In this document: positions 1-64,000 of the stretch, piece after piece
Position numbering within the stretch: position 1 is the first letter of the stretch
Layout of the letters: every line of letters starts with the position of its first letter
Source of the DNA: Saprospiraceae bacterium
GTDB taxonomy: Bacteria > Bacteroidota > Bacteroidia > Chitinophagales > Saprospiraceae
Direction of reading: 5' to 3'
Assembly: GCA_020628095.1 (NCBI GenBank)
Contig: JAHDFP010000012.1
Coordinates: 161 to 64,160 of the forward strand
Length of the DNA stretch: 64,000 nucleotides
Translations under genes and position numbers: made by a program
The notes under the pieces: generated by a model
Told to the model about the DNA's origin: nothing
The model's database searches: none
What the model saw: the letters and a program-made list of their open reading frames with translations, nothing else

Positions 1-14
1 ATACTGGTAGGAAC

Positions 15-48
15 AAAAAAAGGCTGCCCAAAATCATTGGACAACCTT
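15..48 (-). terminator. Rho-independent terminator of groES-groEL
   Basis: Read on the minus strand just past the groEL stop, a 10-bp stem (39-48 with 20-29, two G-U wobbles, 9-base loop) is followed by a run of seven T (complement of 15-21). This is the classic intrinsic terminator layout and closes the chaperonin operon. Confidence 0.85.
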
Positions 49-78
49 TATATATCTATAAGACAAATGATGATGTGA

Positions 79-1716
<1,638 letters not shown>

Positions 1717-1770
1717 TTAACTTTTTAAAAAATTGGATTTTTAATTAAGTGAATGTGAAAAATTGTGAAA

Positions 1771-2034
1771 TTATAGGATGACTAGAATGTCGTCCTCTCT
1801 CATGATTAAGTAATCTTCCCCTTCGTAATGAAGTTCTTGTCCAGCATACTTGCCGTAGAGTACAGTATTTCCTTTTTTGACGGTCATTGCGTTACCATCT
1901 TTGCCTGGACCTACAGCGACGACTTTGCCTTTCTGAGGCTTTTCTTTGGCCGTGTCTGGTAGTATAATGCCACCTTTTGTTTTGGTTTCGGCTTTAGCGG
2001 GTTTTACGACAACCCTGTCATTTATGGGCTTCAT
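1771..2034 (-). CDS. groES: Co-chaperonin GroES (Hsp10)
   Basis: An 87-residue co-chaperonin, the heptameric lid of the GroEL chamber. It has the N-terminal KPINDRVVV strand, a mobile loop around residues 16-30 containing GGIILPDTA, and the [10 protein letters not shown] segment after it. It is about ten residues shorter than the E. coli protein, mostly inside loops, which is common in Bacteroidota. First gene of the groES-groEL operon. The 184-base gap to secG holds two inverted repeats (2184-2220) that could be regulatory or mark the end of the secG transcript. No clear TAnnTTTG box was found in front of it. Confidence 0.98.
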
Positions 2035-2183
2035 GCTTATTGAGATATTTTATTAGGTTAAAGAATGATTTTTATAATAATATATTAAGTAACAAGAGAC
2101 TTATCATCATTAATGATGCCAGCGCTGATTTCCTGACAATATTGCATGATCTGCCGTATTATTGGCATGATACATGGCGCATT

Positions 2184-2220
2184 TTTGTCATTATGACAAA
2201 CAATAATTGTAAGAATTATT
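2184..2220. promoter_or_regulatory. Two AT-rich palindromes between secG and groES
   Basis: 2184-2200 is a perfect 8+1+8 palindrome (TTTGTCAT, T, ATGACAAA). Directly beside it, 2202-2220 is a 7-bp inverted repeat (AATAATT, 5-base spacer, AATTATT) that touches the secG stop codon. They could bind a dimeric regulator of groES-groEL or act as a weak end to the secG transcript. Only the symmetry is observed; the role is a guess. Confidence 0.35.
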
Positions 2221-2494
2221 ATCCTTGGTATGAATCCAATAATTCGGTGCCTGTGCCACCAGCAGAATTAGCTACGATAATCGCCGTCAGAATAGCCAAT
2301 ATGAATAGAGAAATAGCCAGACCCCAAGTCAGTTTTTCGACAAAATCCGTAGATCTCGCTGCGCCGAACACCTGATTCGCACCCTGACCTCCGAAAGTAG
2401 AATCTATTCCACCTCCTTTGGGATTTTGTATAAGCACGATGGCTGTCAGTATGATACCATTGAGAGCAATAAGGATTGTCAGTGCCGTAACCAT
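2219..2494 (-). CDS. secG: Preprotein translocase subunit SecG
   Basis: A 91-residue small subunit of the SecYEG inner-membrane translocon. It has two hydrophobic helices (about residues 3-20 and 54-75) joined by a polar loop carrying QNPKGGGIDSTFGGQGA, which matches the conserved SecG loop. Its start codon abuts the stop of the upstream lysine-rich gene (one shared base at 2494), which implies translational coupling in the miaB-to-secG operon. This order is conserved in many Bacteroidota (recalled, not searched). Confidence 0.95.
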   Translation of the reverse strand: MVTALTILIALNGIILTAIVLIQNPKGGGIDSTFGGQGANQVFGAARSTDFVEKLTWGLAISLFILAILTAIIVANSAGGTGTELLDSYQG

Positions 2495-3567
2495 TATAAT
2501 TTCTTTTTTAGGTCTTTAATTTGGACCGCAAAGAAACTACTTTTTTTGGGATTTTTCAAACTGAGCGTTTCGTACACCTTGATGGCCTTCTTATAGTGAC
2601 CCTGCTCTGTATAGAGTTGTGCCAAGGCTTCTGTGGCTATTTTTTTGTTGGTTTTGACGCTTTTGGAGATTTTGGATTTGAGTTTTGACTTGGCTGACTT
2701 TTTGCCCGCTTTTTTTGTCTTTTTCTCAGCTTTAGACTTCGTCGCAGAAGACTTTGATTTTTTGCTCTTTTTATCCTCATCGAGACTATTGATCCATACT
2801 GTAAATGGATCTAATCCCATGTCCTTCGTCTTCTTCTTAGTTGCTTTACTTTTGGTTTTAGATGTTTTCGGTTGAGATACACTGACTTTCTTGGTGCTCT
2901 TCTTTTTGGATTTGACCTTGTCTGTGACTTTAGTTGTCTTGGCTTTTTCGGCTTTTGTTTTCTCAGTCTTCGCTTTAGGCACTGTTACTTTCTGTGCTTT
3001 TACTTTTGCAGACTTCTCTTTCTCAGTTTTCGCTTTCTCCGACTTCGTTTTCTCTATTTTCGTGCTCTTTTTCTCTTTGGCGGTTGGTGCTGGCTTGGTT
3101 TCTTTTGCCTTTTTTATAACAGCGCTCTGTTCTTTCTCTGATGTCGATATTACCTCTTTTTCCTCTATGATCTCGACTGCCTTTTTGGAGTCCTCGACGA
3201 TGGATGCTGATAGAGTTGCTGATTCTTCTGCAGGGGCATCTACTAGTTCGGTGACAATGTCAGATATGACATTCGTGTTTTCTGTAGCGGTTTTAGTAGG
3301 GAATATAGAGACATTCTTGCGCTTGTTTTTCTTCTTTTTCTTGAGCTTTATCTTGTCTATGATGACCAGGTTTTCTTCTGCTGTCAGGTCACTTTTCGCT
3401 GGGGGCGTGGTCCATTGATAATCATAGATGGCGTATTTGTTTTCGCCATTGGCCTGATCTGAGAGTTTTTGCCAAGGCTGCGAGAAAGGGGATTTGCGTA
3501 GCTTTTCCTGGATCAATTCCTTGTCTACGGCTTCTTTATTTTTGATGATTTTCCCCAATGTCTTCAT
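2494..3567 (-). CDS. Lysine-rich low-complexity protein with C-terminal TPR-like helix pair
   Basis: A 357-residue protein with three parts. The N-terminal ~75 residues are ordinary, with an aromatic patch around YAIYDYQWTTPP. The middle (about 80-300) is dominated by K, E, T, S and A in short KAKTEK- and KTKS-like repeats. The C-terminal ~50 residues read like one tetratricopeptide repeat (ALAQLYTEQGHYKKAIKVYE). No signal peptide or membrane span is seen. In related Bacteroidota the gene between lptE and secG often encodes a TPR protein, so the tail is probably the conserved part and the charged middle a lineage-specific insertion. Function unknown; the positive charge would allow binding to nucleic acid or membrane. 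It is separated from lptE by a 940-base repeat region, which may interrupt the ancestral operon. Confidence 0.8.
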   Translation of the reverse strand: MKTLGKIIKNKEAVDKELIQEKLRKSPFSQPWQKLSDQANGENKYAIYDYQWTTPPAKSDLTAEENLVIIDKIKLKKKKKNKRKNVSIFPTKTATENTNVISDIVTELVDAPAEESATLSASIVEDSKKAVEIIEEKEVISTSEKEQSAVIKKAKETKPAPTAKEKKSTKIEKTKSEKAKTEKEKSAKVKAQKVTVPKAKTEKTKAEKAKTTKVTDKVKSKKKSTKKVSVSQPKTSKTKSKATKKKTKDMGLDPFTVWINSLDEDKKSKKSKSSATKSKAEKKTKKAGKKSAKSKLKSKISKSVKTNKKIATEALAQLYTEQGHYKKAIKVYETLSLKNPKKSSFFAVQIKDLKKKL

Positions 3568-3671
3568 ATATTATCATTATGTAATGATCCCTCCAAAATT
3601 AGTGTATCATTATTACAAATGGGTATTATAGGGTGTTATTTTGTTTAATATTCAGCAAGCTAGAATGATAC

Positions 3672-4465
3672 ATGGGGGATATTAAGAAGTCACTTTTCCT
3701 TGGCATGTTACTTTGGCATTGCCCCAAAGCAAGCAAAACGCTTTTCGTGCATTGTTTTTTCATTTTGAGCTTGTCAAAAATCTTAAGTCAGTGGAAAGCT
3801 CATCTGGAGATCTCTCCACAAGGTCGAGATGAAAAAATATAAAGGGGATATTCAGAAGTAAATTTTCCTTCGGCATATCACTTTGGCATCGCCCCAAAGT
3901 AACCAAAACTCTAGTTCATTAAAAGGTCTTTTTGCTATGCTCTATTCCTTCAGCTCACATATTTACTGCTCATGGGTTATTTCATAACCCAAGCCGCGGA
4001 CGTAAATATACTCGCCGCAGACTGAGTAATGAACGGTCCAAAATGATTTCTTCTTTAGAATTAGAATATACCTGTTAAAAAATTTCCTTCGTCAAATCGC
4101 TTTTTGGTAGCCAAACACTTTCTGTGCCTTTTTTTCATTTTGAGCTTGTCGAAAAATCTTAAGTCAGTGGAAAGGTCATCTGGAGATCTCTCCACAAGGT
4201 CGAGATGAAAAAACATAAAAGGGATATTCAGAAGTAAATTTTTCCTTCGGCATATCACTTTGGCATCGCCCCTAAGTAACCAAACGCTTTTCGTGCATTT
4301 TTTTTCATTTTGAGCTTGTCAAAAAATCTTAAGTCAGTGGAAAGGTCATCTGGAGATCTCTCCACAAGGTCGAGATGAAAAAACATAAAGGGATATTCAG
4401 AAGTAAATTTTCCTTCGGCATCGCCCTAAGTAACCAAAACGCTAGTTCATTAAAAGGTCTTTATA
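3672..4465. repeat. Repeat cluster: three palindromic elements plus direct repeats
   Basis: This gene-free stretch (3568-4504) holds three copies of an imperfect palindrome at 3755-3837, 4129-4213 and 4298-4383. One arm starts TTTTTCATTTTGAGCTTGTC and the other ends AAGGTCGAGATGAAAAA. Between them a second module recurs at about 3843, 4221 and 4389: GGATATTCAGAAGTAAA, then a CTTCGGCAT block and AAGTAACCAAA. The composite unit also appears once in inverse orientation at about 34113-34240. Short reading frames here are formed by the repeats and are not genes. Confidence 0.85.
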
Positions 4466-4504
4466 CCTATGTGAAATAAGGCCCCATTACAATACACCTG
4501 ACTA

Positions 4505-5002
4505 TCACCAATCCGTAAAAGCATCATTAAAGACGCGCTCCAGAATATCTTCTATGATGACATCATATAGTCCTTCTTCTATTTCCTGAAAGTTGGCATT
4601 GCTATCAAAATCTTCGAAGTCAGAGTATGATTTGGTCCAGGTGTCCTCTTCGTTGAGTTCGTTGACGTAGGTGACTTTGATACCGATGTCTAATCTATTG
4701 AGGCTGGTGGTACTGTTGCCATCTGGGGCGATGGCGCTGATGTTATATTTAGTCAGTGCCCCGCTAAAGACGATGTGCGGGTCCGTCTCACTGTAGACGA
4801 GCTTAGATTCTTCGCGGACTTTTCTTCTTAGCTCCTCAGCGAACAGATAATTAAGATCACCGGGCAGATCCAGTACAGTCGCGGAGAAGTCTTCCACATA
4901 ATAAGTCTTGATCTCAGGGGCGATGGTGATACCTCGGAAATTATAACAACCCATGCACAGTAGGCATGTCATCGTTATGGTCGTCTTATATAGCGATCTC
5001 AT
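4505..5002 (-). CDS. lptE: LptE-like LPS-assembly lipoprotein
   Basis: A 165-residue predicted lipoprotein: a short basic N-terminus, a hydrophobic stretch and a lipobox LCMGC with the modified cysteine at 19. After it come YNFRGITIAPEIKTYYVEDF and a mixed alpha/beta domain typical of the LptE family, which plugs the LptD barrel and delivers lipopolysaccharide to the outer leaflet. The start overlaps the 3' end of the sigma-54 activator gene by 17 bases, which supports co-transcription and coupling. The position matches the conserved miaB-activator-lptE order of Bacteroidota. LptE is poorly conserved in sequence, so the call rests on the lipobox, fold-like pattern and context. Confidence 0.85.
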   Translation of the reverse strand: MRSLYKTTITMTCLLCMGCYNFRGITIAPEIKTYYVEDFSATVLDLPGDLNYLFAEELRRKVREESKLVYSETDPHIVFSGALTKYNISAIAPDGNSTTSLNRLDIGIKVTYVNELNEEDTWTKSYSDFEDFDSNANFQEIEEGLYDVIIEDILERVFNDAFTDW

Positions 5003-6257
5003 ATTCTTTGATCTTTCTATAGAGTGTTCTTTCGGATATACCTAACTCTACAGCCGCGTGCTTGCGCTTGCCTTTATGCTTTTTGAGTGCCTTTTTGATG
5101 AGGTCCTTTGTGACATCATCGAGAGATAGGCTTTCTTCCACCTCTTCCGCATTGCTGTAGTCATTAGGATGACCTGCTATTATAACGGGAGAATTATCAT
5201 ATTCATTGAAATGAGGCGCTTTTTCTATCGGATTAAAACTTTGCTCCATCTCCTCTTTATATAAAGAAGTCGGCATGGCACTGGTATTCATAACTGAAGG
5301 AGAGAGGCTCGGCATCTTAAGATTATTACGCTGCACCAGCTCGAAGACCAGTTTTTTCAGATCATTAAGATCGTTTTTCATCTCGAATAGAAACTTGTAT
5401 AGTATCTCGCGCTCTTCCAGATTAGGTTCTTGTCCGACATGTCTCGCGGGAAGATTCCGCTGTGAGAGGTGCGGTGCCAACTTGAGCAAATCCTCTATGT
5501 TGATCAGATGATCTTGTGTCAGCACGGATAATTGCTCTACGAGATTACGTAGCTCTCTGATATTGCCGGGCCACCTATAGTTGGTCAAAAGTTGCTTAGA
5601 TGCATCATCCAGTCTGACCGAGTCTGTACTATATTTCTCAGCAAAATCATTGGCAAATTTCCTGAATAGCATCAAGATGTCATCTCGTCGCTCATGGAGA
5701 GCCGGGACGATAATCGGCACTGTATTGAGCCTGTAGTAAAGGTCTTCTCTGAATTTTCCTTGCTTTATTTTCTCCTTGAGGTTGACATTGGTGGCGGCGA
5801 TGATGCGGACATCGGTTTTGTGGACTTTAGATGCGCCGACCTTAATATACTCGCCACTTTCTAGTACTCTCAGTAGGTAAGCCTGTGTATCCAATGGCAT
5901 CTCGCCGATCTCGTCTAAGAAGATCGTCCCTTTATTAACCGTCTCAAAGTATCCCTTACGATCAGAAGTCGCCCCTGTAAAGGCCCCTTTTTCGTGACCG
6001 AATAACTCAGAATTGATCGTGCCCTCTGGTATAGCGCCTGTATTGATGGCTATAAATGGATCGTGCTTACGCTTGCTGTATTCGTGTATAATCTTAGAGA
6101 TGACCTCTTTTCCGACGCCACTCTCACCCTGTATCAGCACAGTCAGATCCGTCGATGCGACGCGCAAGGCCGTCTGGAGCGCATGCTCCAGTTGCTCTGA
6201 GCGACCAACGATGCCGTATCTTTGTTTGACTGATTGGATGTTCATAGTTTTATACAA
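4986..6257 (-). CDS. Sigma-54-dependent transcriptional activator (AAA+ and Fis HTH)
   Basis: A 423-residue enhancer-binding protein that would use ATP hydrolysis to open sigma-54 RNA polymerase promoters. Visible motifs are Walker A GESGVGKE (44-51), the sigma-54 contact loop GAFTGA (91-96) and Walker B TIFLDEIG (111-118). A low-complexity linker follows, then a C-terminal Fis-type helix-turn-helix (about 385-423, [14 protein letters not shown]). There is no receiver, GAF or PAS domain before the AAA+ module, so activity must be set by partner proteins or expression level. It overlaps miaB by 8 bases at its start and lptE by 17 at its end. An alternative start at codon 5 (6245) would remove the miaB overlap. 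Confidence 0.95.
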
Positions 6258-7674
6258 TTTGGCCTAGGAGAGAACCTGCGGTAGCGGATTCTATACGTAC
6301 GTTAACGTAGTCTCCAGGCTTATAGTTTTCTTGCTTAGGGAAGATGACCATTTTGAACTGGCTATTTCTACCCTTAAATTCCTGATCTGATTTTTTAGAA
6401 TTCCCCTCTATCAGTACCTTGAATGTCTTGCCGACATCTTTTTCATTAGTGGCTAATGATATTTGACTTTGGAGGTCTATGACTTCTCTCAGGCGTCTTT
6501 TCTTTGTCTCTAATGGGATGTCATCTTCGTACTTGCGCGCGGCAAGAGTACCCGGTCTTTCGCTATAAAAAAACATATATGACATCGTATACTGAGAGTA
6601 CTCCATGATGCTCAGTGTGTCCTGATGTTCTTCCTCCGTCTCAGAGCAAAAGCCTGTGATCATATCAGAAGAGATGGCACAGTCTGGGATGATCTCATAG
6701 ATACGATCTACCTTGTTCTTATACCATGCGCGGTCATAGGTACGATTCATCAGCTTGAGTATCCGCGAATTGCCAGACTGCACAGGCAGATGAATATACT
6801 TACATATATTCTCGTAATCTCTGATGGCATAGAGTACTTCATCAGTTATATCCTTAGGATGCGACGTCGAAAACCGTACCCTCAGATCAGGATCGACCTT
6901 AGCCACCATAACCAGTAACTGAGCAAAGGAGACATTCTCTCCCGTATCTGGATTTTTCCAACTATAGGAATCTACATTCTGACCCAGCAAGGTCACTTCT
7001 TTATATCCCTGATTTGCCAGCTCCTGTGCCTCTGCGACAATAGAAAACGCATCACGACTCCGCTCTCTTCCTCTCGTAAATGGCACGACACAGAAAGAGC
7101 ACATGTTATCACAGCCTCTCATGATAGATATAAATGCCTGTAGTCCATTAGACGCAAATCGCAATGGGGCTATATCGGCGTAAGTTTCTTCTCTGGACAA
7201 GAGGACATTGACACCGCGTTCGCCTTCTTCGGCAGTCGATATGAGATTAGGTAAGTCTCTGTAAGCGTCCGGACCTAAGACTATATCCACCAGTTTCTCT
7301 TGGTCTAATAATTTGGCCTTGAGCCGTTCCGCCATACAACCCAATATACCGATCAGCATCGCCGGTCTCTGCTTTTTGATCTTATTGAATTGTTTGAGTC
7401 TATTGCGGACGGTAGTTTCTGCTTTTTCTCTGATCGAGCAAGTATTTATCAGGATAAGGTCGGATTCTTTGGCTTCTTTAGTGGAGTGATAGCCTTCTCC
7501 TGCCAGTATAGACGCCACGATCTCGGAGTCACTAAAATTCATCGCGCAACCGTAGCTTTCTATATAGTATTTCTTAGCGTTCGGTCTACGCCCTTTCTTC
7601 TGATCATCAAACACTTGTCCTTGGATAGATTGGTCCAGGTCTTTATCTGTCAGCGGGATTTGGTGATCGTACAT
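6250..7674 (-). CDS. miaB: tRNA-2-methylthio-N6-dimethylallyladenosine synthase MiaB
   Basis: A 474-residue radical-SAM methylthiotransferase that adds the 2-methylthio group to i6A37 of tRNAs reading UNN codons. The N-terminal UPF0004 domain has its three cluster cysteines at C43 (SYGCAMN), C79 (NTCS) and C113 (LGCMAERL). The radical-SAM triad is at C188, C192 and C195 ([10 protein letters not shown]). A TRAM-like RNA-binding domain forms the end. Compared with E. coli, the N-terminus is ~35 residues longer, as often seen in Bacteroidota. It heads the minus-strand operon and has a TAnnTTTG box 21 bases upstream (7695-7702). Confidence 0.97.
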
Positions 7675-7694
7675 AACACTTGATTCTAAAGTTG

Positions 7695-7702
7695 CAAAAG
7701 TA
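7695..7702 (-). promoter_or_regulatory. Bacteroidota-type -7 box upstream of miaB
   Basis: The minus strand reads TACTTTTG, an exact match to the Bacteroidota -7 consensus TAnnTTTG, 21 bases before the miaB start. No convincing TTG -33 box was found at the usual spacing, so the call rests on the -7 box and its position. Confidence 0.5.
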
Positions 7703-7866
7703 CTATAAATGGATCATAGAAGTGACATAATGGCAGGAATGTGGTGGGGGATTGAGATATTACTATTTCTTATTCTTCTGTTACTTTTTTCCGTTAGAAT
7801 AGTAAACTAAAGATACTTAGACAGCAAACCGCTCCGCTTACCTGTCCGGCCACCCGCTTCTTTACA

Positions 7867-7951
7867 TTTTTTTTCATTTTGAGCTTGCCGAAAAATCTTC
7901 AGAGCAGTAGGAATAACCCTGAAGATCTCTCCACAAGGTCGAGATGAAAAA
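7867..7951. repeat. Single copy of the ~80-bp palindromic element
   Basis: The left arm TTTTTCATTTTGAGCTTGCC and the right arm ending AAGGTCGAGATGAAAAA enclose CTTCAGAGCAG...CTGAAGATC. It sits in the gap between miaB and the T9SS cargo gene (7703-8150). The rest of that gap shows no gene; a minus-strand frame of 91 codons across it is built from the repeat. Confidence 0.85.
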
Positions 7952-8150
7952 GTATCTGTGTAACATTAACAAAGAGGCCGAGCCCGTCGAATGTTTGTGG
8001 GTGGCGGGGGCGGCACAGGGTATAGCCTTACATTGAACAAGATTTTTTTGGTTCGTTTTTTTATCGAATGAAAAAAATGAACTGAAAGGTATAAAAGGAT
8101 AGCATTTTGCACCGATGAGATTATCCAAAAACAAAGAAAATAACAACACC

Positions 8151-9230
8151 CTAATACCCTATCACCTGCAACCGCCTAGACTGAATCGTCTTCCCTCGTC
8201 CATCACGGATAATATAAGAGTAGATTCCTTGCTCCAGATAAGGAAGATCAATACGGAATAATTGTGTGGTGTGATCCATGACAAGCTCCTGTTGCCATAT
8301 TTTTTTGCCGATGATGGAATTGATGGTGAGAGAGTATTTTTGGTCGTGGGCGTGAGCAATTTTTAGCGAGACATCATCGAAGGTCGGATTAGGGAAAAGG
8401 TAGATGTCCTCATAGTTATGGAGGCAAGTCTCCTGAGTATAATCCAAATCCATCGTATAAAACTGCACTTGCGTATGATCTCCGTATGTCAATCGGGCCA
8501 TCTCTATATGGTCAGTGCGATGATACAAGGAGGTATAATGGATGCGTTTTTCGCCGAAATATTTTAGTAGTACGGCGTTAGTCTCGATGGGTTTCCATTG
8601 GTGGTCTATGCGTACTTCGATGGAGGTGATGCGGAGATCTATGATGTTATCGATGACATAACCATCCATACGATCCAGACCTGTTCTTATATAATCTTCA
8701 CCCTGATATTCTACCTGATAATCCAATTGGCCATTGACACGCAGGCTTTGATAATTATTTTTTGTAGCCCATGATCGGAGATTATTAGGTAGTTCTTCAA
8801 GCTCATAATCTATGGCAAATCCTGTCTCTCCATATTGGTCCAAGGACTTAGTATTTCGATAATCCATGATGGGGATGTTGCGATAATATTGGATGAGCTT
8901 ACGAGGTGCGGCAAGATAAGGGTCACTACCTTTATATCCTACCAGATAGATGAGGCCATCCTCCTGATGATAATAATCGGCTGTGCCGGACTCAGACGTA
9001 TATTGGTAATCCGTTCTGGGTAGACTGGATTTTTCGTGATAGACTTCCTCCATACAATACAGCTCGATATTCTGTATACTCAGTTGGGAAAATCTCTCCA
9101 CATCTTGACTCAAATATCCATGATATAGATAGTAATAGTTGGCAGTTTCGATTTGTTTTTTCTGAGCGGCAAGCCACATCGTATTACACCACAATCCAAG
9201 TACTAATATTAATATGCGCCGATGCTTCAT
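8151..9230 (-). CDS. Secreted protein with T9SS type A C-terminal sorting domain
   Basis: About 359 residues from the ATG at 9230. This start is preferred because it opens directly onto a signal peptide (MKHRRILILVLGLWC... ending near AAQ) and avoids overlap with the ABC transporter gene, whose stop is at 9232. The middle has no recognised domain; it is rich in Tyr, Asp and His. The last ~75 residues begin LFPNPTFDDVSLKI and end GIYSYIIRDGRGKTIQSRRL, the pattern of the T9SS type A sorting domain that directs export through the type IX secretion system and surface attachment. Function of the mature part unknown. Confidence 0.85.
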   Translation of the reverse strand: MKHRRILILVLGLWCNTMWLAAQKKQIETANYYYLYHGYLSQDVERFSQLSIQNIELYCMEEVYHEKSSLPRTDYQYTSESGTADYYHQEDGLIYLVGYKGSDPYLAAPRKLIQYYRNIPIMDYRNTKSLDQYGETGFAIDYELEELPNNLRSWATKNNYQSLRVNGQLDYQVEYQGEDYIRTGLDRMDGYVIDNIIDLRITSIEVRIDHQWKPIETNAVLLKYFGEKRIHYTSLYHRTDHIEMARLTYGDHTQVQFYTMDLDYTQETCLHNYEDIYLFPNPTFDDVSLKIAHAHDQKYSLTINSIIGKKIWQQELVMDHTTQLFRIDLPYLEQGIYSYIIRDGRGKTIQSRRLQVIGY

Positions 9231-9231
9231 C

Positions 9232-11037
9232 CTATGCAATCGTCTGTAAGTCCACGTAATCGGCATATACGCCCTGATGTCTGATCAGCTCCTGATGACT
9301 CCCCTGCTCTACGATCTGACCGTCTTTGAGGACCAGTATCCTATCCGCATACTGCGTCGTCGATAATCTATGCGCAATAATAATGGCTGTCCTGTCTTTG
9401 ACGGCGCGCCATAGAGCTTCAGAGACTTTCTTTTCGGAGACAGGATCTAAGGCGGAGGTCGGCTCGTCAAATATTATCAAAGAAGGATCCGTCAACAACG
9501 CCCGCGCGATAGCAATACGCTGCTGCTCTCCCCCACTCAGCCGCGAGCCTCTATCTTTTATATTAGTAGATAATCCCTCATCCATCTGACTGATGATCTG
9601 TGCGCTATCGGACTGCGACAGACTACGCTCCATCTGCTCTTGGTGTATGCCTCCACGACCGAGGGTAATATTGTTATGTATCGTATCATTATAAAGGAAG
9701 GGATTCTGCGTCACCATACCGATGTGCTTATACCAAGACGTGGTATCTATATCGTGTATCGCGCAACCATCTATAAGTATTTGGCCTTGGGTGGGTTTTA
9801 GTTTTTTGAGTAAGAGCATGGATATAGTGGACTTGCCAGCACCCGATGGACCGACAATGGCTATCTTTTCTCCCACCCGAATGGAAAAACTCACCTTATC
9901 TAATACCCGCTCCTGGCCATAGGAAAAACTCACATCGCGGAATTCTATATTGTGTCTTATGCCTTCTATTTTAGACAAAGAGGATGAACTTGTATATGTC
10001 GTCTTTTGCTCTAATAATTCGTCGATGCGCTCTAAGGCCGCCGAACCTTTGCGCACACTGTAGAAGGCAGAAGAAAATGACTTGGACGGTTCTATCACAT
10101 TATAGAAAGCGAAGATAAAAGCAAAGAAAGTCTCTGGCATCAGTTGGTTATCCAGCACCAGGTGCGACCCATACCACAGCAATACGACAACAACCGAGAC
10201 ACCCAAAAATTCTGACAAAGGCGAAGACAAATCCTGTCTCCAAGAGACCCTATTGAGCGTGTGGCTATAGGACTCATTACTACGGACGAACCGTGATCTC
10301 CAAAATTTCTGCACTCCAAACAGATCAATATGCAGCTTGCCATCCAGACTCTCTTCCCATATCGCAGTAATATCGCTGAGTCGCTCTTGTAGGGTGAGTG
10401 ATTGTTTTTTGAGAGTCTTAGACAATGTACCGATAACCAATGCCGTAAAGAGCATCAGCACAAAGACAAATAAAGTCAGCGACGGACTTATCTGCAACAT
10501 CAGTAAGATGCTACCGATGATAATCACAGGCGACTTGAATATCGTCTCGACGAATCTCAATATACTCCACTCCACCTCTTGCACATCCGCCGTCATCCGC
10601 GTGATGAGGTCACCCCGCTTGAGGGCTTTGATCTTGTCATCTTCTGTGTATAGATGATGGTCAAAGAGTTGACACCTGAGATCCTTAACTACACTAGAGC
10701 GGACGGGCACCATGAAGTACATCGCCAGATAGCGGAATACATTTTTGAAAAAGAAAGTCACGACGATCAGCAGACAGATGATAACGATAGATCGCGAGAC
10801 ACCATGCTGCTCTATGATCTGGACAAAATAATACTGCAACCAGCCGATAATATCCAATCGACTCTCTGGTACCTCCGCCTCTACAGGCGTCCTCGAAAAC
10901 AATACCTGAAAGAATGGAATCACCAATGGAATAGATATAACAGTAAACAAAGCCATCAGAATATGACATAAGATACTGCTTATGACATGACTCCTATAGG
11001 GCTTGATATAATGTAATAACCTCCTAAAATCCCTCAT
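9232..11037 (-). CDS. MsbA-like ABC transporter, fused permease and ATPase
   Basis: A 601-residue half-transporter. The N-terminal ~330 residues hold about six membrane helices (clear ones around 18-45, 82-110, 168-205, 277-295). The nucleotide-binding domain follows: Walker A GPSGAGKST (396-404), signature LSGGEQQ (500-506), Walker B LIIFDEP with a downstream SALD D-loop, and the switch histidine in IAHRLS. Homodimers of this type export lipid A precursors, other lipids, peptides or drugs; the substrate cannot be told from sequence. The cargo gene at 8151-9230 begins two bases beyond its stop, so the two are co-transcribed. A near-consensus TTACTTTG lies about 50 bases upstream. Confidence 0.93.
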   Translation of the reverse strand: MRDFRRLLHYIKPYRSHVISSILCHILMALFTVISIPLVIPFFQVLFSRTPVEAEVPESRLDIIGWLQYYFVQIIEQHGVSRSIVIICLLIVVTFFFKNVFRYLAMYFMVPVRSSVVKDLRCQLFDHHLYTEDDKIKALKRGDLITRMTADVQEVEWSILRFVETIFKSPVIIIGSILLMLQISPSLTLFVFVLMLFTALVIGTLSKTLKKQSLTLQERLSDITAIWEESLDGKLHIDLFGVQKFWRSRFVRSNESYSHTLNRVSWRQDLSSPLSEFLGVSVVVVLLWYGSHLVLDNQLMPETFFAFIFAFYNVIEPSKSFSSAFYSVRKGSAALERIDELLEQKTTYTSSSSLSKIEGIRHNIEFRDVSFSYGQERVLDKVSFSIRVGEKIAIVGPSGAGKSTISMLLLKKLKPTQGQILIDGCAIHDIDTTSWYKHIGMVTQNPFLYNDTIHNNITLGRGGIHQEQMERSLSQSDSAQIISQMDEGLSTNIKDRGSRLSGGEQQRIAIARALLTDPSLIIFDEPTSALDPVSEKKVSEALWRAVKDRTAIIIAHRLSTTQYADRILVLKDGQIVEQGSHQELIRHQGVYADYVDLQTIA

Positions 11038-11229
11038 GATCGATCTGATAACACAAGATCACCGAAAAATAACTGAAATAAGATTGCAAAGTAATATTTA
11101 TTGGGCTTGTTCCCGCGATTAATAGAACGGTAAAGGGGCTTGGTGTTAGTATGGGTGGGCTTGTTTAATGTAGAGATAATATTCTGCTCTTAGCTTAATA
11201 ATTCTGAAAGCCCTGTGCTCATTGACATC

Positions 11230-11310
11230 TTTTTCATGCGGACTTTGCGGAGGTATCTTCAGCACTGGTTTCTGTACTGAAGATTCTTCGGCAAGCTCAG
11301 AATGAAAAAA
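11230..11310. repeat. Diverged copy of the palindromic element (variant arms)
   Basis: The arms TTTTTCATGCGGACTTTGCGG and GGCAAGCTCAGAATGAAAAAA flank CTTCAGCAC...GTACTGAAGAT. This is the same architecture as the other copies but with a different left arm, so it represents a second subfamily. It lies in the 11038-11409 gap; a minus-strand frame of 69 codons here is a by-product of the repeat. The only other thing seen in this gap is the operator-like palindrome at 11383-11410. Confidence 0.7.
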
Positions 11311-11382
11311 TTTCTTTTCTATACGAGCCAAATGCATCTTATCTAAACCCAACATAAAATAATGAACGAAATATATTCTTAT

Positions 11383-11410
11383 TACGTATATTTATAAGCA
11401 TATATACGTA
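11383..11410. promoter_or_regulatory. Operator-like inverted repeat over the antitoxin start
   Basis: Perfect 9-base arms TACGTATAT (11383-11391) and ATATACGTA (11402-11410) are separated by 10 bases. The right arm ends on the A of the antitoxin start codon. Toxin-antitoxin operons are commonly autorepressed by the antitoxin binding such a palindrome, so this is the likely operator. The symmetry is seen; the function is inferred. Confidence 0.6.
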
Positions 11411-11649
11411 TGACAACAAAGCTCACATTATCAATAAACAAAGCGATTATAGCCAAAGCCAAGCAATACGCTAAAAATAATAATCAAAGTCTTTCTCAAA
11501 TAATAGAATCGTATCTGGAAAAAATCGTCTCTCAAAATCCGGAATTAGGAGATCAAGAATTAGATGAAATCAGAGGGATTATCAAACTTCCAGATAATTA
11601 TAACGAAAAGGAAGAGGCAAGAAAAATGAGGATCGAGAAGCATGGCTAA
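11410..11649 (+). CDS. Antitoxin-like DUF6364 family protein
   Basis: A 79-residue protein. The N-terminus (TKLTLSINKAIIAKAKQYAK) has the beta strand then helix expected of a ribbon-helix-helix DNA-binding antitoxin, and the SLSQIIESYLEKI helix matches the DUF6364 pattern. The C-terminal third (NYNEKEEARKMRIEKHG) is charged and would wrap the toxin. Its stop overlaps the start of the PIN-domain gene by 8 bases, and a perfect inverted repeat covers its own start codon. Both points fit an autoregulated type II toxin-antitoxin operon. Confidence 0.85.
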   Translation: MTTKLTLSINKAIIAKAKQYAKNNNQSLSQIIESYLEKIVSQNPELGDQELDEIRGIIKLPDNYNEKEEARKMRIEKHG

Positions 11650-12061
11650 GTTGAAATTGTTTCTTGATACGAACGTGATAATTGATCTCTTGGCGGATAG
11701 GAAACCCTTCTCTAATTCGGCCTATGCTATATTCAAAGCAGCAAATAGTAAATGGAAATTATTTACTTCTTCGAATTCCATTTTGACTTCTTATTATATT
11801 CTTGCAAAACAAATCGGTAATAAGAATGCCAATAAGGCTATATCCATGATTATCAAAAGACTGGAAATCAAGGATACTTCTAACAATGAAATGCTTATCG
11901 CATTAAATTCCAAAACTGAAGACTTAGAAGATGCTTATCAAATAGAATGTGCCAAGACAATAAAAGATATTGATCACATTATTACAAGGGATAAAACAGG
12001 ATTCAAATTTTCGCACATAAATATTTTACATCCTGACGAGTTGATCTCTTTGTATCTTTAA
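11642..12061 (+). CDS. PIN-domain ribonuclease toxin (VapC-like)
   Basis: A 139-residue PIN-fold protein, expected to cut RNA using a metal bound by clustered acidic residues. Seen are the N-terminal acid in KLFLDTNVIIDLL (D9), a central acidic pair in EDLEDAYQ (E95 to D97) and the C-terminal acid in IITRDKTGF (D117). It follows and overlaps the antitoxin gene by 8 bases. The target (tRNA or rRNA) cannot be read from the sequence. The pair is compact, on the opposite strand to its neighbours and AT-rich compared with accC beside it, consistent with acquisition as a mobile module. Confidence 0.88.
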   Translation: MAKLKLFLDTNVIIDLLADRKPFSNSAYAIFKAANSKWKLFTSSNSILTSYYILAKQIGNKNANKAISMIIKRLEIKDTSNNEMLIALNSKTEDLEDAYQIECAKTIKDIDHIITRDKTGFKFSHINILHPDELISLYL

Positions 12062-12087
12062 TGTAATGCTATATCTTAAGACCTCCC

Positions 12088-13431
12088 TTACTCCTTCTTC
12101 ATCTCGAAAGTATCCAAAAACTTAGTCGTCACGTTACCCGCTTTGAAGTCCTCGTTTTTCATGAGTTGCTTGTGGAATGGAACGGTTGTCTTGATACCCT
12201 CCACGACGAATTCTTCTAGTGCGCGGGCCATCTTTTTGATACATTCTTCGCGGGTCTCGGCGCGGCAGATGAGCTTGGCGATCATGGAGTCGTAGTATGG
12301 CGGTACGGTATAGCCAGCGTACACATGCGTATCGACTCTGACACCATGCCCCTTAGGACTATGGAATGAAGTGATATGACCAGGATTAGGTCGGAAATCG
12401 TGGTGTGGATCTTCTGCATTGATACGGCACTCTATACAGTGCAGCTCAGGGAAATAGTTTTTGCCAGATAGTTTTTCTCCTGCGGCGACTTTGATTTGTT
12501 CTTTGATGAGGTCACGGTTGATGACTTCTTCTGTGACGGGATGCTCTACCTGTATACGGGTATTCATCTCCATGAAGTAGAATTTCCTATACTTATCGAC
12601 AAGAAATTCGACGGTGCCGACGCCCTCATAGTTGATCGCTTTAGCGGCCTTGATGGCAGCGCGGCCCATTTTTTCTCTCAGTTTCTTATCTAAAAATGGT
12701 GATGGCGACTCTTCCAGTAATTTCTGATGACGACGCTGTATAGAGCAATCTCTCTCTGAGAGATGGACCACCTTACCATGCTGATCCCCTATAATCTGAA
12801 ACTCTATATGCCTCGGCTCTTCTACAAATTTCTCCAGATACATGGCATCATTACCGAATGCTGCACCCGCCTCTATCTGCGCCTTAGATAATTGCTCTTC
12901 GAATTCGTCCTCTGTATTGACGATACGCATTCCTTTTCCACCGCCACCTGCGGTGGCTTTGAGGATGACAGGGTAGCCTATCTTGGCAGCTATCTTTTTT
13001 CCTTCTTTGACACTTTTGACCTGACCATCAGAGCCTGGGACGACAGGCACTTTGGCCTTGATCATCGTGTCTTTGGCGGTGATCTTATCTCCCATCAGTC
13101 GTATCATCTCCGCCGATGGCCCTATAAACTTGACACCATACTCCTCGCATACCTCCGCAAAAGACGCATTCTCTGATAAGAAACCGTATCCTGGGTGTAT
13201 CGCATCGGCATTAGTGATCTCCACGGCCGCCATAATCTTGCTTACATTGAGATAAGACTCCGCTGAGCTCGGTGGACCGATGCAGACCGCCTCATCAGCG
13301 AATCTTACATGCAGACTCTCTTTGTCTGCCGTACTATATATCGCCACAGTCCTGATACCCATCTCACGACAAGTACGGATAACACGCAAAGCAATTTCTC
13401 CACGATTAGCAATAAGAACTTTCTTGAACAT
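12088..13431 (-). CDS. accC: Acetyl-CoA carboxylase, biotin carboxylase subunit AccC
   Basis: A 447-residue ATP-grasp enzyme that carboxylates biotin on AccB using bicarbonate and ATP, the first half of malonyl-CoA synthesis. The N-terminus [17 protein letters not shown] and the glycine-rich ATP loop [12 protein letters not shown] (158-169) are typical, as are the central [15 protein letters not shown] block and the catalytic-region INAEDP. Full length. It lies 31 bases after accB on the same strand, in the order fabH, efp, accB, accC found in many Bacteroidota. Confidence 0.98.
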
Positions 13432-13462
13432 GCCTATAAAAATGAGATGGTGAAGAAAAAAA

Positions 13463-13972
13463 TTATCCTTTAGGATCGACTAAGAAGAGAACCTGATCGT
13501 ACTCTACAGGGCTGGCGTCATCCACCACCACTTTGACGATCTTCCCGGATACTTCGCTCTCTATCTCATTGAATAGTTTCATCGCCTCGACGATGCAGAC
13601 AACTGATCCCTCTCCTACTGTGTCACCTACCGATACATAGACCGGCTTATCAGGCGATGGTGATCTGTAGAACGTACCGACAATAGGCGATCTGATCTCC
13701 ATCAATCCTGCGGTGCTTTCGGCAGCACTATCCTGTGCTGGAGCAGATGCTGCAGTTGGGGCAGCGGCTGTAGTCGCTGCTGGAGCGGCTACATTAGCAG
13801 CTGGCATAGGCGCAACCATCTGAGCAGGCATCACAGGTGACGCCATCGTGGAGGCCTTAGCGTAGTTTTTATTTCTTACGACGACTTCTGTATCTCCTTG
13901 CTTCACCTTGACTTCTGATAAATCGGAATCGGCAACAAGTTTGAGTAAGTCTTTGATTTCTTTAAATGTCAT
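13463..13972 (-). CDS. accB: Biotin carboxyl carrier protein AccB
   Basis: A 169-residue carrier subunit of acetyl-CoA carboxylase. The N-terminal ~35 residues are the conserved cap ([21 protein letters not shown]). An Ala/Pro-rich flexible linker spans about 38-88. The C-terminal biotinyl domain carries EAMKLFNEI with the biotin-accepting lysine at K132. It precedes accC in the same operon. Nothing unusual. Confidence 0.97.
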
Positions 13973-14035
13973 AGGGTCTTAGGTTAGTTGGTCGCTGTTT
14001 TGGTCTAAAATAAGACATATTTCTGAAGGAATTCT

Positions 14036-14602
14036 CTACTCCTTGACTCTTTCGTGATAAGATCGGTTTTTAGTATCTACTTTGACCAGATCGCCTTCAT
14101 TGATAAATATCGGCACTTTGATCTCGGCACCTGATTCTACTGTGGCTGGCTTAGTCACATTAGTGGCTGTATCGCCTCTGACGCCTGGCTCCGTGTAGGT
14201 GACGCGTAGATTGACATATTGTGGTAGATCGATGGTCAGTGGCGTTTCGTTTTCTGCATGAAATAAGATATCCACCATCGCACCATCCATGAGCAGATCC
14301 CCATTTTCTATCATCTTACCATCTATCATCACCTGCTCATAGGTCTCTGTATTCATAAAATGAAAATCCGCACCCTCCTTATATAGGAACTGGTACTTTC
14401 TACGCTCTACACGCACCACATCTATCTTATGACCTGCTGGAAAAGTATTATCCAGCACCTTACCCGAAGTAAGACTCTTGAGCTTAGTCCTGACGAATGC
14501 CGGTCCCTTACCAGGCTTGACGTGGAGAAACTCGACGATCTTATAGATGTCATTATTATAGTTAAGACACAATCCGTTCTTTATATCTGATGTACTTGCC
14601 AT
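14036..14602 (-). CDS. efp: Translation elongation factor P
   Basis: 188 residues from the ATG at 14602, which relieves ribosome stalling at polyproline. The protein starts ASTSDIKNGLCLNYNNDIYKIVEF and shows the KOW-like domain I (HVKPGKGPAFVRTKLKSL), then two OB domains ending IKVPIFINEGDLVKVDT. The reading frame extends upstream to 14680, but 188 residues is the family length. In addition, an exact TAnnTTTG box at 14635-14642 lies inside that extension, so the longer form is unlikely. The tip residue in GKGPAFV is the lysine-type position that some bacteria modify; no modification enzyme gene is seen here. Confidence 0.97.
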   Translation of the reverse strand: MASTSDIKNGLCLNYNNDIYKIVEFLHVKPGKGPAFVRTKLKSLTSGKVLDNTFPAGHKIDVVRVERRKYQFLYKEGADFHFMNTETYEQVMIDGKMIENGDLLMDGAMVDILFHAENETPLTIDLPQYVNLRVTYTEPGVRGDTATNVTKPATVESGAEIKVPIFINEGDLVKVDTKNRSYHERVKE

Positions 14603-14634
14603 TTCTTGTGATGTATAATAAATAGAATGCGCCG

Positions 14635-14642
14635 CAAAAGTA
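14635..14642 (-). promoter_or_regulatory. Bacteroidota-type -7 box upstream of efp
   Basis: The minus strand reads TACTTTTG, an exact match to TAnnTTTG, 33 bases before the efp start at 14602. It suggests that efp-accB-accC has its own promoter downstream of fabH and supports the shorter efp start. A matching -33 element was not recognised. Confidence 0.5.
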
Positions 14643-14689
14643 AAAAATATAATGCTGCTATTATTGCGCGAAAACGGCACTTTAAGATG

Positions 14690-15673
14690 TTAATATGCCC
14701 ATTCTAGTAATATAGACCCCCATGTGAATCCCCCACCAAAGGCCGTCAGGATGATTTTATCTCCTTTTTTGAACTTGGATTCGTAATCCCAGAGGCATAG
14801 TGGGATGGTGCCTGCCGTTGTGTTTCCGTATTTTTCTATATTAATAAGGACCTTATCCATATCTATGCCTACATAGTTGGCGACGCTGGATAATATGCGC
14901 TTATTGGCCTGATGCGGTACCATCCAGTCGATATCCTCATGCGTCAGATTATTGCGTACCAGCAGGTCATGGATGCTCTCAGACATCCCCTTGACGGCTG
15001 CCTTGAATACGGTTTTTCCTTCCTGGTAGACATAGTGCCAGTCATTAGCGATCGTCTCTGCGGAGGCTGGATTCTTGCTACCACCCCCTTTCATGTGTAG
15101 ATATTCCCAGCCCGCACCTTCTGCACGCAGTATAGAGTCCTGTACACCAGGTCCCTCCTCATTAGGCTCTAATAAGACCACACCCGCACCGTCGCCAAAG
15201 AGAATACAGGTCGTCCGATCCTTATAATTAATAATAGAAGACATCTGATCACTGCCGACCACCAATATCTTCTTATATGTTCCCGTCTCGATAAATTTAG
15301 AAGCCGTCACCAGAGAATAGATGAATCCCGAGCACGCCGCATTGATATCATAACCGAAAGCATTCTTAGCGCCGATCTTATGGGCAACCAGATTAGCCGT
15401 ATCTGGAAATGGATAATCTGCCGTCACCGTCCCCACGATAATCATATCTATCTCTTCTACGTCTATGTTCTTGCGAGAAAGCAGATTTTGGATAGCACCG
15501 ACGACCATATCACTGTTGGCCTTATCGGGATCTTTGAGTATATGGCGTTTTTGGATGCCTGTACGAGTGATAATCCACTCTTCTGACGTGTCTACCAGCT
15601 CCTCCATATCCTTATTAGTCAGAATGCCTTCTGGTAGGTAGCCCCCGATTCCTGTTATTGCAGCTCTTATCAT
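14690..15673 (-). CDS. fabH: Beta-ketoacyl-ACP synthase III (FabH)
   Basis: 327 residues from the ATG at 15673 (IRAAITGIGGYLPEGILTN), the family's usual N-terminus; the longer frame to 15742 adds 23 unrelated residues. FabH condenses acetyl-CoA with malonyl-ACP to start fatty acid synthesis. The catalytic triad is visible: C114 (NAACSGF), H254 (VPHQANKR) and N284 (YGNTTAG). It sits 87 bases upstream of efp on the same strand, with accB and accC beyond, so lipid initiation and malonyl-CoA supply are clustered. Confidence 0.96.
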   Translation of the reverse strand: MIRAAITGIGGYLPEGILTNKDMEELVDTSEEWIITRTGIQKRHILKDPDKANSDMVVGAIQNLLSRKNIDVEEIDMIIVGTVTADYPFPDTANLVAHKIGAKNAFGYDINAACSGFIYSLVTASKFIETGTYKKILVVGSDQMSSIINYKDRTTCILFGDGAGVVLLEPNEEGPGVQDSILRAEGAGWEYLHMKGGGSKNPASAETIANDWHYVYQEGKTVFKAAVKGMSESIHDLLVRNNLTHEDIDWMVPHQANKRILSSVANYVGIDMDKVLINIEKYGNTTAGTIPLCLWDYESKFKKGDKIILTAFGGGFTWGSILLEWAY

Positions 15674-15939
15674 GTTGCCTGATCTAAAATCTGTTTTCGA
15701 TGGAAGGACCAAAATAGTTAAAATCTGATGAGGACTACGCAACTCTGGGTAATCTCTATAAGGGTTTAGAATTCATATATTATTTATTAAAAAAAATAAT
15801 CAAGTATAAAATACTGTATAACAGATTATTACATAATCACAAAAGTCTACTATGACATATTAAGGCCATTATTGGAACACCTTTTGCTTAACGTAAGTGA
15901 CGGTTGTCCAATAATTTATGAATAAGAAAAAGTTTTAAT

Positions 15940-16725
15940 ATGTATACTTTCATAAAAATATCTCTCATTACTCTGGTCACTCCATTATTATTGACCACTA
16001 ATACAGATAAGAACACTACTAATGCTCCAAACACCTCTGTCAATTTCCACATCGGAAGTTTTGACAGTGGCAAAGTCAGAGCCAATAAGGAAGGAAAATT
16101 ATTTTTTGTCGAGTTTTACGCCGATTGGTGTACGCCATGCAAGTGGATGGATAAGACCACATTCAAGGACGGCAATGTCGTCTCCTTACTTAATGATAAC
16201 TATGTCCCTCTCAAGATGGATATAGAATCATCAGAAGGTCGCGGTCTCAAAGGAGAATACTCCGTCAGAATGCTACCAACGATACTGATATTCAACTCGC
16301 AAGGTCGTATGATAGAGCGTGTCGAAAAGACGCTTAGCTCTGAGGCGATGGTGAGCCTACTGTCTTTCCATAATAATGATGAAAACAAGGAAGCAGGCGT
16401 CATGCAGACGAATTCCAGTCCGAGTTCTTCTCAGAATGCTGATACGCCTGACCTTAACCATCTATATAACAGATATAAAGTTGCCGAGAGATTTAAGACT
16501 AACTATAAGCTACAGGTCGGTAATCACATGGATTACGCTAAGGCATTTAAGCAAGTCAAAGGTCTTAAAGATCAATTCATAGAGCCTATCGTCGTGATGA
16601 ATGATTATGTCGATAACAAAACGCATTACAAAGTGCTGATGGGAGAATTTAAGACAATGCAAGAAGCTGAGAGTTTCCGCGTTATCTTAAAGAGAGATTT
16701 TGATTTGGATGCGATCGTTTATTAA
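15940..16725 (+). CDS. Periplasmic thioredoxin-fold protein with C-terminal SPOR-like domain
   Basis: A 261-residue protein. An N-terminal hydrophobic segment (about 4-20) reads as a signal peptide or anchor. A thioredoxin domain follows with FYADWCTPCKWMDKTTF, giving redox cysteines C64 and C67, and the cis-proline region in MLPTILIF. After a Ser/Asn-rich linker, the last ~70 residues (KLQVGNHMDYAKAFKQV... and YKVLMGEFKTMQEAESF) look like a SPOR domain, which binds denuded peptidoglycan. The combination suggests a disulfide reductase or isomerase held at the cell wall. hutI begins 23 bases after it, so they may share a transcript although no functional link is evident. Confidence 0.8.
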   Translation: MYTFIKISLITLVTPLLLTTNTDKNTTNAPNTSVNFHIGSFDSGKVRANKEGKLFFVEFYADWCTPCKWMDKTTFKDGNVVSLLNDNYVPLKMDIESSEGRGLKGEYSVRMLPTILIFNSQGRMIERVEKTLSSEAMVSLLSFHNNDENKEAGVMQTNSSPSSSQNADTPDLNHLYNRYKVAERFKTNYKLQVGNHMDYAKAFKQVKGLKDQFIEPIVVMNDYVDNKTHYKVLMGEFKTMQEAESFRVILKRDFDLDAIVY

Positions 16726-16748
16726 GCAAAACAGTTTATTACCTATAG

Positions 16749-17996
16749 ATGCCTCATTCCAAAAACATTTTAATACAACATATTAAAAGTATTGTTGGCA
16801 TCATGACTGCGCCTTACTCTTTACAAAAGGGTAAGGCTCAGTCCATTGTAGAGACGCTCGATAATGCTTACCTCATCGTCAGAGATGGCCTCATACATGA
16901 GATGGGTCCGATGACGGATTGTCCACCGACGACAGACTACCACGTCATAGATGCCACAGGCCAGTACCTCTGCCCTACCTGGTGCGACTCGCACACGCAT
17001 CTGGTGTATGCGGCCAGTCGTGAGCGGGAATTCGTCATGAGACTGCAAGGCAAGTCCTACAAAGAAATCGCCGAAGAAGGTGGCGGCATACTCAACACTG
17101 CCAAAAAACTACAAGCAACCTCAGAAGAGCAACTCTACCTCTCTGCAGAAAAACGACTACAGCAGGTCATCAGTCAAGGGACGGGTGCTATAGAAATAAA
17201 AAGTGGCTACGGCCTCACCCTCGACAGCGAACTCAAGATGCTACGCGTCATCAAAAAACTAAACGACAACTACCCCATTACCATCAAAGCGACTTTCCTC
17301 GGTGCGCATGCCATCCCACAAGAGTATAAGCATGACCGCACTAAGTATATAGACCTTATAATAAACGAAATGCTCCCTGCCGTCGCACAGGATAACCTCG
17401 CAGAATACTGTGATGCCTTCTGCGACGAAGGATTTTTTACCACCGCAGAGACAGATCGTATCCTGACCGCCGCCAGCGGCTACGGCCTCAAAGCAAAAAT
17501 CCATGCCAACGAACTGGCAAATAGCGGCGGGGTACAGATCGGTATTGCACACAACGCCATCTCTCTAGATCACCTAGAAGAAATCGGTCCAGAAGAGATC
17601 TCTCTACTGGCCTCATCATCTACCATACCGACGCTACTACCCTCTTGTTCTTTCTTCCTCGGTATACCCTATGCGCCAGCGCGCAAGCTCCTAGATGCGG
17701 GTGCTGGTGTCGCCATCGCCACGGATTATAACCCCGGTACTTCGCCGTCGGGTAACATCCCGTTACTGATGTCTCTCGCCTGCCTCAAAATGAAACTCAC
17801 CCCACAAGAAGCCTTCAATGCCATCACCATCAACGGTGCCTGCGCCATGGAGCTACAGGATACACTCGGCTCCATCAGCATCGGCAAAAAAGCTAATTTA
17901 CTTTTGACCAAGAGTATTCCTTCTATGGATTACCTGCCCTACTCTTTTGGTGAGATGAATGTGGATATGGTGATGCTGGAAGGGGAAGTGGTGTAG
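16749..17996 (+). CDS. hutI: Imidazolonepropionase HutI
   Basis: A 415-residue metal-dependent amidohydrolase of histidine degradation that opens 4-imidazolone-5-propionate to formiminoglutamate. The first metal ligands are in CDSHTHLVYAA (H82, H84). The substrate region REREFVMRLQGKSYKEIAEEGGGI is characteristic, as are AHAIPQEY, KIHANELANSGG, and the later metal/base residues in ATDYNPGTSPSGN. Full length. The other hut genes (hutH, hutU, hutG) are not in the window, so the pathway is not clustered here. This gene is GC-richer than those just downstream. Confidence 0.96.
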   Translation: MPHSKNILIQHIKSIVGIMTAPYSLQKGKAQSIVETLDNAYLIVRDGLIHEMGPMTDCPPTTDYHVIDATGQYLCPTWCDSHTHLVYAASREREFVMRLQGKSYKEIAEEGGGILNTAKKLQATSEEQLYLSAEKRLQQVISQGTGAIEIKSGYGLTLDSELKMLRVIKKLNDNYPITIKATFLGAHAIPQEYKHDRTKYIDLIINEMLPAVAQDNLAEYCDAFCDEGFFTTAETDRILTAASGYGLKAKIHANELANSGGVQIGIAHNAISLDHLEEIGPEEISLLASSSTIPTLLPSCSFFLGIPYAPARKLLDAGAGVAIATDYNPGTSPSGNIPLLMSLACLKMKLTPQEAFNAITINGACAMELQDTLGSISIGKKANLLLTKSIPSMDYLPYSFGEMNVDMVMLEGEVV

Positions 17997-18078
17997 ACTT
18001 ATTTTTGTTTGCCAAAAACTATAATTAAGTTCTATCTTAAGTGTTGACATCAGAACCAAATATCTGATTCCAAAAAAA

Positions 18079-18750
18079 ATGAAAGTACAAGATTCCATAG
18101 TCCGCCTTCTAACCTTTAGGTTGAAAAGAGAAGACATGTTGCTATTCAATAATCGCCATTTTATTGCTGGGCTAATAGGAACATGGCTCGTAGGAATGGG
18201 GCGCTACTGGGATGACCCTGGCGCCAAAATGCTGCAACACCTTGGAATGGGTTCGGTTATTTACATTTTCGTAATGGCAGGACTTATATGGCTCATTGTG
18301 CTTCCATTCAGAATCAAAGGATGGAAATATTTTACTGTTCTTACTTTCGTTTCTCTCACTTCGTTTCCTGCTATTTTTTATGCGATACCCGTAGAACGTT
18401 TTTTGACTATAGAAACCGCCAATACAATTAATGTTTGGTTTCTGGCTATCGTGGCGGCATGGAGACTGGGACTGCTTTATTATTTCCTCAGAGAGTTTAC
18501 ACAATTATCCGTAGGCAAGATACTAACCATTACGCTCATGCCGGTCTGTTTAATAATTTCTGCACTTACCGCATTGAATCTCCATCGTGTTGTTTTCAAT
18601 GTTATGGGAGGGGTCAGAAATCCGACTCCACATGACTCGGCTTATATCGTATTACTGATACTTACGACAGTCTCTGTAATTTTAATTGGGCCGCTTATTA
18701 TTGCCTATTTTGCTTTTATATATCAGAAGGCGAAAAATTTGAGAAAATAA
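18079..18750 (+). CDS. Multi-pass membrane protein, unrecognised
   Basis: A 223-residue protein with about six hydrophobic segments (around 30-48, 60-78, 84-103, 115-133, 142-162, 188-213) and short loops. Basic residues at the N-terminus (RLLTFRLKRED) and the C-terminus (YQKAKNLRK) suggest both ends are cytoplasmic. It has the general look of small Yip1-like or DUF membrane proteins, but no signature was recognised. It lies 84 bases before the macrodomain-like gene on the same strand. Both are more AT-rich than hutI, so the two may have arrived together and may work together. Function unknown. Confidence 0.8.
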   Translation: MKVQDSIVRLLTFRLKREDMLLFNNRHFIAGLIGTWLVGMGRYWDDPGAKMLQHLGMGSVIYIFVMAGLIWLIVLPFRIKGWKYFTVLTFVSLTSFPAIFYAIPVERFLTIETANTINVWFLAIVAAWRLGLLYYFLREFTQLSVGKILTITLMPVCLIISALTALNLHRVVFNVMGGVRNPTPHDSAYIVLLILTTVSVILIGPLIIAYFAFIYQKAKNLRK

Positions 18751-18834
18751 GAACAGCTTACGCAAGTCAGAAAAAAAGATAGTCAAATAAACAGATTAAC
18801 CGACTCATCTTAGGTTATTATAAAAACAAAATCC

Positions 18835-19824
18835 ATGTGGTTCGAAAAATTAACAGGATTCCAAGAAAGGTCAGCAGATTATGTACGTGATAATCTTGAG
18901 GTGGAAGGAGATACTTTTATTTCTAAAGCCAATGACCAAAAATTTACTTTTGGTCATTTAGAAATACCGACTCTCCAAGAATTAAAAGCGCAATGTCCAC
19001 CTATAGAAACATATAATGACAAAATCAAAGTAGAGGAACTTGTGGCAGATGTAAGAGATTTGCATTGTCAGATCGAAAATAAAAACGCGCTATTTCAAGC
19101 AGCTTCTCAATTCAATTTATTGGAGATGATAGACCCTTCTATTTCTCCCGAAAATGGAATAGATAGATATGAAAACGATTATACTCAAGGACCCGCTTGT
19201 GCCATAGCCTGTGGTTCAGGAACAATTTATAGAAACTACTTCGTCCCAGTTGGAGACCAAATAGGTCAAACCAGAAGCAATCAAATTGATTGTTTAGATC
19301 TTATAGGACAAGAACTCAAAAATGATGAATTCAAATATTGGAGTATGCGAAATGGATATGCCCTATTTGATGAAAAAGGTTTGTTTGCATTGAATAAAAA
19401 AATTGCATCTCTTAATAGCACGGAACGAGAAGCGCTTAAACAAAAACTAAAAACAGGAATACAATGGAATACCGAGGTCACTATATCCAAGTCCAAGCAT
19501 AGAGTATCTCAGATATATTGTTCTGCCTTGCCCGTCGCCTATTGTGCTACCGATCAAATATATTGGGAATACTTTTCAAGAATAATCTTAGAAGCAACTT
19601 ACGAATCTACCCTTTATGCCGCCTTGATCAATTTAGAAAAATATAATTCTAACAAAGTCTTTTTGACGCTAGTAGGAGGCGGTGCATTTGGTAATGCGGA
19701 ATATTGGATATTGGAGTCCATGCGAGATGCCATTAGAAAATTTAGGTATACACCCTTGGACATAAAAATTGTCAGCTATGGTCACTCTAATGATAATCTG
19801 ATCGAATACTTAAAAGATCTATAA
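18835..19824 (+). CDS. Macrodomain-like protein (putative ADP-ribose-binding fold)
   Basis: A 329-residue soluble protein with no signal peptide or membrane span. Several blocks resemble a divergent macrodomain: FQAASQFNLLEM (87-98), in the place of the family's asparagine-rich loop; TQGPACAIACGSGTIYRNYF (118-136 region); and near the end KVFLTLVGGGAFGN (274-287) followed by a helix and a beta strand DIKIVSY. That end mirrors the GxGxFG phosphate loop and final strand of ADP-ribose-binding macrodomains. If right, it could bind or remove ADP-ribose or bind related nucleotides. The match is by pattern only. An alternative is an unrelated Rossmann-like enzyme. It is preceded by a membrane-protein gene 84 bases upstream. 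Confidence 0.6.
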   Translation: MWFEKLTGFQERSADYVRDNLEVEGDTFISKANDQKFTFGHLEIPTLQELKAQCPPIETYNDKIKVEELVADVRDLHCQIENKNALFQAASQFNLLEMIDPSISPENGIDRYENDYTQGPACAIACGSGTIYRNYFVPVGDQIGQTRSNQIDCLDLIGQELKNDEFKYWSMRNGYALFDEKGLFALNKKIASLNSTEREALKQKLKTGIQWNTEVTISKSKHRVSQIYCSALPVAYCATDQIYWEYFSRIILEATYESTLYAALINLEKYNSNKVFLTLVGGGAFGNAEYWILESMRDAIRKFRYTPLDIKIVSYGHSNDNLIEYLKDL

Positions 19825-19859
19825 AAAAAAATCAAGGACTGCCACTAACGTGGCAATCC
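19822..19859 (-). terminator. Rho-independent terminator for the minus-strand lipoprotein gene
   Basis: A stem of ten positions with one mismatch (19836-19845 with 19850-19859) and a TAAC loop. On the minus strand it is followed by nine T (complement of 19822-19830). It ends the 19877-20464 gene and could also stop transcription from the converging plus-strand gene. Confidence 0.8.
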
Positions 19860-19876
19860 CCGATACTCTTTATAAA

Positions 19877-20464
19877 TCAGTAATAAGACTCAGAATTATT
19901 ATCCATAGGGAATCCCAAGTTGTCTATAGTACCCCAGTAAAATCTATGCGTACCTCTCCACCATGTTCTCGTGCATAATATCTGAGATGTAACAGCAGTA
20001 ATAGAAGAATATCTGTTTCTATTTTTACTTTTTATCCTCGGATTAGCAACTGGAGTCCAGACCGTTGGTCCTACTTGGTTGTAGCCATGATGACAGAAAT
20101 TCAAAGTTCCTATCTTTTGCGGTGTAGACTCACTCTCCAGTCTTTTCATATACTCTATTACCGCAGGATCGTCATCTTCCATATTGACCAAATCTAAATC
20201 TTCTACTATTTTCATTTCTCTATTGAGAAAATCAAATTTCTCTACGGCTTCGAGATATTTGTTTTTATCGATAGACTTAAGGTAGTCCAGTATCTCATCT
20301 TGCGTGTTAAAGTTAACCACGTCTTGCCCCTCTATCATAATGCTGTAACCTTCTATCTGATCCATCAGAGAAGATTCCTTAGTGAGACTTTCGTCAGTAG
20401 AGCAAGAAGTGACTAATAGGCCTGCTATGAGCAAGCATCCGATTGACTTAAATACATTTTTCAT
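19877..20464 (-). CDS. Putative lipoprotein, unrecognised
   Basis: 195 residues from the ATG at 20464, which opens onto a lipoprotein signal (MKNVFKSIGCLLIAGLLVTSC, lipid-anchored cysteine at 21); the frame upstream of it has no signal character. The first half of the mature protein is acidic and helical, with repeated short D/E-rich segments resembling a propeptide. The C-terminal half is basic and aromatic (RIKSKNRNRYSS, CTRTWWRGTHRFYWG) with two cysteines. No domain recognised. It stands alone on the minus strand, closed by the hairpin at 19822-19859. Confidence 0.75.
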   Translation of the reverse strand: MKNVFKSIGCLLIAGLLVTSCSTDESLTKESSLMDQIEGYSIMIEGQDVVNFNTQDEILDYLKSIDKNKYLEAVEKFDFLNREMKIVEDLDLVNMEDDDPAVIEYMKRLESESTPQKIGTLNFCHHGYNQVGPTVWTPVANPRIKSKNRNRYSSITAVTSQILCTRTWWRGTHRFYWGTIDNLGFPMDNNSESYY

Positions 20465-20807
20465 GTTCTTTATTTTTTGGTTAAATAGAAATTGGATCAA
20501 CTTGATAACTACCAAATTGATTTTTATGTCAACATTAAATCTATGCAAGATCACCACAGCGAGATAAAAATTGTGGGGATCGCGTGCTTTGAGTTCGTGA
20601 ATGTTATCTTTTAGTGAGGGAATTAAAAGATGAGAATTTCTTTGTATTAGTCACTTGGGAGAGGTATAATATTTTTTTTCAAAAATCTAATTCTACTAAT
20701 GGTTACCTTTTGATTTATTCAGTTATTAATAAAGGTATCTTAGATAAACTCAGATAAGAAATCCAATTTTTTTAAGTATTGATTCCTAGTGTATTAAAGA
20801 AAATAAG

Positions 20808-21149
20808 ATGCAAAAGAAAATTGCGATATCATTAAGGACAGGAATAGAATTCATCAAACTGGAAGACATCTATTATTGCAAGGCGATGGATAACTATACC
20901 ATACTCTATCTGGAAAACGACAAGAAGGTCGTCTGCAAGTCCCTCAAGAATTTCCAAGAACCTCTGGAGAACAATGGTTTCTTTCGTGTATCAAGATCTT
21001 ATCTCGTCAACTTAAAATATATCAAATCACTCATCCTCGGAAAGAAGTCTTCTGTCAGATTAGAAAACGATATCAATATTATCCTCAGTCGCAACAACAA
21101 AAAGAAATTCATAGATACCATTTATCAGAATTCCATTATACATGTGTAG
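20808..21149 (+). CDS. Stand-alone LytTR DNA-binding regulator
   Basis: A 113-residue protein that is almost entirely a LytTR domain: GIEFIKLEDIYYCKAMDNYT, then SLKNFQEPL and the typical FRVSRSYLVNLKYIKSL. LytTR domains bind DNA as ten-stranded beta folds and usually follow a response-regulator receiver; here no receiver is present, so its signal must act another way. It sits 280 bases upstream of the propeptide/peptidase pair on the same strand and may control it. An inverted repeat (ATCTTTTA 20606-20613, TAAAAGAT 20624-20631) lies in its upstream gap. Confidence 0.9.
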   Translation: MQKKIAISLRTGIEFIKLEDIYYCKAMDNYTILYLENDKKVVCKSLKNFQEPLENNGFFRVSRSYLVNLKYIKSLILGKKSSVRLENDINIILSRNNKKKFIDTIYQNSIIHV

Positions 21150-21301
21150 TGACTTAACTACTTGGTCTCTTAGTATAAAGAAAATCCATTACTGATTTTT
21201 TCTGATGATATAGTTTTTTTTCGCTTAACTCATCATCGACGTTTTATTACCATAACTTAAATTTTCACTAGCCTAAGTGCTAATGCTTTATAGGCAATCC
21301 T

Positions 21302-21333
21302 CCCCTAACCAAAGGGGCAAAACCCCCTTGCCC
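21302..21333 (+). promoter_or_regulatory. Two mutually exclusive hairpins upstream of the peptidase operon
   Basis: CCCCT (21302-21306) can pair with AGGGG (21313-21317). GGGCAA (21315-21320) can pair with TTGCCC (21328-21333). The two stems share bases 21315-21317 and so exclude each other, an attenuator-like arrangement about 95 bases before the next start codon. There is no clear T-run after either stem. The role is speculative. Confidence 0.25.
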
Positions 21334-21428
21334 AAAAGAGAATTTCACTTGTATACCCGCGTCTTGATTCTATTAAAATTGTAACGACAAACGAAACCAT
21401 TTTTTAACAATCAAGATTTTTTAAAAAG

Positions 21429-22541
21429 ATGAAAATTAAACAACAAAAAGTTCCTCCCAAACTGAGAAGGATCGCCGCTCGGCACTTAGAGTCTATCCGT
21501 GGCACGGGTATGGCGCTCAATGCACAGGACCTGTATTTGTCAGATACGGTCTGTCCTATTTATCGTCCTGACATCAAGGAGCCTGCTTACTACGAGTTCC
21601 AGATTATCAAAGAAACCAGATCTAATGTAGACAACAGATTAGACCTTACAGAAAAGATAGGTAAGATCAATCTCTACTCTCCTGCCTCTGGTCTCAAAGA
21701 AATCTATGGTACACCAGAAGCCATTGCCAAATTCAAAACTGAATACTCGGTAAAATTCAAAAGTGGCGTCCAAGGATTTATTATCGTGTCTGCGGACAAG
21801 CATGACTTCCCTATTACACATTGGAGTATGGAATCAGAGCCGCCGAGTTTCTTATTAGAGCAAGAAGCCTCTCAGAGTCGATTGAATCTTCATAAAATAT
21901 ATAAGGTAGATGCACTCTCTTATGTAGGAGAAGATAAGGATGGCAAAGAGGTCGCCACTCTGGGCCAAAAACCTCCTATCATAGAAGGTCTCATGGCTGA
22001 TCTCTCTCGACAAGCGGGCAAAATAAGCAGCGTAGAAATAGCCAACACTGCCTCTCGTAGGATCAATGACTCTGTCAAGATCAGACCAGGTAGAATGATA
22101 ACCAAAGGACCTAAAGCCAAGGACTACAAATTCCTGAGTAAGGACTGGGGTAACATCAAAAAGAACTTTGTCAAAAGTTATAAGCCGCTCATGCAGCAGC
22201 TAGAAAAAAGTGCCGCACAGGTCTGGGAAAAAGAAACTATGATAGATGAGATGGGCGAAGGCATATTGGCAGGCGAACAGTTTTTTATCCCTGTGCTAGA
22301 AAAAGATTTTACAGTAGAAATCTATGGCGAAGCAAGTGAGCATACTGTACTGCGCGTCGTCAAGAGACCTAATGGCATGTCGACTATAGAGCTGACTACC
22401 AAAACACTTCCATCGTCTGGTGAGCTGGATTTATTCGTGCAGATAAGATATAAGAACTCGGACGAACTCATTAAACTTTTTGTGGTGAATCCAGATTCGC
22501 CGACAGAATCTATTAATAACCTTAAAAACGAAGAATCATGA
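21429..22541 (+). CDS. Putative propeptide/inhibitor-like partner of a cysteine peptidase
   Basis: A 370-residue protein with no signal peptide. Residues about 90-150 contain GVQGFIIVSADKHDFPITHW, which resembles the conserved core of C10-type (streptopain/Spi) propeptides and inhibitors, where a strand reads GFVIVSGD. The N-terminus is basic (KIKQQKVPPKLRRIAARHLE); the C-terminal ~100 residues look like a beta-rich domain. The stop overlaps the start of the peptidase gene by the four bases ATGA, so the two are translated together. I infer that this protein chaperones or silences the peptidase in trans. It could instead be a carrier or immunity-like protein. No other domain recognised. Confidence 0.6.
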   Translation: MKIKQQKVPPKLRRIAARHLESIRGTGMALNAQDLYLSDTVCPIYRPDIKEPAYYEFQIIKETRSNVDNRLDLTEKIGKINLYSPASGLKEIYGTPEAIAKFKTEYSVKFKSGVQGFIIVSADKHDFPITHWSMESEPPSFLLEQEASQSRLNLHKIYKVDALSYVGEDKDGKEVATLGQKPPIIEGLMADLSRQAGKISSVEIANTASRRINDSVKIRPGRMITKGPKAKDYKFLSKDWGNIKKNFVKSYKPLMQQLEKSAAQVWEKETMIDEMGEGILAGEQFFIPVLEKDFTVEIYGEASEHTVLRVVKRPNGMSTIELTTKTLPSSGELDLFVQIRYKNSDELIKLFVVNPDSPTESINNLKNEES

Positions 22542-23191
22542 GTTGGACATATTATTGGGCACGTGGAGGTCATGCTGCACAACCACGTTATAATCAATTT
22601 CAATATAAAGGCTGCGCTGTCGGATGCGGCGCCGTCGCATGGGGTATCTTATTCGGATGGGCAGATAGACAAGCCGCTAGCGGCAACTCTTACTGGGCTC
22701 CAAGATGGGGTCTCTACCGACAGAATGGAGGACGCGGTGCCAATGCCGTCGCACCAATAATCATGGATAATGGCGTCAGGAATATGATCAGGGAAATCAG
22801 AGACCACATAGGCACATTTTGTATTGCTGGTTCCGGTGCGACTTTTCCTTGGGATATGCATCAGGCGCGCAGATATCTAAATGGTCGTACAGGCACAACA
22901 CTGAGTACGCATTATAACTCTTTCGGGATACACGAAGGTCGCCTCAGAGAGAAAGCCCGTAACTCGATAAGAGACAGAGAGACACCTGCAATCATAGGTA
23001 CAGGCTGGCTCAATCATTACCCTGTCGCTTATGGATATGCATGGCAAAGAAGAACAGTAAGAAAATGTTTCATATTTTGCTGGAACACCACCGTCTACGA
23101 TCGATACTTTTACGTCAATCAAGGATGGGGCGGTAGTGGCAATGGATGGGTCAATGCTTCGACTTGGTTTGCAGGACAGATATACCCATAG
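22538..23191 (+). CDS. Papain-like cysteine peptidase domain protein
   Basis: A 217-residue protein that reads as a bare catalytic domain. The cysteine block is YKGCAVGCGAVAWGILFGW with the probable nucleophile at C30 and Q23 as a possible oxyanion residue. The histidine is in LNHYPVAYGYA (H160), and the end has FYVNQGWGGSGNGWVN with the third catalytic residue N194. That order (Cys, His, Asn-x-GWGG) is the plan of C10 and related papain-fold peptidases. There is no signal peptide, unlike streptopain. Translation is coupled to the upstream propeptide-like gene, and a strong hairpin follows at 23217-23251. Confidence 0.75.
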   Translation: MSWTYYWARGGHAAQPRYNQFQYKGCAVGCGAVAWGILFGWADRQAASGNSYWAPRWGLYRQNGGRGANAVAPIIMDNGVRNMIREIRDHIGTFCIAGSGATFPWDMHQARRYLNGRTGTTLSTHYNSFGIHEGRLREKARNSIRDRETPAIIGTGWLNHYPVAYGYAWQRRTVRKCFIFCWNTTVYDRYFYVNQGWGGSGNGWVNASTWFAGQIYP

Positions 23192-23216
23192 GTCTTTGAT
23201 CTAGGATAAGTTGACT

Positions 23217-23251
23217 AGGTCCTCCCTTATAATATATCTTTGGGAGGACCT
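23217..23251 (+). terminator. Strong hairpin after the peptidase gene
   Basis: Perfect 10-bp stem (AGGTCCTCCC with GGGAGGACCT) and a 15-base loop, 25 bases after the peptidase stop. No T-run follows, so it may terminate weakly or protect the 3' end of the message. Confidence 0.6.
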
Positions 23252-23266
23252 GTTATAATAGTAGAT

Positions 23267-23710
23267 ATGCTCATGATGACTAAATATATTTTCATTATCG
23301 TAATCCTGACAAGTACAAGTATGTGTAATAAGAACGCATTGACCATAGACGCTGACGAAGTCTATAGTATAAAAGAAGTGACTTCCTCTTCTTTATTTGA
23401 GACCAAATGTGGTGAGACATCCGAGATAGAAAATGAGATGATTACGATACGTGGTTTGTTTTCCACCTTACATTATACACCAGAGGCTTATCAGCTATAC
23501 CTGCTTGACCCCAATCAAAAGGATAGAATAGAAACAAGGTACAACAAAGACCTCGCAGAAACCATCGAAACAAGAGTAGACAAATTACAAGACAACCAGC
23601 CGATACAAGTCACTGGAAAAATCATCGGTTATGATCAGCCCAAGAACTTCGGCTGCAAGAGGGTTCATTATCTACAGATAATGAATGCCGACGACATCAT
23701 AGTAAAATAG
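23267..23710 (+). CDS. Small putative lipoprotein with OB-fold-like domain
   Basis: 147 residues from the ATG at 23267. The frame can be read from a TTG at 23240, but that lies in the hairpin and the ATG opens directly on a hydrophobic leader (MTKYIFIIVILTSTSMC). The lipobox is weak (TSMC, cysteine 20). The mature part has the strand pattern ITIRGLFSTL... IQVTGKIIGYD... VHYLQIM, which resembles the small OB-like domains of Bacteroidota lipoproteins. Function unknown. It follows the peptidase pair on the same strand beyond the hairpin. Confidence 0.65.
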   Translation: MLMMTKYIFIIVILTSTSMCNKNALTIDADEVYSIKEVTSSSLFETKCGETSEIENEMITIRGLFSTLHYTPEAYQLYLLDPNQKDRIETRYNKDLAETIETRVDKLQDNQPIQVTGKIIGYDQPKNFGCKRVHYLQIMNADDIIVK

Positions 23711-23954
23711 TACACAGAAAAATTATTTCTATAATTCCCAAGTCGTGATCTGACTTCTGGCAGAATATATGAGATAGTTTGCTACACAGTTTTCCGTATA
23801 AAAATTGACATAGAGCTTAGTATATGCTAAGCGACTGATTCAGCATACAGGCTTGGACATATCTGTCCATTGTCCTCTATTACCGTACAACATAATATAG
23901 AAAGAGCTAACAACCATTCTCTTTATTAGGTAACCAAACTCATAACTAAATCAC

Positions 23955-24485
23955 ATGAGCATCCAAGTCTACAAAGTCCATCATAATGGCACACATGACC
24001 TCTCTAATCAAATGGTCAAAATACCTGGACTAATCGTACAGTTCCAAGTAGCGAAACCCTCACATGTTTTTATATCAGGGAGCGTGGGTTACGAGCATCG
24101 TAAGATACCTCTCAGCATACATAACAAAACTAAAGGTGAAGTAAAGGCCATGAAGAAAATTTATGGAGAAAATCTGACGGAATATGCCATCGGCATAACG
24201 GGACGCCTTGAGCACATAGACGAAAAAGGAACAAGACAATGGATCAAAGGATCAAAGTGGGGACCTAATATCAATGGCGGCTCTCAACACTATGGCATCA
24301 TACCTATCAGTGGATACCTAGAGGTGAATGCTGGCACGCACGAAATATCCTATTGGGCAGAAGCTCATACAGACGCTCCAGCTTATGCCTACCCTGTAGA
24401 AATCCAAGGCGCATCAGATAGTGACAATCCAGGAGGCACGACCGACCCCTATAACCAAATGATCATAAGAATAGAAGAAAAATAA
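23955..24485 (+). CDS. Hypothetical beta-rich protein
   Basis: A 176-residue protein without signal peptide or membrane span. It is rich in alternating hydrophobic strands (LIVQFQVAKPSHVFISGSVG, YGIIPISGYLEVNAGTHEISYW), suggesting a jelly-roll or C1q/TNF-like sandwich. The C-terminus is a Gly/Asp/Pro turn followed by MIIRIEE. No family recognised. It sits between two predicted lipoprotein genes on the same strand, with gaps of 244 and 60 bases, and may belong to a surface-associated set. Confidence 0.65.
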   Translation: MSIQVYKVHHNGTHDLSNQMVKIPGLIVQFQVAKPSHVFISGSVGYEHRKIPLSIHNKTKGEVKAMKKIYGENLTEYAIGITGRLEHIDEKGTRQWIKGSKWGPNINGGSQHYGIIPISGYLEVNAGTHEISYWAEAHTDAPAYAYPVEIQGASDSDNPGGTTDPYNQMIIRIEEK

Positions 24486-24545
24486 AATCTAAAAAATTAA
24501 AACACATATAGTCTTAGCGTTAGTAATAATCAAAAAAACCAAATC

Positions 24546-26459
24546 ATGAATAATCACACTTTTACATCAACCATACTCTGCAAAACATTAATACTTGCAT
24601 TCATCATTTTCACCATAGGATGTAAATATTCTAAGCCAAAATCAGAAAAAGAAAATTGGAATTGGGTGCACTCTTCTATATCATCAAAAGAAAAAGCCAA
24701 TCTCAATGAATATGTGAATAATATGTTCAGCAGAATTTCTTCGGCATATAAGAAAAATGACGAACATACTTTTTATAAAACCACAATAGAACTACTCGTA
24801 GAAAGCAATCGATATCCCATCTTTTACTTAGACTCCACATGGCTTGACCTCAAAGACAGATTGGTCAAAGACGGGATAGAGCCGTACATGTCTTATCTGT
24901 TAGATTATGGTTTTCGCTTAGAAAAAATTAGGACTGAGCAGTCGATTAGTATTGTGGACGAAATAAGAGAATTACTGAAGAGTGCAGAGGTGCAGCGTTT
25001 TGATCATAAGTTTTTCTTTAAAAATAGCAAAGATGAAATGTACTATGCCTACTCTGGTAATATGGGCTGGGCCATCACCAATCTGCTTTACTCCGATTAC
25101 GGCAGTTCCTATATAAGTCAGTATGATGCAGAATTGACAGATTTCGTATCGCTCGTCGGTGATGCGCTCAATTGTAAGGCCTGCGCACTTGGCACGATGA
25201 CCGATAACGCTAAGATCATAGGAATGCAGCTAGCCAATAATACTGAGCAAATAGGATCTAACTCATCGGCGTGCGATGTTATTAACGGCCTAATGGCCGC
25301 CAGCCTCAACGAACAATTACTCAATCCCAGTAGCAGACCAGATAACAGATCTGACAACTTCTGTAAGGCTATAAGAGATGGTAATAATTCTGGATTCTCA
25401 CAGTTCAACTGTATGATAGAGGCAATCAATGAGTACAAGCAAGATACTGACGCTTCTCCACTGGGCAGCGGTGCAGCACTTATAAGAAGACTCGAAGAAT
25501 ATATAGAATGTCGCCAAAATAATGGTGGAGGTCCACTACGAAATTCGCCTGTTAAAGATAAGATGGGATGGTACTTCGAAGGAGATAAAAACCAATGTAC
25601 TCAAGAAAGCCCTTGCACTAGTCAAGATGAAGAAGGAAATAGGAAGGAGAAAGTAGAATCTACAATAACCAAGGATGGTGAAGAAGGTAAGCAAACTACA
25701 ATCACTACTATCGATAAAAGGGGTGTTACAAGAAAAAGAACTACTATATTCCGTAGTAAGAACCGTAGAGTCGAAAAGCAAGAAGAATATGATGAAAATG
25801 GAATCAGAACATTTGCTCGCGAAACTGACGAGTCATATGATGACCAAGGAAATAGAATATCCTGGAGATATCGAGAAAAACAAATAGATGGGGATAAGGA
25901 ATTAGGTAGGGTAATAAAAGAAGGAAACAGAGGTACTACAGTACAATATTTTAGAGGTGAGAGATCGCGAACCGGCCGCATGATTCATAAACCGATTACC
26001 AAAAAGGAATACGATCGAAGAAGAAGAAATTATCCAAAAAACAACTCCACCCCGAACCCTGAAAGCAATTTTGATCCTTGCGCATACATGCTATCAGAAA
26101 AGGAAGCGGAAATAATAAAGCGCGGAGGCGACCTTGGTCCATTAATTAATCCTGATCCATCTAATCCTAATACAGATCCTGCTCTGACCAGACTCATAGA
26201 TAATATCGCCCGTTGTCTGATAGGCAACCTAGGTAACCGTGTAGAATGCGACCCCAGAATCAGATGCGCCGACCAAACCTGTGACTGTGGGAAAATATAC
26301 GAAATAGAACTGGTCGATCTACCTATCAAGAATCGCTGCAACCAAATACAATGCGGACCTGATCAAAAACTAAATCCACTGACGTGTCAGTGTGTGGGGT
26401 ATGATGATGTCGGTGAGTTGATTGGTGTTACTCCAGGGTTATATGGGTCGCTGCGGTAG
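24546..26459 (+). CDS. Large lipoprotein with YD-repeat-like centre and Cys-rich tail
   Basis: A 637-residue protein with a lipoprotein signal (LAFIIFTIGC, cysteine 26). The first ~300 residues are helical and end in a region with several cysteines. The centre, about 370-470, is a run of charged beta repeats (KRTTIFRSKNRRVEKQEEYD, RISWRYREKQIDGD) similar to YD or MORN-type repeats. The C-terminal ~70 residues hold about ten cysteines in close spacing (CADQTCDCG, CNQIQCG, LTCQCVG), likely disulfide- or metal-linked. No sorting domain at the end. Function unknown; it would be anchored in the outer membrane. Confidence 0.7.
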   Translation: MNNHTFTSTILCKTLILAFIIFTIGCKYSKPKSEKENWNWVHSSISSKEKANLNEYVNNMFSRISSAYKKNDEHTFYKTTIELLVESNRYPIFYLDSTWLDLKDRLVKDGIEPYMSYLLDYGFRLEKIRTEQSISIVDEIRELLKSAEVQRFDHKFFFKNSKDEMYYAYSGNMGWAITNLLYSDYGSSYISQYDAELTDFVSLVGDALNCKACALGTMTDNAKIIGMQLANNTEQIGSNSSACDVINGLMAASLNEQLLNPSSRPDNRSDNFCKAIRDGNNSGFSQFNCMIEAINEYKQDTDASPLGSGAALIRRLEEYIECRQNNGGGPLRNSPVKDKMGWYFEGDKNQCTQESPCTSQDEEGNRKEKVESTITKDGEEGKQTTITTIDKRGVTRKRTTIFRSKNRRVEKQEEYDENGIRTFARETDESYDDQGNRISWRYREKQIDGDKELGRVIKEGNRGTTVQYFRGERSRTGRMIHKPITKKEYDRRRRNYPKNNSTPNPESNFDPCAYMLSEKEAEIIKRGGDLGPLINPDPSNPNTDPALTRLIDNIARCLIGNLGNRVECDPRIRCADQTCDCGKIYEIELVDLPIKNRCNQIQCGPDQKLNPLTCQCVGYDDVGELIGVTPGLYGSLR

Positions 26460-26481
26460 AGTGGTTTTGCAGAATCAGGGA

Positions 26482-26495
26482 AATTACATGTAATT
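26482..26495. promoter_or_regulatory. Perfect 14-base palindrome before the kelch lipoprotein gene
   Basis: AATTACATGTAATT is fully self-complementary and lies 35 bases before the next start. It may be a dimeric regulator site; AT-rich palindromes also arise by chance. Confidence 0.3.
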
Positions 26496-26529
26496 AAATA
26501 CTTCTTATTATAAATTAAAAAATAACATT

Positions 26530-27507
26530 ATGAAAATCAATACAATCGAAATTTTGTGCTTCTTGCTAATAATTTCATTTAGCTCTTGCACACCAAAGTG
26601 GCATTTAAAAGCTGATTGCCCAAATATGAAAATAGGCTCATCGGCTTCTTGGGGGATTGATCCAAATAATAATTTCAGAATATATGCCATCGGCGGAGAC
26701 AATCAAAACTCTGTTAATAATTTGGTTGACGGGTTCGACGTTTTTAATAACACCTGGTCCGCATTTAGTCCAATGATAGAAGAAAGAACAAGACACGCCT
26801 CTGTAACACTCGTTAATCTGAAATCTAATTCCAACAAAAAACTTTCAAAAAATTCTGCGCAATTATTTAGCGATGTCAAAATTTATGTTTTCGGTGGTAT
26901 GAAGGGAAATATTACCTTAAGTGCATGCGAAGTTTATGATACAAGAACGGACACATGGAGCTCGATTGCGCCTATGTCAATAGCAAGGCATGGATTAGCA
27001 GCCGCAATTGGTGGCAATGGGAAAATATATGTTTTTGGAGGTGAAAATGGGAGCACTACGTTCGATTCTGTAGAAGAATATAATCCTAATACAAATAGTT
27101 GGACAACTAAAAGTGTTATGCCCGATAAAAGAGCATGGTTAGGTGCCGCAACAGGGCAAGATGGTTATATTTATTTAACAGGTGGAGTTTCTATGGGTTC
27201 TGAAGAAGATAATCTGTGGAGGTATGACCCAAATACGGATTCCTATACTGTCTTACCTAATATGCCATCCAATTCATCAAGGCACGATTCTGCGGCAGGT
27301 CATGGAGATAAAATTTTTGTATTAGGTAATGTCTCATACCAATTTGACATTTCAGATAATGCTTGGTCGACAATCGCTACAATGCCCTGTGATTATAGAA
27401 TTGATGGAGCGGCAGAGTCGTTTATTAATGGAATATACTTTATTGGCGGATATAGAAGATTTAATCCTCCGTTTAATTGTACTGAGGTTTATTCCAAAGG
27501 GTTATGA
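26530..27507 (+). CDS. Kelch-repeat lipoprotein
   Basis: A 325-residue protein with a lipoprotein signal (LLIISFSSC, cysteine 20). At least five kelch motifs follow, each with paired glycines then a tyrosine and tryptophan: IYVFGGMKGN...CEVYDTRTDTWSSI, IYVFGGENGS...EEYNPNTNSWTT, IYLTGGVSMG...WRYDPNTDSYT, and IYFIGGYRRF at the end. They would close into a beta propeller of five or six blades. Such outer-membrane propellers usually bind sugars or proteins; the partner is unknown. A strong terminator follows at 27526. Clearly AT-richer than the housekeeping genes. Confidence 0.88.
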   Translation: MKINTIEILCFLLIISFSSCTPKWHLKADCPNMKIGSSASWGIDPNNNFRIYAIGGDNQNSVNNLVDGFDVFNNTWSAFSPMIEERTRHASVTLVNLKSNSNKKLSKNSAQLFSDVKIYVFGGMKGNITLSACEVYDTRTDTWSSIAPMSIARHGLAAAIGGNGKIYVFGGENGSTTFDSVEEYNPNTNSWTTKSVMPDKRAWLGAATGQDGYIYLTGGVSMGSEEDNLWRYDPNTDSYTVLPNMPSNSSRHDSAAGHGDKIFVLGNVSYQFDISDNAWSTIATMPCDYRIDGAAESFINGIYFIGGYRRFNPPFNCTEVYSKGL

Positions 27508-27525
27508 AATACTGAGGATAATAAC

Positions 27526-27556
27526 GAGACTGTCCTACTTGGGCAGTTTCCTTTTT
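27526..27556 (+). terminator. Rho-independent terminator of the kelch gene
   Basis: A 10-bp stem with G-U wobbles (27526-27535 with 27541-27550), a 5-base loop TACTT, then CTTTTT. It lies 19 bases after the stop codon. Confidence 0.85.
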
Positions 27557-27706
27557 GAGATGTTTCCTTCATATTTAATCTATTATTATTAAAGAATTCT
27601 TAAAGGCTAGGGAACATGAGTTATACTTAATAATGAAGAAGCACTCACCAATATCTGCAATATCTCATAAATAGTTTAGGCGACAAGTATTGCATATCAA
27701 GGATAA

Positions 27707-28474
27707 CTTTCTCGACCCTGTGGGGAGATCCTCAGATTTTGTTTTCATGTACTTAATATTTTTCGACAAGCTCAAAATGAAAAAGGAAATGCCTATTCCA
27801 TAGAGGAGTTATTATTGACGCGTATTTTCTGACTTACCATCTAATAGGCAGGAATATTATTGTCTCCTAGACTTTGCACTATAGTGCCCCTCGCCCATTG
27901 GCTACAACCAGACTCTGGTTCTTTTTTCTTTTTCATCTCGACCTTGTGGAGAGATACTCAGATTTTGTTTTCATGTACTTAAGATTTTTCGGCAAGCTCA
28001 AAATGAAAAAAGGAAAAGCCCATTCCATAGAGGAGTTATTATTGTCGCTTGTCTTCTGACTTACCACCAGGTAGGCAAGAATATTATTGTCTCCTAGACT
28101 TTGCACTATAGTGCTCCCCTCGCCCACTGGCTACAACCAGACTCTGGTTCTCTTTTTCTTTTTCATCTCGACCTTGTGGAGAGATACTCAGACTACCGTT
28201 CTTACAATCTGATGATTTTTCGGCAAGCTCAAAATGAAAAAAGGAAATGCCTATTCCATAGAGGAGTTATTATTGACGTGTATTTTCTGACTTGCCGTCT
28301 GGTAGGTAAGATATTATTGTCTCCTATATTATGCACTATAGAGCTTCCCTCGCCCACTGGCTACAATCAGACTCTGTTTCTCTCTTCCCTTTTTCATCTC
28401 GACCTTGTGGAGAGATCCTCAGACTACCATTATTACAATCTGATGATCTCTCGACAAGCTCAAAATGAAAAAAA
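27707..28474. repeat. Tandem array of ~230-bp units, each ending in the palindromic element
   Basis: Palindromic elements lie at 27707-27785 (partial), 27929-28011, 28159-28242 and 28390-28474. Between them a spacer of ~145 bases is repeated three times (27786, 28012, 28243 onward), with CCATAGAGGAGTTATTATTG, TTGCACTATAG, and CCCACTGGCTACAA recurring in order. Unit lengths are about 226, 231 and 232 bases. The array fills most of the gap between the kelch gene and the SIR2 gene (27508-28535). Short plus-strand frames at 27874-28059 and 28101-28496 are products of the repeat. Confidence 0.9.
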
Positions 28475-28535
28475 GGTATATATGATTAGCGAATGATAGA
28501 CGGACTAAGACAACTCACCCTACTCCATACACATA

Positions 28536-31500
28536 TTATTTCTTGCCATGACACTGCTTATACTTCTTACCACTACCACAATGGCAGGGATCATTACGGC
28601 CCACTTTCTTTTCCTTTTTTATTGGCTCATTAAGTATCTCTGTGATAGGTATATGGGCTTGCTGATCTGGATCGAGCTTGTCATATTCTTGTCTGGCGAG
28701 TGCTCGGAACTTTTGTAATCCTATGGTGTCTTTTATATTTTTGATTTTACGGTTTATGCTTCCTCCGAAACCTTTTGCTTTTAATGTATTAAATATTGAT
28801 AGCGATTGAAAATAGTAACTGAGGGCAACATCATATTTCTGTATAGTTAAATCCGCGTGGATTAAACCAATGTTTGATAAACTCATAGCTATACCTTTTT
28901 TATCACCAATTTCTTTCGAAATCTCTAAACTCTTCTTCGCATAGTAAAGACTTCTTTTTTCATCTCCTTTAACAAGATGTAGTTCTCCAATAGAATTATA
29001 GCAAATTGAAATTCCCGACTTGTGTCCAATTGCTTTAGAATTTTTTAAACTTTCACTAAAGTTTTTATTGGCTTTTTTTGTTTTGCCCTGACTTAGATAT
29101 AAATGACCTATGTAATTCAATGCTGTTGTCGCAATACGTTTGTTTTGAATTTGTTCACTAATCTTTAAACCTAAATTAAACTCTTGTAAGGCCTCTTGGT
29201 AAAAACCTGAAGTATCATATAAATACCCCATGTTTATGTGTGTTGTAGAAAGGCCCTCTTTATCATCAATACTTTTTCTTATTTCTAATGATTCTTGAAA
29301 TTTTAGAAATGAGTCTTTGTAATCACCGAAAAATAAGAATACTAGTCCTATATCATTAACCGCTCGTGCCTGCTCCTTCTTAAGGTTTGGTTTATTCTTA
29401 GTGTATTCATAGGCTTCTTCAAAATACGGCAAGGCTTCTTTGACATCCCCTCTTCTAAACATAATTTCAGCATACTTTATCATGCCTTCAGCCTTTATTT
29501 TTTCATTAATTTCTGGTGTTTTGGCTTGATTATAGTATTTCTGGGCTTCATCCCATTTTCCTCTGATTTCATTGATATCACCGCAGTAGATATCGAAAAG
29601 TGGATTGGATATATGGAGTTCTCTTAGCTTATCTATAAGTTCTTGTACGAGGTCCAGTTGCCCTTGTATGATAAAATTTCGACCACGTTCTTCTATTTCT
29701 TTTCCTACACGTTGCCAGTCCTCAGCTTTGGATAGATGGTAGAATATGCGCTCTTCCAGTATTATGTCAGGATTTTCTGATCTAGCGGAGATATAATAGT
29801 CTGCTATTTTTTTGTGCAGTGGTTCTTTATAGTGCAACTTCTTATAAGAGAAAGCTCTGACAAGAGGATGTAGTTGGTATTGTCCGTTACTATAAGTGAG
29901 CAGATTCTTTCTTTGGAGTTTTCGCGGTGCTTCTCTGAGGATTTCTTCTGGGAGTATGGCTTTGACCACCTCTTCGTCTATACTCCCGTTGAATACAGAA
30001 AACTGTCGCATAAACTGTTTTTCTTCTTCTGTAGCATCAGGTCTGCTGAATATCGCATTGAGCAATCGCTCACTGATATCCTGATCGCTCGTGGCATTGA
30101 CTATTTTAGAGGTGATGTCTTCTGGTCTTTCGCCTTCACTCAGCAGCAGTATTGCAAAATCAATGGCTAGGGGATAGCCTTGTAGTTCGTCACAGAGCTT
30201 AATTAATATTTTATCATCTAAAGATTTTAGATTAGTATAACTATGATCTATGAGTGCTCGCGCATATTTTAGTCTATTATCATTATCCTCTATATTTTCG
30301 ATATGGATTCGTTTCGGTGTGAGGTCGACACTGGTAATATTATCTCTATCTATGACGATGACATGAGCCGCCTTAAGATATTCCTGCACGAAAACAAGGA
30401 ATTCTTTAAAGACAGGTTTGTCATTGGTCTCCTGAAAGTTATCCAAGAAGAGGTAATAGTTATTTTCTTCCAGCTTATCCTTGAAGGCACTGAATTTTTC
30501 TCGATTGGTCTTACTTTTGCCCTCTAATAGCTCTGGATAACCCGCAGACGTAACTAAGGTATCAAAGTGCGACTCTGGCTTACAATCAAACCATAAGACC
30601 TTATCCTCAGGTATAAACTCCTGGATACACTTAGATACAAATTGTGTCTTACCGATACCACCACCGCCATCTATGGTTAAGAAACGAATATTATTATCTA
30701 AAGCAGATCGGAATTCTGCCATCTCCTGACCTCTTCCTGAGAAGTAAGGTTTCGGTTTGGGAAATAAATTGAGTTGGTTTTTAGCTTTTTTGGTTTGTGG
30801 GCTATCTATGGATGCGACAATTTCACTAGCCTCTATAGCATGATCTTTGGAGTTTTTTATGGCTAATAACTCGTCCAGTAGTTTGGCCGTATCGTTGATA
30901 GGGTCTCCCTTGATCTTTATGATATCGACCCCATCCAGTTTTTTTTCTGTGATTATAAAATTCTGAGCATTTGTATTACTGAACATTCCACTTACCTCAC
31001 TGATAATATTATTGACATAAGGGTCGGTCATACTGGTCCCTAAGAATAGGATAACATGATTAGCCACTAGTTCTCGTAGTCTCATGACGACAGCAGATTC
31101 ATTTTTATATTGGGCTTCATATTGGGATTCGTAGAAAATTATGTCATCTATCTCATTTATGTTACCGTGTATTTTTAATAGATAAGAATTTTGCCTGTAG
31201 AGGTCAGAAAGTGGGATTATGCTCTTGTTAGTTATTCTATCAATACCGGACCTTTTAAATTCCTCACAGGCTTCAAATAGTTGGTCGTAATTGGGAGTGA
31301 TAACCTTCTTAGTGACTTGCCATATTTTGGAGTGTAGTGGTAAGGGGGTATCCTCACTAATCAATTTTTGAGCATTGGTACTCAATTCTTGTTTTAGTAC
31401 TGGATTGACATGGCCAGTAAGGTTATTATTCTGAATATAGTTGAGCACATCAAAAATGGCTCTATTTGACGATTTGTTATTGAATATGGCCTTTAATGCC

Positions 31501-31670
31501 GTACCAGGACCGTCATCATAATTAGTTACTCTATCTATAATTTTTCCTACCAGTTCTCCCCATAGAGGCAACCCAGCACTCTTAGATATTCCAGCCCCTG
31601 CGAATATGACCAGATTATCATTCGTTACGGCTTCCCGTAGAGAACTATGTGCGTCATTCAGTAAACTCAT
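28536..31670 (-). CDS. SIR2-STAND-TPR-SEC-C protein, candidate antiphage NADase sensor
   Basis: A 1044-residue protein with four modules. (1) A SIR2-like domain, about 1-270, with [13 protein letters not shown] (GAGIS 25-29), PNYDQLFE (N127), the catalytic-type histidine in LLKIHGN (H169) and [12 protein letters not shown] (211-216). (2) A STAND/NB-ARC NTPase, about 305-560, with Walker [10 protein letters not shown] (334-342) and Walker B YLFLDNF (406-412). (3) A long set of TPRs, about 640-980. (4) A SEC-C zinc motif at the end ([17 protein letters not shown]). In known antiphage STAND proteins the TPR part senses a phage protein and the N-terminal effector then depletes NAD. The catalytic asparagine and histidine positions are kept, so activity is plausible. 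It stands alone on the minus strand, beside a repeat array. Confidence 0.85.
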
Positions 31671-32046
31671 AGAGAAAAGATAATAGTTTTCTATTATAAG
31701 AGTGGCTATTTTGCTGCCAATGTGACCTCATAATCCCACATATATTTATCAGATTATAAAAAGACCGTGTAACTATGATAAGCAAAATCAGGCGACTCTC
31801 CCACCCTCCAAAATTCCTCCAATATTATTCCCGTTATAATTGAATAATCCAGTTGGGATTTCTTAGATTTACGCGTCCTTATGGGTGAGAGCTGGATGAG
31901 TTCTGATCCTGTAGAGGACGATAATATAGAAAGCCAAGTTCTTAAATAATATAAATTGGTTACTCAATCTCTTTTGATTATCCGTTTGCACTTAACTAAG
32001 CCTGCAAGCGGATATTTTTTTGCGAGATGATGACGTTATATATGGT
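31671..32046. other. Divergent intergenic region, no gene seen
   Basis: This AT-rich gap separates the divergently transcribed SIR2-STAND gene and the T9SS type B gene, so it should hold both promoters. I found no exact TAnnTTTG box, no repeat copy and no RNA gene. A short inverted pair near 31988 (CCGTTTGCACTT) and 32003 (GCAAGCGG) is weak. Confidence 0.4.
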
Positions 32047-33279
32047 ATGAAGGCATTACGATACACATATCTTCTGGTGGGTTTATTGTACTCGTTATCA
32101 GGGCTTTATAGTCAGGGACTGATAGCAGATTTCAGCTTTGATGACTGTACTGTGACGGACCAGACGGGCAATTATACCGATAATGCGATCAGGAATAGTA
32201 TTGCCTGTGATTGCGGTGTGGGCGATAATTCTAATGCGCTATACTTCGATGGATCGGCAGATACGGTCTTTTTGGATGATGGCCTCAAGGATATTTTTCT
32301 CAGGGATTTTTCTATGAGTTTTTACTTTTGGGTGGATGATGCACCGCAGGAGTATCCGCTCTTTTCGATACGTAGTGAGTGTACTAAAGACTCGTCCTTT
32401 TTGATCCGATATTCACCTTTTCAGAACGAGCTAGAGGTCACCTTCTCGCTCAATGTCAGCGACGAAACCAAGTTTGAGTATGTCGTCGATCCTGATAAGT
32501 GTTGGCAGCATTTTTTGTTGACCAGAGCGGGTAATTTGTTTACGCTGTACATAGATGGTAGGTTCATAGAGTCCTTTGAGGAGTTGACGCCATTGGGCTT
32601 GGGAGAAAATCATGATGTGACGATCGGTTATTCGCCGTGTGCGACTTTCGAGGGGATGGGACCAGATGATGTTTTCTTTCATGGTCGTATAGATGAGTTG
32701 AAATTTTATGACTATGCAATCATAGAAGAGACGGAAATATCAGCGCTCAACCTTTCCCCTGATCGTATTATAACTAATGATACGACCGTGTTTTTGGGTG
32801 ATGCCATCCAGATACGGACAGGTGAGACCTGCGCACCCAATATAATCTGGACGCCAACGGCGGGTCTGGATGATCCGAGCATCAAAGAACCTATGGCCTC
32901 GCCTGATGTAACGACGACTTATCAGGTACAGTTTGATTATGGTATCTGTCAGAGTCTGGATGAGCTGATAGTCAGTGTGGTAGATCAGAATGCAATTGCC
33001 TGTGCCGACTTATTGCTGCCGACGGCTTTCACACCTAATAATGACAACCTTAATGATCGCTACGGCATCAGCAATACCTTCATCATCGAAAGCCTGTCTC
33101 GCTATGAGATATACGATCGCTGGGGTAACAAAATATTCGACTCTACAGATAAGGACGGCAAGTGGGATGGCCTGTATAAAGGACAAAAAATGCCCATTGG
33201 TACCTATGTCTATAAGATAGAATACACCTGTCAGGGCAGTATTTATCAAAAAACGGGCAGTTTTAATATTCTGAAATAA
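32047..33279 (+). CDS. LamG-like surface protein with T9SS type B sorting domain
   Basis: 410 residues from the ATG at 32047, which begins a signal peptide (KALRYTYLLVGLLYSLSGLYSQ); a TTG nine codons upstream is less likely. Residues ~20-240 form a LamG/concanavalin-like domain (LIADFSFDDCTVTD, ALYFDGSADTVFLDD, FHGRIDELKFYDYA), typical of sugar or matrix binding. A short Ig-like stretch follows. The last ~85 residues (LLPTAFTPNNDNLNDRYGI, YEIYDRWGNKIF, PIGTYVYKIEY) are the gliding-motility type T9SS type B sorting domain. A surface or secreted adhesin is the likely role. The DUF1573 gene begins 41 bases later. Confidence 0.9.
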   Translation: MKALRYTYLLVGLLYSLSGLYSQGLIADFSFDDCTVTDQTGNYTDNAIRNSIACDCGVGDNSNALYFDGSADTVFLDDGLKDIFLRDFSMSFYFWVDDAPQEYPLFSIRSECTKDSSFLIRYSPFQNELEVTFSLNVSDETKFEYVVDPDKCWQHFLLTRAGNLFTLYIDGRFIESFEELTPLGLGENHDVTIGYSPCATFEGMGPDDVFFHGRIDELKFYDYAIIEETEISALNLSPDRIITNDTTVFLGDAIQIRTGETCAPNIIWTPTAGLDDPSIKEPMASPDVTTTYQVQFDYGICQSLDELIVSVVDQNAIACADLLLPTAFTPNNDNLNDRYGISNTFIIESLSRYEIYDRWGNKIFDSTDKDGKWDGLYKGQKMPIGTYVYKIEYTCQGSIYQKTGSFNILK

Positions 33280-33320
33280 GGGAATCTCTTACCTTTAGCA
33301 GAGTAAACTGCAAATTTACC

Positions 33321-33977
33321 ATGGCTTATATCCACTATAAGACCCTGAGTCTTGGCGTTATAGCAACGCTCGTCATATCCTGCAAATCGGATAAGACTCC
33401 GGCCACGCCTGTACAGGAAACAGATACTCATGAGAATTTTGAGCTACTTACGACGGCCGAAGATGCCGTAGCCGAAACCGCGGATGTCGATACGGCCATG
33501 AAATTTGTCAAACACGTCACAACCCAAACCGAAGAAGCAGTTCCTGCCAAAGAAGAAAAGAAAACACCACCTAAGAAAAAGAAGAAAAGAAAACCCAAGC
33601 CACAGCCGAAGGTAGAATTCGAGCAATTGCATTATGATTTTGGTCAGATCGTGGAAGGTGACACGACCTCTTTCAAATTCAAATTCAAGAACGTCGGAAA
33701 AGTACCGATCAATGTAGATAAAGCAGATGCCACCTGCGGTTGCGCCAGACCAAGTTTTCCTTTCTTACCAATTGCGCCAGGTGAGACGGGACATATCGGA
33801 GTGCAATACATCAGCATCGGAAAACAGGGCGAACAAAATCCAGAGATTTCCTTTTATTATAATAATAAAAAAGACCCTATCATCCTGACTATGTCTGGTT
33901 ATGTAGAAGAAAGACCGAAGGAAGAATCATCGGAAACCGCAACCATAGATAGTACAGCAATAGACACTATCAAATAA
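33321..33977 (+). CDS. DUF1573 lipoprotein
   Basis: A 218-residue predicted lipoprotein with lipobox LVISC (cysteine 21). Residues ~60-95 are a Lys/Pro-rich linker (KKTPPKKKKKRKPKPQPK). The DUF1573 domain follows, an Ig-like fold with the signature HYDFGQIVEGDTTSFKFKF, TCGCARPSFP and PGETGHIGVQY. The family is widespread in Bacteroidota and of unknown function, thought to act in the envelope. An imperfect -7 box (TACCTTTA) lies about 30 bases upstream. Confidence 0.9.
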   Translation: MAYIHYKTLSLGVIATLVISCKSDKTPATPVQETDTHENFELLTTAEDAVAETADVDTAMKFVKHVTTQTEEAVPAKEEKKTPPKKKKKRKPKPQPKVEFEQLHYDFGQIVEGDTTSFKFKFKNVGKVPINVDKADATCGCARPSFPFLPIAPGETGHIGVQYISIGKQGEQNPEISFYYNNKKDPIILTMSGYVEERPKEESSETATIDSTAIDTIK

Positions 33978-34112
33978 AAAAGTCACATTTAGAGAACGTG
34001 TTTAGACCGTTCCCTATACTGTCTCATTATCCAATGCAAGGCTTCAGGCTGCGCCCCAGTTACCCACAAACATTCGACGTGGCTCGGCTTCTTTTCTTAT
34101 AAGATGCATACA

Positions 34113-34198
34113 TTTTTCATCTCGACCTTGTGAAGAGATCTCCAGATGTGAATTCCCACTGACTTAAGATTTTTCGACAAGCTCCAAATGAAAAAAAA
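34113..34198. repeat. Palindromic element in inverse orientation with flanking module
   Basis: The same palindrome as at 3755-4383, here with the CTCGACCTTGTG arm first. It is followed by TGCACGAAAAGCATTTGG, the reverse complement of the module next to the first cluster. So the composite unit, not only the palindrome, is dispersed. The gap 33978-34405 otherwise holds only the hairpins at 34303-34363. Confidence 0.85.
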
Positions 34199-34302
34199 TG
34201 CACGAAAAGCATTTGGCAGTCAAAAATCGATTTGCCAAAGGAGTCTCTTTTTAACGAAAAAGTTACTTGTTAATATTCCAAGTTAGTGTTCTAACAATGC
34301 CA

Positions 34303-34363
34303 TTGTCGGCGTCCTCGCCGACAAAAGTACTCTAATGAAGATTGCTGACGAGGACGCCAGCAA
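34303..34363. repeat. Pair of inverted 22-base hairpins
   Basis: Hairpin 1 (34303-34324) is a perfect 9-bp stem, TTGTCGGCG with CGCCGACAA, loop TCCT. Hairpin 2 (34342-34363), 18 bases on, has TTGCTGACG with CGCCAGCAA, loop AGGA, one mismatch. Hairpin 2 is close to the reverse complement of hairpin 1, so they form a BIME-like inverted pair. They lie where converging transcripts end, between the DUF1573 gene and the giant adhesin, and could act as a bidirectional terminator or an RNA-stability element. Confidence 0.65.
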
Positions 34364-34405
34364 GAGCAGAGAATATCCCTTTTTATACACAACCCAACTT
34401 ACCCC

Positions 34406-37400
34406 TTATCGGAATAAGGTAATCGATCCTCTGTAGACTACAGGTTGTACAGTACCTAAGAATTTGACTTCAGCGACATAGACGTAGACACCTTGCTCAC
34501 ACTCGGTAAACGAAGAGGTTTGCTTGCGTCCATCCCAGCCATCATCCAATATCGTCGGCGCATCCATCGGTGCTCCGATATCGAATACCAGACTACCCCA
34601 TCTATCGTATATCCTGAAACTAACAAGTTGCTCCACACCCTGCCCCGTAAGCACCATGAATCTATTGTTAGGCGCATCATCGTTGGGGTTAAAGCTATTA
34701 GGGATATAGATGTTTCTTAGTTCTCGGACATCTATGGATATATCATCGAAGGCTTGACAGCCATTGGCATCGGTCACAAGCACCTGTATATTGACAAATT
34801 CTGTCGGATTAATAAGTATCTCGTTGCATGATGTAGAGTCGAGGCAATTTATAGGGATGTCGGCGTTCCATTCGTAAGTGAACGGTCCTGTACCTCCTAT
34901 GACCTCCGCTGTCAGCGTCGTCTCTGTATCACCGAGATCCAAATCAAAATCTGAACCCAGATTGACTTCGAATGCAGGAGGGTCTTCCACCACGACGGTA
35001 ATCATCTCATCACATCCCGCTTCGTCAAAGACCGTAAGGATATACATCCCAGGTAGTCTCTCTACACAAGAATCTATAGGTAATCTATCAGTAATAAAGT
35101 CTACCGTGTACGTATAATTACTGCCCACGCCACCAGTAACCGTATCTATACCGATACACTGAGTCTGACCGACACAATTAGGTATATCAGGTACTATCGG
35201 CGTTACATCCATAGACGATGATCTTGCTAACTCAAAATCCTGAATTAGCTCACAACCGCAATCATCCGTGATCGTCACCGTATAAGTGCCTGCGGTTAGT
35301 TGGTCGGCTATTCCATTATCAGATATGTTATCTGTCCACTGATATGTATAATTGCCACAGCCTCCCTGGCCCTCTATCTGTATCTGACCAGAATCATCCA
35401 CGAAACAACTGATTTCTAATATGCTGATAGTATCTATAGTCAGCGAGTCAGGTGACATGATCTCTATGGAGTCTAATCTTTCGCACAGATTATCATCTAC
35501 GATGGTCACATAGTGTCTGCCCGAGCAAAGGTCATCACGACTGGCGGCATTAGTTCCGTCTTCCCATAGGTAGCTATAGTTACCACCAGTGCTGGTACCT
35601 CCCATCGCCGCTAGGTTTGCCTGTCCATCACAGCTATTGCTACAGCTAGTCATCTCTGTGGTGACATTAGGGATATCCAGCGCAACTTGTGTCGGTGCAG
35701 CGATATCAAAGAATAATGTATCCGAGGTACAAGTCCCATCAAAACCGACCACGAAATTTTCTCCCACTGGTAGATTCATAATATTGGCAGACATAACACC
35801 TGATGTCACCTCTCCATTACTCCAGAAAAAATCATACACACCGACACCTCTCGGATCAGCTATCACTTCGACCAAGGCCGTACCATCCATACCTTCAAAA
35901 CAACTGGCATCTTCCTGCTGACTCAGACTAATCTCTAGGGCATCATTGACCCTGAGATCGACGAACGTATCTTTTTGGCAACCGATAGAATCCGTTACGA
36001 CGAGATTATAAAGTGCCGGTGCCAGACTCACGAGATTACATCCCTGTGCATTGAGTACAGGGTCGCCCCAGTCGCAACTACAATTGATACAATTAATGAG
36101 GGTAATCGCGCCATCCGTACCATTAGGACATTGCGGCACTGTAAAATCTATATCGAGTACAAAATTATCTGCTTCGTTGATCAGTGTGATGGTTGTGTCT
36201 ATATTACATCCTGCGCCATCTGTTATACGCGCCGTATAATCTCCAGCATCCAGATCTGTCAGTGTACTCCCGAGTGCCAGCGTATCTATCCATTGTACAT
36301 TGAACGGTGGATTAGGACCGTCTATGCTATTTATAAAAATAGAACCAAGTCCACCACCACAGGTCGGGTTAGTCGTAGCGACTTGAAATATAATATTGAC
36401 CGTATCTCTTACTAAGGTGATGCTGCTATCTTTCTGACATCCATCGGCATCTATGACAGTAAAGTTGTACGTGCCATCTAGCAGTCCTGTCGGATTACAA
36501 GACATGATCGTTGGGTCTTCCCAGCTACAAGTGTAAGGTGCTGTGCCACCAGCTATATTGAGTATTTCGATGACACCAGAATCTGCTGTACCACAATTAG
36601 GGTCAATGGCATTAATATCAAAAGTAAGACTGACATCCGTGCTGATTAAGGTAATGGTCTCTATTACCTCGCAATTATCTGCATCCGTAATGGTTACCGT
36701 ATAGCTGCCCTCCATCAGGTCTGTCTGCTCGCAACCCATCAGTCCACCATCCCAGCTACAAGTATATGGTGCCGTACCACCTGCAAAATTGTCCAGTGTT
36801 ATACTTCCATTATTGAAATCAGGACACCCTGGCGGTACATCTATAATCTCAAAGGTAAAGGCACTGTTAGGGTCTATCGTGACGGTATCTCTTACGGTAC
36901 ACACCGTATTATTCACTTCGACATAATATTCTCCTGCGGCCGAGAAAGCCTGGTTTTGGTCCGTGCCTATCACATCATTATTCATATCAAACCAAGTGAA
37001 ATTAGCTGCGCCTCCCGTATTCTCTATTATAGTGACGGTAAGCTCTCCTGACCCCGTATTATCACAACCCAAGCCACTGACGATAGAGGCTTCTATATCC
37101 AACTGATCCCCCATAGGGACTTCTATCTCTACGCTGCGTATGCAGCCATTGATATCTTGTACGCTTACCATATAAGTGCCCGCAGCGAGATTAGTCCTGT
37201 TAGCGTCGGTAATCGTTGCATCATCTTCCCAGACATAGGTGAATGGCCCCAAGCCTTCTTCTACAGTAACAAAGGCAGAACCGCCTCCACTACCGCAATC
37301 ATCCGCGACTGGTGTACCAGAGATTATCAAATCTTCTATCGGCTCTTCTATGGTGAAACTGAGCTCTTGGGTGCAGTTGTTATCCTGATTGATAATACCG

Positions 37401-39028
37401 ACATAGTAAGTGCCTGCTGGCAACAGACCCGTCACATCAGTAAATATTAAACTGTTATTACCTACCGTCACAGAAGGAACAGGATCAAGGAATGGACTTA
37501 TCCCACAACCATTAAACAGATTAGGTGTCCGAGAAGCAAATAACTGGTATCTGCCAGGTGTGGTGACTTGGACAGAGACGTTACCCGTGCTATCACCTCT
37601 ACAGGCGATATTTTGTAAGTCTGTAACTTCATAAGCGATCGTGTCTGCTGTCGGTATTTCTATCATACCGATATCTGGATCAAGCTGACAGCCGTTAGCA
37701 TCTTCTATTGTTATATTCCAAAATCCAAATCCATAATTCTGGTCATAAAAAGGAGAGGTAGATTCTATCTCGGTACTCAAGATATTATTGATCAGATATT
37801 CTCCACCTGCGAAGGGTGTCCCACCTCGTGGCACCACGCGGACGTAACCGTCATTAGCGCAAGGGCAAGAGGCTGGAATAACTTCTATATCCACTTCTAT
37901 ATCCGTAAGATCTATAGATAGTGGCACGATCTCCTGACATCCCGTCTGGTCGGTGATGGTCACTGTATAATCACCATTACCTAATCTATCAAAAGTGACA
38001 GATTCTCCTTCTTGTATATTTTGTCTGGTTATACCATTGGAAAATTGGACGGTGTAATCGGGCGTGCCTCCCTCTATACCATCTATAATCAAGACCCCGT
38101 TAGATGCGCCAGCGCAGTTGGGCAAAGTCAGCGTCGTATCAATGATAGAAATAGCCGTGGACGAAAAAATCTCAAACGTCGATGAGGTCATATTACCATC
38201 GGCATCTGTGATATCCACCATGTAAGTTCCTGTGGGTATATTAGTCAGGGATTCTTCCATATAATCCTCTGTGATGGTCCCTGATGTGATAACCGTCCCC
38301 GCTCTGCTAAAATTATAATTATAAGGCGCAGTCCCACCGCACAGAGAGAAAAAGACCGTCCCTCCAGCGGCTCCTGGTGTACTATTACATACACCCTGAT
38401 CTATAATAGTGACCTGCGTACAGGCTATTTCTACGCAGGTAGAATCAGGACTGCCATCTAGATTGATGATATCATACTGACATGTACCGTCAGGTGTGTT
38501 ATGTCCCACCTCGATGTCTGGTAAAAAAGGTGCCAGATCATTATTGAAATTTAGTTTGACACAATCATCGGGGTCACCGATGACCTCAAAGCAAATCTGG
38601 AAAACCGCGCGACCATCAGCAAGTGTTTGTCCGTCGGCATTGGCATTAGTCCAGATGATGGGCAGTAGACCCTCTTGTGTCCTTGTTTCGTTAAATTGCA
38701 CAGGGCCTATAAGTGCCCCCATATTTTGGAATGCTCCCAAATAGCTGAATATCGTCGGATCCCAGTTAAAGGTAAACTGGAAAGAACTGACGAAATTAAA
38801 GTTTTCGGTATTGAATTCTACACAGAATTGTTCTCCTGGCACTGTGGCCGTACCAGAGGTCAGCGTCAGATTAAAACCAATTGGGTCATCTATACCCAGC
38901 ATTTCGCAATCTGGTCCTGTCTGAGATATGACATCGCATAGACTGCCTAAGAGGATGAGTACAATACCTATCGAAGTCCTAATATATCTGAGCTTATCAG
39001 TCGTGTGTGTATACTTCTGGTTATCCAA
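34406..39028 (-). CDS. Giant SprB-repeat surface protein with cohesin-like N-domain and T9SS type B sorting domain
   Basis: A 1540-residue exported protein. A hydrophobic leader (about 17-37, SIGIVLILLGSLCDVISQ) follows a short cytoplasmic start. Residues ~45-190 read as a cohesin-like domain (VEFNTENFNFVSSFQFTFNW). Then about thirteen SprB-type repeats of 80-100 residues, each with a GGTAPYTCSW core and a GTYTVTITDADGC close, run to about 1390. The end (about 1455-1540, IYIPNSFNPNDDAPNNRF, RIYDRWGSLVF) is a T9SS type B sorting domain. SprB itself is the mobile adhesin of gliding Flavobacterium; this is a much shorter relative, probably an adhesin. Cysteine pairs in most repeats suggest disulfides. 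Confidence 0.92.
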   Translation of the reverse strand: MDNQKYTHTTDKLRYIRTSIGIVLILLGSLCDVISQTGPDCEMLGIDDPIGFNLTLTSGTATVPGEQFCVEFNTENFNFVSSFQFTFNWDPTIFSYLGAFQNMGALIGPVQFNETRTQEGLLPIIWTNANADGQTLADGRAVFQICFEVIGDPDDCVKLNFNNDLAPFLPDIEVGHNTPDGTCQYDIINLDGSPDSTCVEIACTQVTIIDQGVCNSTPGAAGGTVFFSLCGGTAPYNYNFSRAGTVITSGTITEDYMEESLTNIPTGTYMVDITDADGNMTSSTFEIFSSTAISIIDTTLTLPNCAGASNGVLIIDGIEGGTPDYTVQFSNGITRQNIQEGESVTFDRLGNGDYTVTITDQTGCQEIVPLSIDLTDIEVDIEVIPASCPCANDGYVRVVPRGGTPFAGGEYLINNILSTEIESTSPFYDQNYGFGFWNITIEDANGCQLDPDIGMIEIPTADTIAYEVTDLQNIACRGDSTGNVSVQVTTPGRYQLFASRTPNLFNGCGISPFLDPVPSVTVGNNSLIFTDVTGLLPAGTYYVGIINQDNNCTQELSFTIEEPIEDLIISGTPVADDCGSGGGSAFVTVEEGLGPFTYVWEDDATITDANRTNLAAGTYMVSVQDINGCIRSVEIEVPMGDQLDIEASIVSGLGCDNTGSGELTVTIIENTGGAANFTWFDMNNDVIGTDQNQAFSAAGEYYVEVNNTVCTVRDTVTIDPNSAFTFEIIDVPPGCPDFNNGSITLDNFAGGTAPYTCSWDGGLMGCEQTDLMEGSYTVTITDADNCEVIETITLISTDVSLTFDINAIDPNCGTADSGVIEILNIAGGTAPYTCSWEDPTIMSCNPTGLLDGTYNFTVIDADGCQKDSSITLVRDTVNIIFQVATTNPTCGGGLGSIFINSIDGPNPPFNVQWIDTLALGSTLTDLDAGDYTARITDGAGCNIDTTITLINEADNFVLDIDFTVPQCPNGTDGAITLINCINCSCDWGDPVLNAQGCNLVSLAPALYNLVVTDSIGCQKDTFVDLRVNDALEISLSQQEDASCFEGMDGTALVEVIADPRGVGVYDFFWSNGEVTSGVMSANIMNLPVGENFVVGFDGTCTSDTLFFDIAAPTQVALDIPNVTTEMTSCSNSCDGQANLAAMGGTSTGGNYSYLWEDGTNAASRDDLCSGRHYVTIVDDNLCERLDSIEIMSPDSLTIDTISILEISCFVDDSGQIQIEGQGGCGNYTYQWTDNISDNGIADQLTAGTYTVTITDDCGCELIQDFELARSSSMDVTPIVPDIPNCVGQTQCIGIDTVTGGVGSNYTYTVDFITDRLPIDSCVERLPGMYILTVFDEAGCDEMITVVVEDPPAFEVNLGSDFDLDLGDTETTLTAEVIGGTGPFTYEWNADIPINCLDSTSCNEILINPTEFVNIQVLVTDANGCQAFDDISIDVRELRNIYIPNSFNPNDDAPNNRFMVLTGQGVEQLVSFRIYDRWGSLVFDIGAPMDAPTILDDGWDGRKQTSSFTECEQGVYVYVAEVKFLGTVQPVVYRGSITLFR

Positions 39029-39643
39029 GTCTCTTTATTTTGATCTATCCCTTAGTGATTATTATCTAACTCTACTATCAAACTAACAATCCTTCCTTTT
39101 TATTCTGATCTCGGAACCAAATCAAGGATGTCATAATCGGGGACTGACCGATTCATATTATTAAAATACAAATATAACTGAAAAGTATTATATGTTATCG
39201 TCATATATCATAGACATTACATTACTTGCGGACCTAGTCACTGAGGTCCTTGACAGACGATGACACCTCTATATAATACTCTCTGAGAGCGGGAAATGCT
39301 GCGTGGGAGGGGGAATTTCTCTTATTCTTATTGTGTGGAGGATCGTAGGTGTAGTAATAGATTTTTGTTATTATTGTATTGCTGGGACGCAATAAAAACC
39401 AACTTCTTATGAATAGTATCATCTCGCCCATTCCCGTAAGCGAGAATTTAGATTTTATGTCTCAGACTTATCTCAAGGAATATTACCAAGTAAAGGGATT
39501 AGCTTAATTATATTATAGAAATGGGTGTATTCTCCTTTGTACGGAACACAAGAAGTTTTATTTGTGCGTCTAAGGAAAATAGATATTCCGTTTGGAAAAA
39601 GGTGTGAAATGAACTAGTTAAGGACAACATTAAAAAACTAAAA
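39029..39643. other. AT-rich intergenic region at the edge of an island
   Basis: The gap lies between the giant adhesin (which reads away leftward) and the DUF262 gene. A 32-codon plus-strand frame at 39409-39507 (MNSIISPIPVSENLDF...) could be a gene remnant. A minus-strand frame at 39234-39431 has no protein-like composition. A TTAGTTTG near-consensus box for the adhesin gene lies near 39075. Base composition shifts to clearly AT-rich near the right end, marking the island boundary. No tRNA or direct-repeat attachment site was recognised. Confidence 0.4.
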
Positions 39644-41176
39644 ATGCGAATATTAAAAGATAAAAGACCTCTTGATAAACTTTATAAAAGAAGAAATAGA
39701 TACGACTTACAACCAGATTATCAAAGAGATGAAGTTTGGAAAAAAGAGGATAAACAAAAGCTCTTAGATACAATTCTAAAAAAATGGGATATACCCAAAA
39801 TCTACATTCATGTTATTGATGAAGAAAATTTCGAAGTTGTAGATGGTCAACAAAGATTAACAGCTATTTATGACTTCTATGATAATGAATTAGAACTCTA
39901 TGAAGAATTTTCAAAAGAGTATGGAGGATTAACTTATGAAGAACTACCAGATAAAATCAAAGATATTTTTGATGATTATGAAATAGACTTTGTATTAATT
40001 GAAAATGCCAACAGTGAAGAATTAAAGGAGCTATTTGCTCGACTTCAACTTGGTAAGCCTCTAAATTCAGGAGAAAAATTAAATGCTATTCATGGTAAAC
40101 TTAGGGACTTCGCAAAAGAACTTACCAAATCCAATTTCTTTAAATCAACAATCTCAATTCGTGATACTCGACATTCACATTTAAGTATTGCAGGGCAAAT
40201 CTGCATTCTTGGAATTAAAGGAATAGACAATTTGAAATTTAAAGACATTAATAATTTATTCTCATCTCATGTCAATTTCAATGATAATTCTGAAAACGGA
40301 AAACGAATAAAAAATATAATTTCTTTTTTGGATTCATCAATTGATCAAGACTTTAAACTTATTAGAAATCGAGCATCTGTAACAACAATTTTTGCTCTTG
40401 TTGCTAATATGAATAAAAACGGATTTGAATTAACAGCAACAAATGCGGAAAAAATAGGTAAATTTTATATGGATTTTTTAAACGAGCTACGAATCGAAAT
40501 TGAAAAAGGAGCAAAATCTAAACAACCTGAATTTATTTTATATCAATCCAATGTTACACAAGGGGCTGATAGTAGCACATCTTTAAGAAAACGGTTATCT
40601 ATCATAAGAACTAAGTTAATAACCAGATATCCGGAACTTCAAAAATACTTTGAGTTACAAGATTCTGAACGGGAATTAATAAATCATAGAAGAAAAGAGA
40701 CTATATCCACTATCACAAATCAATGTTTAATTTTAGTAGGACGAATTAATGACATTTATAAAGGAAAAGAAGGTATTGACTTGTTCAAACCTACAAATGA
40801 GAATTTCAAAAGTTCTGTTTCCATCAATAAGCCAACCAGTAATGAATTAGAATTCAAGTCCTTTATTGATAGTCTCTATAAGATTATTTATGAAGGTTCA
40901 GGAGCATTAAAAAGAATTCCTACGGACTTACTATTAGATGATTCCATCTATTTTGATATCAAGCATTTAAGAACTGATTATTTTCATGACATTGAACATG
41001 GAACTGATAATAAGATTGAAAAGAAGCAGAAAACAATCAGCTCCATATATCAAAAATATACTGGAAAAAAGTCCTTATCTGAATTAGAAACAGGAGATCT
41101 AATAAAGTTTCAAAAAATCTTTCTTAAGAATTTAGAAACCGAGTTAAAACAAGTTGAAAAAATGATAAAGAATTAA
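39644..41176 (+). CDS. DUF262 family protein (GmrSD/ParB-nuclease-like)
   Basis: A 510-residue protein. The N-terminal ~200 residues are a DUF262 domain: LQPDYQRDEVWKKEDKQKLLD near 25, and the hallmark VVDGQQRLTAIYDFY with DGQQR at 67-71, then LFARLQLGKPLNSGEKL. This domain binds nucleotides and in the GmrSD restriction enzymes powers cleavage of modified phage DNA. The C-terminal half is helical with a late DYFHDIEHG segment; no HNH (DUF1524) nuclease motif was recognised, so it is not a complete GmrSD. It is strongly AT-rich compared with the adhesin gene and opens an island with the PLP enzyme 80 bases downstream. A defence role is inferred. Confidence 0.85.
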   Translation: MRILKDKRPLDKLYKRRNRYDLQPDYQRDEVWKKEDKQKLLDTILKKWDIPKIYIHVIDEENFEVVDGQQRLTAIYDFYDNELELYEEFSKEYGGLTYEELPDKIKDIFDDYEIDFVLIENANSEELKELFARLQLGKPLNSGEKLNAIHGKLRDFAKELTKSNFFKSTISIRDTRHSHLSIAGQICILGIKGIDNLKFKDINNLFSSHVNFNDNSENGKRIKNIISFLDSSIDQDFKLIRNRASVTTIFALVANMNKNGFELTATNAEKIGKFYMDFLNELRIEIEKGAKSKQPEFILYQSNVTQGADSSTSLRKRLSIIRTKLITRYPELQKYFELQDSERELINHRRKETISTITNQCLILVGRINDIYKGKEGIDLFKPTNENFKSSVSINKPTSNELEFKSFIDSLYKIIYEGSGALKRIPTDLLLDDSIYFDIKHLRTDYFHDIEHGTDNKIEKKQKTISSIYQKYTGKKSLSELETGDLIKFQKIFLKNLETELKQVEKMIKN

Positions 41177-41256
41177 AATCTATGACTAAAATGTTCATGG
41201 TCAGCAAAAGTTGGCTAAGCAGTTTGGCCTGACCAATAGGCAGAATATATAGAATT

Positions 41257-43386
41257 ATGAAAAAGATATTAAACGACAAACCTTTAGCTTCATGGTTCTT
41301 AGGACCCAAAGCTGAACATGCTGATACATGGACTGGAATTTTAGATTACATATTTCAGGATTATATTCATTGGAGAAGAAACTATTTTTCTGAAGACAAT
41401 ATAATAGTTGACAGAACTAAACGACGAGATCATGAAATTTGGTTTGACAAATTAAATACTGAAATTGACAAGTTATTAAACCAACTAAAGAATCATTACC
41501 CTTTTCATTCCCCCAGATATATAGCTCATATGTTATCAGAGCAATCTTTACCTTCTGTAGCAGGTTATTTTGCGGGAATGCTTTACAATCCAAATAACGT
41601 AACAGAAGAAGCGGCTCCAATTACAGTAAAATTAGAGCTTGAAGCGGGCAAAATGATTAGCGAGATGTTAGGCTATATACCAGAAAATTCTTGGTCTCAT
41701 ATTACATCAGGTGGTACAATTGCAAACTTGGAAGCTATGTGGGTTTCAAGAATATCTCAATTTATTCCATTGGCCATTCAAGAATTTTGTGTTCTAAATA
41801 AATATAAGTTTCAAATTAAAACCCCTAATGGTAAAAGAGCAGATATTTCTTCTTTAGACAAAATTTCACTTTTAAAATTAAGACCAAATGAGGCCATTTT
41901 CATGCCGCGAAAATTGGCACAATTTCTAATAAAAGATTTAAAAATTGATAAATCGATAGTAGAGGAGATAAACAAACATTTAAAGAATAGCAAGTATAAT
42001 GTCAAGAAAAAATCTTACGCAAAACTTATTTCAGAATTAGGAATAGAACACAAAATATTTGTTTCAGAATCTGCACATTATTGCTTCGAAAAAATTTGTG
42101 GAGTTCTAGGAATAGGGGAAGACTCATTAGAATTGATCCCAGTAGACTCAAGATTCCGAATCAATATAGATAGTTTAAAAGGAAAATTGAAAAACTTAAA
42201 AGAAAATGAAATACCATTAGGAGTGGTCGGAATTGTAGGCACAACCGAAGAAGGCGCAATCGATCCTATTCATAAAATTCAAGAATTTAGAAAAGAGCTG
42301 GAACTAAGTAAGAAAAATCAAAGTTTTTGGTTTCATATAGATGCAGCTTGGGGCGGTTACTTTAGATCAATAATTAAAACTAAAAGTCTATCACTAAATT
42401 ATTCATCGAAAGCCTATTCTGAGATTTTTGAAAGCTATCAAAATGAAACTCAAATAGAAGAGGATTTCAAGTTTTATGATAAAACAATGAAAGCTGATTG
42501 GCGAAATCCAGATTTATTTTACTCCTTACTTGCCATGAAAGAATCAGACTCAATTACGATTGATCCTCACAAACTTGGATATATTCCATATCCAGCTGGA
42601 GTAATTTGCTTTAAAAATGGACTTGTAACGGAGCTACTGACTCAAAAGGCTCAGTATATTTCTGATGATAAAGGCGGTATGAAAGATATTGACAAGCCGC
42701 TCGAAATAAAAGCTATTGGACCTTATATCCTAGAAGGCTCAAAACCTGGTGCTGCTGCAGCTGCTACATACTTAGCACATAAAACTATACCATTAAATAA
42801 CAAGGGGCACGGTAAGATAATTCGAACTACTTTGCTTAATAGTCAAAAATTCTACTTGTATCTCTCTCAACATAAAAAATACTTTAAGGAAATTGAAAAA
42901 GAAGTGTCTGGAGACAATAATTATGAAGGATTATCTTTTAGTTTCGAACCTTTATTCCAACCAGATTCAAATTTAGTTTGCTTCATTGCCCTTCCATATG
43001 TTTGGAGCGATAACAATGTATTCACACGAAGTAAAACGTCGCTAAAAAAACTTAATGCGCTAAATAAGTTTATTCATAAAGAACTTTCTATTTCTTCTGA
43101 AGATAAAGAAAAACGGATTTACTCACAACAATATTTTATATCGAAAACAGAACTTGAGTATGAACAGTATAAGTACAATTCAATCAAGGAATTACTTTAC
43201 GACAATCTGAAAATAACCAGATCTAATTATAAAAAATATGGATTATTTATTCTTAGATCAACTATAATGAATCCTTGGCATTATACGGCATATGCCAAGA
43301 ATCAAGATTACTTAATGGGGTTTTTAAAGCACTTACATACAACAGCAAAAAAGGGTATTGCAAAAATATATTCTGCCCAACAATAG
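41257..43386 (+). CDS. PLP-dependent group II decarboxylase-like enzyme
   Basis: A 709-residue fold-type I PLP enzyme. Motifs in order: SWSHITSGGTIANLEAMW (phosphate/ring-binding region), GIVGTTEEGAIDPI, FHIDAAWGGYFRS with the PLP-pyridine aspartate at D362, and SITIDPHKLGYIPYPAG with the Schiff-base lysine at K439. This is the pattern of glutamate, tyrosine and aromatic amino acid decarboxylases. At 709 residues it is longer than the usual 450-550, with insertions between the small and large domains (about 195-260) and a long C-terminal part. The substrate is not clear. It lies in the AT-rich island between the DUF262 gene and the broken DUF4406 gene, so a metabolic or defence side role is open. 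Confidence 0.85.
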   Translation: MKKILNDKPLASWFLGPKAEHADTWTGILDYIFQDYIHWRRNYFSEDNIIVDRTKRRDHEIWFDKLNTEIDKLLNQLKNHYPFHSPRYIAHMLSEQSLPSVAGYFAGMLYNPNNVTEEAAPITVKLELEAGKMISEMLGYIPENSWSHITSGGTIANLEAMWVSRISQFIPLAIQEFCVLNKYKFQIKTPNGKRADISSLDKISLLKLRPNEAIFMPRKLAQFLIKDLKIDKSIVEEINKHLKNSKYNVKKKSYAKLISELGIEHKIFVSESAHYCFEKICGVLGIGEDSLELIPVDSRFRINIDSLKGKLKNLKENEIPLGVVGIVGTTEEGAIDPIHKIQEFRKELELSKKNQSFWFHIDAAWGGYFRSIIKTKSLSLNYSSKAYSEIFESYQNETQIEEDFKFYDKTMKADWRNPDLFYSLLAMKESDSITIDPHKLGYIPYPAGVICFKNGLVTELLTQKAQYISDDKGGMKDIDKPLEIKAIGPYILEGSKPGAAAAATYLAHKTIPLNNKGHGKIIRTTLLNSQKFYLYLSQHKKYFKEIEKEVSGDNNYEGLSFSFEPLFQPDSNLVCFIALPYVWSDNNVFTRSKTSLKKLNALNKFIHKELSISSEDKEKRIYSQQYFISKTELEYEQYKYNSIKELLYDNLKITRSNYKKYGLFILRSTIMNPWHYTAYAKNQDYLMGFLKHLHTTAKKGIAKIYSAQQ

Positions 43387-43476
43387 ATTCTATTAAAAGC
43401 AGAAACTATAATAAAGAAAAATAAATACGCCCCAATCCCTATTGCCATTACAACACACAAAAACCCATAACCCAAC

Positions 43477-43843
43477 ATGAAAGAAAACAAACCTTTGATG
43501 ATTTTGGTGGCAGGACCATATCGTTCTGGAACAAATGATGATCCTGCATTGATACAAAAGAATGTAGATGCGATGAATGAGATGTCGTTGAAACTTTATA
43601 AGATTTGGACATCTCCCTGTATTGGGAGAGTGGTTTGCTTTGCCTTTGATAGAAACCGCTGGGTCAAAAGAAATGGGAGATTCGATTTGGAACGAATTAT
43701 TTCATCCAGTTGCTATTAGACTAATTAGCAAATGTGATATCGTTTTCAGAATCGGAGGAGCGTCAAGTGGCGCTGATGAGATGGTGAGAATTGGCAAAGA
43801 AAAAGGAAAGAAAATCATATACAACATCGAAGAAATAGAATAG
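43477..43843 (+). pseudogene. Frameshifted DUF4406/nucleoside deoxyribosyltransferase-like gene
   Basis: The frame from 43477 gives MKENKPLMILVAGPYRSGTN... up to LKLYKI and then loses sense. From there the next frame continues as GHLPVLGEWFALPLIE... through FRIGGASSGADEMVRIGKEKG to a stop at 43843. Removing one T from the TTT at 43604-43606 joins them into one ~121-residue protein with an N-terminal AGPYRSG motif and a GASSGAD motif, as in DUF4406 and nucleoside 2-deoxyribosyltransferase-like proteins. So it is a single-base insertion: a real pseudogene or a sequence error. It follows the PLP gene in the AT-rich island. Confidence 0.8.
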
Positions 43844-43864
43844 CTCATTATTACCCACCCAAAC

Positions 43865-43898
43865 AAAAAAAGGCAGATCAACAAAGTCGATCCACCTT
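43865..43898 (-). terminator. Rho-independent terminator of the cupin gene
   Basis: On the minus strand, AAGGTGGATC pairs with GATCTGCCTT (43898-43889 with 43879-43870, two wobbles, 9-base loop), followed by seven T (complement of 43865-43871). It ends the 43923-45314 gene. Confidence 0.85.
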
Positions 43899-43922
43899 TA
43901 TCAAAATATAATGACGCACACT

Positions 43923-45314
43923 TTAGTCTTTCATCCAGAATCTTTCTCTGAGATAGGCATCCCATTCTTTTTTGACCTTGGCTTTGAAGTCTAAGAAATG
44001 ATAATCTGATATCGGATCAAAATGATCAACATGATTGTGATCCACATAATCAAAGTAAGCATAGTGATCGTCATCATTCTGAGAATAAGAGTAACACTGT
44101 ATGGTGATACACGTATCAGAATGTTCCTTATTATTTTTTAATCTATGAAACTGATTGACCTGTGGCATAAGGTAGGTGACCTCATCCGCATTGAAGGTGG
44201 CACTTTTGAGTGGTTTGTCTTCGTCATGCTCTAGTGGTAACTGTCTGTAGAGGTCCACGTCGATTTTTCCACGGAGTACTTTGATGATGGCGTGAGTGTG
44301 TCCGTGGTTATGTACGGGCGAGGCGCAGCCCGCAGGCCATATTTCCATCACGTACGGTATGCCAGGAGACTCTCCTTGTGAGTAACCCAGCGTAATACGC
44401 AGGTATAACTCTTTGTACTCTCCCGTATCGGGGAATTCGCTGATTCTCCTTTTGACGGTGAGTATCTCGTGACCGATACATCCGGGCGTCCTCAGACTAT
44501 ATTCTATAGCCTGCTCAAAGTCAGGAAAATCAGGTGTATTAAGTTGGAAATCGGCGACGTTACCATAGAGTACTTGACACTCCTTAGATAAGCTGGTCAC
44601 GGTCGTCTCAGATCCCATCGCGGCGGCCTCCATCGTGAATGTCGATGGCCTCACCACCAGGACAGGTGGCTCCGTTATAATCGGATCTTTCCACTGTGTA
44701 TTAATATTGATACCCTCAGATATTTCGAAGGATTTCAGATCATTAATAAAATTATAATCCTGCTTAAAATTTTTGTCGTCTTTCCTAAAGAGCGTCAGAG
44801 GCAGATCATATTTGTAGTCCAATAACCTGGTGCTGAGTCGCATTTCGCCTTTGCCATATCGTAGTCTTTTATTGAGACTGTCGATGCTGACCCAGTAGAG
44901 GCAGTCTTTGTCGCGATCTATGGACGCCTCATATCCATCATTAGGCTGGATGATTTTGGGCTCAGTGTCATCATTTTTTAGTTTGAATTCTTGCCACTCA
45001 TTAGAGCCATCTTTTTTGTATTGGAAATTAGCGCCTTCCTGATTGATGACGAGTCTGACCTGATTGTCCTTTTGCCCATGGGCGTCCTGGAGTGGGTGTA
45101 CTGTGGAGAAGGTGATGACGACCTCCTTCTGACTCGTATCTGGAATACTAAACATGAGCGTGCCCTGACCTTCTATGAGCAATTGCCGATCAGAGGGATC
45201 GACTGGCGCGTTAGACCCTGGCAAAGGGGGTACCGCCTGAGGAGTAATAATGTTGTTGTTTCTGTAACTTACTTTGATGGGGCTATGCCCACCGATACTG
45301 TCGTGATTAGACAT
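43923..45314 (-). CDS. Cysteine dioxygenase-like cupin with long N-terminal extension
   Basis: A 463-residue protein. The C-terminal ~190 residues match cysteine dioxygenase type I: PAGCASPVHNHGHTHAIIKV provides the iron ligands H335 and H337, and the later VNQFHRLKN gives the third histidine. Such enzymes oxidise cysteine or related thiols to sulfinates. The first ~250 residues are beta-rich with no recognised family (LMFSIPDTSQKEVVITFSTV, ASIDRDKDCLYWVSIDSLN) and perhaps a lectin- or jelly-roll-like sandwich. There is no signal peptide. Typical cysteine dioxygenases are ~200 residues, so the fusion is unusual. Terminator at 43865-43898. Confidence 0.8.
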   Translation of the reverse strand: MSNHDSIGGHSPIKVSYRNNNIITPQAVPPLPGSNAPVDPSDRQLLIEGQGTLMFSIPDTSQKEVVITFSTVHPLQDAHGQKDNQVRLVINQEGANFQYKKDGSNEWQEFKLKNDDTEPKIIQPNDGYEASIDRDKDCLYWVSIDSLNKRLRYGKGEMRLSTRLLDYKYDLPLTLFRKDDKNFKQDYNFINDLKSFEISEGININTQWKDPIITEPPVLVVRPSTFTMEAAAMGSETTVTSLSKECQVLYGNVADFQLNTPDFPDFEQAIEYSLRTPGCIGHEILTVKRRISEFPDTGEYKELYLRITLGYSQGESPGIPYVMEIWPAGCASPVHNHGHTHAIIKVLRGKIDVDLYRQLPLEHDEDKPLKSATFNADEVTYLMPQVNQFHRLKNNKEHSDTCITIQCYSYSQNDDDHYAYFDYVDHNHVDHFDPISDYHFLDFKAKVKKEWDAYLRERFWMKD

Positions 45315-45591
45315 TGGTTTTTTGATTTTAGATTGTTATTAAATAAAAAAGGGTTATAAGAACGATCGGGTTAAAAATCGTCTCACTAAATATACAGAAT
45401 ATCCTCACAAATAAAGAACTGTACTATATGCGTCTTATGTTAAAATCCGATGTCACTGACAAAACAGGTGTTTTTACCTGTTTTTGTAATCAGGTAATTG
45501 TACTGTCAAAATATTGGTCTCCGTTTTCAAACTTTACAAAGTGAATAATAAGCCGAAGCTCATAACATTCTACCACTAAACAACACAGCCC

Positions 45592-46176
45592 ATGCTTAAC
45601 GTCAATGACCTTAACACTCTAAGAGCCAATCCGAGTAACTTCTTACTTAGTAATATCATCTTCACGCCGATGGGTGCTGCACAACCCGGCATCGCCATCC
45701 AAAATCTTAGTCTTGTACAATCCCCTTATGACACGGCGGCAGGTTTTGAGTCGGCCTCATTGGTAGGAGGTAATCAGTTTCAGGCTTATTATTTGCCTTG
45801 GGGTCAGGATGCCAGCTATTATGTAGACCTCCGTGTGGCCGCTCAGGACCCTGATCTTATGTTTACAGGTAGGCTAACAGGTTGTGCAATGGGTAGCCAG
45901 ATGGTCGGAGGAAATTGCCGCGTACTCCATGTCAATATTTTGGGACCTAATGGAGAAACCGATCCCAACGCTCAAAGACAAGCCCTAGGTGATCGCGTCA
46001 ATATCAATAAGCAAAACTACAAGCTCAGCGATGACGACTATAACACCTATGATCCAGAAAAATCTGCCAATGTCATCGGCGTCAGACAAAATGGTGTCTG
46101 GCAATTATACGCGCAATATCTGAGAGCTGATAATAATGGTGTCACGACTGTGACAGATGTGATAAGACTGCGTTAG
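45592..46176 (+). CDS. Hypothetical protein, unrecognised
   Basis: A 194-residue protein with no signal peptide or membrane span. Composition is Asn-, Gln- and Gly-rich with alternating strands (LSNIIFTPMGAAQPGIAIQN, SYYVDLRVAAQDPDLMF), suggesting a soluble beta protein. It is divergent from the cupin gene and upstream of two other orphan genes on the plus strand (gap 243 bases). Good coding character throughout. Function unknown; it may be part of an orphan set with 46419-47686. Confidence 0.65.
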   Translation: MLNVNDLNTLRANPSNFLLSNIIFTPMGAAQPGIAIQNLSLVQSPYDTAAGFESASLVGGNQFQAYYLPWGQDASYYVDLRVAAQDPDLMFTGRLTGCAMGSQMVGGNCRVLHVNILGPNGETDPNAQRQALGDRVNINKQNYKLSDDDYNTYDPEKSANVIGVRQNGVWQLYAQYLRADNNGVTTVTDVIRLR

Positions 46177-46418
46177 AGCAGAGCTTGGAAATATGTATAT
46201 TACTTCCTGTAGACCTAGGTGATATAAAATAATGGCGCGCATCAAAACTTTTACAGAAAAACAATCTACGATATCATGCGCCCTGTATTTATATGTCTGA
46301 TGGGATAATCAGATAGCACATATCATTATTAGTCTAAGCTACTTTCCTCTTTGCCATAATACCCTTACCGTTTTATATTATTCATAAATATTTTACTTAA
46401 CCCTCAAAAAATTAATTT

Positions 46419-46769
46419 ATGTCTACTCCAAAAGTCCCTGAAAATCATTTTATTGATCCCGGCGAAGGTCTTAAACCTCTTTCACCTCATACAATGAGAG
46501 AGATGTTCGGAATTTCAGATGAAGACAAACGAAAACTTACTCAATTTTGTATGCCCTTGCACGATACGATGGGTGCACCTATCAGTCCTCATCAAGTCGC
46601 TACACAAAGGAACCAGTTTATGGATAGCTTAGATTTTAGTATGCCCGACCCTGGTGTGTATGGAAGAAAATCAAGCATACTGGTACATCAATATATCAGC
46701 ACGCCAAGCACGTATTTGACGAAGGCACTTCTATGGGCAAAGCACTCTCTGACGATGTACAAAAAATAG
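46419..46769 (+). CDS. N-terminal part of a probably split orphan gene
   Basis: A 116-residue frame. The first ~85 residues look like real protein (DPGEGLKPLSPHTMREMFGI, QFCMPLHDTMGAPISPHQVA), but from about 46660 the composition is odd and the frame dies. The next gene's frame (one base earlier) is open from 46640 to its annotated ATG at 46733 and reads sensibly just before it (HAKHVFDEGTS). That points to a lost base between about 46640 and 46730 and one original protein of about 420 residues. A genuine overlapping pair is the alternative. Confidence 0.5.
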   Translation: MSTPKVPENHFIDPGEGLKPLSPHTMREMFGISDEDKRKLTQFCMPLHDTMGAPISPHQVATQRNQFMDSLDFSMPDPGVYGRKSSILVHQYISTPSTYLTKALLWAKHSLTMYKK

Positions 46770-47686
46770 GTCAGGATGTCTCTAAGTTAGGTATGGATCT
46801 AGGACAGACGGGATTAGATCTGTTTCAGGGACATTACTCTGCACTTTCTGCAGATATACAAGAAGATAAAGATGACCTTAATCAACTATGGCAGGACATG
46901 GGAAGCCTCTCTGATGATCTCTGGAAACAATTAGCAGAAAATCTTATGGTGCCCCATCATGACACTGTCAAAAAAATATATAACAACGCTCATAACGCTA
47001 AAAATAATCACAGGGCAGATTGGAATAAGCACTGGGGTGACATGATGACCTCGGTACACAGCCCTAACTATGGAGAGGTAGCCATGACCACTAACAGGAC
47101 ATTGCTGGGACCAGGCCAAAAACCACGAGAAGAGAAACCAGATCTACCCTCGGCTCTCCAAGGACTATACCGATATGTATCCAATGGCGTAGAGTGGCTA
47201 GAGGCTCAGGATCTGACATTAGTCTTTGGTATGGCGGCTGACGTGTCGTTAGTAGGCGGTGCATCTGCCTCTGTAGGCGGTGTCTATTCCATTGAGCAAT
47301 CTAGGTTTGCTGCTTATGAGTCAGTAGGGCTGTCTGTAGGATTGCAAGAAGGCGGTAGTCTAGGTGTCTCTATCGGCTTGCGTCGTGGATTTGATACGAC
47401 TTTTGGGCCAAGCATTGCGCTGGCTCTTCACTTGACCATAGAGGCCGGGATAGGAGTTATAGTGTACGTGTGGCCATCCTTTCTCCAGATCCAAGGACCA
47501 TGGGAAGATGGCGGCGCGAGAGTAAGCAGTACCAAAGACTGGGCAACACTAATCAATAATCCACTTGATCTGTTTTCCAGTGATGATCTGCAGGGATTTG
47601 ATGTGATCATAGATGGTGGTGAGGATTTGGGATTTAGTTTTGTGGCACAGGATATACACTCAAGTTTCCGACCGATGCGTAAATAA
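46733..47686 (+). CDS. Orphan protein with glycine-rich hydrophobic C-terminal half
   Basis: 317 residues from the ATG at 46733; the true start may lie in the preceding gene (see 46419). Residues ~1-70 are an amphipathic helix region (QKIGQDVSKLGMDLGQTGLD). Residues ~160-260 are glycine- and valine-rich strands (DVSLVGGASASVGGVYSIEQ, GVSIGLRRGFDTTFGPSIAL), like a membrane-inserting beta-hairpin or barrel region. No signal peptide. The mix of long helices and a glycine-rich hydrophobic segment recalls pore-forming or effector proteins, but no family is recognised. Function unknown. Confidence 0.6.
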   Translation: MGKALSDDVQKIGQDVSKLGMDLGQTGLDLFQGHYSALSADIQEDKDDLNQLWQDMGSLSDDLWKQLAENLMVPHHDTVKKIYNNAHNAKNNHRADWNKHWGDMMTSVHSPNYGEVAMTTNRTLLGPGQKPREEKPDLPSALQGLYRYVSNGVEWLEAQDLTLVFGMAADVSLVGGASASVGGVYSIEQSRFAAYESVGLSVGLQEGGSLGVSIGLRRGFDTTFGPSIALALHLTIEAGIGVIVYVWPSFLQIQGPWEDGGARVSSTKDWATLINNPLDLFSSDDLQGFDVIIDGGEDLGFSFVAQDIHSSFRPMRK

Positions 47687-47928
47687 ATTCGTTATAGGCC
47701 ATCCCTTGTGTTCTCTTATATGAGCCAGATTTGGTCTTTTATATTTTCCGATAATTGTTGGCCTTTCCTGTGTTACGCTGGATGGGCCTTTTTTTTTACA
47801 TTCTTTTTTTTCCAAAAACGAATACTCTCAGATACTATTCAAATAATAAGGCGATACGAGCGAATGCTCAAATGGACATTTTGTAAGAGCTTAGATACAG
47901 AGATTTGCAAAACATATAAGCACAAAAT

Positions 47929-48408
47929 ATGTCCATCGCACAACTCAATAAACTCAGAGAAGTTTGCCTTAGCTCCATCGTCGAACTTATCAAACTTCCC
48001 TATGTCAAATTATTGCACAAGCATAGAGTCCCTTGGAAAGTAACAGAAAAGGAATTATCTAATTTTCCAGCTCATTGTTTGGGCCACCACTTGTATCAAT
48101 TTCTTAGCACAAACAATTTGTCCATACAAGCTCTATACGAGAGTCATAATGTCTATCACTTGATCTCAGGTTATAGCATTGGATTGATCAACGAGGCGCG
48201 ACTGTTTTTCTTTTTGTTAGGTAATGGCAAAAGGTCTTTGTCTGTTTTGGGATCAGTCTTAGTTGCTCTTATCATCTATCCCGATTGTTGGCCCACTTTC
48301 AAAAAAGAATATAGACACGGAAAGAATTTTAAGCCCATTTTTGAGATGGATTTCGAAAAAGAGCTTTGTTGTGATTTTTATGTTTTGAAGGAATCTTTGA
48401 GGAGGTGA
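47929..48408 (+). CDS. Coq4-like protein
   Basis: A 159-residue protein. ESHNVYHLISGYSIGLINEARL contains the Coq4 metal-site pattern H-D-x-x-H-x11-E with N in place of D. Two long hydrophobic helices flank it. Coq4 proteins act in ubiquinone synthesis, recently as an oxidative decarboxylase/hydroxylase of the ring precursor. Bacteroidota make menaquinone, so a quinone role is not assured and this may be a Coq4-family member with another substrate. It lies after the orphan genes, with an overlapping frame at 47708-48043 not favoured as coding. Confidence 0.7.
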   Translation: MSIAQLNKLREVCLSSIVELIKLPYVKLLHKHRVPWKVTEKELSNFPAHCLGHHLYQFLSTNNLSIQALYESHNVYHLISGYSIGLINEARLFFFLLGNGKRSLSVLGSVLVALIIYPDCWPTFKKEYRHGKNFKPIFEMDFEKELCCDFYVLKESLRR

Positions 48409-48502
48409 TTTTTTATGAAAGGTTAGCACCTATTATACACTAAGAAGAGTGTCTGAATAGAAAAATTATTTTTGACAGGCCGCTCGCTATTTTATACATT
48501 CC

Positions 48503-49055
48503 TTTTTCATTTTGAGCTTGCCGAAAAATCTTCAGAGTGCAAAAATCGTAACCTGAAGATCTCTACACCAGGTCGAGATGAAAAACCCATTTACAGTAGT
48601 AAAAAAGAAACCGAGCTAAGTCGTATCCAATACAACGCAGTAGGGAGAGTTCTTTTCCTTTTTTTCATTTTGAGCCTGCCGAAAAATCTTCAGAGCACAA
48701 AAATCGCAACCTGAGGATCTCTACACCAGGTCGAGATGAAAAACATATTTACAATAGTAAAAAAGAAGCTCAGCCAAGTCGTATCCAATGCACCGAAGTA
48801 GTGAGCATTCATTTCCTTTTTTCATTTTGAGCCTGTCGAAAAATCTTCAGAGCACAAAAATCGAAACCTGAAGATCTCTCCACAAGGTCGAGATGAAAAA
48901 CCCATTTGCAATAGTAAAAAAGAAACCGAGCCAAGTCGTATCCAATGCACCGAAGTAGTGAGCATTCATTTCCTTTTTTCATTTTGAGCTTGCCGAAAAA
49001 TCTTCAGAGTATAAAATCATAATCTGAGGATCTCTCCACAAGGTCGAGATGAAAA
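48503..49055. repeat. Tandem array of four palindromic elements, ~157-bp period
   Basis: Elements at 48503-48585, 48659-48743, 48817-48900 and 48974-49055 share the left arm TTTTTCATTTTGAGC and the right arm ending GGTCGAGATGAAAA. Spacers between them are also similar (AGTAAAAAAGAA, GCCAAGTCGTATCCAA, TGAGCATTCATTTCC). Start-to-start distances are 156, 158 and 157. They fill the gap 48409-49186. Confidence 0.9.
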
Positions 49056-49186
49056 GAACGAACAGAAAGTACAGGGCAAAGACCCCAGAACTAACAGATT
49101 TCTCGTAAGTAAGAAAATCAACTTAATAGCCCTTATAAATTAATGGTTATATCTGATAAGAAGTATATTAGACAAAAAAAACTTCC

Positions 49187-50038
49187 ATGAAGAAATCAAC
49201 AGCACTCATATTACTGACACTATCCTATCTGACTTCTTTCTCTCAATCCAGAAAAAAAGACCTCAAAGAAAAAAGAGTCAATATCATCTCACAGATAAGT
49301 TATAATTCTTTTGAGGAGGAATTTGGGTGGAACTACGCATATAAAATAAGTCGAGAAGATTATAATCTGACTTTTCTTACATCTAATTCTGGCACCTTTG
49401 AAGTCGAGGAAGATAGTCTAATACTTGCAGAGGCTTACCTTATTAGTCTTCCATCACGTAGTATATCCGCTGGGTTCGGAATTCAATTTGTGAACGAAAA
49501 GAATATATATCAGACCATTTCGATTCCCACTCTATTTATGTCAGAGTCTAATGTCGAAAACGTGGTGAGAAGGCAAAACATAGATGACCCGAGTAAATAT
49601 ACCGAATATAGACTATCCCAAAAAGTCAAAAATCTATCAATCGCACTACGATATGATGTAGGAAAATATGCAGGTAATATAAAAAAGGGTATGGAGTTTG
49701 GCTTGGGTGCATTTATAGAACCATATTTCATACATCAAATCACAGAATATGATAACCGAAGAAATGGAATTAGCGGTGTCTTAGCCCTCATTAATACGGG
49801 TCTAAATCTTTCCACCAGTATCAAAATGGGAAGAAAAACTTTTATCGACTTCAATGTTTCTCCATTTTTCAGAATAGGTAATATCAGAAATTATCAAAAT
49901 GACAATCCCAATTTTGCACCCGATTTTCTAGAAAAAACAAAATTAACCAGCAACTCTACTGTCCACCTATCTGCATCCATAATGCTTAAATATGGACTCA
50001 AAGAATCTGATAATAGAAGACGTCGGAGAAGAAGGTAG
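49187..50038 (+). CDS. Outer-membrane beta-barrel protein
   Basis: A 283-residue protein with a cleavable signal peptide (TALILLTLSYLTSFSQ). The mature part is a run of amphipathic strands (VNIISQISYNSFEEEFGWN, AGFGIQFVNEKNIYQTI, LSIALRYDVGKYAG, VHLSASIMLKYGL) ending in a basic tail of arginines (NRRRRRRR). This is the general plan of outer-membrane barrels of eight to twelve strands (PorT/OmpW-like families). The arginine tail is unusual because barrels normally end with an aromatic residue. Function unknown. Confidence 0.7.
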   Translation: MKKSTALILLTLSYLTSFSQSRKKDLKEKRVNIISQISYNSFEEEFGWNYAYKISREDYNLTFLTSNSGTFEVEEDSLILAEAYLISLPSRSISAGFGIQFVNEKNIYQTISIPTLFMSESNVENVVRRQNIDDPSKYTEYRLSQKVKNLSIALRYDVGKYAGNIKKGMEFGLGAFIEPYFIHQITEYDNRRNGISGVLALINTGLNLSTSIKMGRKTFIDFNVSPFFRIGNIRNYQNDNPNFAPDFLEKTKLTSNSTVHLSASIMLKYGLKESDNRRRRRRR

Positions 50039-50046
50039 GGATATGG

Positions 50047-51405
50047 TTAAGAGGATTTGTTTTTCTCTTTGATGAGCTTATCTATCATGTCTTTATGGGC
50101 GTTAACTTCTGCTCTGACGATTTCTTGGATTTCTTCGTCGGTTATTGATTCGCCGTATCGCTTTTGATATGACCTCTTTGTATTTCCATTTTTAATAAAA
50201 TATTCATCCTCGTCGAATAAAAAGACTAAAGAACATTTAAAATCGTGCTCACCAAAACCAATTCGCTTAAACCTTAAGTATTGATAATTAATAAACAGAT
50301 TCATTATACCAATCTCTTTCTCAAGCTGGTTTTCGATCTCGTCAAGAATTGAATCTTTGTTCGTAAAAGATATATCATTAAAAAAAATATTTCCCCTATT
50401 GATTCCGCCTATTAGTTTTGATTGATAATAAAATTTATCGAACAAACCACATTTTTCAATAAAGCGATTCACTAGTGGCGCAATTACTAAGTCCAGTGAT
50501 TCTACTAAAGACTCTGAACTTTTAAACTTTTTTACTTTGCCACCAACTTCTTGCAACCTCCTCTCCAGCAACGCCACCTCCTTATCTATATCATCATCTT
50601 CCTCTATACTTTCACCCCTCGCCCCCTTAACCATAATAGCCAGCGATTCTATGAGGTTCTTTGCTATATAATCAAAGAAAGGCTCCATATCCCCCGCATC
50701 GGCTTGCTGCAAGACTGAGAAATACTGCGCCTTGTCGCTCGTCTTTATGACGACAGGTGGGTATCCGTGTTTGAGTAGGATAAAATTCATGAGTATCCTG
50801 ACGGTGCGTCCATTACCATCATCGAAAGGATGTATCCTTATAAAGTAATAATGAAATTTTGCAGCCAGTAAGATGGGATTGGTTTCTGGGTTCTCCTCTT
50901 TTTTTCTGTACCAGTCGATAAGTTCTGCCATCATGATGGGCGTCTCTTCTGGTGTGGCGAATCGGAATATTTCGCCTGTTTCGGTCTTTACGTGATTGGG
51001 TGTTTTTTTGTATTCACCGATGTGGACAGTTTTTTTAGTGGGTTCTCCATCGGGGGTTATGGCATCGACCTTATAGGGTTCTTTGAGGATTAGCTTATGT
51101 AGTTCTCTGATGAAATTCTCACTGAGGGGTCGTTCTTCTTTGACAATGTCGAGTACCCATTTGATCGCCTCATCGTGACCGCGCACTTCAAAATGATCTT
51201 TGAGCGGCTTGCCCTGCGCCGTAATCCCAAAAAGTATAAGTGCCTTGGTCTCCCCATAATTCAAAGAATTACCCTCTATACTGTTAGAATGATAATTCCA
51301 GTCCAACCTGAACTTTTGCATAATCCGTAGCTCATTCTCCTTGCTAATGGGCCGCAATGCATCCAGTTCTTTCTTTAGCTCTATCGCTCTTGATATTTCT
51401 TTCAT
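50047..51405 (-). CDS. Fic-domain protein with N-terminal inhibitory helix
   Basis: A 452-residue enzyme likely to AMPylate (or otherwise nucleotidylate) protein targets. The catalytic loop HPFDDGNGRTVR lies at 192-203 with the essential H192. An inhibitory motif, S-x-x-x-E-G (SNSIEG at 40-45), is near the N-terminus, so this is a class II Fic protein that keeps itself off until the helix moves. The C-terminal ~170 residues are an extension; it carries no obvious HTH but has a helical bundle (ERRLQEVGGKVKKF) followed by an alpha/beta tail. It converges with the barrel gene. Target unknown. Confidence 0.93.
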   Translation of the reverse strand: MKEISRAIELKKELDALRPISKENELRIMQKFRLDWNYHSNSIEGNSLNYGETKALILFGITAQGKPLKDHFEVRGHDEAIKWVLDIVKEERPLSENFIRELHKLILKEPYKVDAITPDGEPTKKTVHIGEYKKTPNHVKTETGEIFRFATPEETPIMMAELIDWYRKKEENPETNPILLAAKFHYYFIRIHPFDDGNGRTVRILMNFILLKHGYPPVVIKTSDKAQYFSVLQQADAGDMEPFFDYIAKNLIESLAIMVKGARGESIEEDDDIDKEVALLERRLQEVGGKVKKFKSSESLVESLDLVIAPLVNRFIEKCGLFDKFYYQSKLIGGINRGNIFFNDISFTNKDSILDEIENQLEKEIGIMNLFINYQYLRFKRIGFGEHDFKCSLVFLFDEDEYFIKNGNTKRSYQKRYGESITDEEIQEIVRAEVNAHKDMIDKLIKEKNKSS

Positions 51406-51676
51406 AAGTTAATATCCTCCGCTTGTGTCATTTTATTATCCGCAAAACACACTCCAAATCTAACGTTAAAGGGTGGAAGATCGGTCTCGAACCGACTATA
51501 TCACATACCCTCAACTATCATCATTACCCACCCTACTTCGCAATATAACGATTCCATTAGATTATAATATCCACAATAATCAAATAGCAAAACACGCATA
51601 GTCACAATACATTAGTAATTATCCCCACCACTAACCAACATTCTCGTAACTTAACCCATCTAAAAAATAAAGACGC

Positions 51677-53266
51677 GTGATCCAATCTCTAAAGAAAAAA
51701 CCGACCCTTCAAGAAAAGTACGACACTATTATCATCGGATCTGGCATAGGTAGCCTGACGGCTGCCGCGCTACTGAGCAAAGAAGGCCAAAAGGTACTCG
51801 TGCTGGAGCGGCATTATACGGCTGGGGGATTCACGCATGTGTTTAAGCGGAAGGGGTATGAATGGGATGTTGGTATCCACTATATCGGTGATGTCGGTCG
51901 CCCTCATAGTGTCATGAAAAAGCTATTCGATTATATCACGGATGGCAAGTTGCATTGGGCGGATATGGGGGAGGTGTATGACCGTATATTTGTCGGGGAT
52001 CAGGTTTTTGATTATGTCAAAGGGGTCGGTAACTGGACCGATCGGATGAAGTCTTACTTTCCTGGTGAAGAAAAAGCCATCGACGCATACATCGATGCCG
52101 TTTTTCGTGCTAACAAAGCGAGTAGACGATTTTTCATGAGTAAGGCGATGCCCAAAATGGTCAATACCCTACTCAATGGTGTAGCCAACAGAAACTTTTA
52201 CGCCTACTCGGATAAGACCACTTACGAAGTGCTGCGATCTATCACCGATAACGAACTACTTATCAAAGTCCTCTGCGGTCAGTACGGTGACTACGGCTTG
52301 CCACCCAAAAAGAGTAGCTTCTACATGCACGCCACTGTGGCTAAACATTATTTTGCTGGCGGATACTTCCCTATCGGCGGATCGAGTCGGATCGTCGAGT
52401 GTATGGACAAGGTCATAGAGCAAGCGGGCGGCACCATCCTTATCAGCGCCGAAGTCAAACAACTGCTCATCCATAATAACAAAGCCATCGGTGTGGAGAT
52501 GGCTCAGGGTCAGCAGTATATGGCGGACAACATTATCAGTGGTGCGGGCATCTATAATTCTTTCCAAAAATTCGTCCCCGACAATCATAAGTCCAAAGAG
52601 CAGTTGGTCAATAGTCTATCCAAAGTGAACCCATCGGTTGCACACGGCTGTCTCTATGTCGGCCTCGATGCCTCCCCACAAGAGCTTAACCTCCCCAAAG
52701 CCAACCACTGGATATACCCCGGTGATGCCGATCACGATACCTGCGTCGACCGATACATCGAGAATATAGAAGAAGAGTTTCCGCTCGTATACATCTCGTT
52801 TCCTTCGGCTAAAGACCCCGACTGGAGCAACCGCTATCCTGGCAAAAGCACCATCGACATCATCACGCTACTACCCTATGGTCCTTTCCGCGCATGGGAA
52901 GGCAGCCGATGGATGAACCGCGGCGACGACTACGACCGCCTCAAAGAAAAACTAACCGATCGCCTCCTACAGGTACTATATAAGCAAGTCCCATCCACCA
53001 AAGGAAAAGTCGATCATGCCGAGTTATCCTCCCCGCTCACCACCCGACATTTTATGAATTATGAGCACGGCGAATTATATGGTCTCGACCACAGCCCATC
53101 CCGATTCCGTCAGAAAGCCCTACAGCCCCGCACCTCCATCAAAAACTATTATCTCACGGGCCAGGACATCACCACCTGCGGTGTGGGTTCGGCGATGTTC
53201 GCAGGATTGCTGACTGTTTCTGCAATGGGTCATGGGCATGTTTTTCAGAAGGTGATGGGTGGGTGA
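51677..53266 (+). CDS. Phytoene desaturase/retinol saturase family flavoprotein
   Basis: A 529-residue FAD-dependent oxidoreductase. The dinucleotide motif DTIIIGSGIGSLTAAALLS (about 16-34) is followed by LVLERHYTAGGFTHVF, which resembles carotene isomerase (CrtISO) and retinol saturase. The end has YLTGQDITTCGVGSAMFAGL, the typical C-terminal FAD-binding part. A GTG at 51677 is used as start. Substrate likely a carotenoid or other polyene, since many Saprospiria are pigmented; other family members reduce lipids. No other carotenoid genes are in the window. Confidence 0.9.
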   Translation: MIQSLKKKPTLQEKYDTIIIGSGIGSLTAAALLSKEGQKVLVLERHYTAGGFTHVFKRKGYEWDVGIHYIGDVGRPHSVMKKLFDYITDGKLHWADMGEVYDRIFVGDQVFDYVKGVGNWTDRMKSYFPGEEKAIDAYIDAVFRANKASRRFFMSKAMPKMVNTLLNGVANRNFYAYSDKTTYEVLRSITDNELLIKVLCGQYGDYGLPPKKSSFYMHATVAKHYFAGGYFPIGGSSRIVECMDKVIEQAGGTILISAEVKQLLIHNNKAIGVEMAQGQQYMADNIISGAGIYNSFQKFVPDNHKSKEQLVNSLSKVNPSVAHGCLYVGLDASPQELNLPKANHWIYPGDADHDTCVDRYIENIEEEFPLVYISFPSAKDPDWSNRYPGKSTIDIITLLPYGPFRAWEGSRWMNRGDDYDRLKEKLTDRLLQVLYKQVPSTKGKVDHAELSSPLTTRHFMNYEHGELYGLDHSPSRFRQKALQPRTSIKNYYLTGQDITTCGVGSAMFAGLLTVSAMGHGHVFQKVMGG

Positions 53267-53338
53267 TGATAATGAGCCGCTATGCCTTGCTACTATACTA
53301 TTAGAAGAAAATAGTAAATTCGACAATCAGCAAAAATC

Positions 53339-54412
53339 ATGAAAAATCCAAATCATTTATCTAAAGTCTTCCAAGAGAGAAAATACTTTATTGAATTCCT
53401 AGTGGTCATTGTTGGTTTAGGAATTGGATTAGAAATTTTTGCTAATGGTATAATTGAGTATTACGAAATAAATCCCTTCTATTCAATTCTACTTGGAGCG
53501 CTAATAACAGCAATAGTGGTAATGTTTATAGCAAAAGGACTGTTAGCATATCGAGTACTAAAAAAGGATATTGAAGGAATAATCTTTTATAGAGAGAAAG
53601 ATTCGAGAACTATCGACACCTATCCATATAGTTTTGGAAGTGCTATATATGATTATTTCGATTGTTTATTCAACGAGAATTCTGCTATAAAAAGAAAGTG
53701 GGAAAAGGAAAATATCTCATTCAATAACGGAATCTTACAAAAAAGAAAAGACGATCACTATGGGTACAACTTGGTAGTAAACGCAGTTCAATATTTTTTA
53801 ATAAATAAAATATCGGTCCATTTATCCGATTACTTTGTAAATAAAAATCTTGATGAAGAAAAACTTTTAAATCTTACCAGAGAAAATATTCCAGAAATAT
53901 TATTCAAGAATGAATTTTTGGAACTTTTTTCAAAGCCTATGTCTCTAAGACCCAAATTTTTTAATGACGAAGACGACGAATCGGTAGATGGTGCTTATGA
54001 AGACGGGCTATTGTACGAGAAGTTCGAACTTTCTCTACCAAAAAAAAGTACAATAAAAGTAGTTAGGGAAAGACTAATAATTACAACGCCAAGGTTCGAA
54101 CTTAAAATCAAGACCGTTTTTGATGGAGATGGAGGATATGATATTTATAGTGAAGTTTTGCAACACTACTTCGGAATAAAAAAAGCAAAAAAGATTCTTT
54201 CGTACAAAATAAGATTTGAAATAAGTGTAAAGTTTAAAACGCTTCCTCTTTTCACAAAATGGGGTTGGTTATATTACAATTGGATAGATTCTCTTTTACA
54301 TTGGCTTGACGAGGAAATATCATTTGATTCATTTCTCGAGTCCATTAATTGGAACACTGTAAGTACTATTATTCATGTAAATAAGATTAAGAAAAAAAGA
54401 AAACTGCATTGA
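53339..54412 (+). CDS. Hypothetical protein with two N-terminal membrane helices
   Basis: A 357-residue protein. Two hydrophobic segments at about 17-38 and 45-66 (FLVVIVGLGIGLEIFANGII, FYSILLGALITAIVVMFIAK) anchor a large cytoplasmic domain rich in Lys, Glu, Phe and Tyr. No family recognised. It is strongly AT-rich compared with the oxidoreductase upstream and forms, with the next two genes, a patch of foreign-looking composition. Function unknown. Confidence 0.7.
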   Translation: MKNPNHLSKVFQERKYFIEFLVVIVGLGIGLEIFANGIIEYYEINPFYSILLGALITAIVVMFIAKGLLAYRVLKKDIEGIIFYREKDSRTIDTYPYSFGSAIYDYFDCLFNENSAIKRKWEKENISFNNGILQKRKDDHYGYNLVVNAVQYFLINKISVHLSDYFVNKNLDEEKLLNLTRENIPEILFKNEFLELFSKPMSLRPKFFNDEDDESVDGAYEDGLLYEKFELSLPKKSTIKVVRERLIITTPRFELKIKTVFDGDGGYDIYSEVLQHYFGIKKAKKILSYKIRFEISVKFKTLPLFTKWGWLYYNWIDSLLHWLDEEISFDSFLESINWNTVSTIIHVNKIKKKRKLH

Positions 54413-54677
54413 CTTCGTAAAACGGAGTTCTAGATAAAAGGTCATGTTTACTACCATAGAAAGTTTAATAAGATATTTCAAGCTGTTTTAGAACTTATCA
54501 AAGGAATGGGAAGAAAAATGTCAGACAAATAACCTTTACAGTTTACCAAATTCGTTTACACCATATAACGACTTATTAAAATTTTATTAACCTTCAATTC
54601 AACATACGTTTACAACAGAATGTTCTGTACAACTATCCAAGAAACTTAAATCAAATTAAAATTGTTAGTTTTACTAT

Positions 54678-54932
54678 ATGGCTATCAAAAAGAAATATTT
54701 AGCATACTTAGAAGATACCAGAAAGCATCATATAGAAATAGAAAAGGTGGTTAAATCTTCGATGAAAAAGGCAATTGCAACTTCTTATAGAAAATCCGTT
54801 GCTGTGACCTTTGTGGAGGGTAATAAAATCGTTAAAGTAAGTCCAAAAGGAAGAAGAGCCGTTGTAGGCTCTATAAAAAATCATCGAAGAAAAGTCAAAG
54901 TAGGTGCCAAAACAAGACTATCTAAGAAATAG
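54678..54932 (+). CDS. Small basic protein upstream of zeta-like kinase, candidate antitoxin
   Basis: An 84-residue protein, very basic, with a helical start (KKYLAYLEDTRKHHIEIEKVV) and a lysine/arginine-rich tail (GRRAVVGSIKNHRRKVKVGA). It overlaps the zeta-like gene by 29 bases in another frame. The order, small size and overlap suggest the antitoxin partner of the next gene. Classical epsilon antitoxins are different in sequence, so this would be a new type of partner, or simply a regulator. Confidence 0.65.
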   Translation: MAIKKKYLAYLEDTRKHHIEIEKVVKSSMKKAIATSYRKSVAVTFVEGNKIVKVSPKGRRAVVGSIKNHRRKVKVGAKTRLSKK

Positions 54933-55650
54933 AAGACTCAGAGTATTTGGAGGTCCTAATGGCTCTGGTAAGTCCACAATTCTTAGTCAGATAGATTCCA
55001 AATTTGATATTGGGTACTACATAAATGCAGATGAAATAGAAAAGCTGCTTAAATCAACTCAGAAAATAAATCTATCCGACTACTCTATATATGACCTTAC
55101 AGCGGAACGATTTGAACTAGCAATCCAAAATCATTCTATAATAACTAAAGCCAAAAAAGAGGGTTATAAAATAGATCTGTACTACGAAAATAATTCTATA
55201 GTCAATCCTGACAAAAACTCTCATTCGTATGAGGCGGCTTTCTTAGCTGATATTCTAAGAAATGAATTACTACGTTTGGGAAAAAAATTTGCCTATGAGA
55301 CCGTTATGTCACATAAGTCCAAAATTGATTTCTTCAGATCAGCCCAAAAGTCTGGGTATAAGAACTATCTGTATTACATCTCAACGGAATCCCCAGTAAT
55401 CAATATTGAACGAGTACACCAAAGGGTAAAACTAGGAGGTCATCCAGTCGCAACTAAGAAAATAAAAAGTAGATATTATAACTCACTGTCAAATCTGAAA
55501 GAAGCCGTCCAAAGCACTTATCGCACTTTTATTTTTGACAACTCCACTGAGAAACCTAATCTAATATTGGAAGTTTTTAAAGGAGAAGAGGTCACATATT
55601 ATCATAATGAAATCCCATATTGGGTTGACAAATATTTATTGGGATCTTAA
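54904..55650 (+). CDS. Zeta-toxin-like P-loop kinase
   Basis: 248 residues from a GTG at 54904. Walker A is FGGPNGSGKST (15-25), followed by GYYINADEIEKLLK, the family's NADE motif, and YETVMSH near the middle. The C-terminal half has VHQRVKLGGHPVATKKIKSRYYNSLSNL, typical of the zeta-like AAA family of Bacteroidota. Zeta toxins phosphorylate UDP-N-acetyl sugars and so block wall synthesis. The start overlaps the preceding small basic gene by 29 bases. A type II toxin-antitoxin role is inferred; housekeeping kinases with this fold are the alternative. Confidence 0.8.
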   Translation: MPKQDYLRNRRLRVFGGPNGSGKSTILSQIDSKFDIGYYINADEIEKLLKSTQKINLSDYSIYDLTAERFELAIQNHSIITKAKKEGYKIDLYYENNSIVNPDKNSHSYEAAFLADILRNELLRLGKKFAYETVMSHKSKIDFFRSAQKSGYKNYLYYISTESPVINIERVHQRVKLGGHPVATKKIKSRYYNSLSNLKEAVQSTYRTFIFDNSTEKPNLILEVFKGEEVTYYHNEIPYWVDKYLLGS

Positions 55651-55923
55651 GTAACAAGCAAAAAATATTGCAATTATTGAATCAGTATCTATTGTAATGA
55701 CATAGTGTACATTAACTATAAGTTACTTCGGTTCGTAATAAGGTGTAATAGAATAAGCAAACCAATCTATCTCAAAGAGACTACCTTACAAATTGACATT
55801 AACCCTACCCTAACATGGGTTATAACTTTTCTTTAATAAAATAAATCAAAAAACACTTTTACATTAATATGATAAAAAATGTAATGCACATATAATATTA
55901 CAACTCTAAAAAAACAACCCATC

Positions 55924-56547
55924 ATGAACTATAAAAATCATTCTGGACAATGCCTCAAACTCGTTGGAATCAATCCATTTCTCATCGGTGTTCTTTTCTT
56001 TCTCATCGGATGTAGTACAAGTCAATATCCAACGACCTTAGTCCAACAGGACATCGTAAAGTCAACGAAAAGAATAAAACAAACATTCAAATATAAAAGA
56101 GCCCAAGAAAAAGTATCGCCTCTACAAAGTTTGCATCAAGAAATGCTTAAGGTGGTCGGTAATAACATGACAGAACAATACACAGTATATGACCGACTAA
56201 ACATGAAGGCCAATTCCTATGTCGTAGATAAGCAGATCTATATTATAGTCGACGGAGAAGTTTTCCAAATAGATATTGATTCTCAAGAAAGAGAAAACAC
56301 ATCCAAAATATCCCAAAGCACGAGCAATATTACGACCATAGACTCCACAAGTATGGATGTAGTGACGGGCTACACACAGCATAAGCGAAGTATTTTCAGA
56401 ATCTCATATACACTAAGTCAAGAAATCATAGAAAAACTAAGCGTGTGTAACAACGTTATGTTCCGATATTATTCTGGACCTAACATGATAACCACGAGTA
56501 TGTCAAACAAAAAAATTGTTGATTTGAAGAAATTCATCCAGCTGTAA
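55924..56547 (+). CDS. Putative lipoprotein, unrecognised
   Basis: A 207-residue protein with a lipobox FLIGC (cysteine 30) after a 29-residue leader. Mature part: a helical segment (RIKQTFKYKRAQEKVSPLQS), then short strands (NSYVVDKQIYIIVDGEVFQI) and a final strand-rich region. No domain recognised. It is followed 54 bases on by a membrane-protein gene, and the two may share a transcript. Confidence 0.7.
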   Translation: MNYKNHSGQCLKLVGINPFLIGVLFFLIGCSTSQYPTTLVQQDIVKSTKRIKQTFKYKRAQEKVSPLQSLHQEMLKVVGNNMTEQYTVYDRLNMKANSYVVDKQIYIIVDGEVFQIDIDSQERENTSKISQSTSNITTIDSTSMDVVTGYTQHKRSIFRISYTLSQEIIEKLSVCNNVMFRYYSGPNMITTSMSNKKIVDLKKFIQL

Positions 56548-56601
56548 TAGTCGTCGTAAGAAATCAATATTATATTATAGTCATATTTTCATTAGAAAAA
56601 A

Positions 56602-57210
56602 ATGCAAAACATGATCTTCCAATCCCGCCTTGCACTAGGTTTCAAATATTATAAACCCTTTCTCCTGACGGCTGTAATCATCGGCTTATGGTTGATAACA
56701 TTTATGTTACAACTTAACCTAGACTGGATTAAAGAATACTTGCTTATGATCATAGCAATCTCATTCCTCTTAGATGTCGTTCTTATATTTAAGTTTCAGA
56801 TCAAAAGGAAATTAGAGGTTAGTTACGCTGGAGACAAGTATGACATAAAAATCACGGAAGGGTCTAATGTAATAAAATACAATTCGTGTGCTTACGCAGA
56901 GTCATGGTGGTCTTACAATAATCTAAATCCCATAGAGGATAAAGGTCTACTTGATACAATAATACCAGATGGGGACTACTCGAGTGGAGAAAGCAGATCG
57001 GCTACAGGACCAAACTTAGGAATGGTCCTATTCCTTAAATTCGTAAAAGAAAAGGAGCAACCGCTATATTTAATGGAATTATTAGAGGGATATCAAGAAT
57101 TACCAGCTCAGTGGAATTATAAAGTTATGAATGAGCAGATTTTCGAAGAGAGCAAGGAGGTGTATCAATTAGATCTTTTGAGATCGAGAGTTACCCAAAA
57201 CAAATTATAA
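56602..57210 (+). CDS. Membrane protein with two N-terminal helices
   Basis: A 202-residue protein. Two hydrophobic segments lie at about 20-38 and 47-66 (FLLTAVIIGLWLITFML, LLMIIAISFLLDVVLIF). The rest is a soluble domain rich in Glu, Tyr and Trp (SCAYAESWWSYNN). It resembles small two-helix sensor or PH-like membrane proteins, without a clear family. Second gene after the 55924 lipoprotein. Function unknown. Confidence 0.7.
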   Translation: MQNMIFQSRLALGFKYYKPFLLTAVIIGLWLITFMLQLNLDWIKEYLLMIIAISFLLDVVLIFKFQIKRKLEVSYAGDKYDIKITEGSNVIKYNSCAYAESWWSYNNLNPIEDKGLLDTIIPDGDYSSGESRSATGPNLGMVLFLKFVKEKEQPLYLMELLEGYQELPAQWNYKVMNEQIFEESKEVYQLDLLRSRVTQNKL

Positions 57211-57267
57211 AATCATTTTCTGGATTATCTTCAAGAAATAAAACTCATAACCCATTAAAAAAAATCA

Positions 57268-57477
57268 ATGAAAAAAACACTTGGAATTATTGCAATATCT
57301 ATGTTCTGCTTTGGATGTAATATCAATCCCAACAAAGAGGCAAGAATTCAGAAATTGGAAACTGAATTTCAGCAGTCAATGGAAAAAATCAATCAGCTCG
57401 AAAAAAGAGTAGAATCTCTTGAATCTATAAATGGACAATTGAAATCAAGGATTCAAGAAATCGAAAATGTAAAGTAA
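57268..57477 (+). CDS. Small coiled-coil lipoprotein (Lpp-like)
   Basis: A 69-residue lipoprotein with lipobox CFGC (cysteine 17) after a short leader. The mature 50 residues form one continuous coiled coil with heptad pattern (IQKLETEFQQSMEKINQLEK, then RVESLESINGQLKSRIQEIE). This is the layout of Braun-type lipoproteins, although the final residue is a lysine (NVK), as in Lpp, where it links to peptidoglycan. The tail here may be chance. Its gene follows the 56602 membrane protein by 57 bases. Confidence 0.8.
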   Translation: MKKTLGIIAISMFCFGCNINPNKEARIQKLETEFQQSMEKINQLEKRVESLESINGQLKSRIQEIENVK

Positions 57478-57498
57478 ATAATGCTGATCAAACTGAAT

Positions 57499-58200
57499 TC
57501 AATTCTTTGGTTTCAACTTGTATTTTGGCACGAAATGATTGAGATAAAACATCATACTTACATAAGTAAAGATTAAGGTCGGCACACTAGTATTAAAGCC
57601 AAGATCAAATTCTGGAATACCAAATAATTCTCTGAACGAAGTCGTCGCAATAGACAGCATAAATAAAATTCCAAAAACAAATAATCCTATAATACTTGCT
57701 TTGTTTTTAGGACTACGTTGTACTCCATGTTTTCTCTCTTGACTGAAAAAATACCAAAGTATCCCGACTGTGGCGATAGCTTCTATTGCTATAGCTTGAT
57801 ACACATTCGTTGCATAATTGCCTAATCCTACAGAACCAGAATCCACGCCGAAAATGTGGTGCGGATGACCAGAAAAGAAATCCAAAACAAAATGACCCAG
57901 CACTAAAGCCGTACCTACCAGCCCTATCTTATTATCCTTAAACAAAAATTTACCTATCAAGAATATGATTATGAGCCACGCTATAAGAGGGACTAGGTCA
58001 TGACTATAGAGCATGTTCACCATCATATTGCTGACAGTAGTATCAAAGACATCATTAGGTGTTGTTTTTTCCAGTCCTAAGTAATGAAAGGCAAACCACA
58101 ATAAGTCCTGTAGCTGTGACGCAAATAAGAAATAGAGCAAGGTACCCTTGGGATATTTTTGATAAGCAACGAGTGCTGTGGCATAGTGTCCTGCGAGCAT
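57499..58200 (-). CDS. Multi-pass membrane protein with conserved histidines, unrecognised
   Basis: A 233-residue protein with about seven hydrophobic segments. Histidines and acids stand in or near the membrane helices: LAGHYATALVAY near the start, MLYSHDLVPLIAWL, and GHFVLDFFSGHPHH. This spacing recalls metal-dependent membrane hydrolases (YdjM/LexA-regulated-like), but the match is only impressionistic. It is divergent from the HxlR gene with an 80-base gap holding two palindromes, so it is likely to be regulated by it. Confidence 0.75.
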   Translation of the reverse strand: MLAGHYATALVAYQKYPKGTLLYFLFASQLQDLLWFAFHYLGLEKTTPNDVFDTTVSNMMVNMLYSHDLVPLIAWLIIIFLIGKFLFKDNKIGLVGTALVLGHFVLDFFSGHPHHIFGVDSGSVGLGNYATNVYQAIAIEAIATVGILWYFFSQERKHGVQRSPKNKASIIGLFVFGILFMLSIATTSFRELFGIPEFDLGFNTSVPTLIFTYVSMMFYLNHFVPKYKLKPKN

Positions 58201-58216
58201 AGATGAAATATTATTA

Positions 58217-58262
58217 CTTTAATATTTAAAGCAATATTACACTTTATTACTTTAAAAAGTAA
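58217..58262. promoter_or_regulatory. Two palindromes in the HxlR divergent promoter
   Basis: CTTTAA, TAT, TTAAAG (58217-58231) and TTACTTT, AA, AAAGTAA (58247-58262) are perfect inverted repeats, 15 bases apart, in the 80-base gap between the HxlR gene and the membrane protein gene. HxlR dimers bind such sites near their own promoters, so these are probable operators. Confidence 0.6.
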
Positions 58263-58267
58263 AGTAT

Positions 58268-58275
58268 TATCTTTG
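58268..58275 (+). promoter_or_regulatory. TAnnTTTG box before the HxlR gene
   Basis: TATCTTTG matches the Bacteroidota -7 consensus exactly and ends five bases before the ATG at 58281, so the transcript would be almost leaderless. It lies directly beside the palindrome at 58247-58262, which would let the regulator block polymerase. No -33 box was recognised. Confidence 0.5.
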
Positions 58276-58280
58276 TTTTT

Positions 58281-58718
58281 ATGGAAGTCAATTTTCGATC
58301 TACTTGTATGATCGCCTCCGCTCTTGATTTGATCGGAGATAAATGGTCCATACTCATAGTAAGGGATATGCTGCTTCATAAGAAGACGGCTTTCAAGGAG
58401 TTTGTTGCTTCTGACGAGGGCGTGGCGACTAATCTGCTTTCGTCAAGATTGAAGTTTTTGGAATCAATAGAAGTCATCACCAAAAACAAACTGACAACTA
58501 ACAAAAAGGAAAACATCTATTTGCTGACCGAAAAAGGAATAGATCTGACTCCAGTAATTATGGAACTTGTGATCTGGAGTGATGTCTATGTAAGAGCATA
58601 TCATACAGAAATGAATACCTCAGAGACCGTTAACATGGACAAGGAAATAGTTATAAAAAATGCTCAAAAGCAATACAGAGAATTTGCAGCTCAATTCAAA
58701 AATCAAATAGTCTGCTAA
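58281..58718 (+). CDS. HxlR-family transcriptional regulator
   Basis: A 145-residue winged-helix regulator. The HxlR signature is clear: a cysteine near the N-terminus (FRSTCMIASALDLIGDKWS; the Cys in HxlR proteins can sense electrophiles or aldehydes), LIVRDMLLHKKTAFKEF, the recognition helix VATNLLSSRLKFLESI, and the wing with YLLTEKGIDL. It precedes an esterase gene by 30 bases, with an amine oxidase and an Hsp31 gene beyond. The set fits aldehyde or carbonyl stress. Confidence 0.92.
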   Translation: MEVNFRSTCMIASALDLIGDKWSILIVRDMLLHKKTAFKEFVASDEGVATNLLSSRLKFLESIEVITKNKLTTNKKENIYLLTEKGIDLTPVIMELVIWSDVYVRAYHTEMNTSETVNMDKEIVIKNAQKQYREFAAQFKNQIVC

Positions 58719-58748
58719 TAATTATTTAGTAAGTAAAAAAAAAGAAGT

Positions 58749-59813
58749 ATGAATAAAATAACTTATCTAATCATTTTACTAGTCATAATATTTGCAGCTT
58801 GCAAAGAAGACGAACCCATCACACCTGACACCGGGATACCTACAGTCCAAGCTGATGCTACATACTCAGTTCTTATAGAAGAAGACATCAGTTATGCCGA
58901 TGGATTAGGTCATGATGCCACGAGCACAAGTCCTTTTCCCATTCCTCAATATTTGGATGTGTACTTGCCTGACAATGATTCTGACAATAGACCAGTATTT
59001 ATGTTTATACATGGTGGCGGATTTACTGGAGGGATTAAGCACAAACCAGAGATTGTCGATATGGGAAATTACTATGCCGCGAGAGGATGGGTCTTTGTTT
59101 CTATAGATTATAGAACCACACAAGAGTTGGGTGTCATACAAGGAATGACTCAAGAGGAATTGATAACGTATTACCAAGGGATGGCCCCACAAGAATGGAT
59201 TGCGAATGCCCTGGAAGGAGCACAGAGCCAAGACCAAGTCAAGCAAGCAACGGCTATGTATCTGGCTCAACGAGATGCGAAAGCAGCCCTTCGCTGGATC
59301 ACAGCTAACGCGGAAACCTATAACATAAACACAGACTATATTACAGTGGGCGGAGCTTCAGCAGGAGCAATTACGACCATCGCCTTAGGCATTTCAAATC
59401 TGGAAGATTTCAGAGACGAAATTACAAGTAGCGATGATCCCACACTATCCACCACAAATCTGGACGAGACCTATGATGTAAAAAGTATGATATACTTCTG
59501 GGGTTCCAATATAAAATTGGATGTGTTCGAAACGGTTTATGACCTGGAGCAATATGCTCGATATGACAGCAATGATCCTGAATTATTCATGGCACATGGT
59601 ACTGCACAGGATCCTGTTACACCTTATGAAGGAGCACTTGAACTTCAGAGCATCTATGATTCTTTAGGTGTTTACAATATGCTTTCAACCATTCTATTAC
59701 CTAATGGCGAACCCGCAGGACACGGAGCTTGGAATGGTGTGGTAGATGATAAGGGCTTATTCGAATTAACTTTTGACTTCTTAGTTGAGAGACAAAATCT
59801 TGATGTTGAATAG
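58749..59813 (+). CDS. Alpha/beta-hydrolase lipoprotein (carboxylesterase type)
   Basis: A 354-residue lipoprotein (lipobox IFAAC, cysteine 18). It has the oxyanion block FMFIHGGGFTGG (H88 region) and the nucleophile elbow GGASAGA with S204, as in carboxylesterase and hormone-sensitive lipase-like enzymes; a C-terminal histidine lies in PAGHGAW. It would be anchored outside the cytoplasm. The stretch from YSVLIEEDISYADGLGHD to HGGGF is closely matched in the partial gene at 62091, so the two are paralogues. It follows the HxlR gene by 30 bases, probably one transcript. Confidence 0.9.
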   Translation: MNKITYLIILLVIIFAACKEDEPITPDTGIPTVQADATYSVLIEEDISYADGLGHDATSTSPFPIPQYLDVYLPDNDSDNRPVFMFIHGGGFTGGIKHKPEIVDMGNYYAARGWVFVSIDYRTTQELGVIQGMTQEELITYYQGMAPQEWIANALEGAQSQDQVKQATAMYLAQRDAKAALRWITANAETYNINTDYITVGGASAGAITTIALGISNLEDFRDEITSSDDPTLSTTNLDETYDVKSMIYFWGSNIKLDVFETVYDLEQYARYDSNDPELFMAHGTAQDPVTPYEGALELQSIYDSLGVYNMLSTILLPNGEPAGHGAWNGVVDDKGLFELTFDFLVERQNLDVE

Positions 59814-59901
59814 TATAAATTAAACATCACATAATCATGACAGTCTAATGATTGGAAAAAAAAGAATAAGAAGATGAATACGATTAAATACCTACTCCTA
59901 A

Positions 59902-61104
59902 ATGCATAAAGTAATTTTCTTACTAATATCTATCATCTGCTTATCAGGATGCTTTGAGTGGGCGGCAAGAGCAAAAGATAAACTTCCCACACAAACTGCA
60001 CTGGATAAAACATATAACTATGATGGCAAAATTATCATAATAGGAGCAGGAGCTTCTGGCTTAGCTGCTGCAAAAGTATTAGAACAAAGCAACCTAGATT
60101 ATTCTATTCTCGAAGCCTCAGATAGATATGGTGGACGGTTAAAAAAGGACACAACACTTGCAGATTTTCCCATTGATATAGGAGCAGAATGGATACATAG
60201 TGATCCTATTGTTCTCAATCTCATGAAAGGAAAAAAAGGAGAAGACATAGATGAACAACTTTTGTCTTATAGACTTGAGAATACAGGTAGCTGGGATGGA
60301 CAAAAATATAAAGAGAACCGTCCCTGGCTAAACAATTTCGTTTACAATTTTATGCCGGAATCAAAGTTCAAAAATTCTACATGGTATGATTTCGTAGACG
60401 AACATCTTGCACAATATGTCAAGCATAATATCAAGTACAACCAACGTGTCACCGAAATAGATTATTCTGATAAGAAGATAATTATAAAAACTGAGAATAA
60501 TGAAAACTATGTAGCCGACAAGGTACTGGTTACCGTATCACTTGGTGTCCTGAAATCAAACTCTATCAAGTTTACCCCAGACTTAAATGCTGAAATGAAA
60601 AAAGCAATTGATGCCATAAGTTTTGATAATGGATTTAAGATAGTATTGAAATTTGCGGATAAATTTTACCCTGATGCAATTACTTGCGAAGTAGAAAGTG
60701 GCGAAAAAGTATACTATGATATAGCATTCAAGAAAGATGCTCAGACCAATGTGCTCGGCGTACTATGCAGAGGCGATGAAGCACAGAAATATTATGACCT
60801 TAACTCCGAGAAAAAAATTATTGACAATATACTTCTAGAATTGGATGAAATGTTTGATGAGCAAGCGAGTAAGTCTTTTTCTGGAGAATATATTTTTGAA
60901 GATTGGGGACGCCATAAATTTACATTAGGAACATGGACACAAGCATCCCTAGAAAAGAATTCACACCTTAAGGCACTTAATCAATCGCTGGACAACAAAG
61001 TCTACTTTGCAGGTGAGATTTATGACCAATACAAACAAATGGGCGTACCTGGTGCAGTGCTATCAGGATACTACTCCATCGATAAACTCATAACAGAAGA
61101 GTGA
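59902..61104 (+). CDS. Flavin amine oxidase lipoprotein
   Basis: A 400-residue FAD enzyme with a lipoprotein leader (lipobox CLSGC, cysteine 17). The FAD motif is IIIIGAGASGLAAAKVLEQ near 50, followed by DYSILEASDRYGGRL and the substrate-side FPIDIGAEWIHSDP. The end has KVYFAGEIYDQYKQMGVPGA, typical of polyamine/monoamine oxidases. Oxidation of amines yields an aldehyde, ammonia and hydrogen peroxide. The anchor is unusual, because most family members are cytoplasmic or exported by Tat. It lies 88 bases after the esterase and 73 before hchA. Confidence 0.88.
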   Translation: MHKVIFLLISIICLSGCFEWAARAKDKLPTQTALDKTYNYDGKIIIIGAGASGLAAAKVLEQSNLDYSILEASDRYGGRLKKDTTLADFPIDIGAEWIHSDPIVLNLMKGKKGEDIDEQLLSYRLENTGSWDGQKYKENRPWLNNFVYNFMPESKFKNSTWYDFVDEHLAQYVKHNIKYNQRVTEIDYSDKKIIIKTENNENYVADKVLVTVSLGVLKSNSIKFTPDLNAEMKKAIDAISFDNGFKIVLKFADKFYPDAITCEVESGEKVYYDIAFKKDAQTNVLGVLCRGDEAQKYYDLNSEKKIIDNILLELDEMFDEQASKSFSGEYIFEDWGRHKFTLGTWTQASLEKNSHLKALNQSLDNKVYFAGEIYDQYKQMGVPGAVLSGYYSIDKLITEE

Positions 61105-61177
61105 TAATTACTGAAGTAAACCGATTACAAATGAAAACTCTTAGAACAAATTATAAAAACATCTAAACAAATATATA

Positions 61178-62035
61178 ATGTTGAAAAAGCTATTAGGTCT
61201 TGCACCTAAATTAGAATCAGATGGATCTTACAGTCCATCTAAGTTTGCACTCAAAATAGGGGTATCTGCCAAAACAGATTTTGAAAACATCTCCTACAAA
61301 AGGTACACTGGAGAAAAGAATAAGATTCTTGTCATCTGCACAGAAGAGAAGAACCTTAAGATGAAGAATGGTAAACTCTTCTCTACGGGGAATCACCCAG
61401 TAGAATCCCTATTGCCGATGCTTCATCTAAGAAATGCAGGCTTCGAATTTGAAATTGCCACACCTACGGGCAAGCCAGCCATATTTGAAATGTGGGCTTT
61501 CCCTCAAAAAGATGACCATGTAAAAGGAATCTACCAAGACTACAAATCAAACTTTGAAAAGCCGATTAGCTTGTCAGATTTTGTCAGTAATTCCTTTGAT
61601 AAAATAGAAGACTACGCAGCTGTATTTATTCCTGGTGGACATGGTGCGATGATAGGCATTCCTGAAAATAGGAACGTGGCCAAAATACTTATGTGGGCAC
61701 ATGAAAACGACCTATTTACGATAAGTATCTGCCATGGGCCCGGTGCGTTCTTGGCTACAACTTTGGACAACCAAAAATTTCTCTATAAGGGATACAACTT
61801 AGCTGTCTTTCCTGATTCAGTAGATAACCGAACACCAATGATCGGCTATCTCCCAGGCAAAATGCCGTATGGCTTAAGTGAACAACTAAAGTCACTCGGA
61901 GCTAATTTGATGAATACTAAGATGGACAAGACTGTCTGTGTGGACAGAAAATTAATAACAGGAGCTAGTCCACTAGCATCCAATGAACTGGGCAAATTAG
62001 CAGCCAAAGAGTTATTAAAGGTATTTAATGCTTAA
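61178..62035 (+). CDS. hchA: Hsp31-like glyoxalase III/deglycase (DJ-1/PfpI family)
   Basis: A 285-residue protein colinear with E. coli Hsp31 (283 residues). The nucleophile elbow is ISICHGPGAFL with C185 and the neighbouring H186, at the same positions as in E. coli. FIPGGHGAMIGIPEN, upstream, is the oxyanion and metal region, and the N-terminal ~40 residues match the family's linker-loop start. Hsp31 converts methylglyoxal to lactate and acts as a holding chaperone. It is downstream of the amine oxidase, whose aldehyde products would make a detoxifying neighbour useful. Confidence 0.92.
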   Translation: MLKKLLGLAPKLESDGSYSPSKFALKIGVSAKTDFENISYKRYTGEKNKILVICTEEKNLKMKNGKLFSTGNHPVESLLPMLHLRNAGFEFEIATPTGKPAIFEMWAFPQKDDHVKGIYQDYKSNFEKPISLSDFVSNSFDKIEDYAAVFIPGGHGAMIGIPENRNVAKILMWAHENDLFTISICHGPGAFLATTLDNQKFLYKGYNLAVFPDSVDNRTPMIGYLPGKMPYGLSEQLKSLGANLMNTKMDKTVCVDRKLITGASPLASNELGKLAAKELLKVFNA

Positions 62036-62090
62036 GCACAAAATTATATAGACGCTATTTTGCATTTTTTTATTTATAGATTAGTATCCT

Positions 62091-64000
62091 ATGAAATATA
62101 TCCTAAGTATTACAACACTACTCATATTATTATCAAGCAGCCTTGTTGCCCAAACAGATGACTGCATCACAGAAACAACCGAGGGTTACAACATGCTACT
62201 CATAGGCAATAGTTTTTTCAGACCCTATGCGGAGAAACTTGATGACTTGGCTATGGAAGCTGGATTTGAAAATCACAACAGTACAAGAATTACTCGTGGT
62301 GGAGACAATGGAAGACCGATCAACTTCTGGAATGATTCTAATAGTAATGAACACCTACAAATCAAAGCCACTCTTGATCAAGGCGGCGTAGAATTTTTTG
62401 GAATGACTGCTGGACATGATCCCGAAGATAGAACTGAGGGGCATCGTGCATGGATAGACTATGCCTTGCAAAGTAATCCAGACATTACCATATTCATAGC
62501 GATACCGCAAATTGATTTTCCAGCCGATTGGGATACGCGAGCAGAAGAATTTGGATTTGAAACAATAGAAGAATTGAATGATTACTTTATTAATGGTCTT
62601 GTTCATGATTCGATGGTCAATCAGTTACGTATCGAATTTCCTTCTACAAGAATTTTCACCATACCGACAGGACTGTCATCTTTGAGATTAGATCAGATGA
62701 ATGAGAATAATGAACTACTGGATAATATAACAAGATTTGGTCCGCAAGCAACTTCATTATTTGTTGACGAGAAAGGGCATCAAGGGGACATCATCAGAGA
62801 AACAGGCGGACTTGTATGGCTTAATAGTATCTATAATGTAGATCTAAGCACCTTTGATTATGATACAGGATTTAATACTGATCTGCATGCGGTGGCTGAG
62901 GACATCACGAATGGTCACGACTCGGATTACAAACTCTGTTTTGAAGAATCAGGCCAAAATGAAGACTACATAGAAAACACCACCGATCTAAACATGGAAA
63001 TGTCCTGGGATCAAGAACCAGACGGCTGGACTTATGAGACCTTCATTAAGGTTCCAGATGGAGCAACGCCACAAGATGTCTATCCCGTATGTATCGCCTT
63101 GCATGGCAATGGAGGTAATGGTGAATTTATGCGCAATAACATTGGCAACCTTCTAGACTGTCATATAGTTGTGGCACCTTCTGGTTATATGAGAAGCTGG
63201 AACATCTGTGGTGAGCGAAGTGATGCGCCAGACGTGGAATTTGTCAATCAGCTCATCGAAAAACTAATCCAGTATAAAAACGTCGATACCAATAACATCA
63301 AAATATTAGGCTCTTCTAATGGTGCTGCATTGACCAATAGAATGTTCATAGAAAATGATATGCCTAACGTTTCCCAGTTTGTAGCAATTGTTTCTCAATT
63401 GACCGAGCCACAATTTCATGATGGAAATTTTCATAGCCCGAGTGGCGAAACGAATAATCAATCAGATTTTTGTGGCTATGATGTAGTCAATTCCATAACG
63501 AGTAATAGAGAATACTTATCCATTTGCAATATTAACGATGGCGTGATTCCTTACGAGGGAGGCAGTTCTGTAGGCACCTCATTTATTCCTGCTGAACAAT
63601 CAATTTTTGAAATAGCCAAAAGTCAAGGCTACGCGGGTGCACAACTAGCTGATGGCGAGCCTATAGGTAACTCAGGTGTGTACGAGTTCTCTTATTTGGA
63701 TAATAAAGTCGTCCTTCTGAATGGTATGGCTGGACATGGTATCAATTCGACCCAATCAGAATATATCAAGACGTTCTTGAATGACTGCGAAATCGTTCAA
63801 CCCTCAGACACAGCGCCAATGGTAACCTGCGATAGCACCTATGCTGTTATTATAGAGGAAGGCATCGTGTATGCCGAAGGACTGACCCATGATGGCAGTA
63901 GCCCGACAACAATTGCAAAACCTTTATTGCTGGATGTCTATCGACCGGACAATGATTCTGACAACAGACCAGTCTACATGTTCGTCCATGGAGGAGCTTT
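62091..64000 (+). CDS. Multi-domain secreted esterase, incomplete at window end
   Basis: An open frame from the ATG at 62091 to the edge (over 636 codons, no stop). A signal peptide (ILSITTLLILLSSSLVAQ) is followed by three units. (1) An SGNH-like hydrolase domain with MLLIGNSFFRPYAEKL and a late GHQGDI. (2) A PHB-depolymerase/LpqC-like esterase, with YPVCIALHGNGGNGEF and the elbow ILGSSNGAAL; its histidine is in MAGHGINS. (3) A third domain, YAVIIEEGIVYAEGLTHD to YMFVHGGA, closely similar to the 58749 esterase and cut by the edge. The order suggests a secreted enzyme for acetylated or esterified polymers. The remaining C-terminus is unseen. Confidence 0.85.
   Translation, partial: MKYILSITTLLILLSSSLVAQTDDCITETTEGYNMLLIGNSFFRPYAEKLDDLAMEAGFENHNSTRITRGGDNGRPINFWNDSNSNEHLQIKATLDQGGVEFFGMTAGHDPEDRTEGHRAWIDYALQSNPDITIFIAIPQIDFPADWDTRAEEFGFETIEELNDYFINGLVHDSMVNQLRIEFPSTRIFTIPTGLSSLRLDQMNENNELLDNITRFGPQATSLFVDEKGHQGDIIRETGGLVWLNSIYNVDLSTFDYDTGFNTDLHAVAEDITNGHDSDYKLCFEESGQNEDYIENTTDLNMEMSWDQEPDGWTYETFIKVPDGATPQDVYPVCIALHGNGGNGEFMRNNIGNLLDCHIVVAPSGYMRSWNICGERSDAPDVEFVNQLIEKLIQYKNVDTNNIKILGSSNGAALTNRMFIENDMPNVSQFVAIVSQLTEPQFHDGNFHSPSGETNNQSDFCGYDVVNSITSNREYLSICNINDGVIPYEGGSSVGTSFIPAEQSIFEIAKSQGYAGAQLADGEPIGNSGVYEFSYLDNKVVLLNGMAGHGINSTQSEYIKTFLNDCEIVQPSDTAPMVTCDSTYAVIIEEGIVYAEGLTHDGSSPTTIAKPLLLDVYRPDNDSDNRPVYMFVHGGA

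What the first reader, a model, noticed from the sequence alone, without database searches (positions are those of the whole stretch)
28536..31670. Lone SIR2-STAND-TPR-SEC-C protein with the build of an antiphage sensor
Four modules are visible in one 1044-residue chain: a SIR2-like NAD-binding domain with the asparagine (N127) and histidine (H169) kept, a STAND NTPase, about ten TPRs, and a SEC-C zinc motif at the end. Known SIR2-STAND (Avs-like) systems use the TPR part to sense a phage protein and then deplete NAD. The SEC-C tail is less common in described defence STAND proteins and could bind a ribosome or nucleic acid target. The gene is alone on its strand beside a repeat array, a common setting for single-gene defence systems.
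Basis: partly seen in the sequence, partly recalled or inferred. Interest (0 to 1): 0.75.

Follow-up and report, generated by a model that had tools for sequence, protein, structure and literature searches.

The report
Bacterial immune sensor with SecA-like tail
This gene encodes a probable suicide-type antiphage sensor that destroys NAD when triggered, and it belongs to a small group of bacterial sensors that swap their killing part but keep a zinc-binding tail resembling that of the cell's own protein-export motor SecA.

Summary
Confirmed: 28536-31670 (minus strand) is one intact 1044-residue SIR2-STAND-TPR-SEC-C protein. Small errors: the catalytic histidine is H168, not H169; the neighbouring repeat belongs to a genome-wide family and marks nothing. 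An NAD-cleaving, NLR-like antiphage sensor is the best reading; no function was tested.

One carries EAD11; the other a weakly supported EAD1-like domain, next to a trypsin-type protease gene. A third (32%) carries TIR. Four SIR2-STAND proteins share only 19-22%. The SEC-C tail follows the sensor, not the effector: five of five C-termini found have it (two came from searches that used the tail, one of these on a separate contig); eight more distant STAND relatives lack it.

The five tails match the SecA of their own genome better than under any other of 120 pairings, without consistent signs of recent DNA copying; one sensor gene lies just downstream of secA. The signal is small and post hoc, but makes a SecA-linked role for the tail (ribosome docking, guard or decoy) testable. 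SecB was not found in this genome.

The parts
28536..31670 (-). SIR2-STAND-TPR-SEC-C gene, 1044 aa (P0001)
   Evidence: Open frame and translation; Pfam; AlphaFold2 model, mean pLDDT 76.7, pTM 0.50
30849..31670 (-). SIR2-like NADase effector, residues 1-274
31290..31292 (-). Codon of N127, the NAD-site asparagine of TPNYD
   Evidence: Invariant in 5 SIR2-STAND proteins; aligned to the ThsA position that is Asn in 6lhx and Ala in 8bto
31167..31169 (-). Codon of H168, the catalytic His of the HG motif
   Evidence: aligned to KomC H146
29835..30773 (-). STAND NTPase (NB-ARC/MalT-like), residues about 300-612
   Evidence: Motifs; motif residues kept in SIR2, TIR and HNH-like relatives; fold match to 8bob chain C
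30645..30668 (-). Walker A GGGGIGKT, residues 335-342
30438..30452 (-). Walker B LFLDN, residues 407-411
28680..29834 (-). Helical superhelix with TPRs, residues 613-997 (putative sensor)
   Evidence: Pfam TPR models; 20 helices in the model; MalT domain III and Rap/NprR matches
28539..28607 (-). SEC-C zinc-binding tail, residues 1022-1044, ligands C1029, C1031, C1040, H1041
   Evidence: PF02810 9.7e-9; present in the 5 C-termini of the group; 76% and 86% identity in residues 1022-1042 against G1006 and G1223

Best explanation
A single-gene, NLR-like antiphage sensor of the abortive-infection type. At rest the TPR superhelix keeps the STAND ATPase closed. A trigger made or disturbed by infection is sensed by the C-terminal TPR-SEC-C half; the STAND exchanges nucleotide and oligomerises; the clustered SIR2 domains cleave NAD and stop phage production. 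It belongs to a small group of Bacteroidota sensors in which the same STAND-TPR-SEC-C core is joined to different outputs (SIR2, TIR, EAD11, EAD1-like with a neighbouring protease gene). The SEC-C tail most likely docks the sensor to a host partner that SecA's own tail also uses, the ribosome first, so the protein may watch translation or export. Shown here: architecture, conserved catalytic and Walker residues, different N-terminal domains on one core, conservation of the tail. Inferred: NADase activity, oligomerisation, phage trigger, ribosome or SecA link.
For: SIR2 pocket kept with DSR2/KomC/ThsA fold. STAND motifs and fold. Same core with other outputs: G1006 41% identity over 713 aa; G1223 40% over 799 aa with EAD11 2.2e-9; G869 37% over 487 aa with TIR_2 2.4e-9. 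Absent from 13 of 13 other genomes of the genus at E 1e-30 (completeness 53-98%). SIR2-STAND relatives: a Pantoea plasmid gene next to a tyrosine recombinase, with a retron-type HNH/ATPase pair about 5.6 kb on, and a Hymenobacter plasmid gene next to an integrase and a recombinase, with McrBC nearby. Tail in 5 of 5 C-termini; own-SecA pairing the best of 120, the partners being SecA. No SecB match in this genome. PMC6620043 (abstract and passages seen): the SecA tail binds 70S ribosomes, and 52 of the species surveyed without SecB keep it. PMC12931631 (passages seen): Avs5, a Sir2-STAND protein, hydrolyses NAD on jumbo-phage infection.
Against: No activity or phage test. PADLOC on 10 ORFs to the left (16749-27504) gave one weak hit, E 0.0025; ORFs to the right were not put to PADLOC. 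By Pfam the nearest restriction-like gene is GmrSD_N at 39644-41176, about 8 kb away. No integrase or transposase showed in the neighbours put to Pfam; no dedicated search was made. Neighbours of the sister genes include asparaginase, an amine oxidase, a phage-baseplate-type OB protein and PhyH, not known defence genes. The SecA-tail match rests on five short pairs, was noticed before it was tested, and is weak against plain residue frequencies (about 0.06 for 4 of 5 at the X site, my arithmetic from the counts). SEC-C is a common add-on motif: of 114 stretches in viral contigs 97 are on frames of 350 residues or less.
Confidence: 0.72

Rival explanations
1. Integrated decoy or guard: the SEC-C tail copies SecA's metal-binding tail so that a phage factor that binds, blocks or modifies SecA (or its partner) also hits the sensor and triggers it, as in plant NLRs with integrated domains.
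For: The five tails match the SecA of their own genome better than under any other of 120 pairings; 9 of 10 residues at two informative sites agree. One sensor gene lies 576 bases downstream of secA on the same strand. In this genome only SecA and this protein have SEC-C. Guarding by a bacterial NLR-like protein has been proposed: bNACHT25 and DnaJ (PMC12169576, abstract seen).
Against: Five pairs, post hoc, the two sites chosen after seeing them; a shared binding partner, or shared descent, could give the same pattern. Two of 34 other Bacteroidota SecA tails match the window tail as well as or better than its own SecA. One search for phage proteins aimed at SecA listed three papers, none opened, none so titled; a search for integrated decoys with STAND and phage listed eight of 16 papers, none titled for bacteria's own defence.
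Confidence: 0.25
2. The SEC-C tail is a passive zinc knuckle that only caps or stabilises the TPR superhelix; sensing is by the TPRs alone, as in other STAND proteins.
For: SEC-C occurs on many other proteins. Linker and tail have middling confidence in the model (10-residue blocks from 1011 on: 62, 64, 77, 57). Distant STAND-TPR relatives do without it.
Against: The tail is the best-conserved stretch of the C-terminal half (76% and 86% against 36% and 39% in the TPRs), though this motif is conserved wherever it occurs.
Confidence: 0.3
3. It is an Avs5-type SIR2-STAND defence protein.
For: Same order of SIR2, STAND and C-terminal repeats; Avs5 is described as Sir2-STAND (PMC12931631, passages seen).
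Against: No Avs-named model among the PADLOC hits up to E 1. The STAND is closest to EAD-STAND proteins and 19-22% identical to four other SIR2-STANDs. The main text of the Avs5 paper has no 'SEC-C'. No Avs5 sequence was compared.
Confidence: 0.08
4. A MalT-like regulator or signalling protein unrelated to phage defence.
For: STAND-TPR is the build of MalT (a far-below-cut-off MalT model match; folds).
Against: No DNA-binding domain among the Pfam hits; the output is an NADase fold with catalytic residues kept, and the sensor core is elsewhere joined to TIR or EAD11.
Confidence: 0.07

Closest known systems
Avs5 (AVAST type 5, Sir2-STAND)
   Same: N-terminal SIR2-like NADase, central STAND ATPase, C-terminal repeat sensor in one protein
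   Different: No Avs-named PADLOC hit; a SEC-C tail that the Avs5 paper's text does not mention; HG motif kept, whereas about half of Avs5 have NG (PMC12931631, passage); STAND closest to EAD-STAND proteins
ThsA (Thoeris), DSR2 and KomC SIR2 NADases
   Different: ThsA has a SLOG (STALD) sensor; DSR2 and KomC lack this STAND-TPR-SEC-C chain (recalled)
EAD-coupled STAND conflict systems (PMC7159879 and PMC8195603, passages seen)
   Same: AP-ATPase with C-terminal TPRs (PMC7159879); effector domains that replace one another, TIR and SIR2 among them (PMC8195603)
   Different: 'SEC-C' does not occur in either main text; here the effector is a fused SIR2 and no EAD is present
Bacterial NLR-like bNACHT proteins (bNACHT25, PMC12169576, abstract seen)
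   Same: STAND NTPase linking a sensor to an effector; a host protein takes part in sensing
   Different: NACHT rather than NB-ARC/MalT-like NTPase; host factor is DnaJ
SecA C-terminal metal-binding domain (PF02810)
   Same: Window tail identical to own SecA at 21 of 24 positions, CXCX8CH ligands
   Different: No SecA motor domain; joined to a STAND-TPR sensor

Membership tests
SIR2-like antiphage NADases (ThsA/DSR2/KomC type) | SIR2_2 fold with catalytic Asn and His | tested here: met
SIR2-like antiphage NADases (ThsA/DSR2/KomC type) | NAD hydrolysis on activation | not testable with these tools
   Needs an assay
STAND NTPases (NB-ARC/MalT class) | P-loop, Walker B, GxP motif, winged helix followed by superhelical repeats | tested here: met
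STAND NTPases (NB-ARC/MalT class) | Hit to a Pfam NB-ARC, NACHT or nSTAND model | tested here: not met
   None listed for this protein up to E 1; relatives do hit NB-ARC or nSTAND. A weak-profile failure; motifs and fold are met
Avs5 | Match to an Avs5 profile | tested here: inconclusive
   No Avs-named model among 18 hits in PADLOC-DB; I did not check that such a model is in that release
Avs5 | STAND falls within the Avs5 clade | not tested
   No Avs5 sequence was at hand
SEC-C motif family PF02810 | CXCX8C(H/C) motif above the curated cut-off | tested here: met
   35.4 bits against 20.4
Thoeris ThsA | C-terminal STALD/SLOG domain after SIR2 | tested here: not met
   No STALD; the own-genome ThsA-like protein L104:7993-9480 does have it
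EAD-coupled conflict systems | EAD fused to the STAND | tested here: not met
   No EAD in this protein. Sister G1223 has EAD11; G1006 only a weak EAD1 match, 0.048, under cut-off

The most novel reading that the evidence does not exclude
The group is a bacterial counterpart of plant NLRs with integrated decoys: NLR-like sensors with interchangeable killing outputs whose SEC-C tail imitates, and keeps pace with, the metal-binding tail of the host's own SecA, so that phage interference with SecA or with its ribosome docking trips an NADase, TIR or protease output.
Probability: 0.22. Interest if true: 0.88.

Novelty: new variant of a known kind. Interest (0 to 1): 0.64.

Why it matters
How bacterial NLR-like proteins pick their trigger is open. 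Here the sensor half is conserved while the output changes, and the sensor ends in a motif whose partners in SecA are known (ribosome, SecB). That gives a concrete, testable candidate for what a bacterial NLR watches (the export or translation machinery). If the tail really follows the host's SecA, it would be a bacterial example of the guarding or decoy logic known from plant NLRs.

Tried and rejected
Rejected: SecB as partner of the tail in this genome (no PF02556 match; genome 98.7% complete by the tool). The CH ending as a SecA signature: 114 viral stretches carry the CH type; of the 114 frames one is SecA-like (L169) and one has a Walker A motif (L171, the contig of L010). Recent gene conversion from secA: at identical residues the third codon position agrees in 7 of 21, 9 of 20, 10 of 19 and 12 of 20 for own pairs of four genomes, not consistently above cross pairs (G869 not included). 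The repeat array as part of the system.

Led nowhere or weak: the genome-contig scan was swamped by SecA tails (the matches of all 80 loci kept lie in residues 937-1044; more matched than were kept). Phage records gave no match to residues 1-660; plasmids gave 141 records, one covering 80% or more; the STAND alone gave 3 plasmid records with short matches. In 80 Bacteroidota genomes, 62 with SEC-C, I read three further loci: G158 is SecA, and G127 and G156 are no STAND; the others were judged by frame length only. In the family search 128 of 298 genomes matched, most listed matches through the TPRs alone. The STAND tree has mostly weak forks, and no well-supported set holds the window protein. 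No clean empty site: in 7 of 8 relatives read, the genes matching 32020 and 34406 are followed by the one matching 15940, which in the window lies about 15 kb to the other side; the eighth is cut by its contig end. Foldseek 'pdb' was not run.

Literature, in an open-licence library only: no paper joining SEC-C to a bacterial STAND protein was seen in the listings (20 of 90 papers listed; 20 of 89; 1 of 1; 30 of 34; 15 of 890; 8 of 8); one of the last holds both 'SEC-C motif' and 'NB-ARC', a Chinese cabbage gene-mapping paper, which I did not open.

Full report

Active-site check. N127, Y128, D129, H168 and G169 are invariant among five SIR2-STAND proteins. In the PDB alignments H168 falls on H146 of KomC (my count), whose H146N mutant is deposited, and N127 on the ThsA residue that is Asn in 6lhx and Ala in 8bto. 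In Avs5, N110 and D112 of the Sir2 domain are needed for defence, and the HG histidine is asparagine in about half of the homologues (PMC12931631, passages); that these are the residues N127, D129 and H168 here is by motif, not by an alignment of mine.

Setting. The tandem array 27758-28473 (period 231, 3.1 copies) is built from a repeat with 65 matches in this genome and 13 core copies in the window where 100 shuffles give none; it is not a defence mark. PADLOC on 10 ORFs from 16749 to 27504 gave one weak hit. None of the 13 other genomes of the genus has the gene at E 1e-30 (completeness 53-98%). In relatives the right-flank genes are kept but the left side differs.

Relatives. A scan of 395 phylum genomes with residues 1-660 gave 4 with a match at 1e-15, own included; 395 class genomes with the STAND gave 2 at 1e-6, own included. 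None of the four shows SEC-C. STAND relatives with other N-termini: TIR in G456 and an HNH-like domain in G510 (HNH_3 0.0051, under cut-off).

The close group. Profile searches of 396 order genomes and 298 family genomes gave much closer kin of the STAND-TPR core. G1006: 963 aa, 41% identity over 713 aa, an N-terminal EAD1-like stretch (EAD1 0.048, under cut-off), STAND, TPR, SEC-C; the gene before it encodes a trypsin-type protease (Trypsin_2 1.6e-23) whose N-terminus matches EAD1 at 0.014, under cut-off and behind DUF5121 at 0.0064; BLAST does not relate the two N-termini, so the EAD1 link is only suggestive. G1223: 898 aa, 40% over 799 aa, EAD11 (2.2e-9), STAND, TPR, SEC-C, same strand and 576 bases downstream of secA (1557-4883, then 5460-8156). 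G869: TIR (2.4e-9), STAND, TPR, 37% over 487 aa, cut by the contig end; another contig of the same genome starts inside a TPR frame that ends in SEC-C and is 34% identical to residues 801-1042, plausibly the same gene. G1218: a C-terminal fragment with TPR and SEC-C. So five of five C-termini have the tail, but the G869 fragment was found by a SEC-C search and G1218 by a match that includes the tail; G1006 and G1223 were not chosen by the tail alone. Among the matches listed, only G000, G1006 and G1223 cover the whole core; G1268 covers most of it without SEC-C. That list is cut and scores three candidates a genome. The eight more distant STAND relatives read (Pantoea, Hymenobacter, G297, G403, G456, G510, G1268, IMG/VR L335) show no SEC-C (the ends of G510 and L335 read by eye).

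Effector swapping. STAND identity to the window protein: G1006 47.0%, G1223 45.8%, G869 32.2%, then 19-23% for the eight others, the four SIR2-STANDs at 19-22%. The SIR2 domain is 26-32% identical to those four. By path the tree puts G1006, G1223 and G869 nearest, but its forks are weak. So the SIR2 effector and the STAND-TPR-SEC-C sensor have different nearest kin among what was found, the sign of domain exchange.

The tail. In this genome SEC-C was found only here and in SecA, and no SecB. Against the SecA of the same genome (partners checked as SecA) the five tails score 99 identities summed over 24 positions; the mean over all 120 pairings is 92.8 and no other pairing reaches 99. The D/E site agrees in 5 of 5 and the X of KXCH in 4 of 5. 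I saw this pattern in four genomes before testing it (best of 24 pairings); the fifth was added afterwards and agreed. Limits: five pairs, related genomes, the two sites chosen after the fact, incomplete assemblies (G1218 77% complete), and 2 of 34 other Bacteroidota SecA tails match the window tail as well or better (a 35th tail is not SecA). Against the residue counts (H 18, Q 8, N 7, others 2 of 35), 4 of 5 at the X site has a chance of about 0.06 (my arithmetic). Third codon positions give no consistent sign of recent copying. A second SEC-C-tailed P-loop protein (985-residue frame; weak Cap4-nuclease match, 0.0065, under cut-off) lies on an IMG/VR contig and resembles the window protein only in the tail (L010), so the combination appears to have arisen more than once.

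Mechanism. By analogy with Avs5, DSR2 and MalT: autoinhibited STAND, trigger on the C-terminal half, oligomerisation, SIR2 clustering, NAD cleavage; none of this was tested. The SecA tail binds 70S ribosomes and is kept in many species without SecB (PMC6620043, abstract and passages), so docking to the ribosome or Sec pathway is my preferred role for SEC-C; guard or decoy is the bolder one. Guarding has been proposed for bNACHT25 and DnaJ (PMC12169576, abstract).

Verdict.

Noticed in passing
window 27758-28473, also near 3810-4374, 7925, 34121 and 48559-49048: Dispersed intergenic repeat with imperfect inverted arms (76-78% complementary), 13 core copies in the window and 65 matches in the genome
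   Followed up: partly
window 39644-41176 +: Protein with a GmrSD_N domain (3.1e-16), a possible modification-dependent restriction gene about 8 kb from the SIR2-STAND gene
   Followed up: no
L102:3931-5274 + (own genome, contig C32): 447-aa protein with SIR2_2 (1.9e-27) and TIR_2 (1.8e-14) in one chain, directly before an N6-methylase gene
   Followed up: no
L104:7993-11514 - (own genome, contig C30): ThsA-like SIR2-STALD protein next to a NADAR-domain gene (1.2e-36) and a Fic-domain gene: an NADase beside a NADAR protein
   Followed up: no
L010:642-3599 + (IMGVR_UViG_2734482251_000007): 985-residue frame: weak Cap4-nuclease match, P-loop NTPase (AAA_22 under cut-off), long C-terminal part and a SEC-C tail; similar to the window protein only in the tail
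   Followed up: partly
L336:1557-8156 + (G1223): secA followed on the same strand, 576 bases on, by an EAD11-STAND-TPR-SEC-C gene
   Followed up: partly
L300:7196-12741 + (G1006): Trypsin-type protease with a weak EAD1-like start, EAD1-like-STAND-TPR-SEC-C and an EAD11 protein (1.7e-23) in a row
   Followed up: partly
window 15940-39028 against relatives L132-L139: In 7 of 8 relatives read, genes matching 32020, 34406 and 15940 follow one another; in the window about 15 kb (16749-31670) separates 15940 from 32020: rearrangement or insertion
   Followed up: partly
L096:8157-20486 (Pantoea ananatis plasmid pOC5aB): SIR2-STAND gene next to a tyrosine recombinase, with a retron-type HNH/ATPase pair about 5.6 kb on
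   Followed up: no
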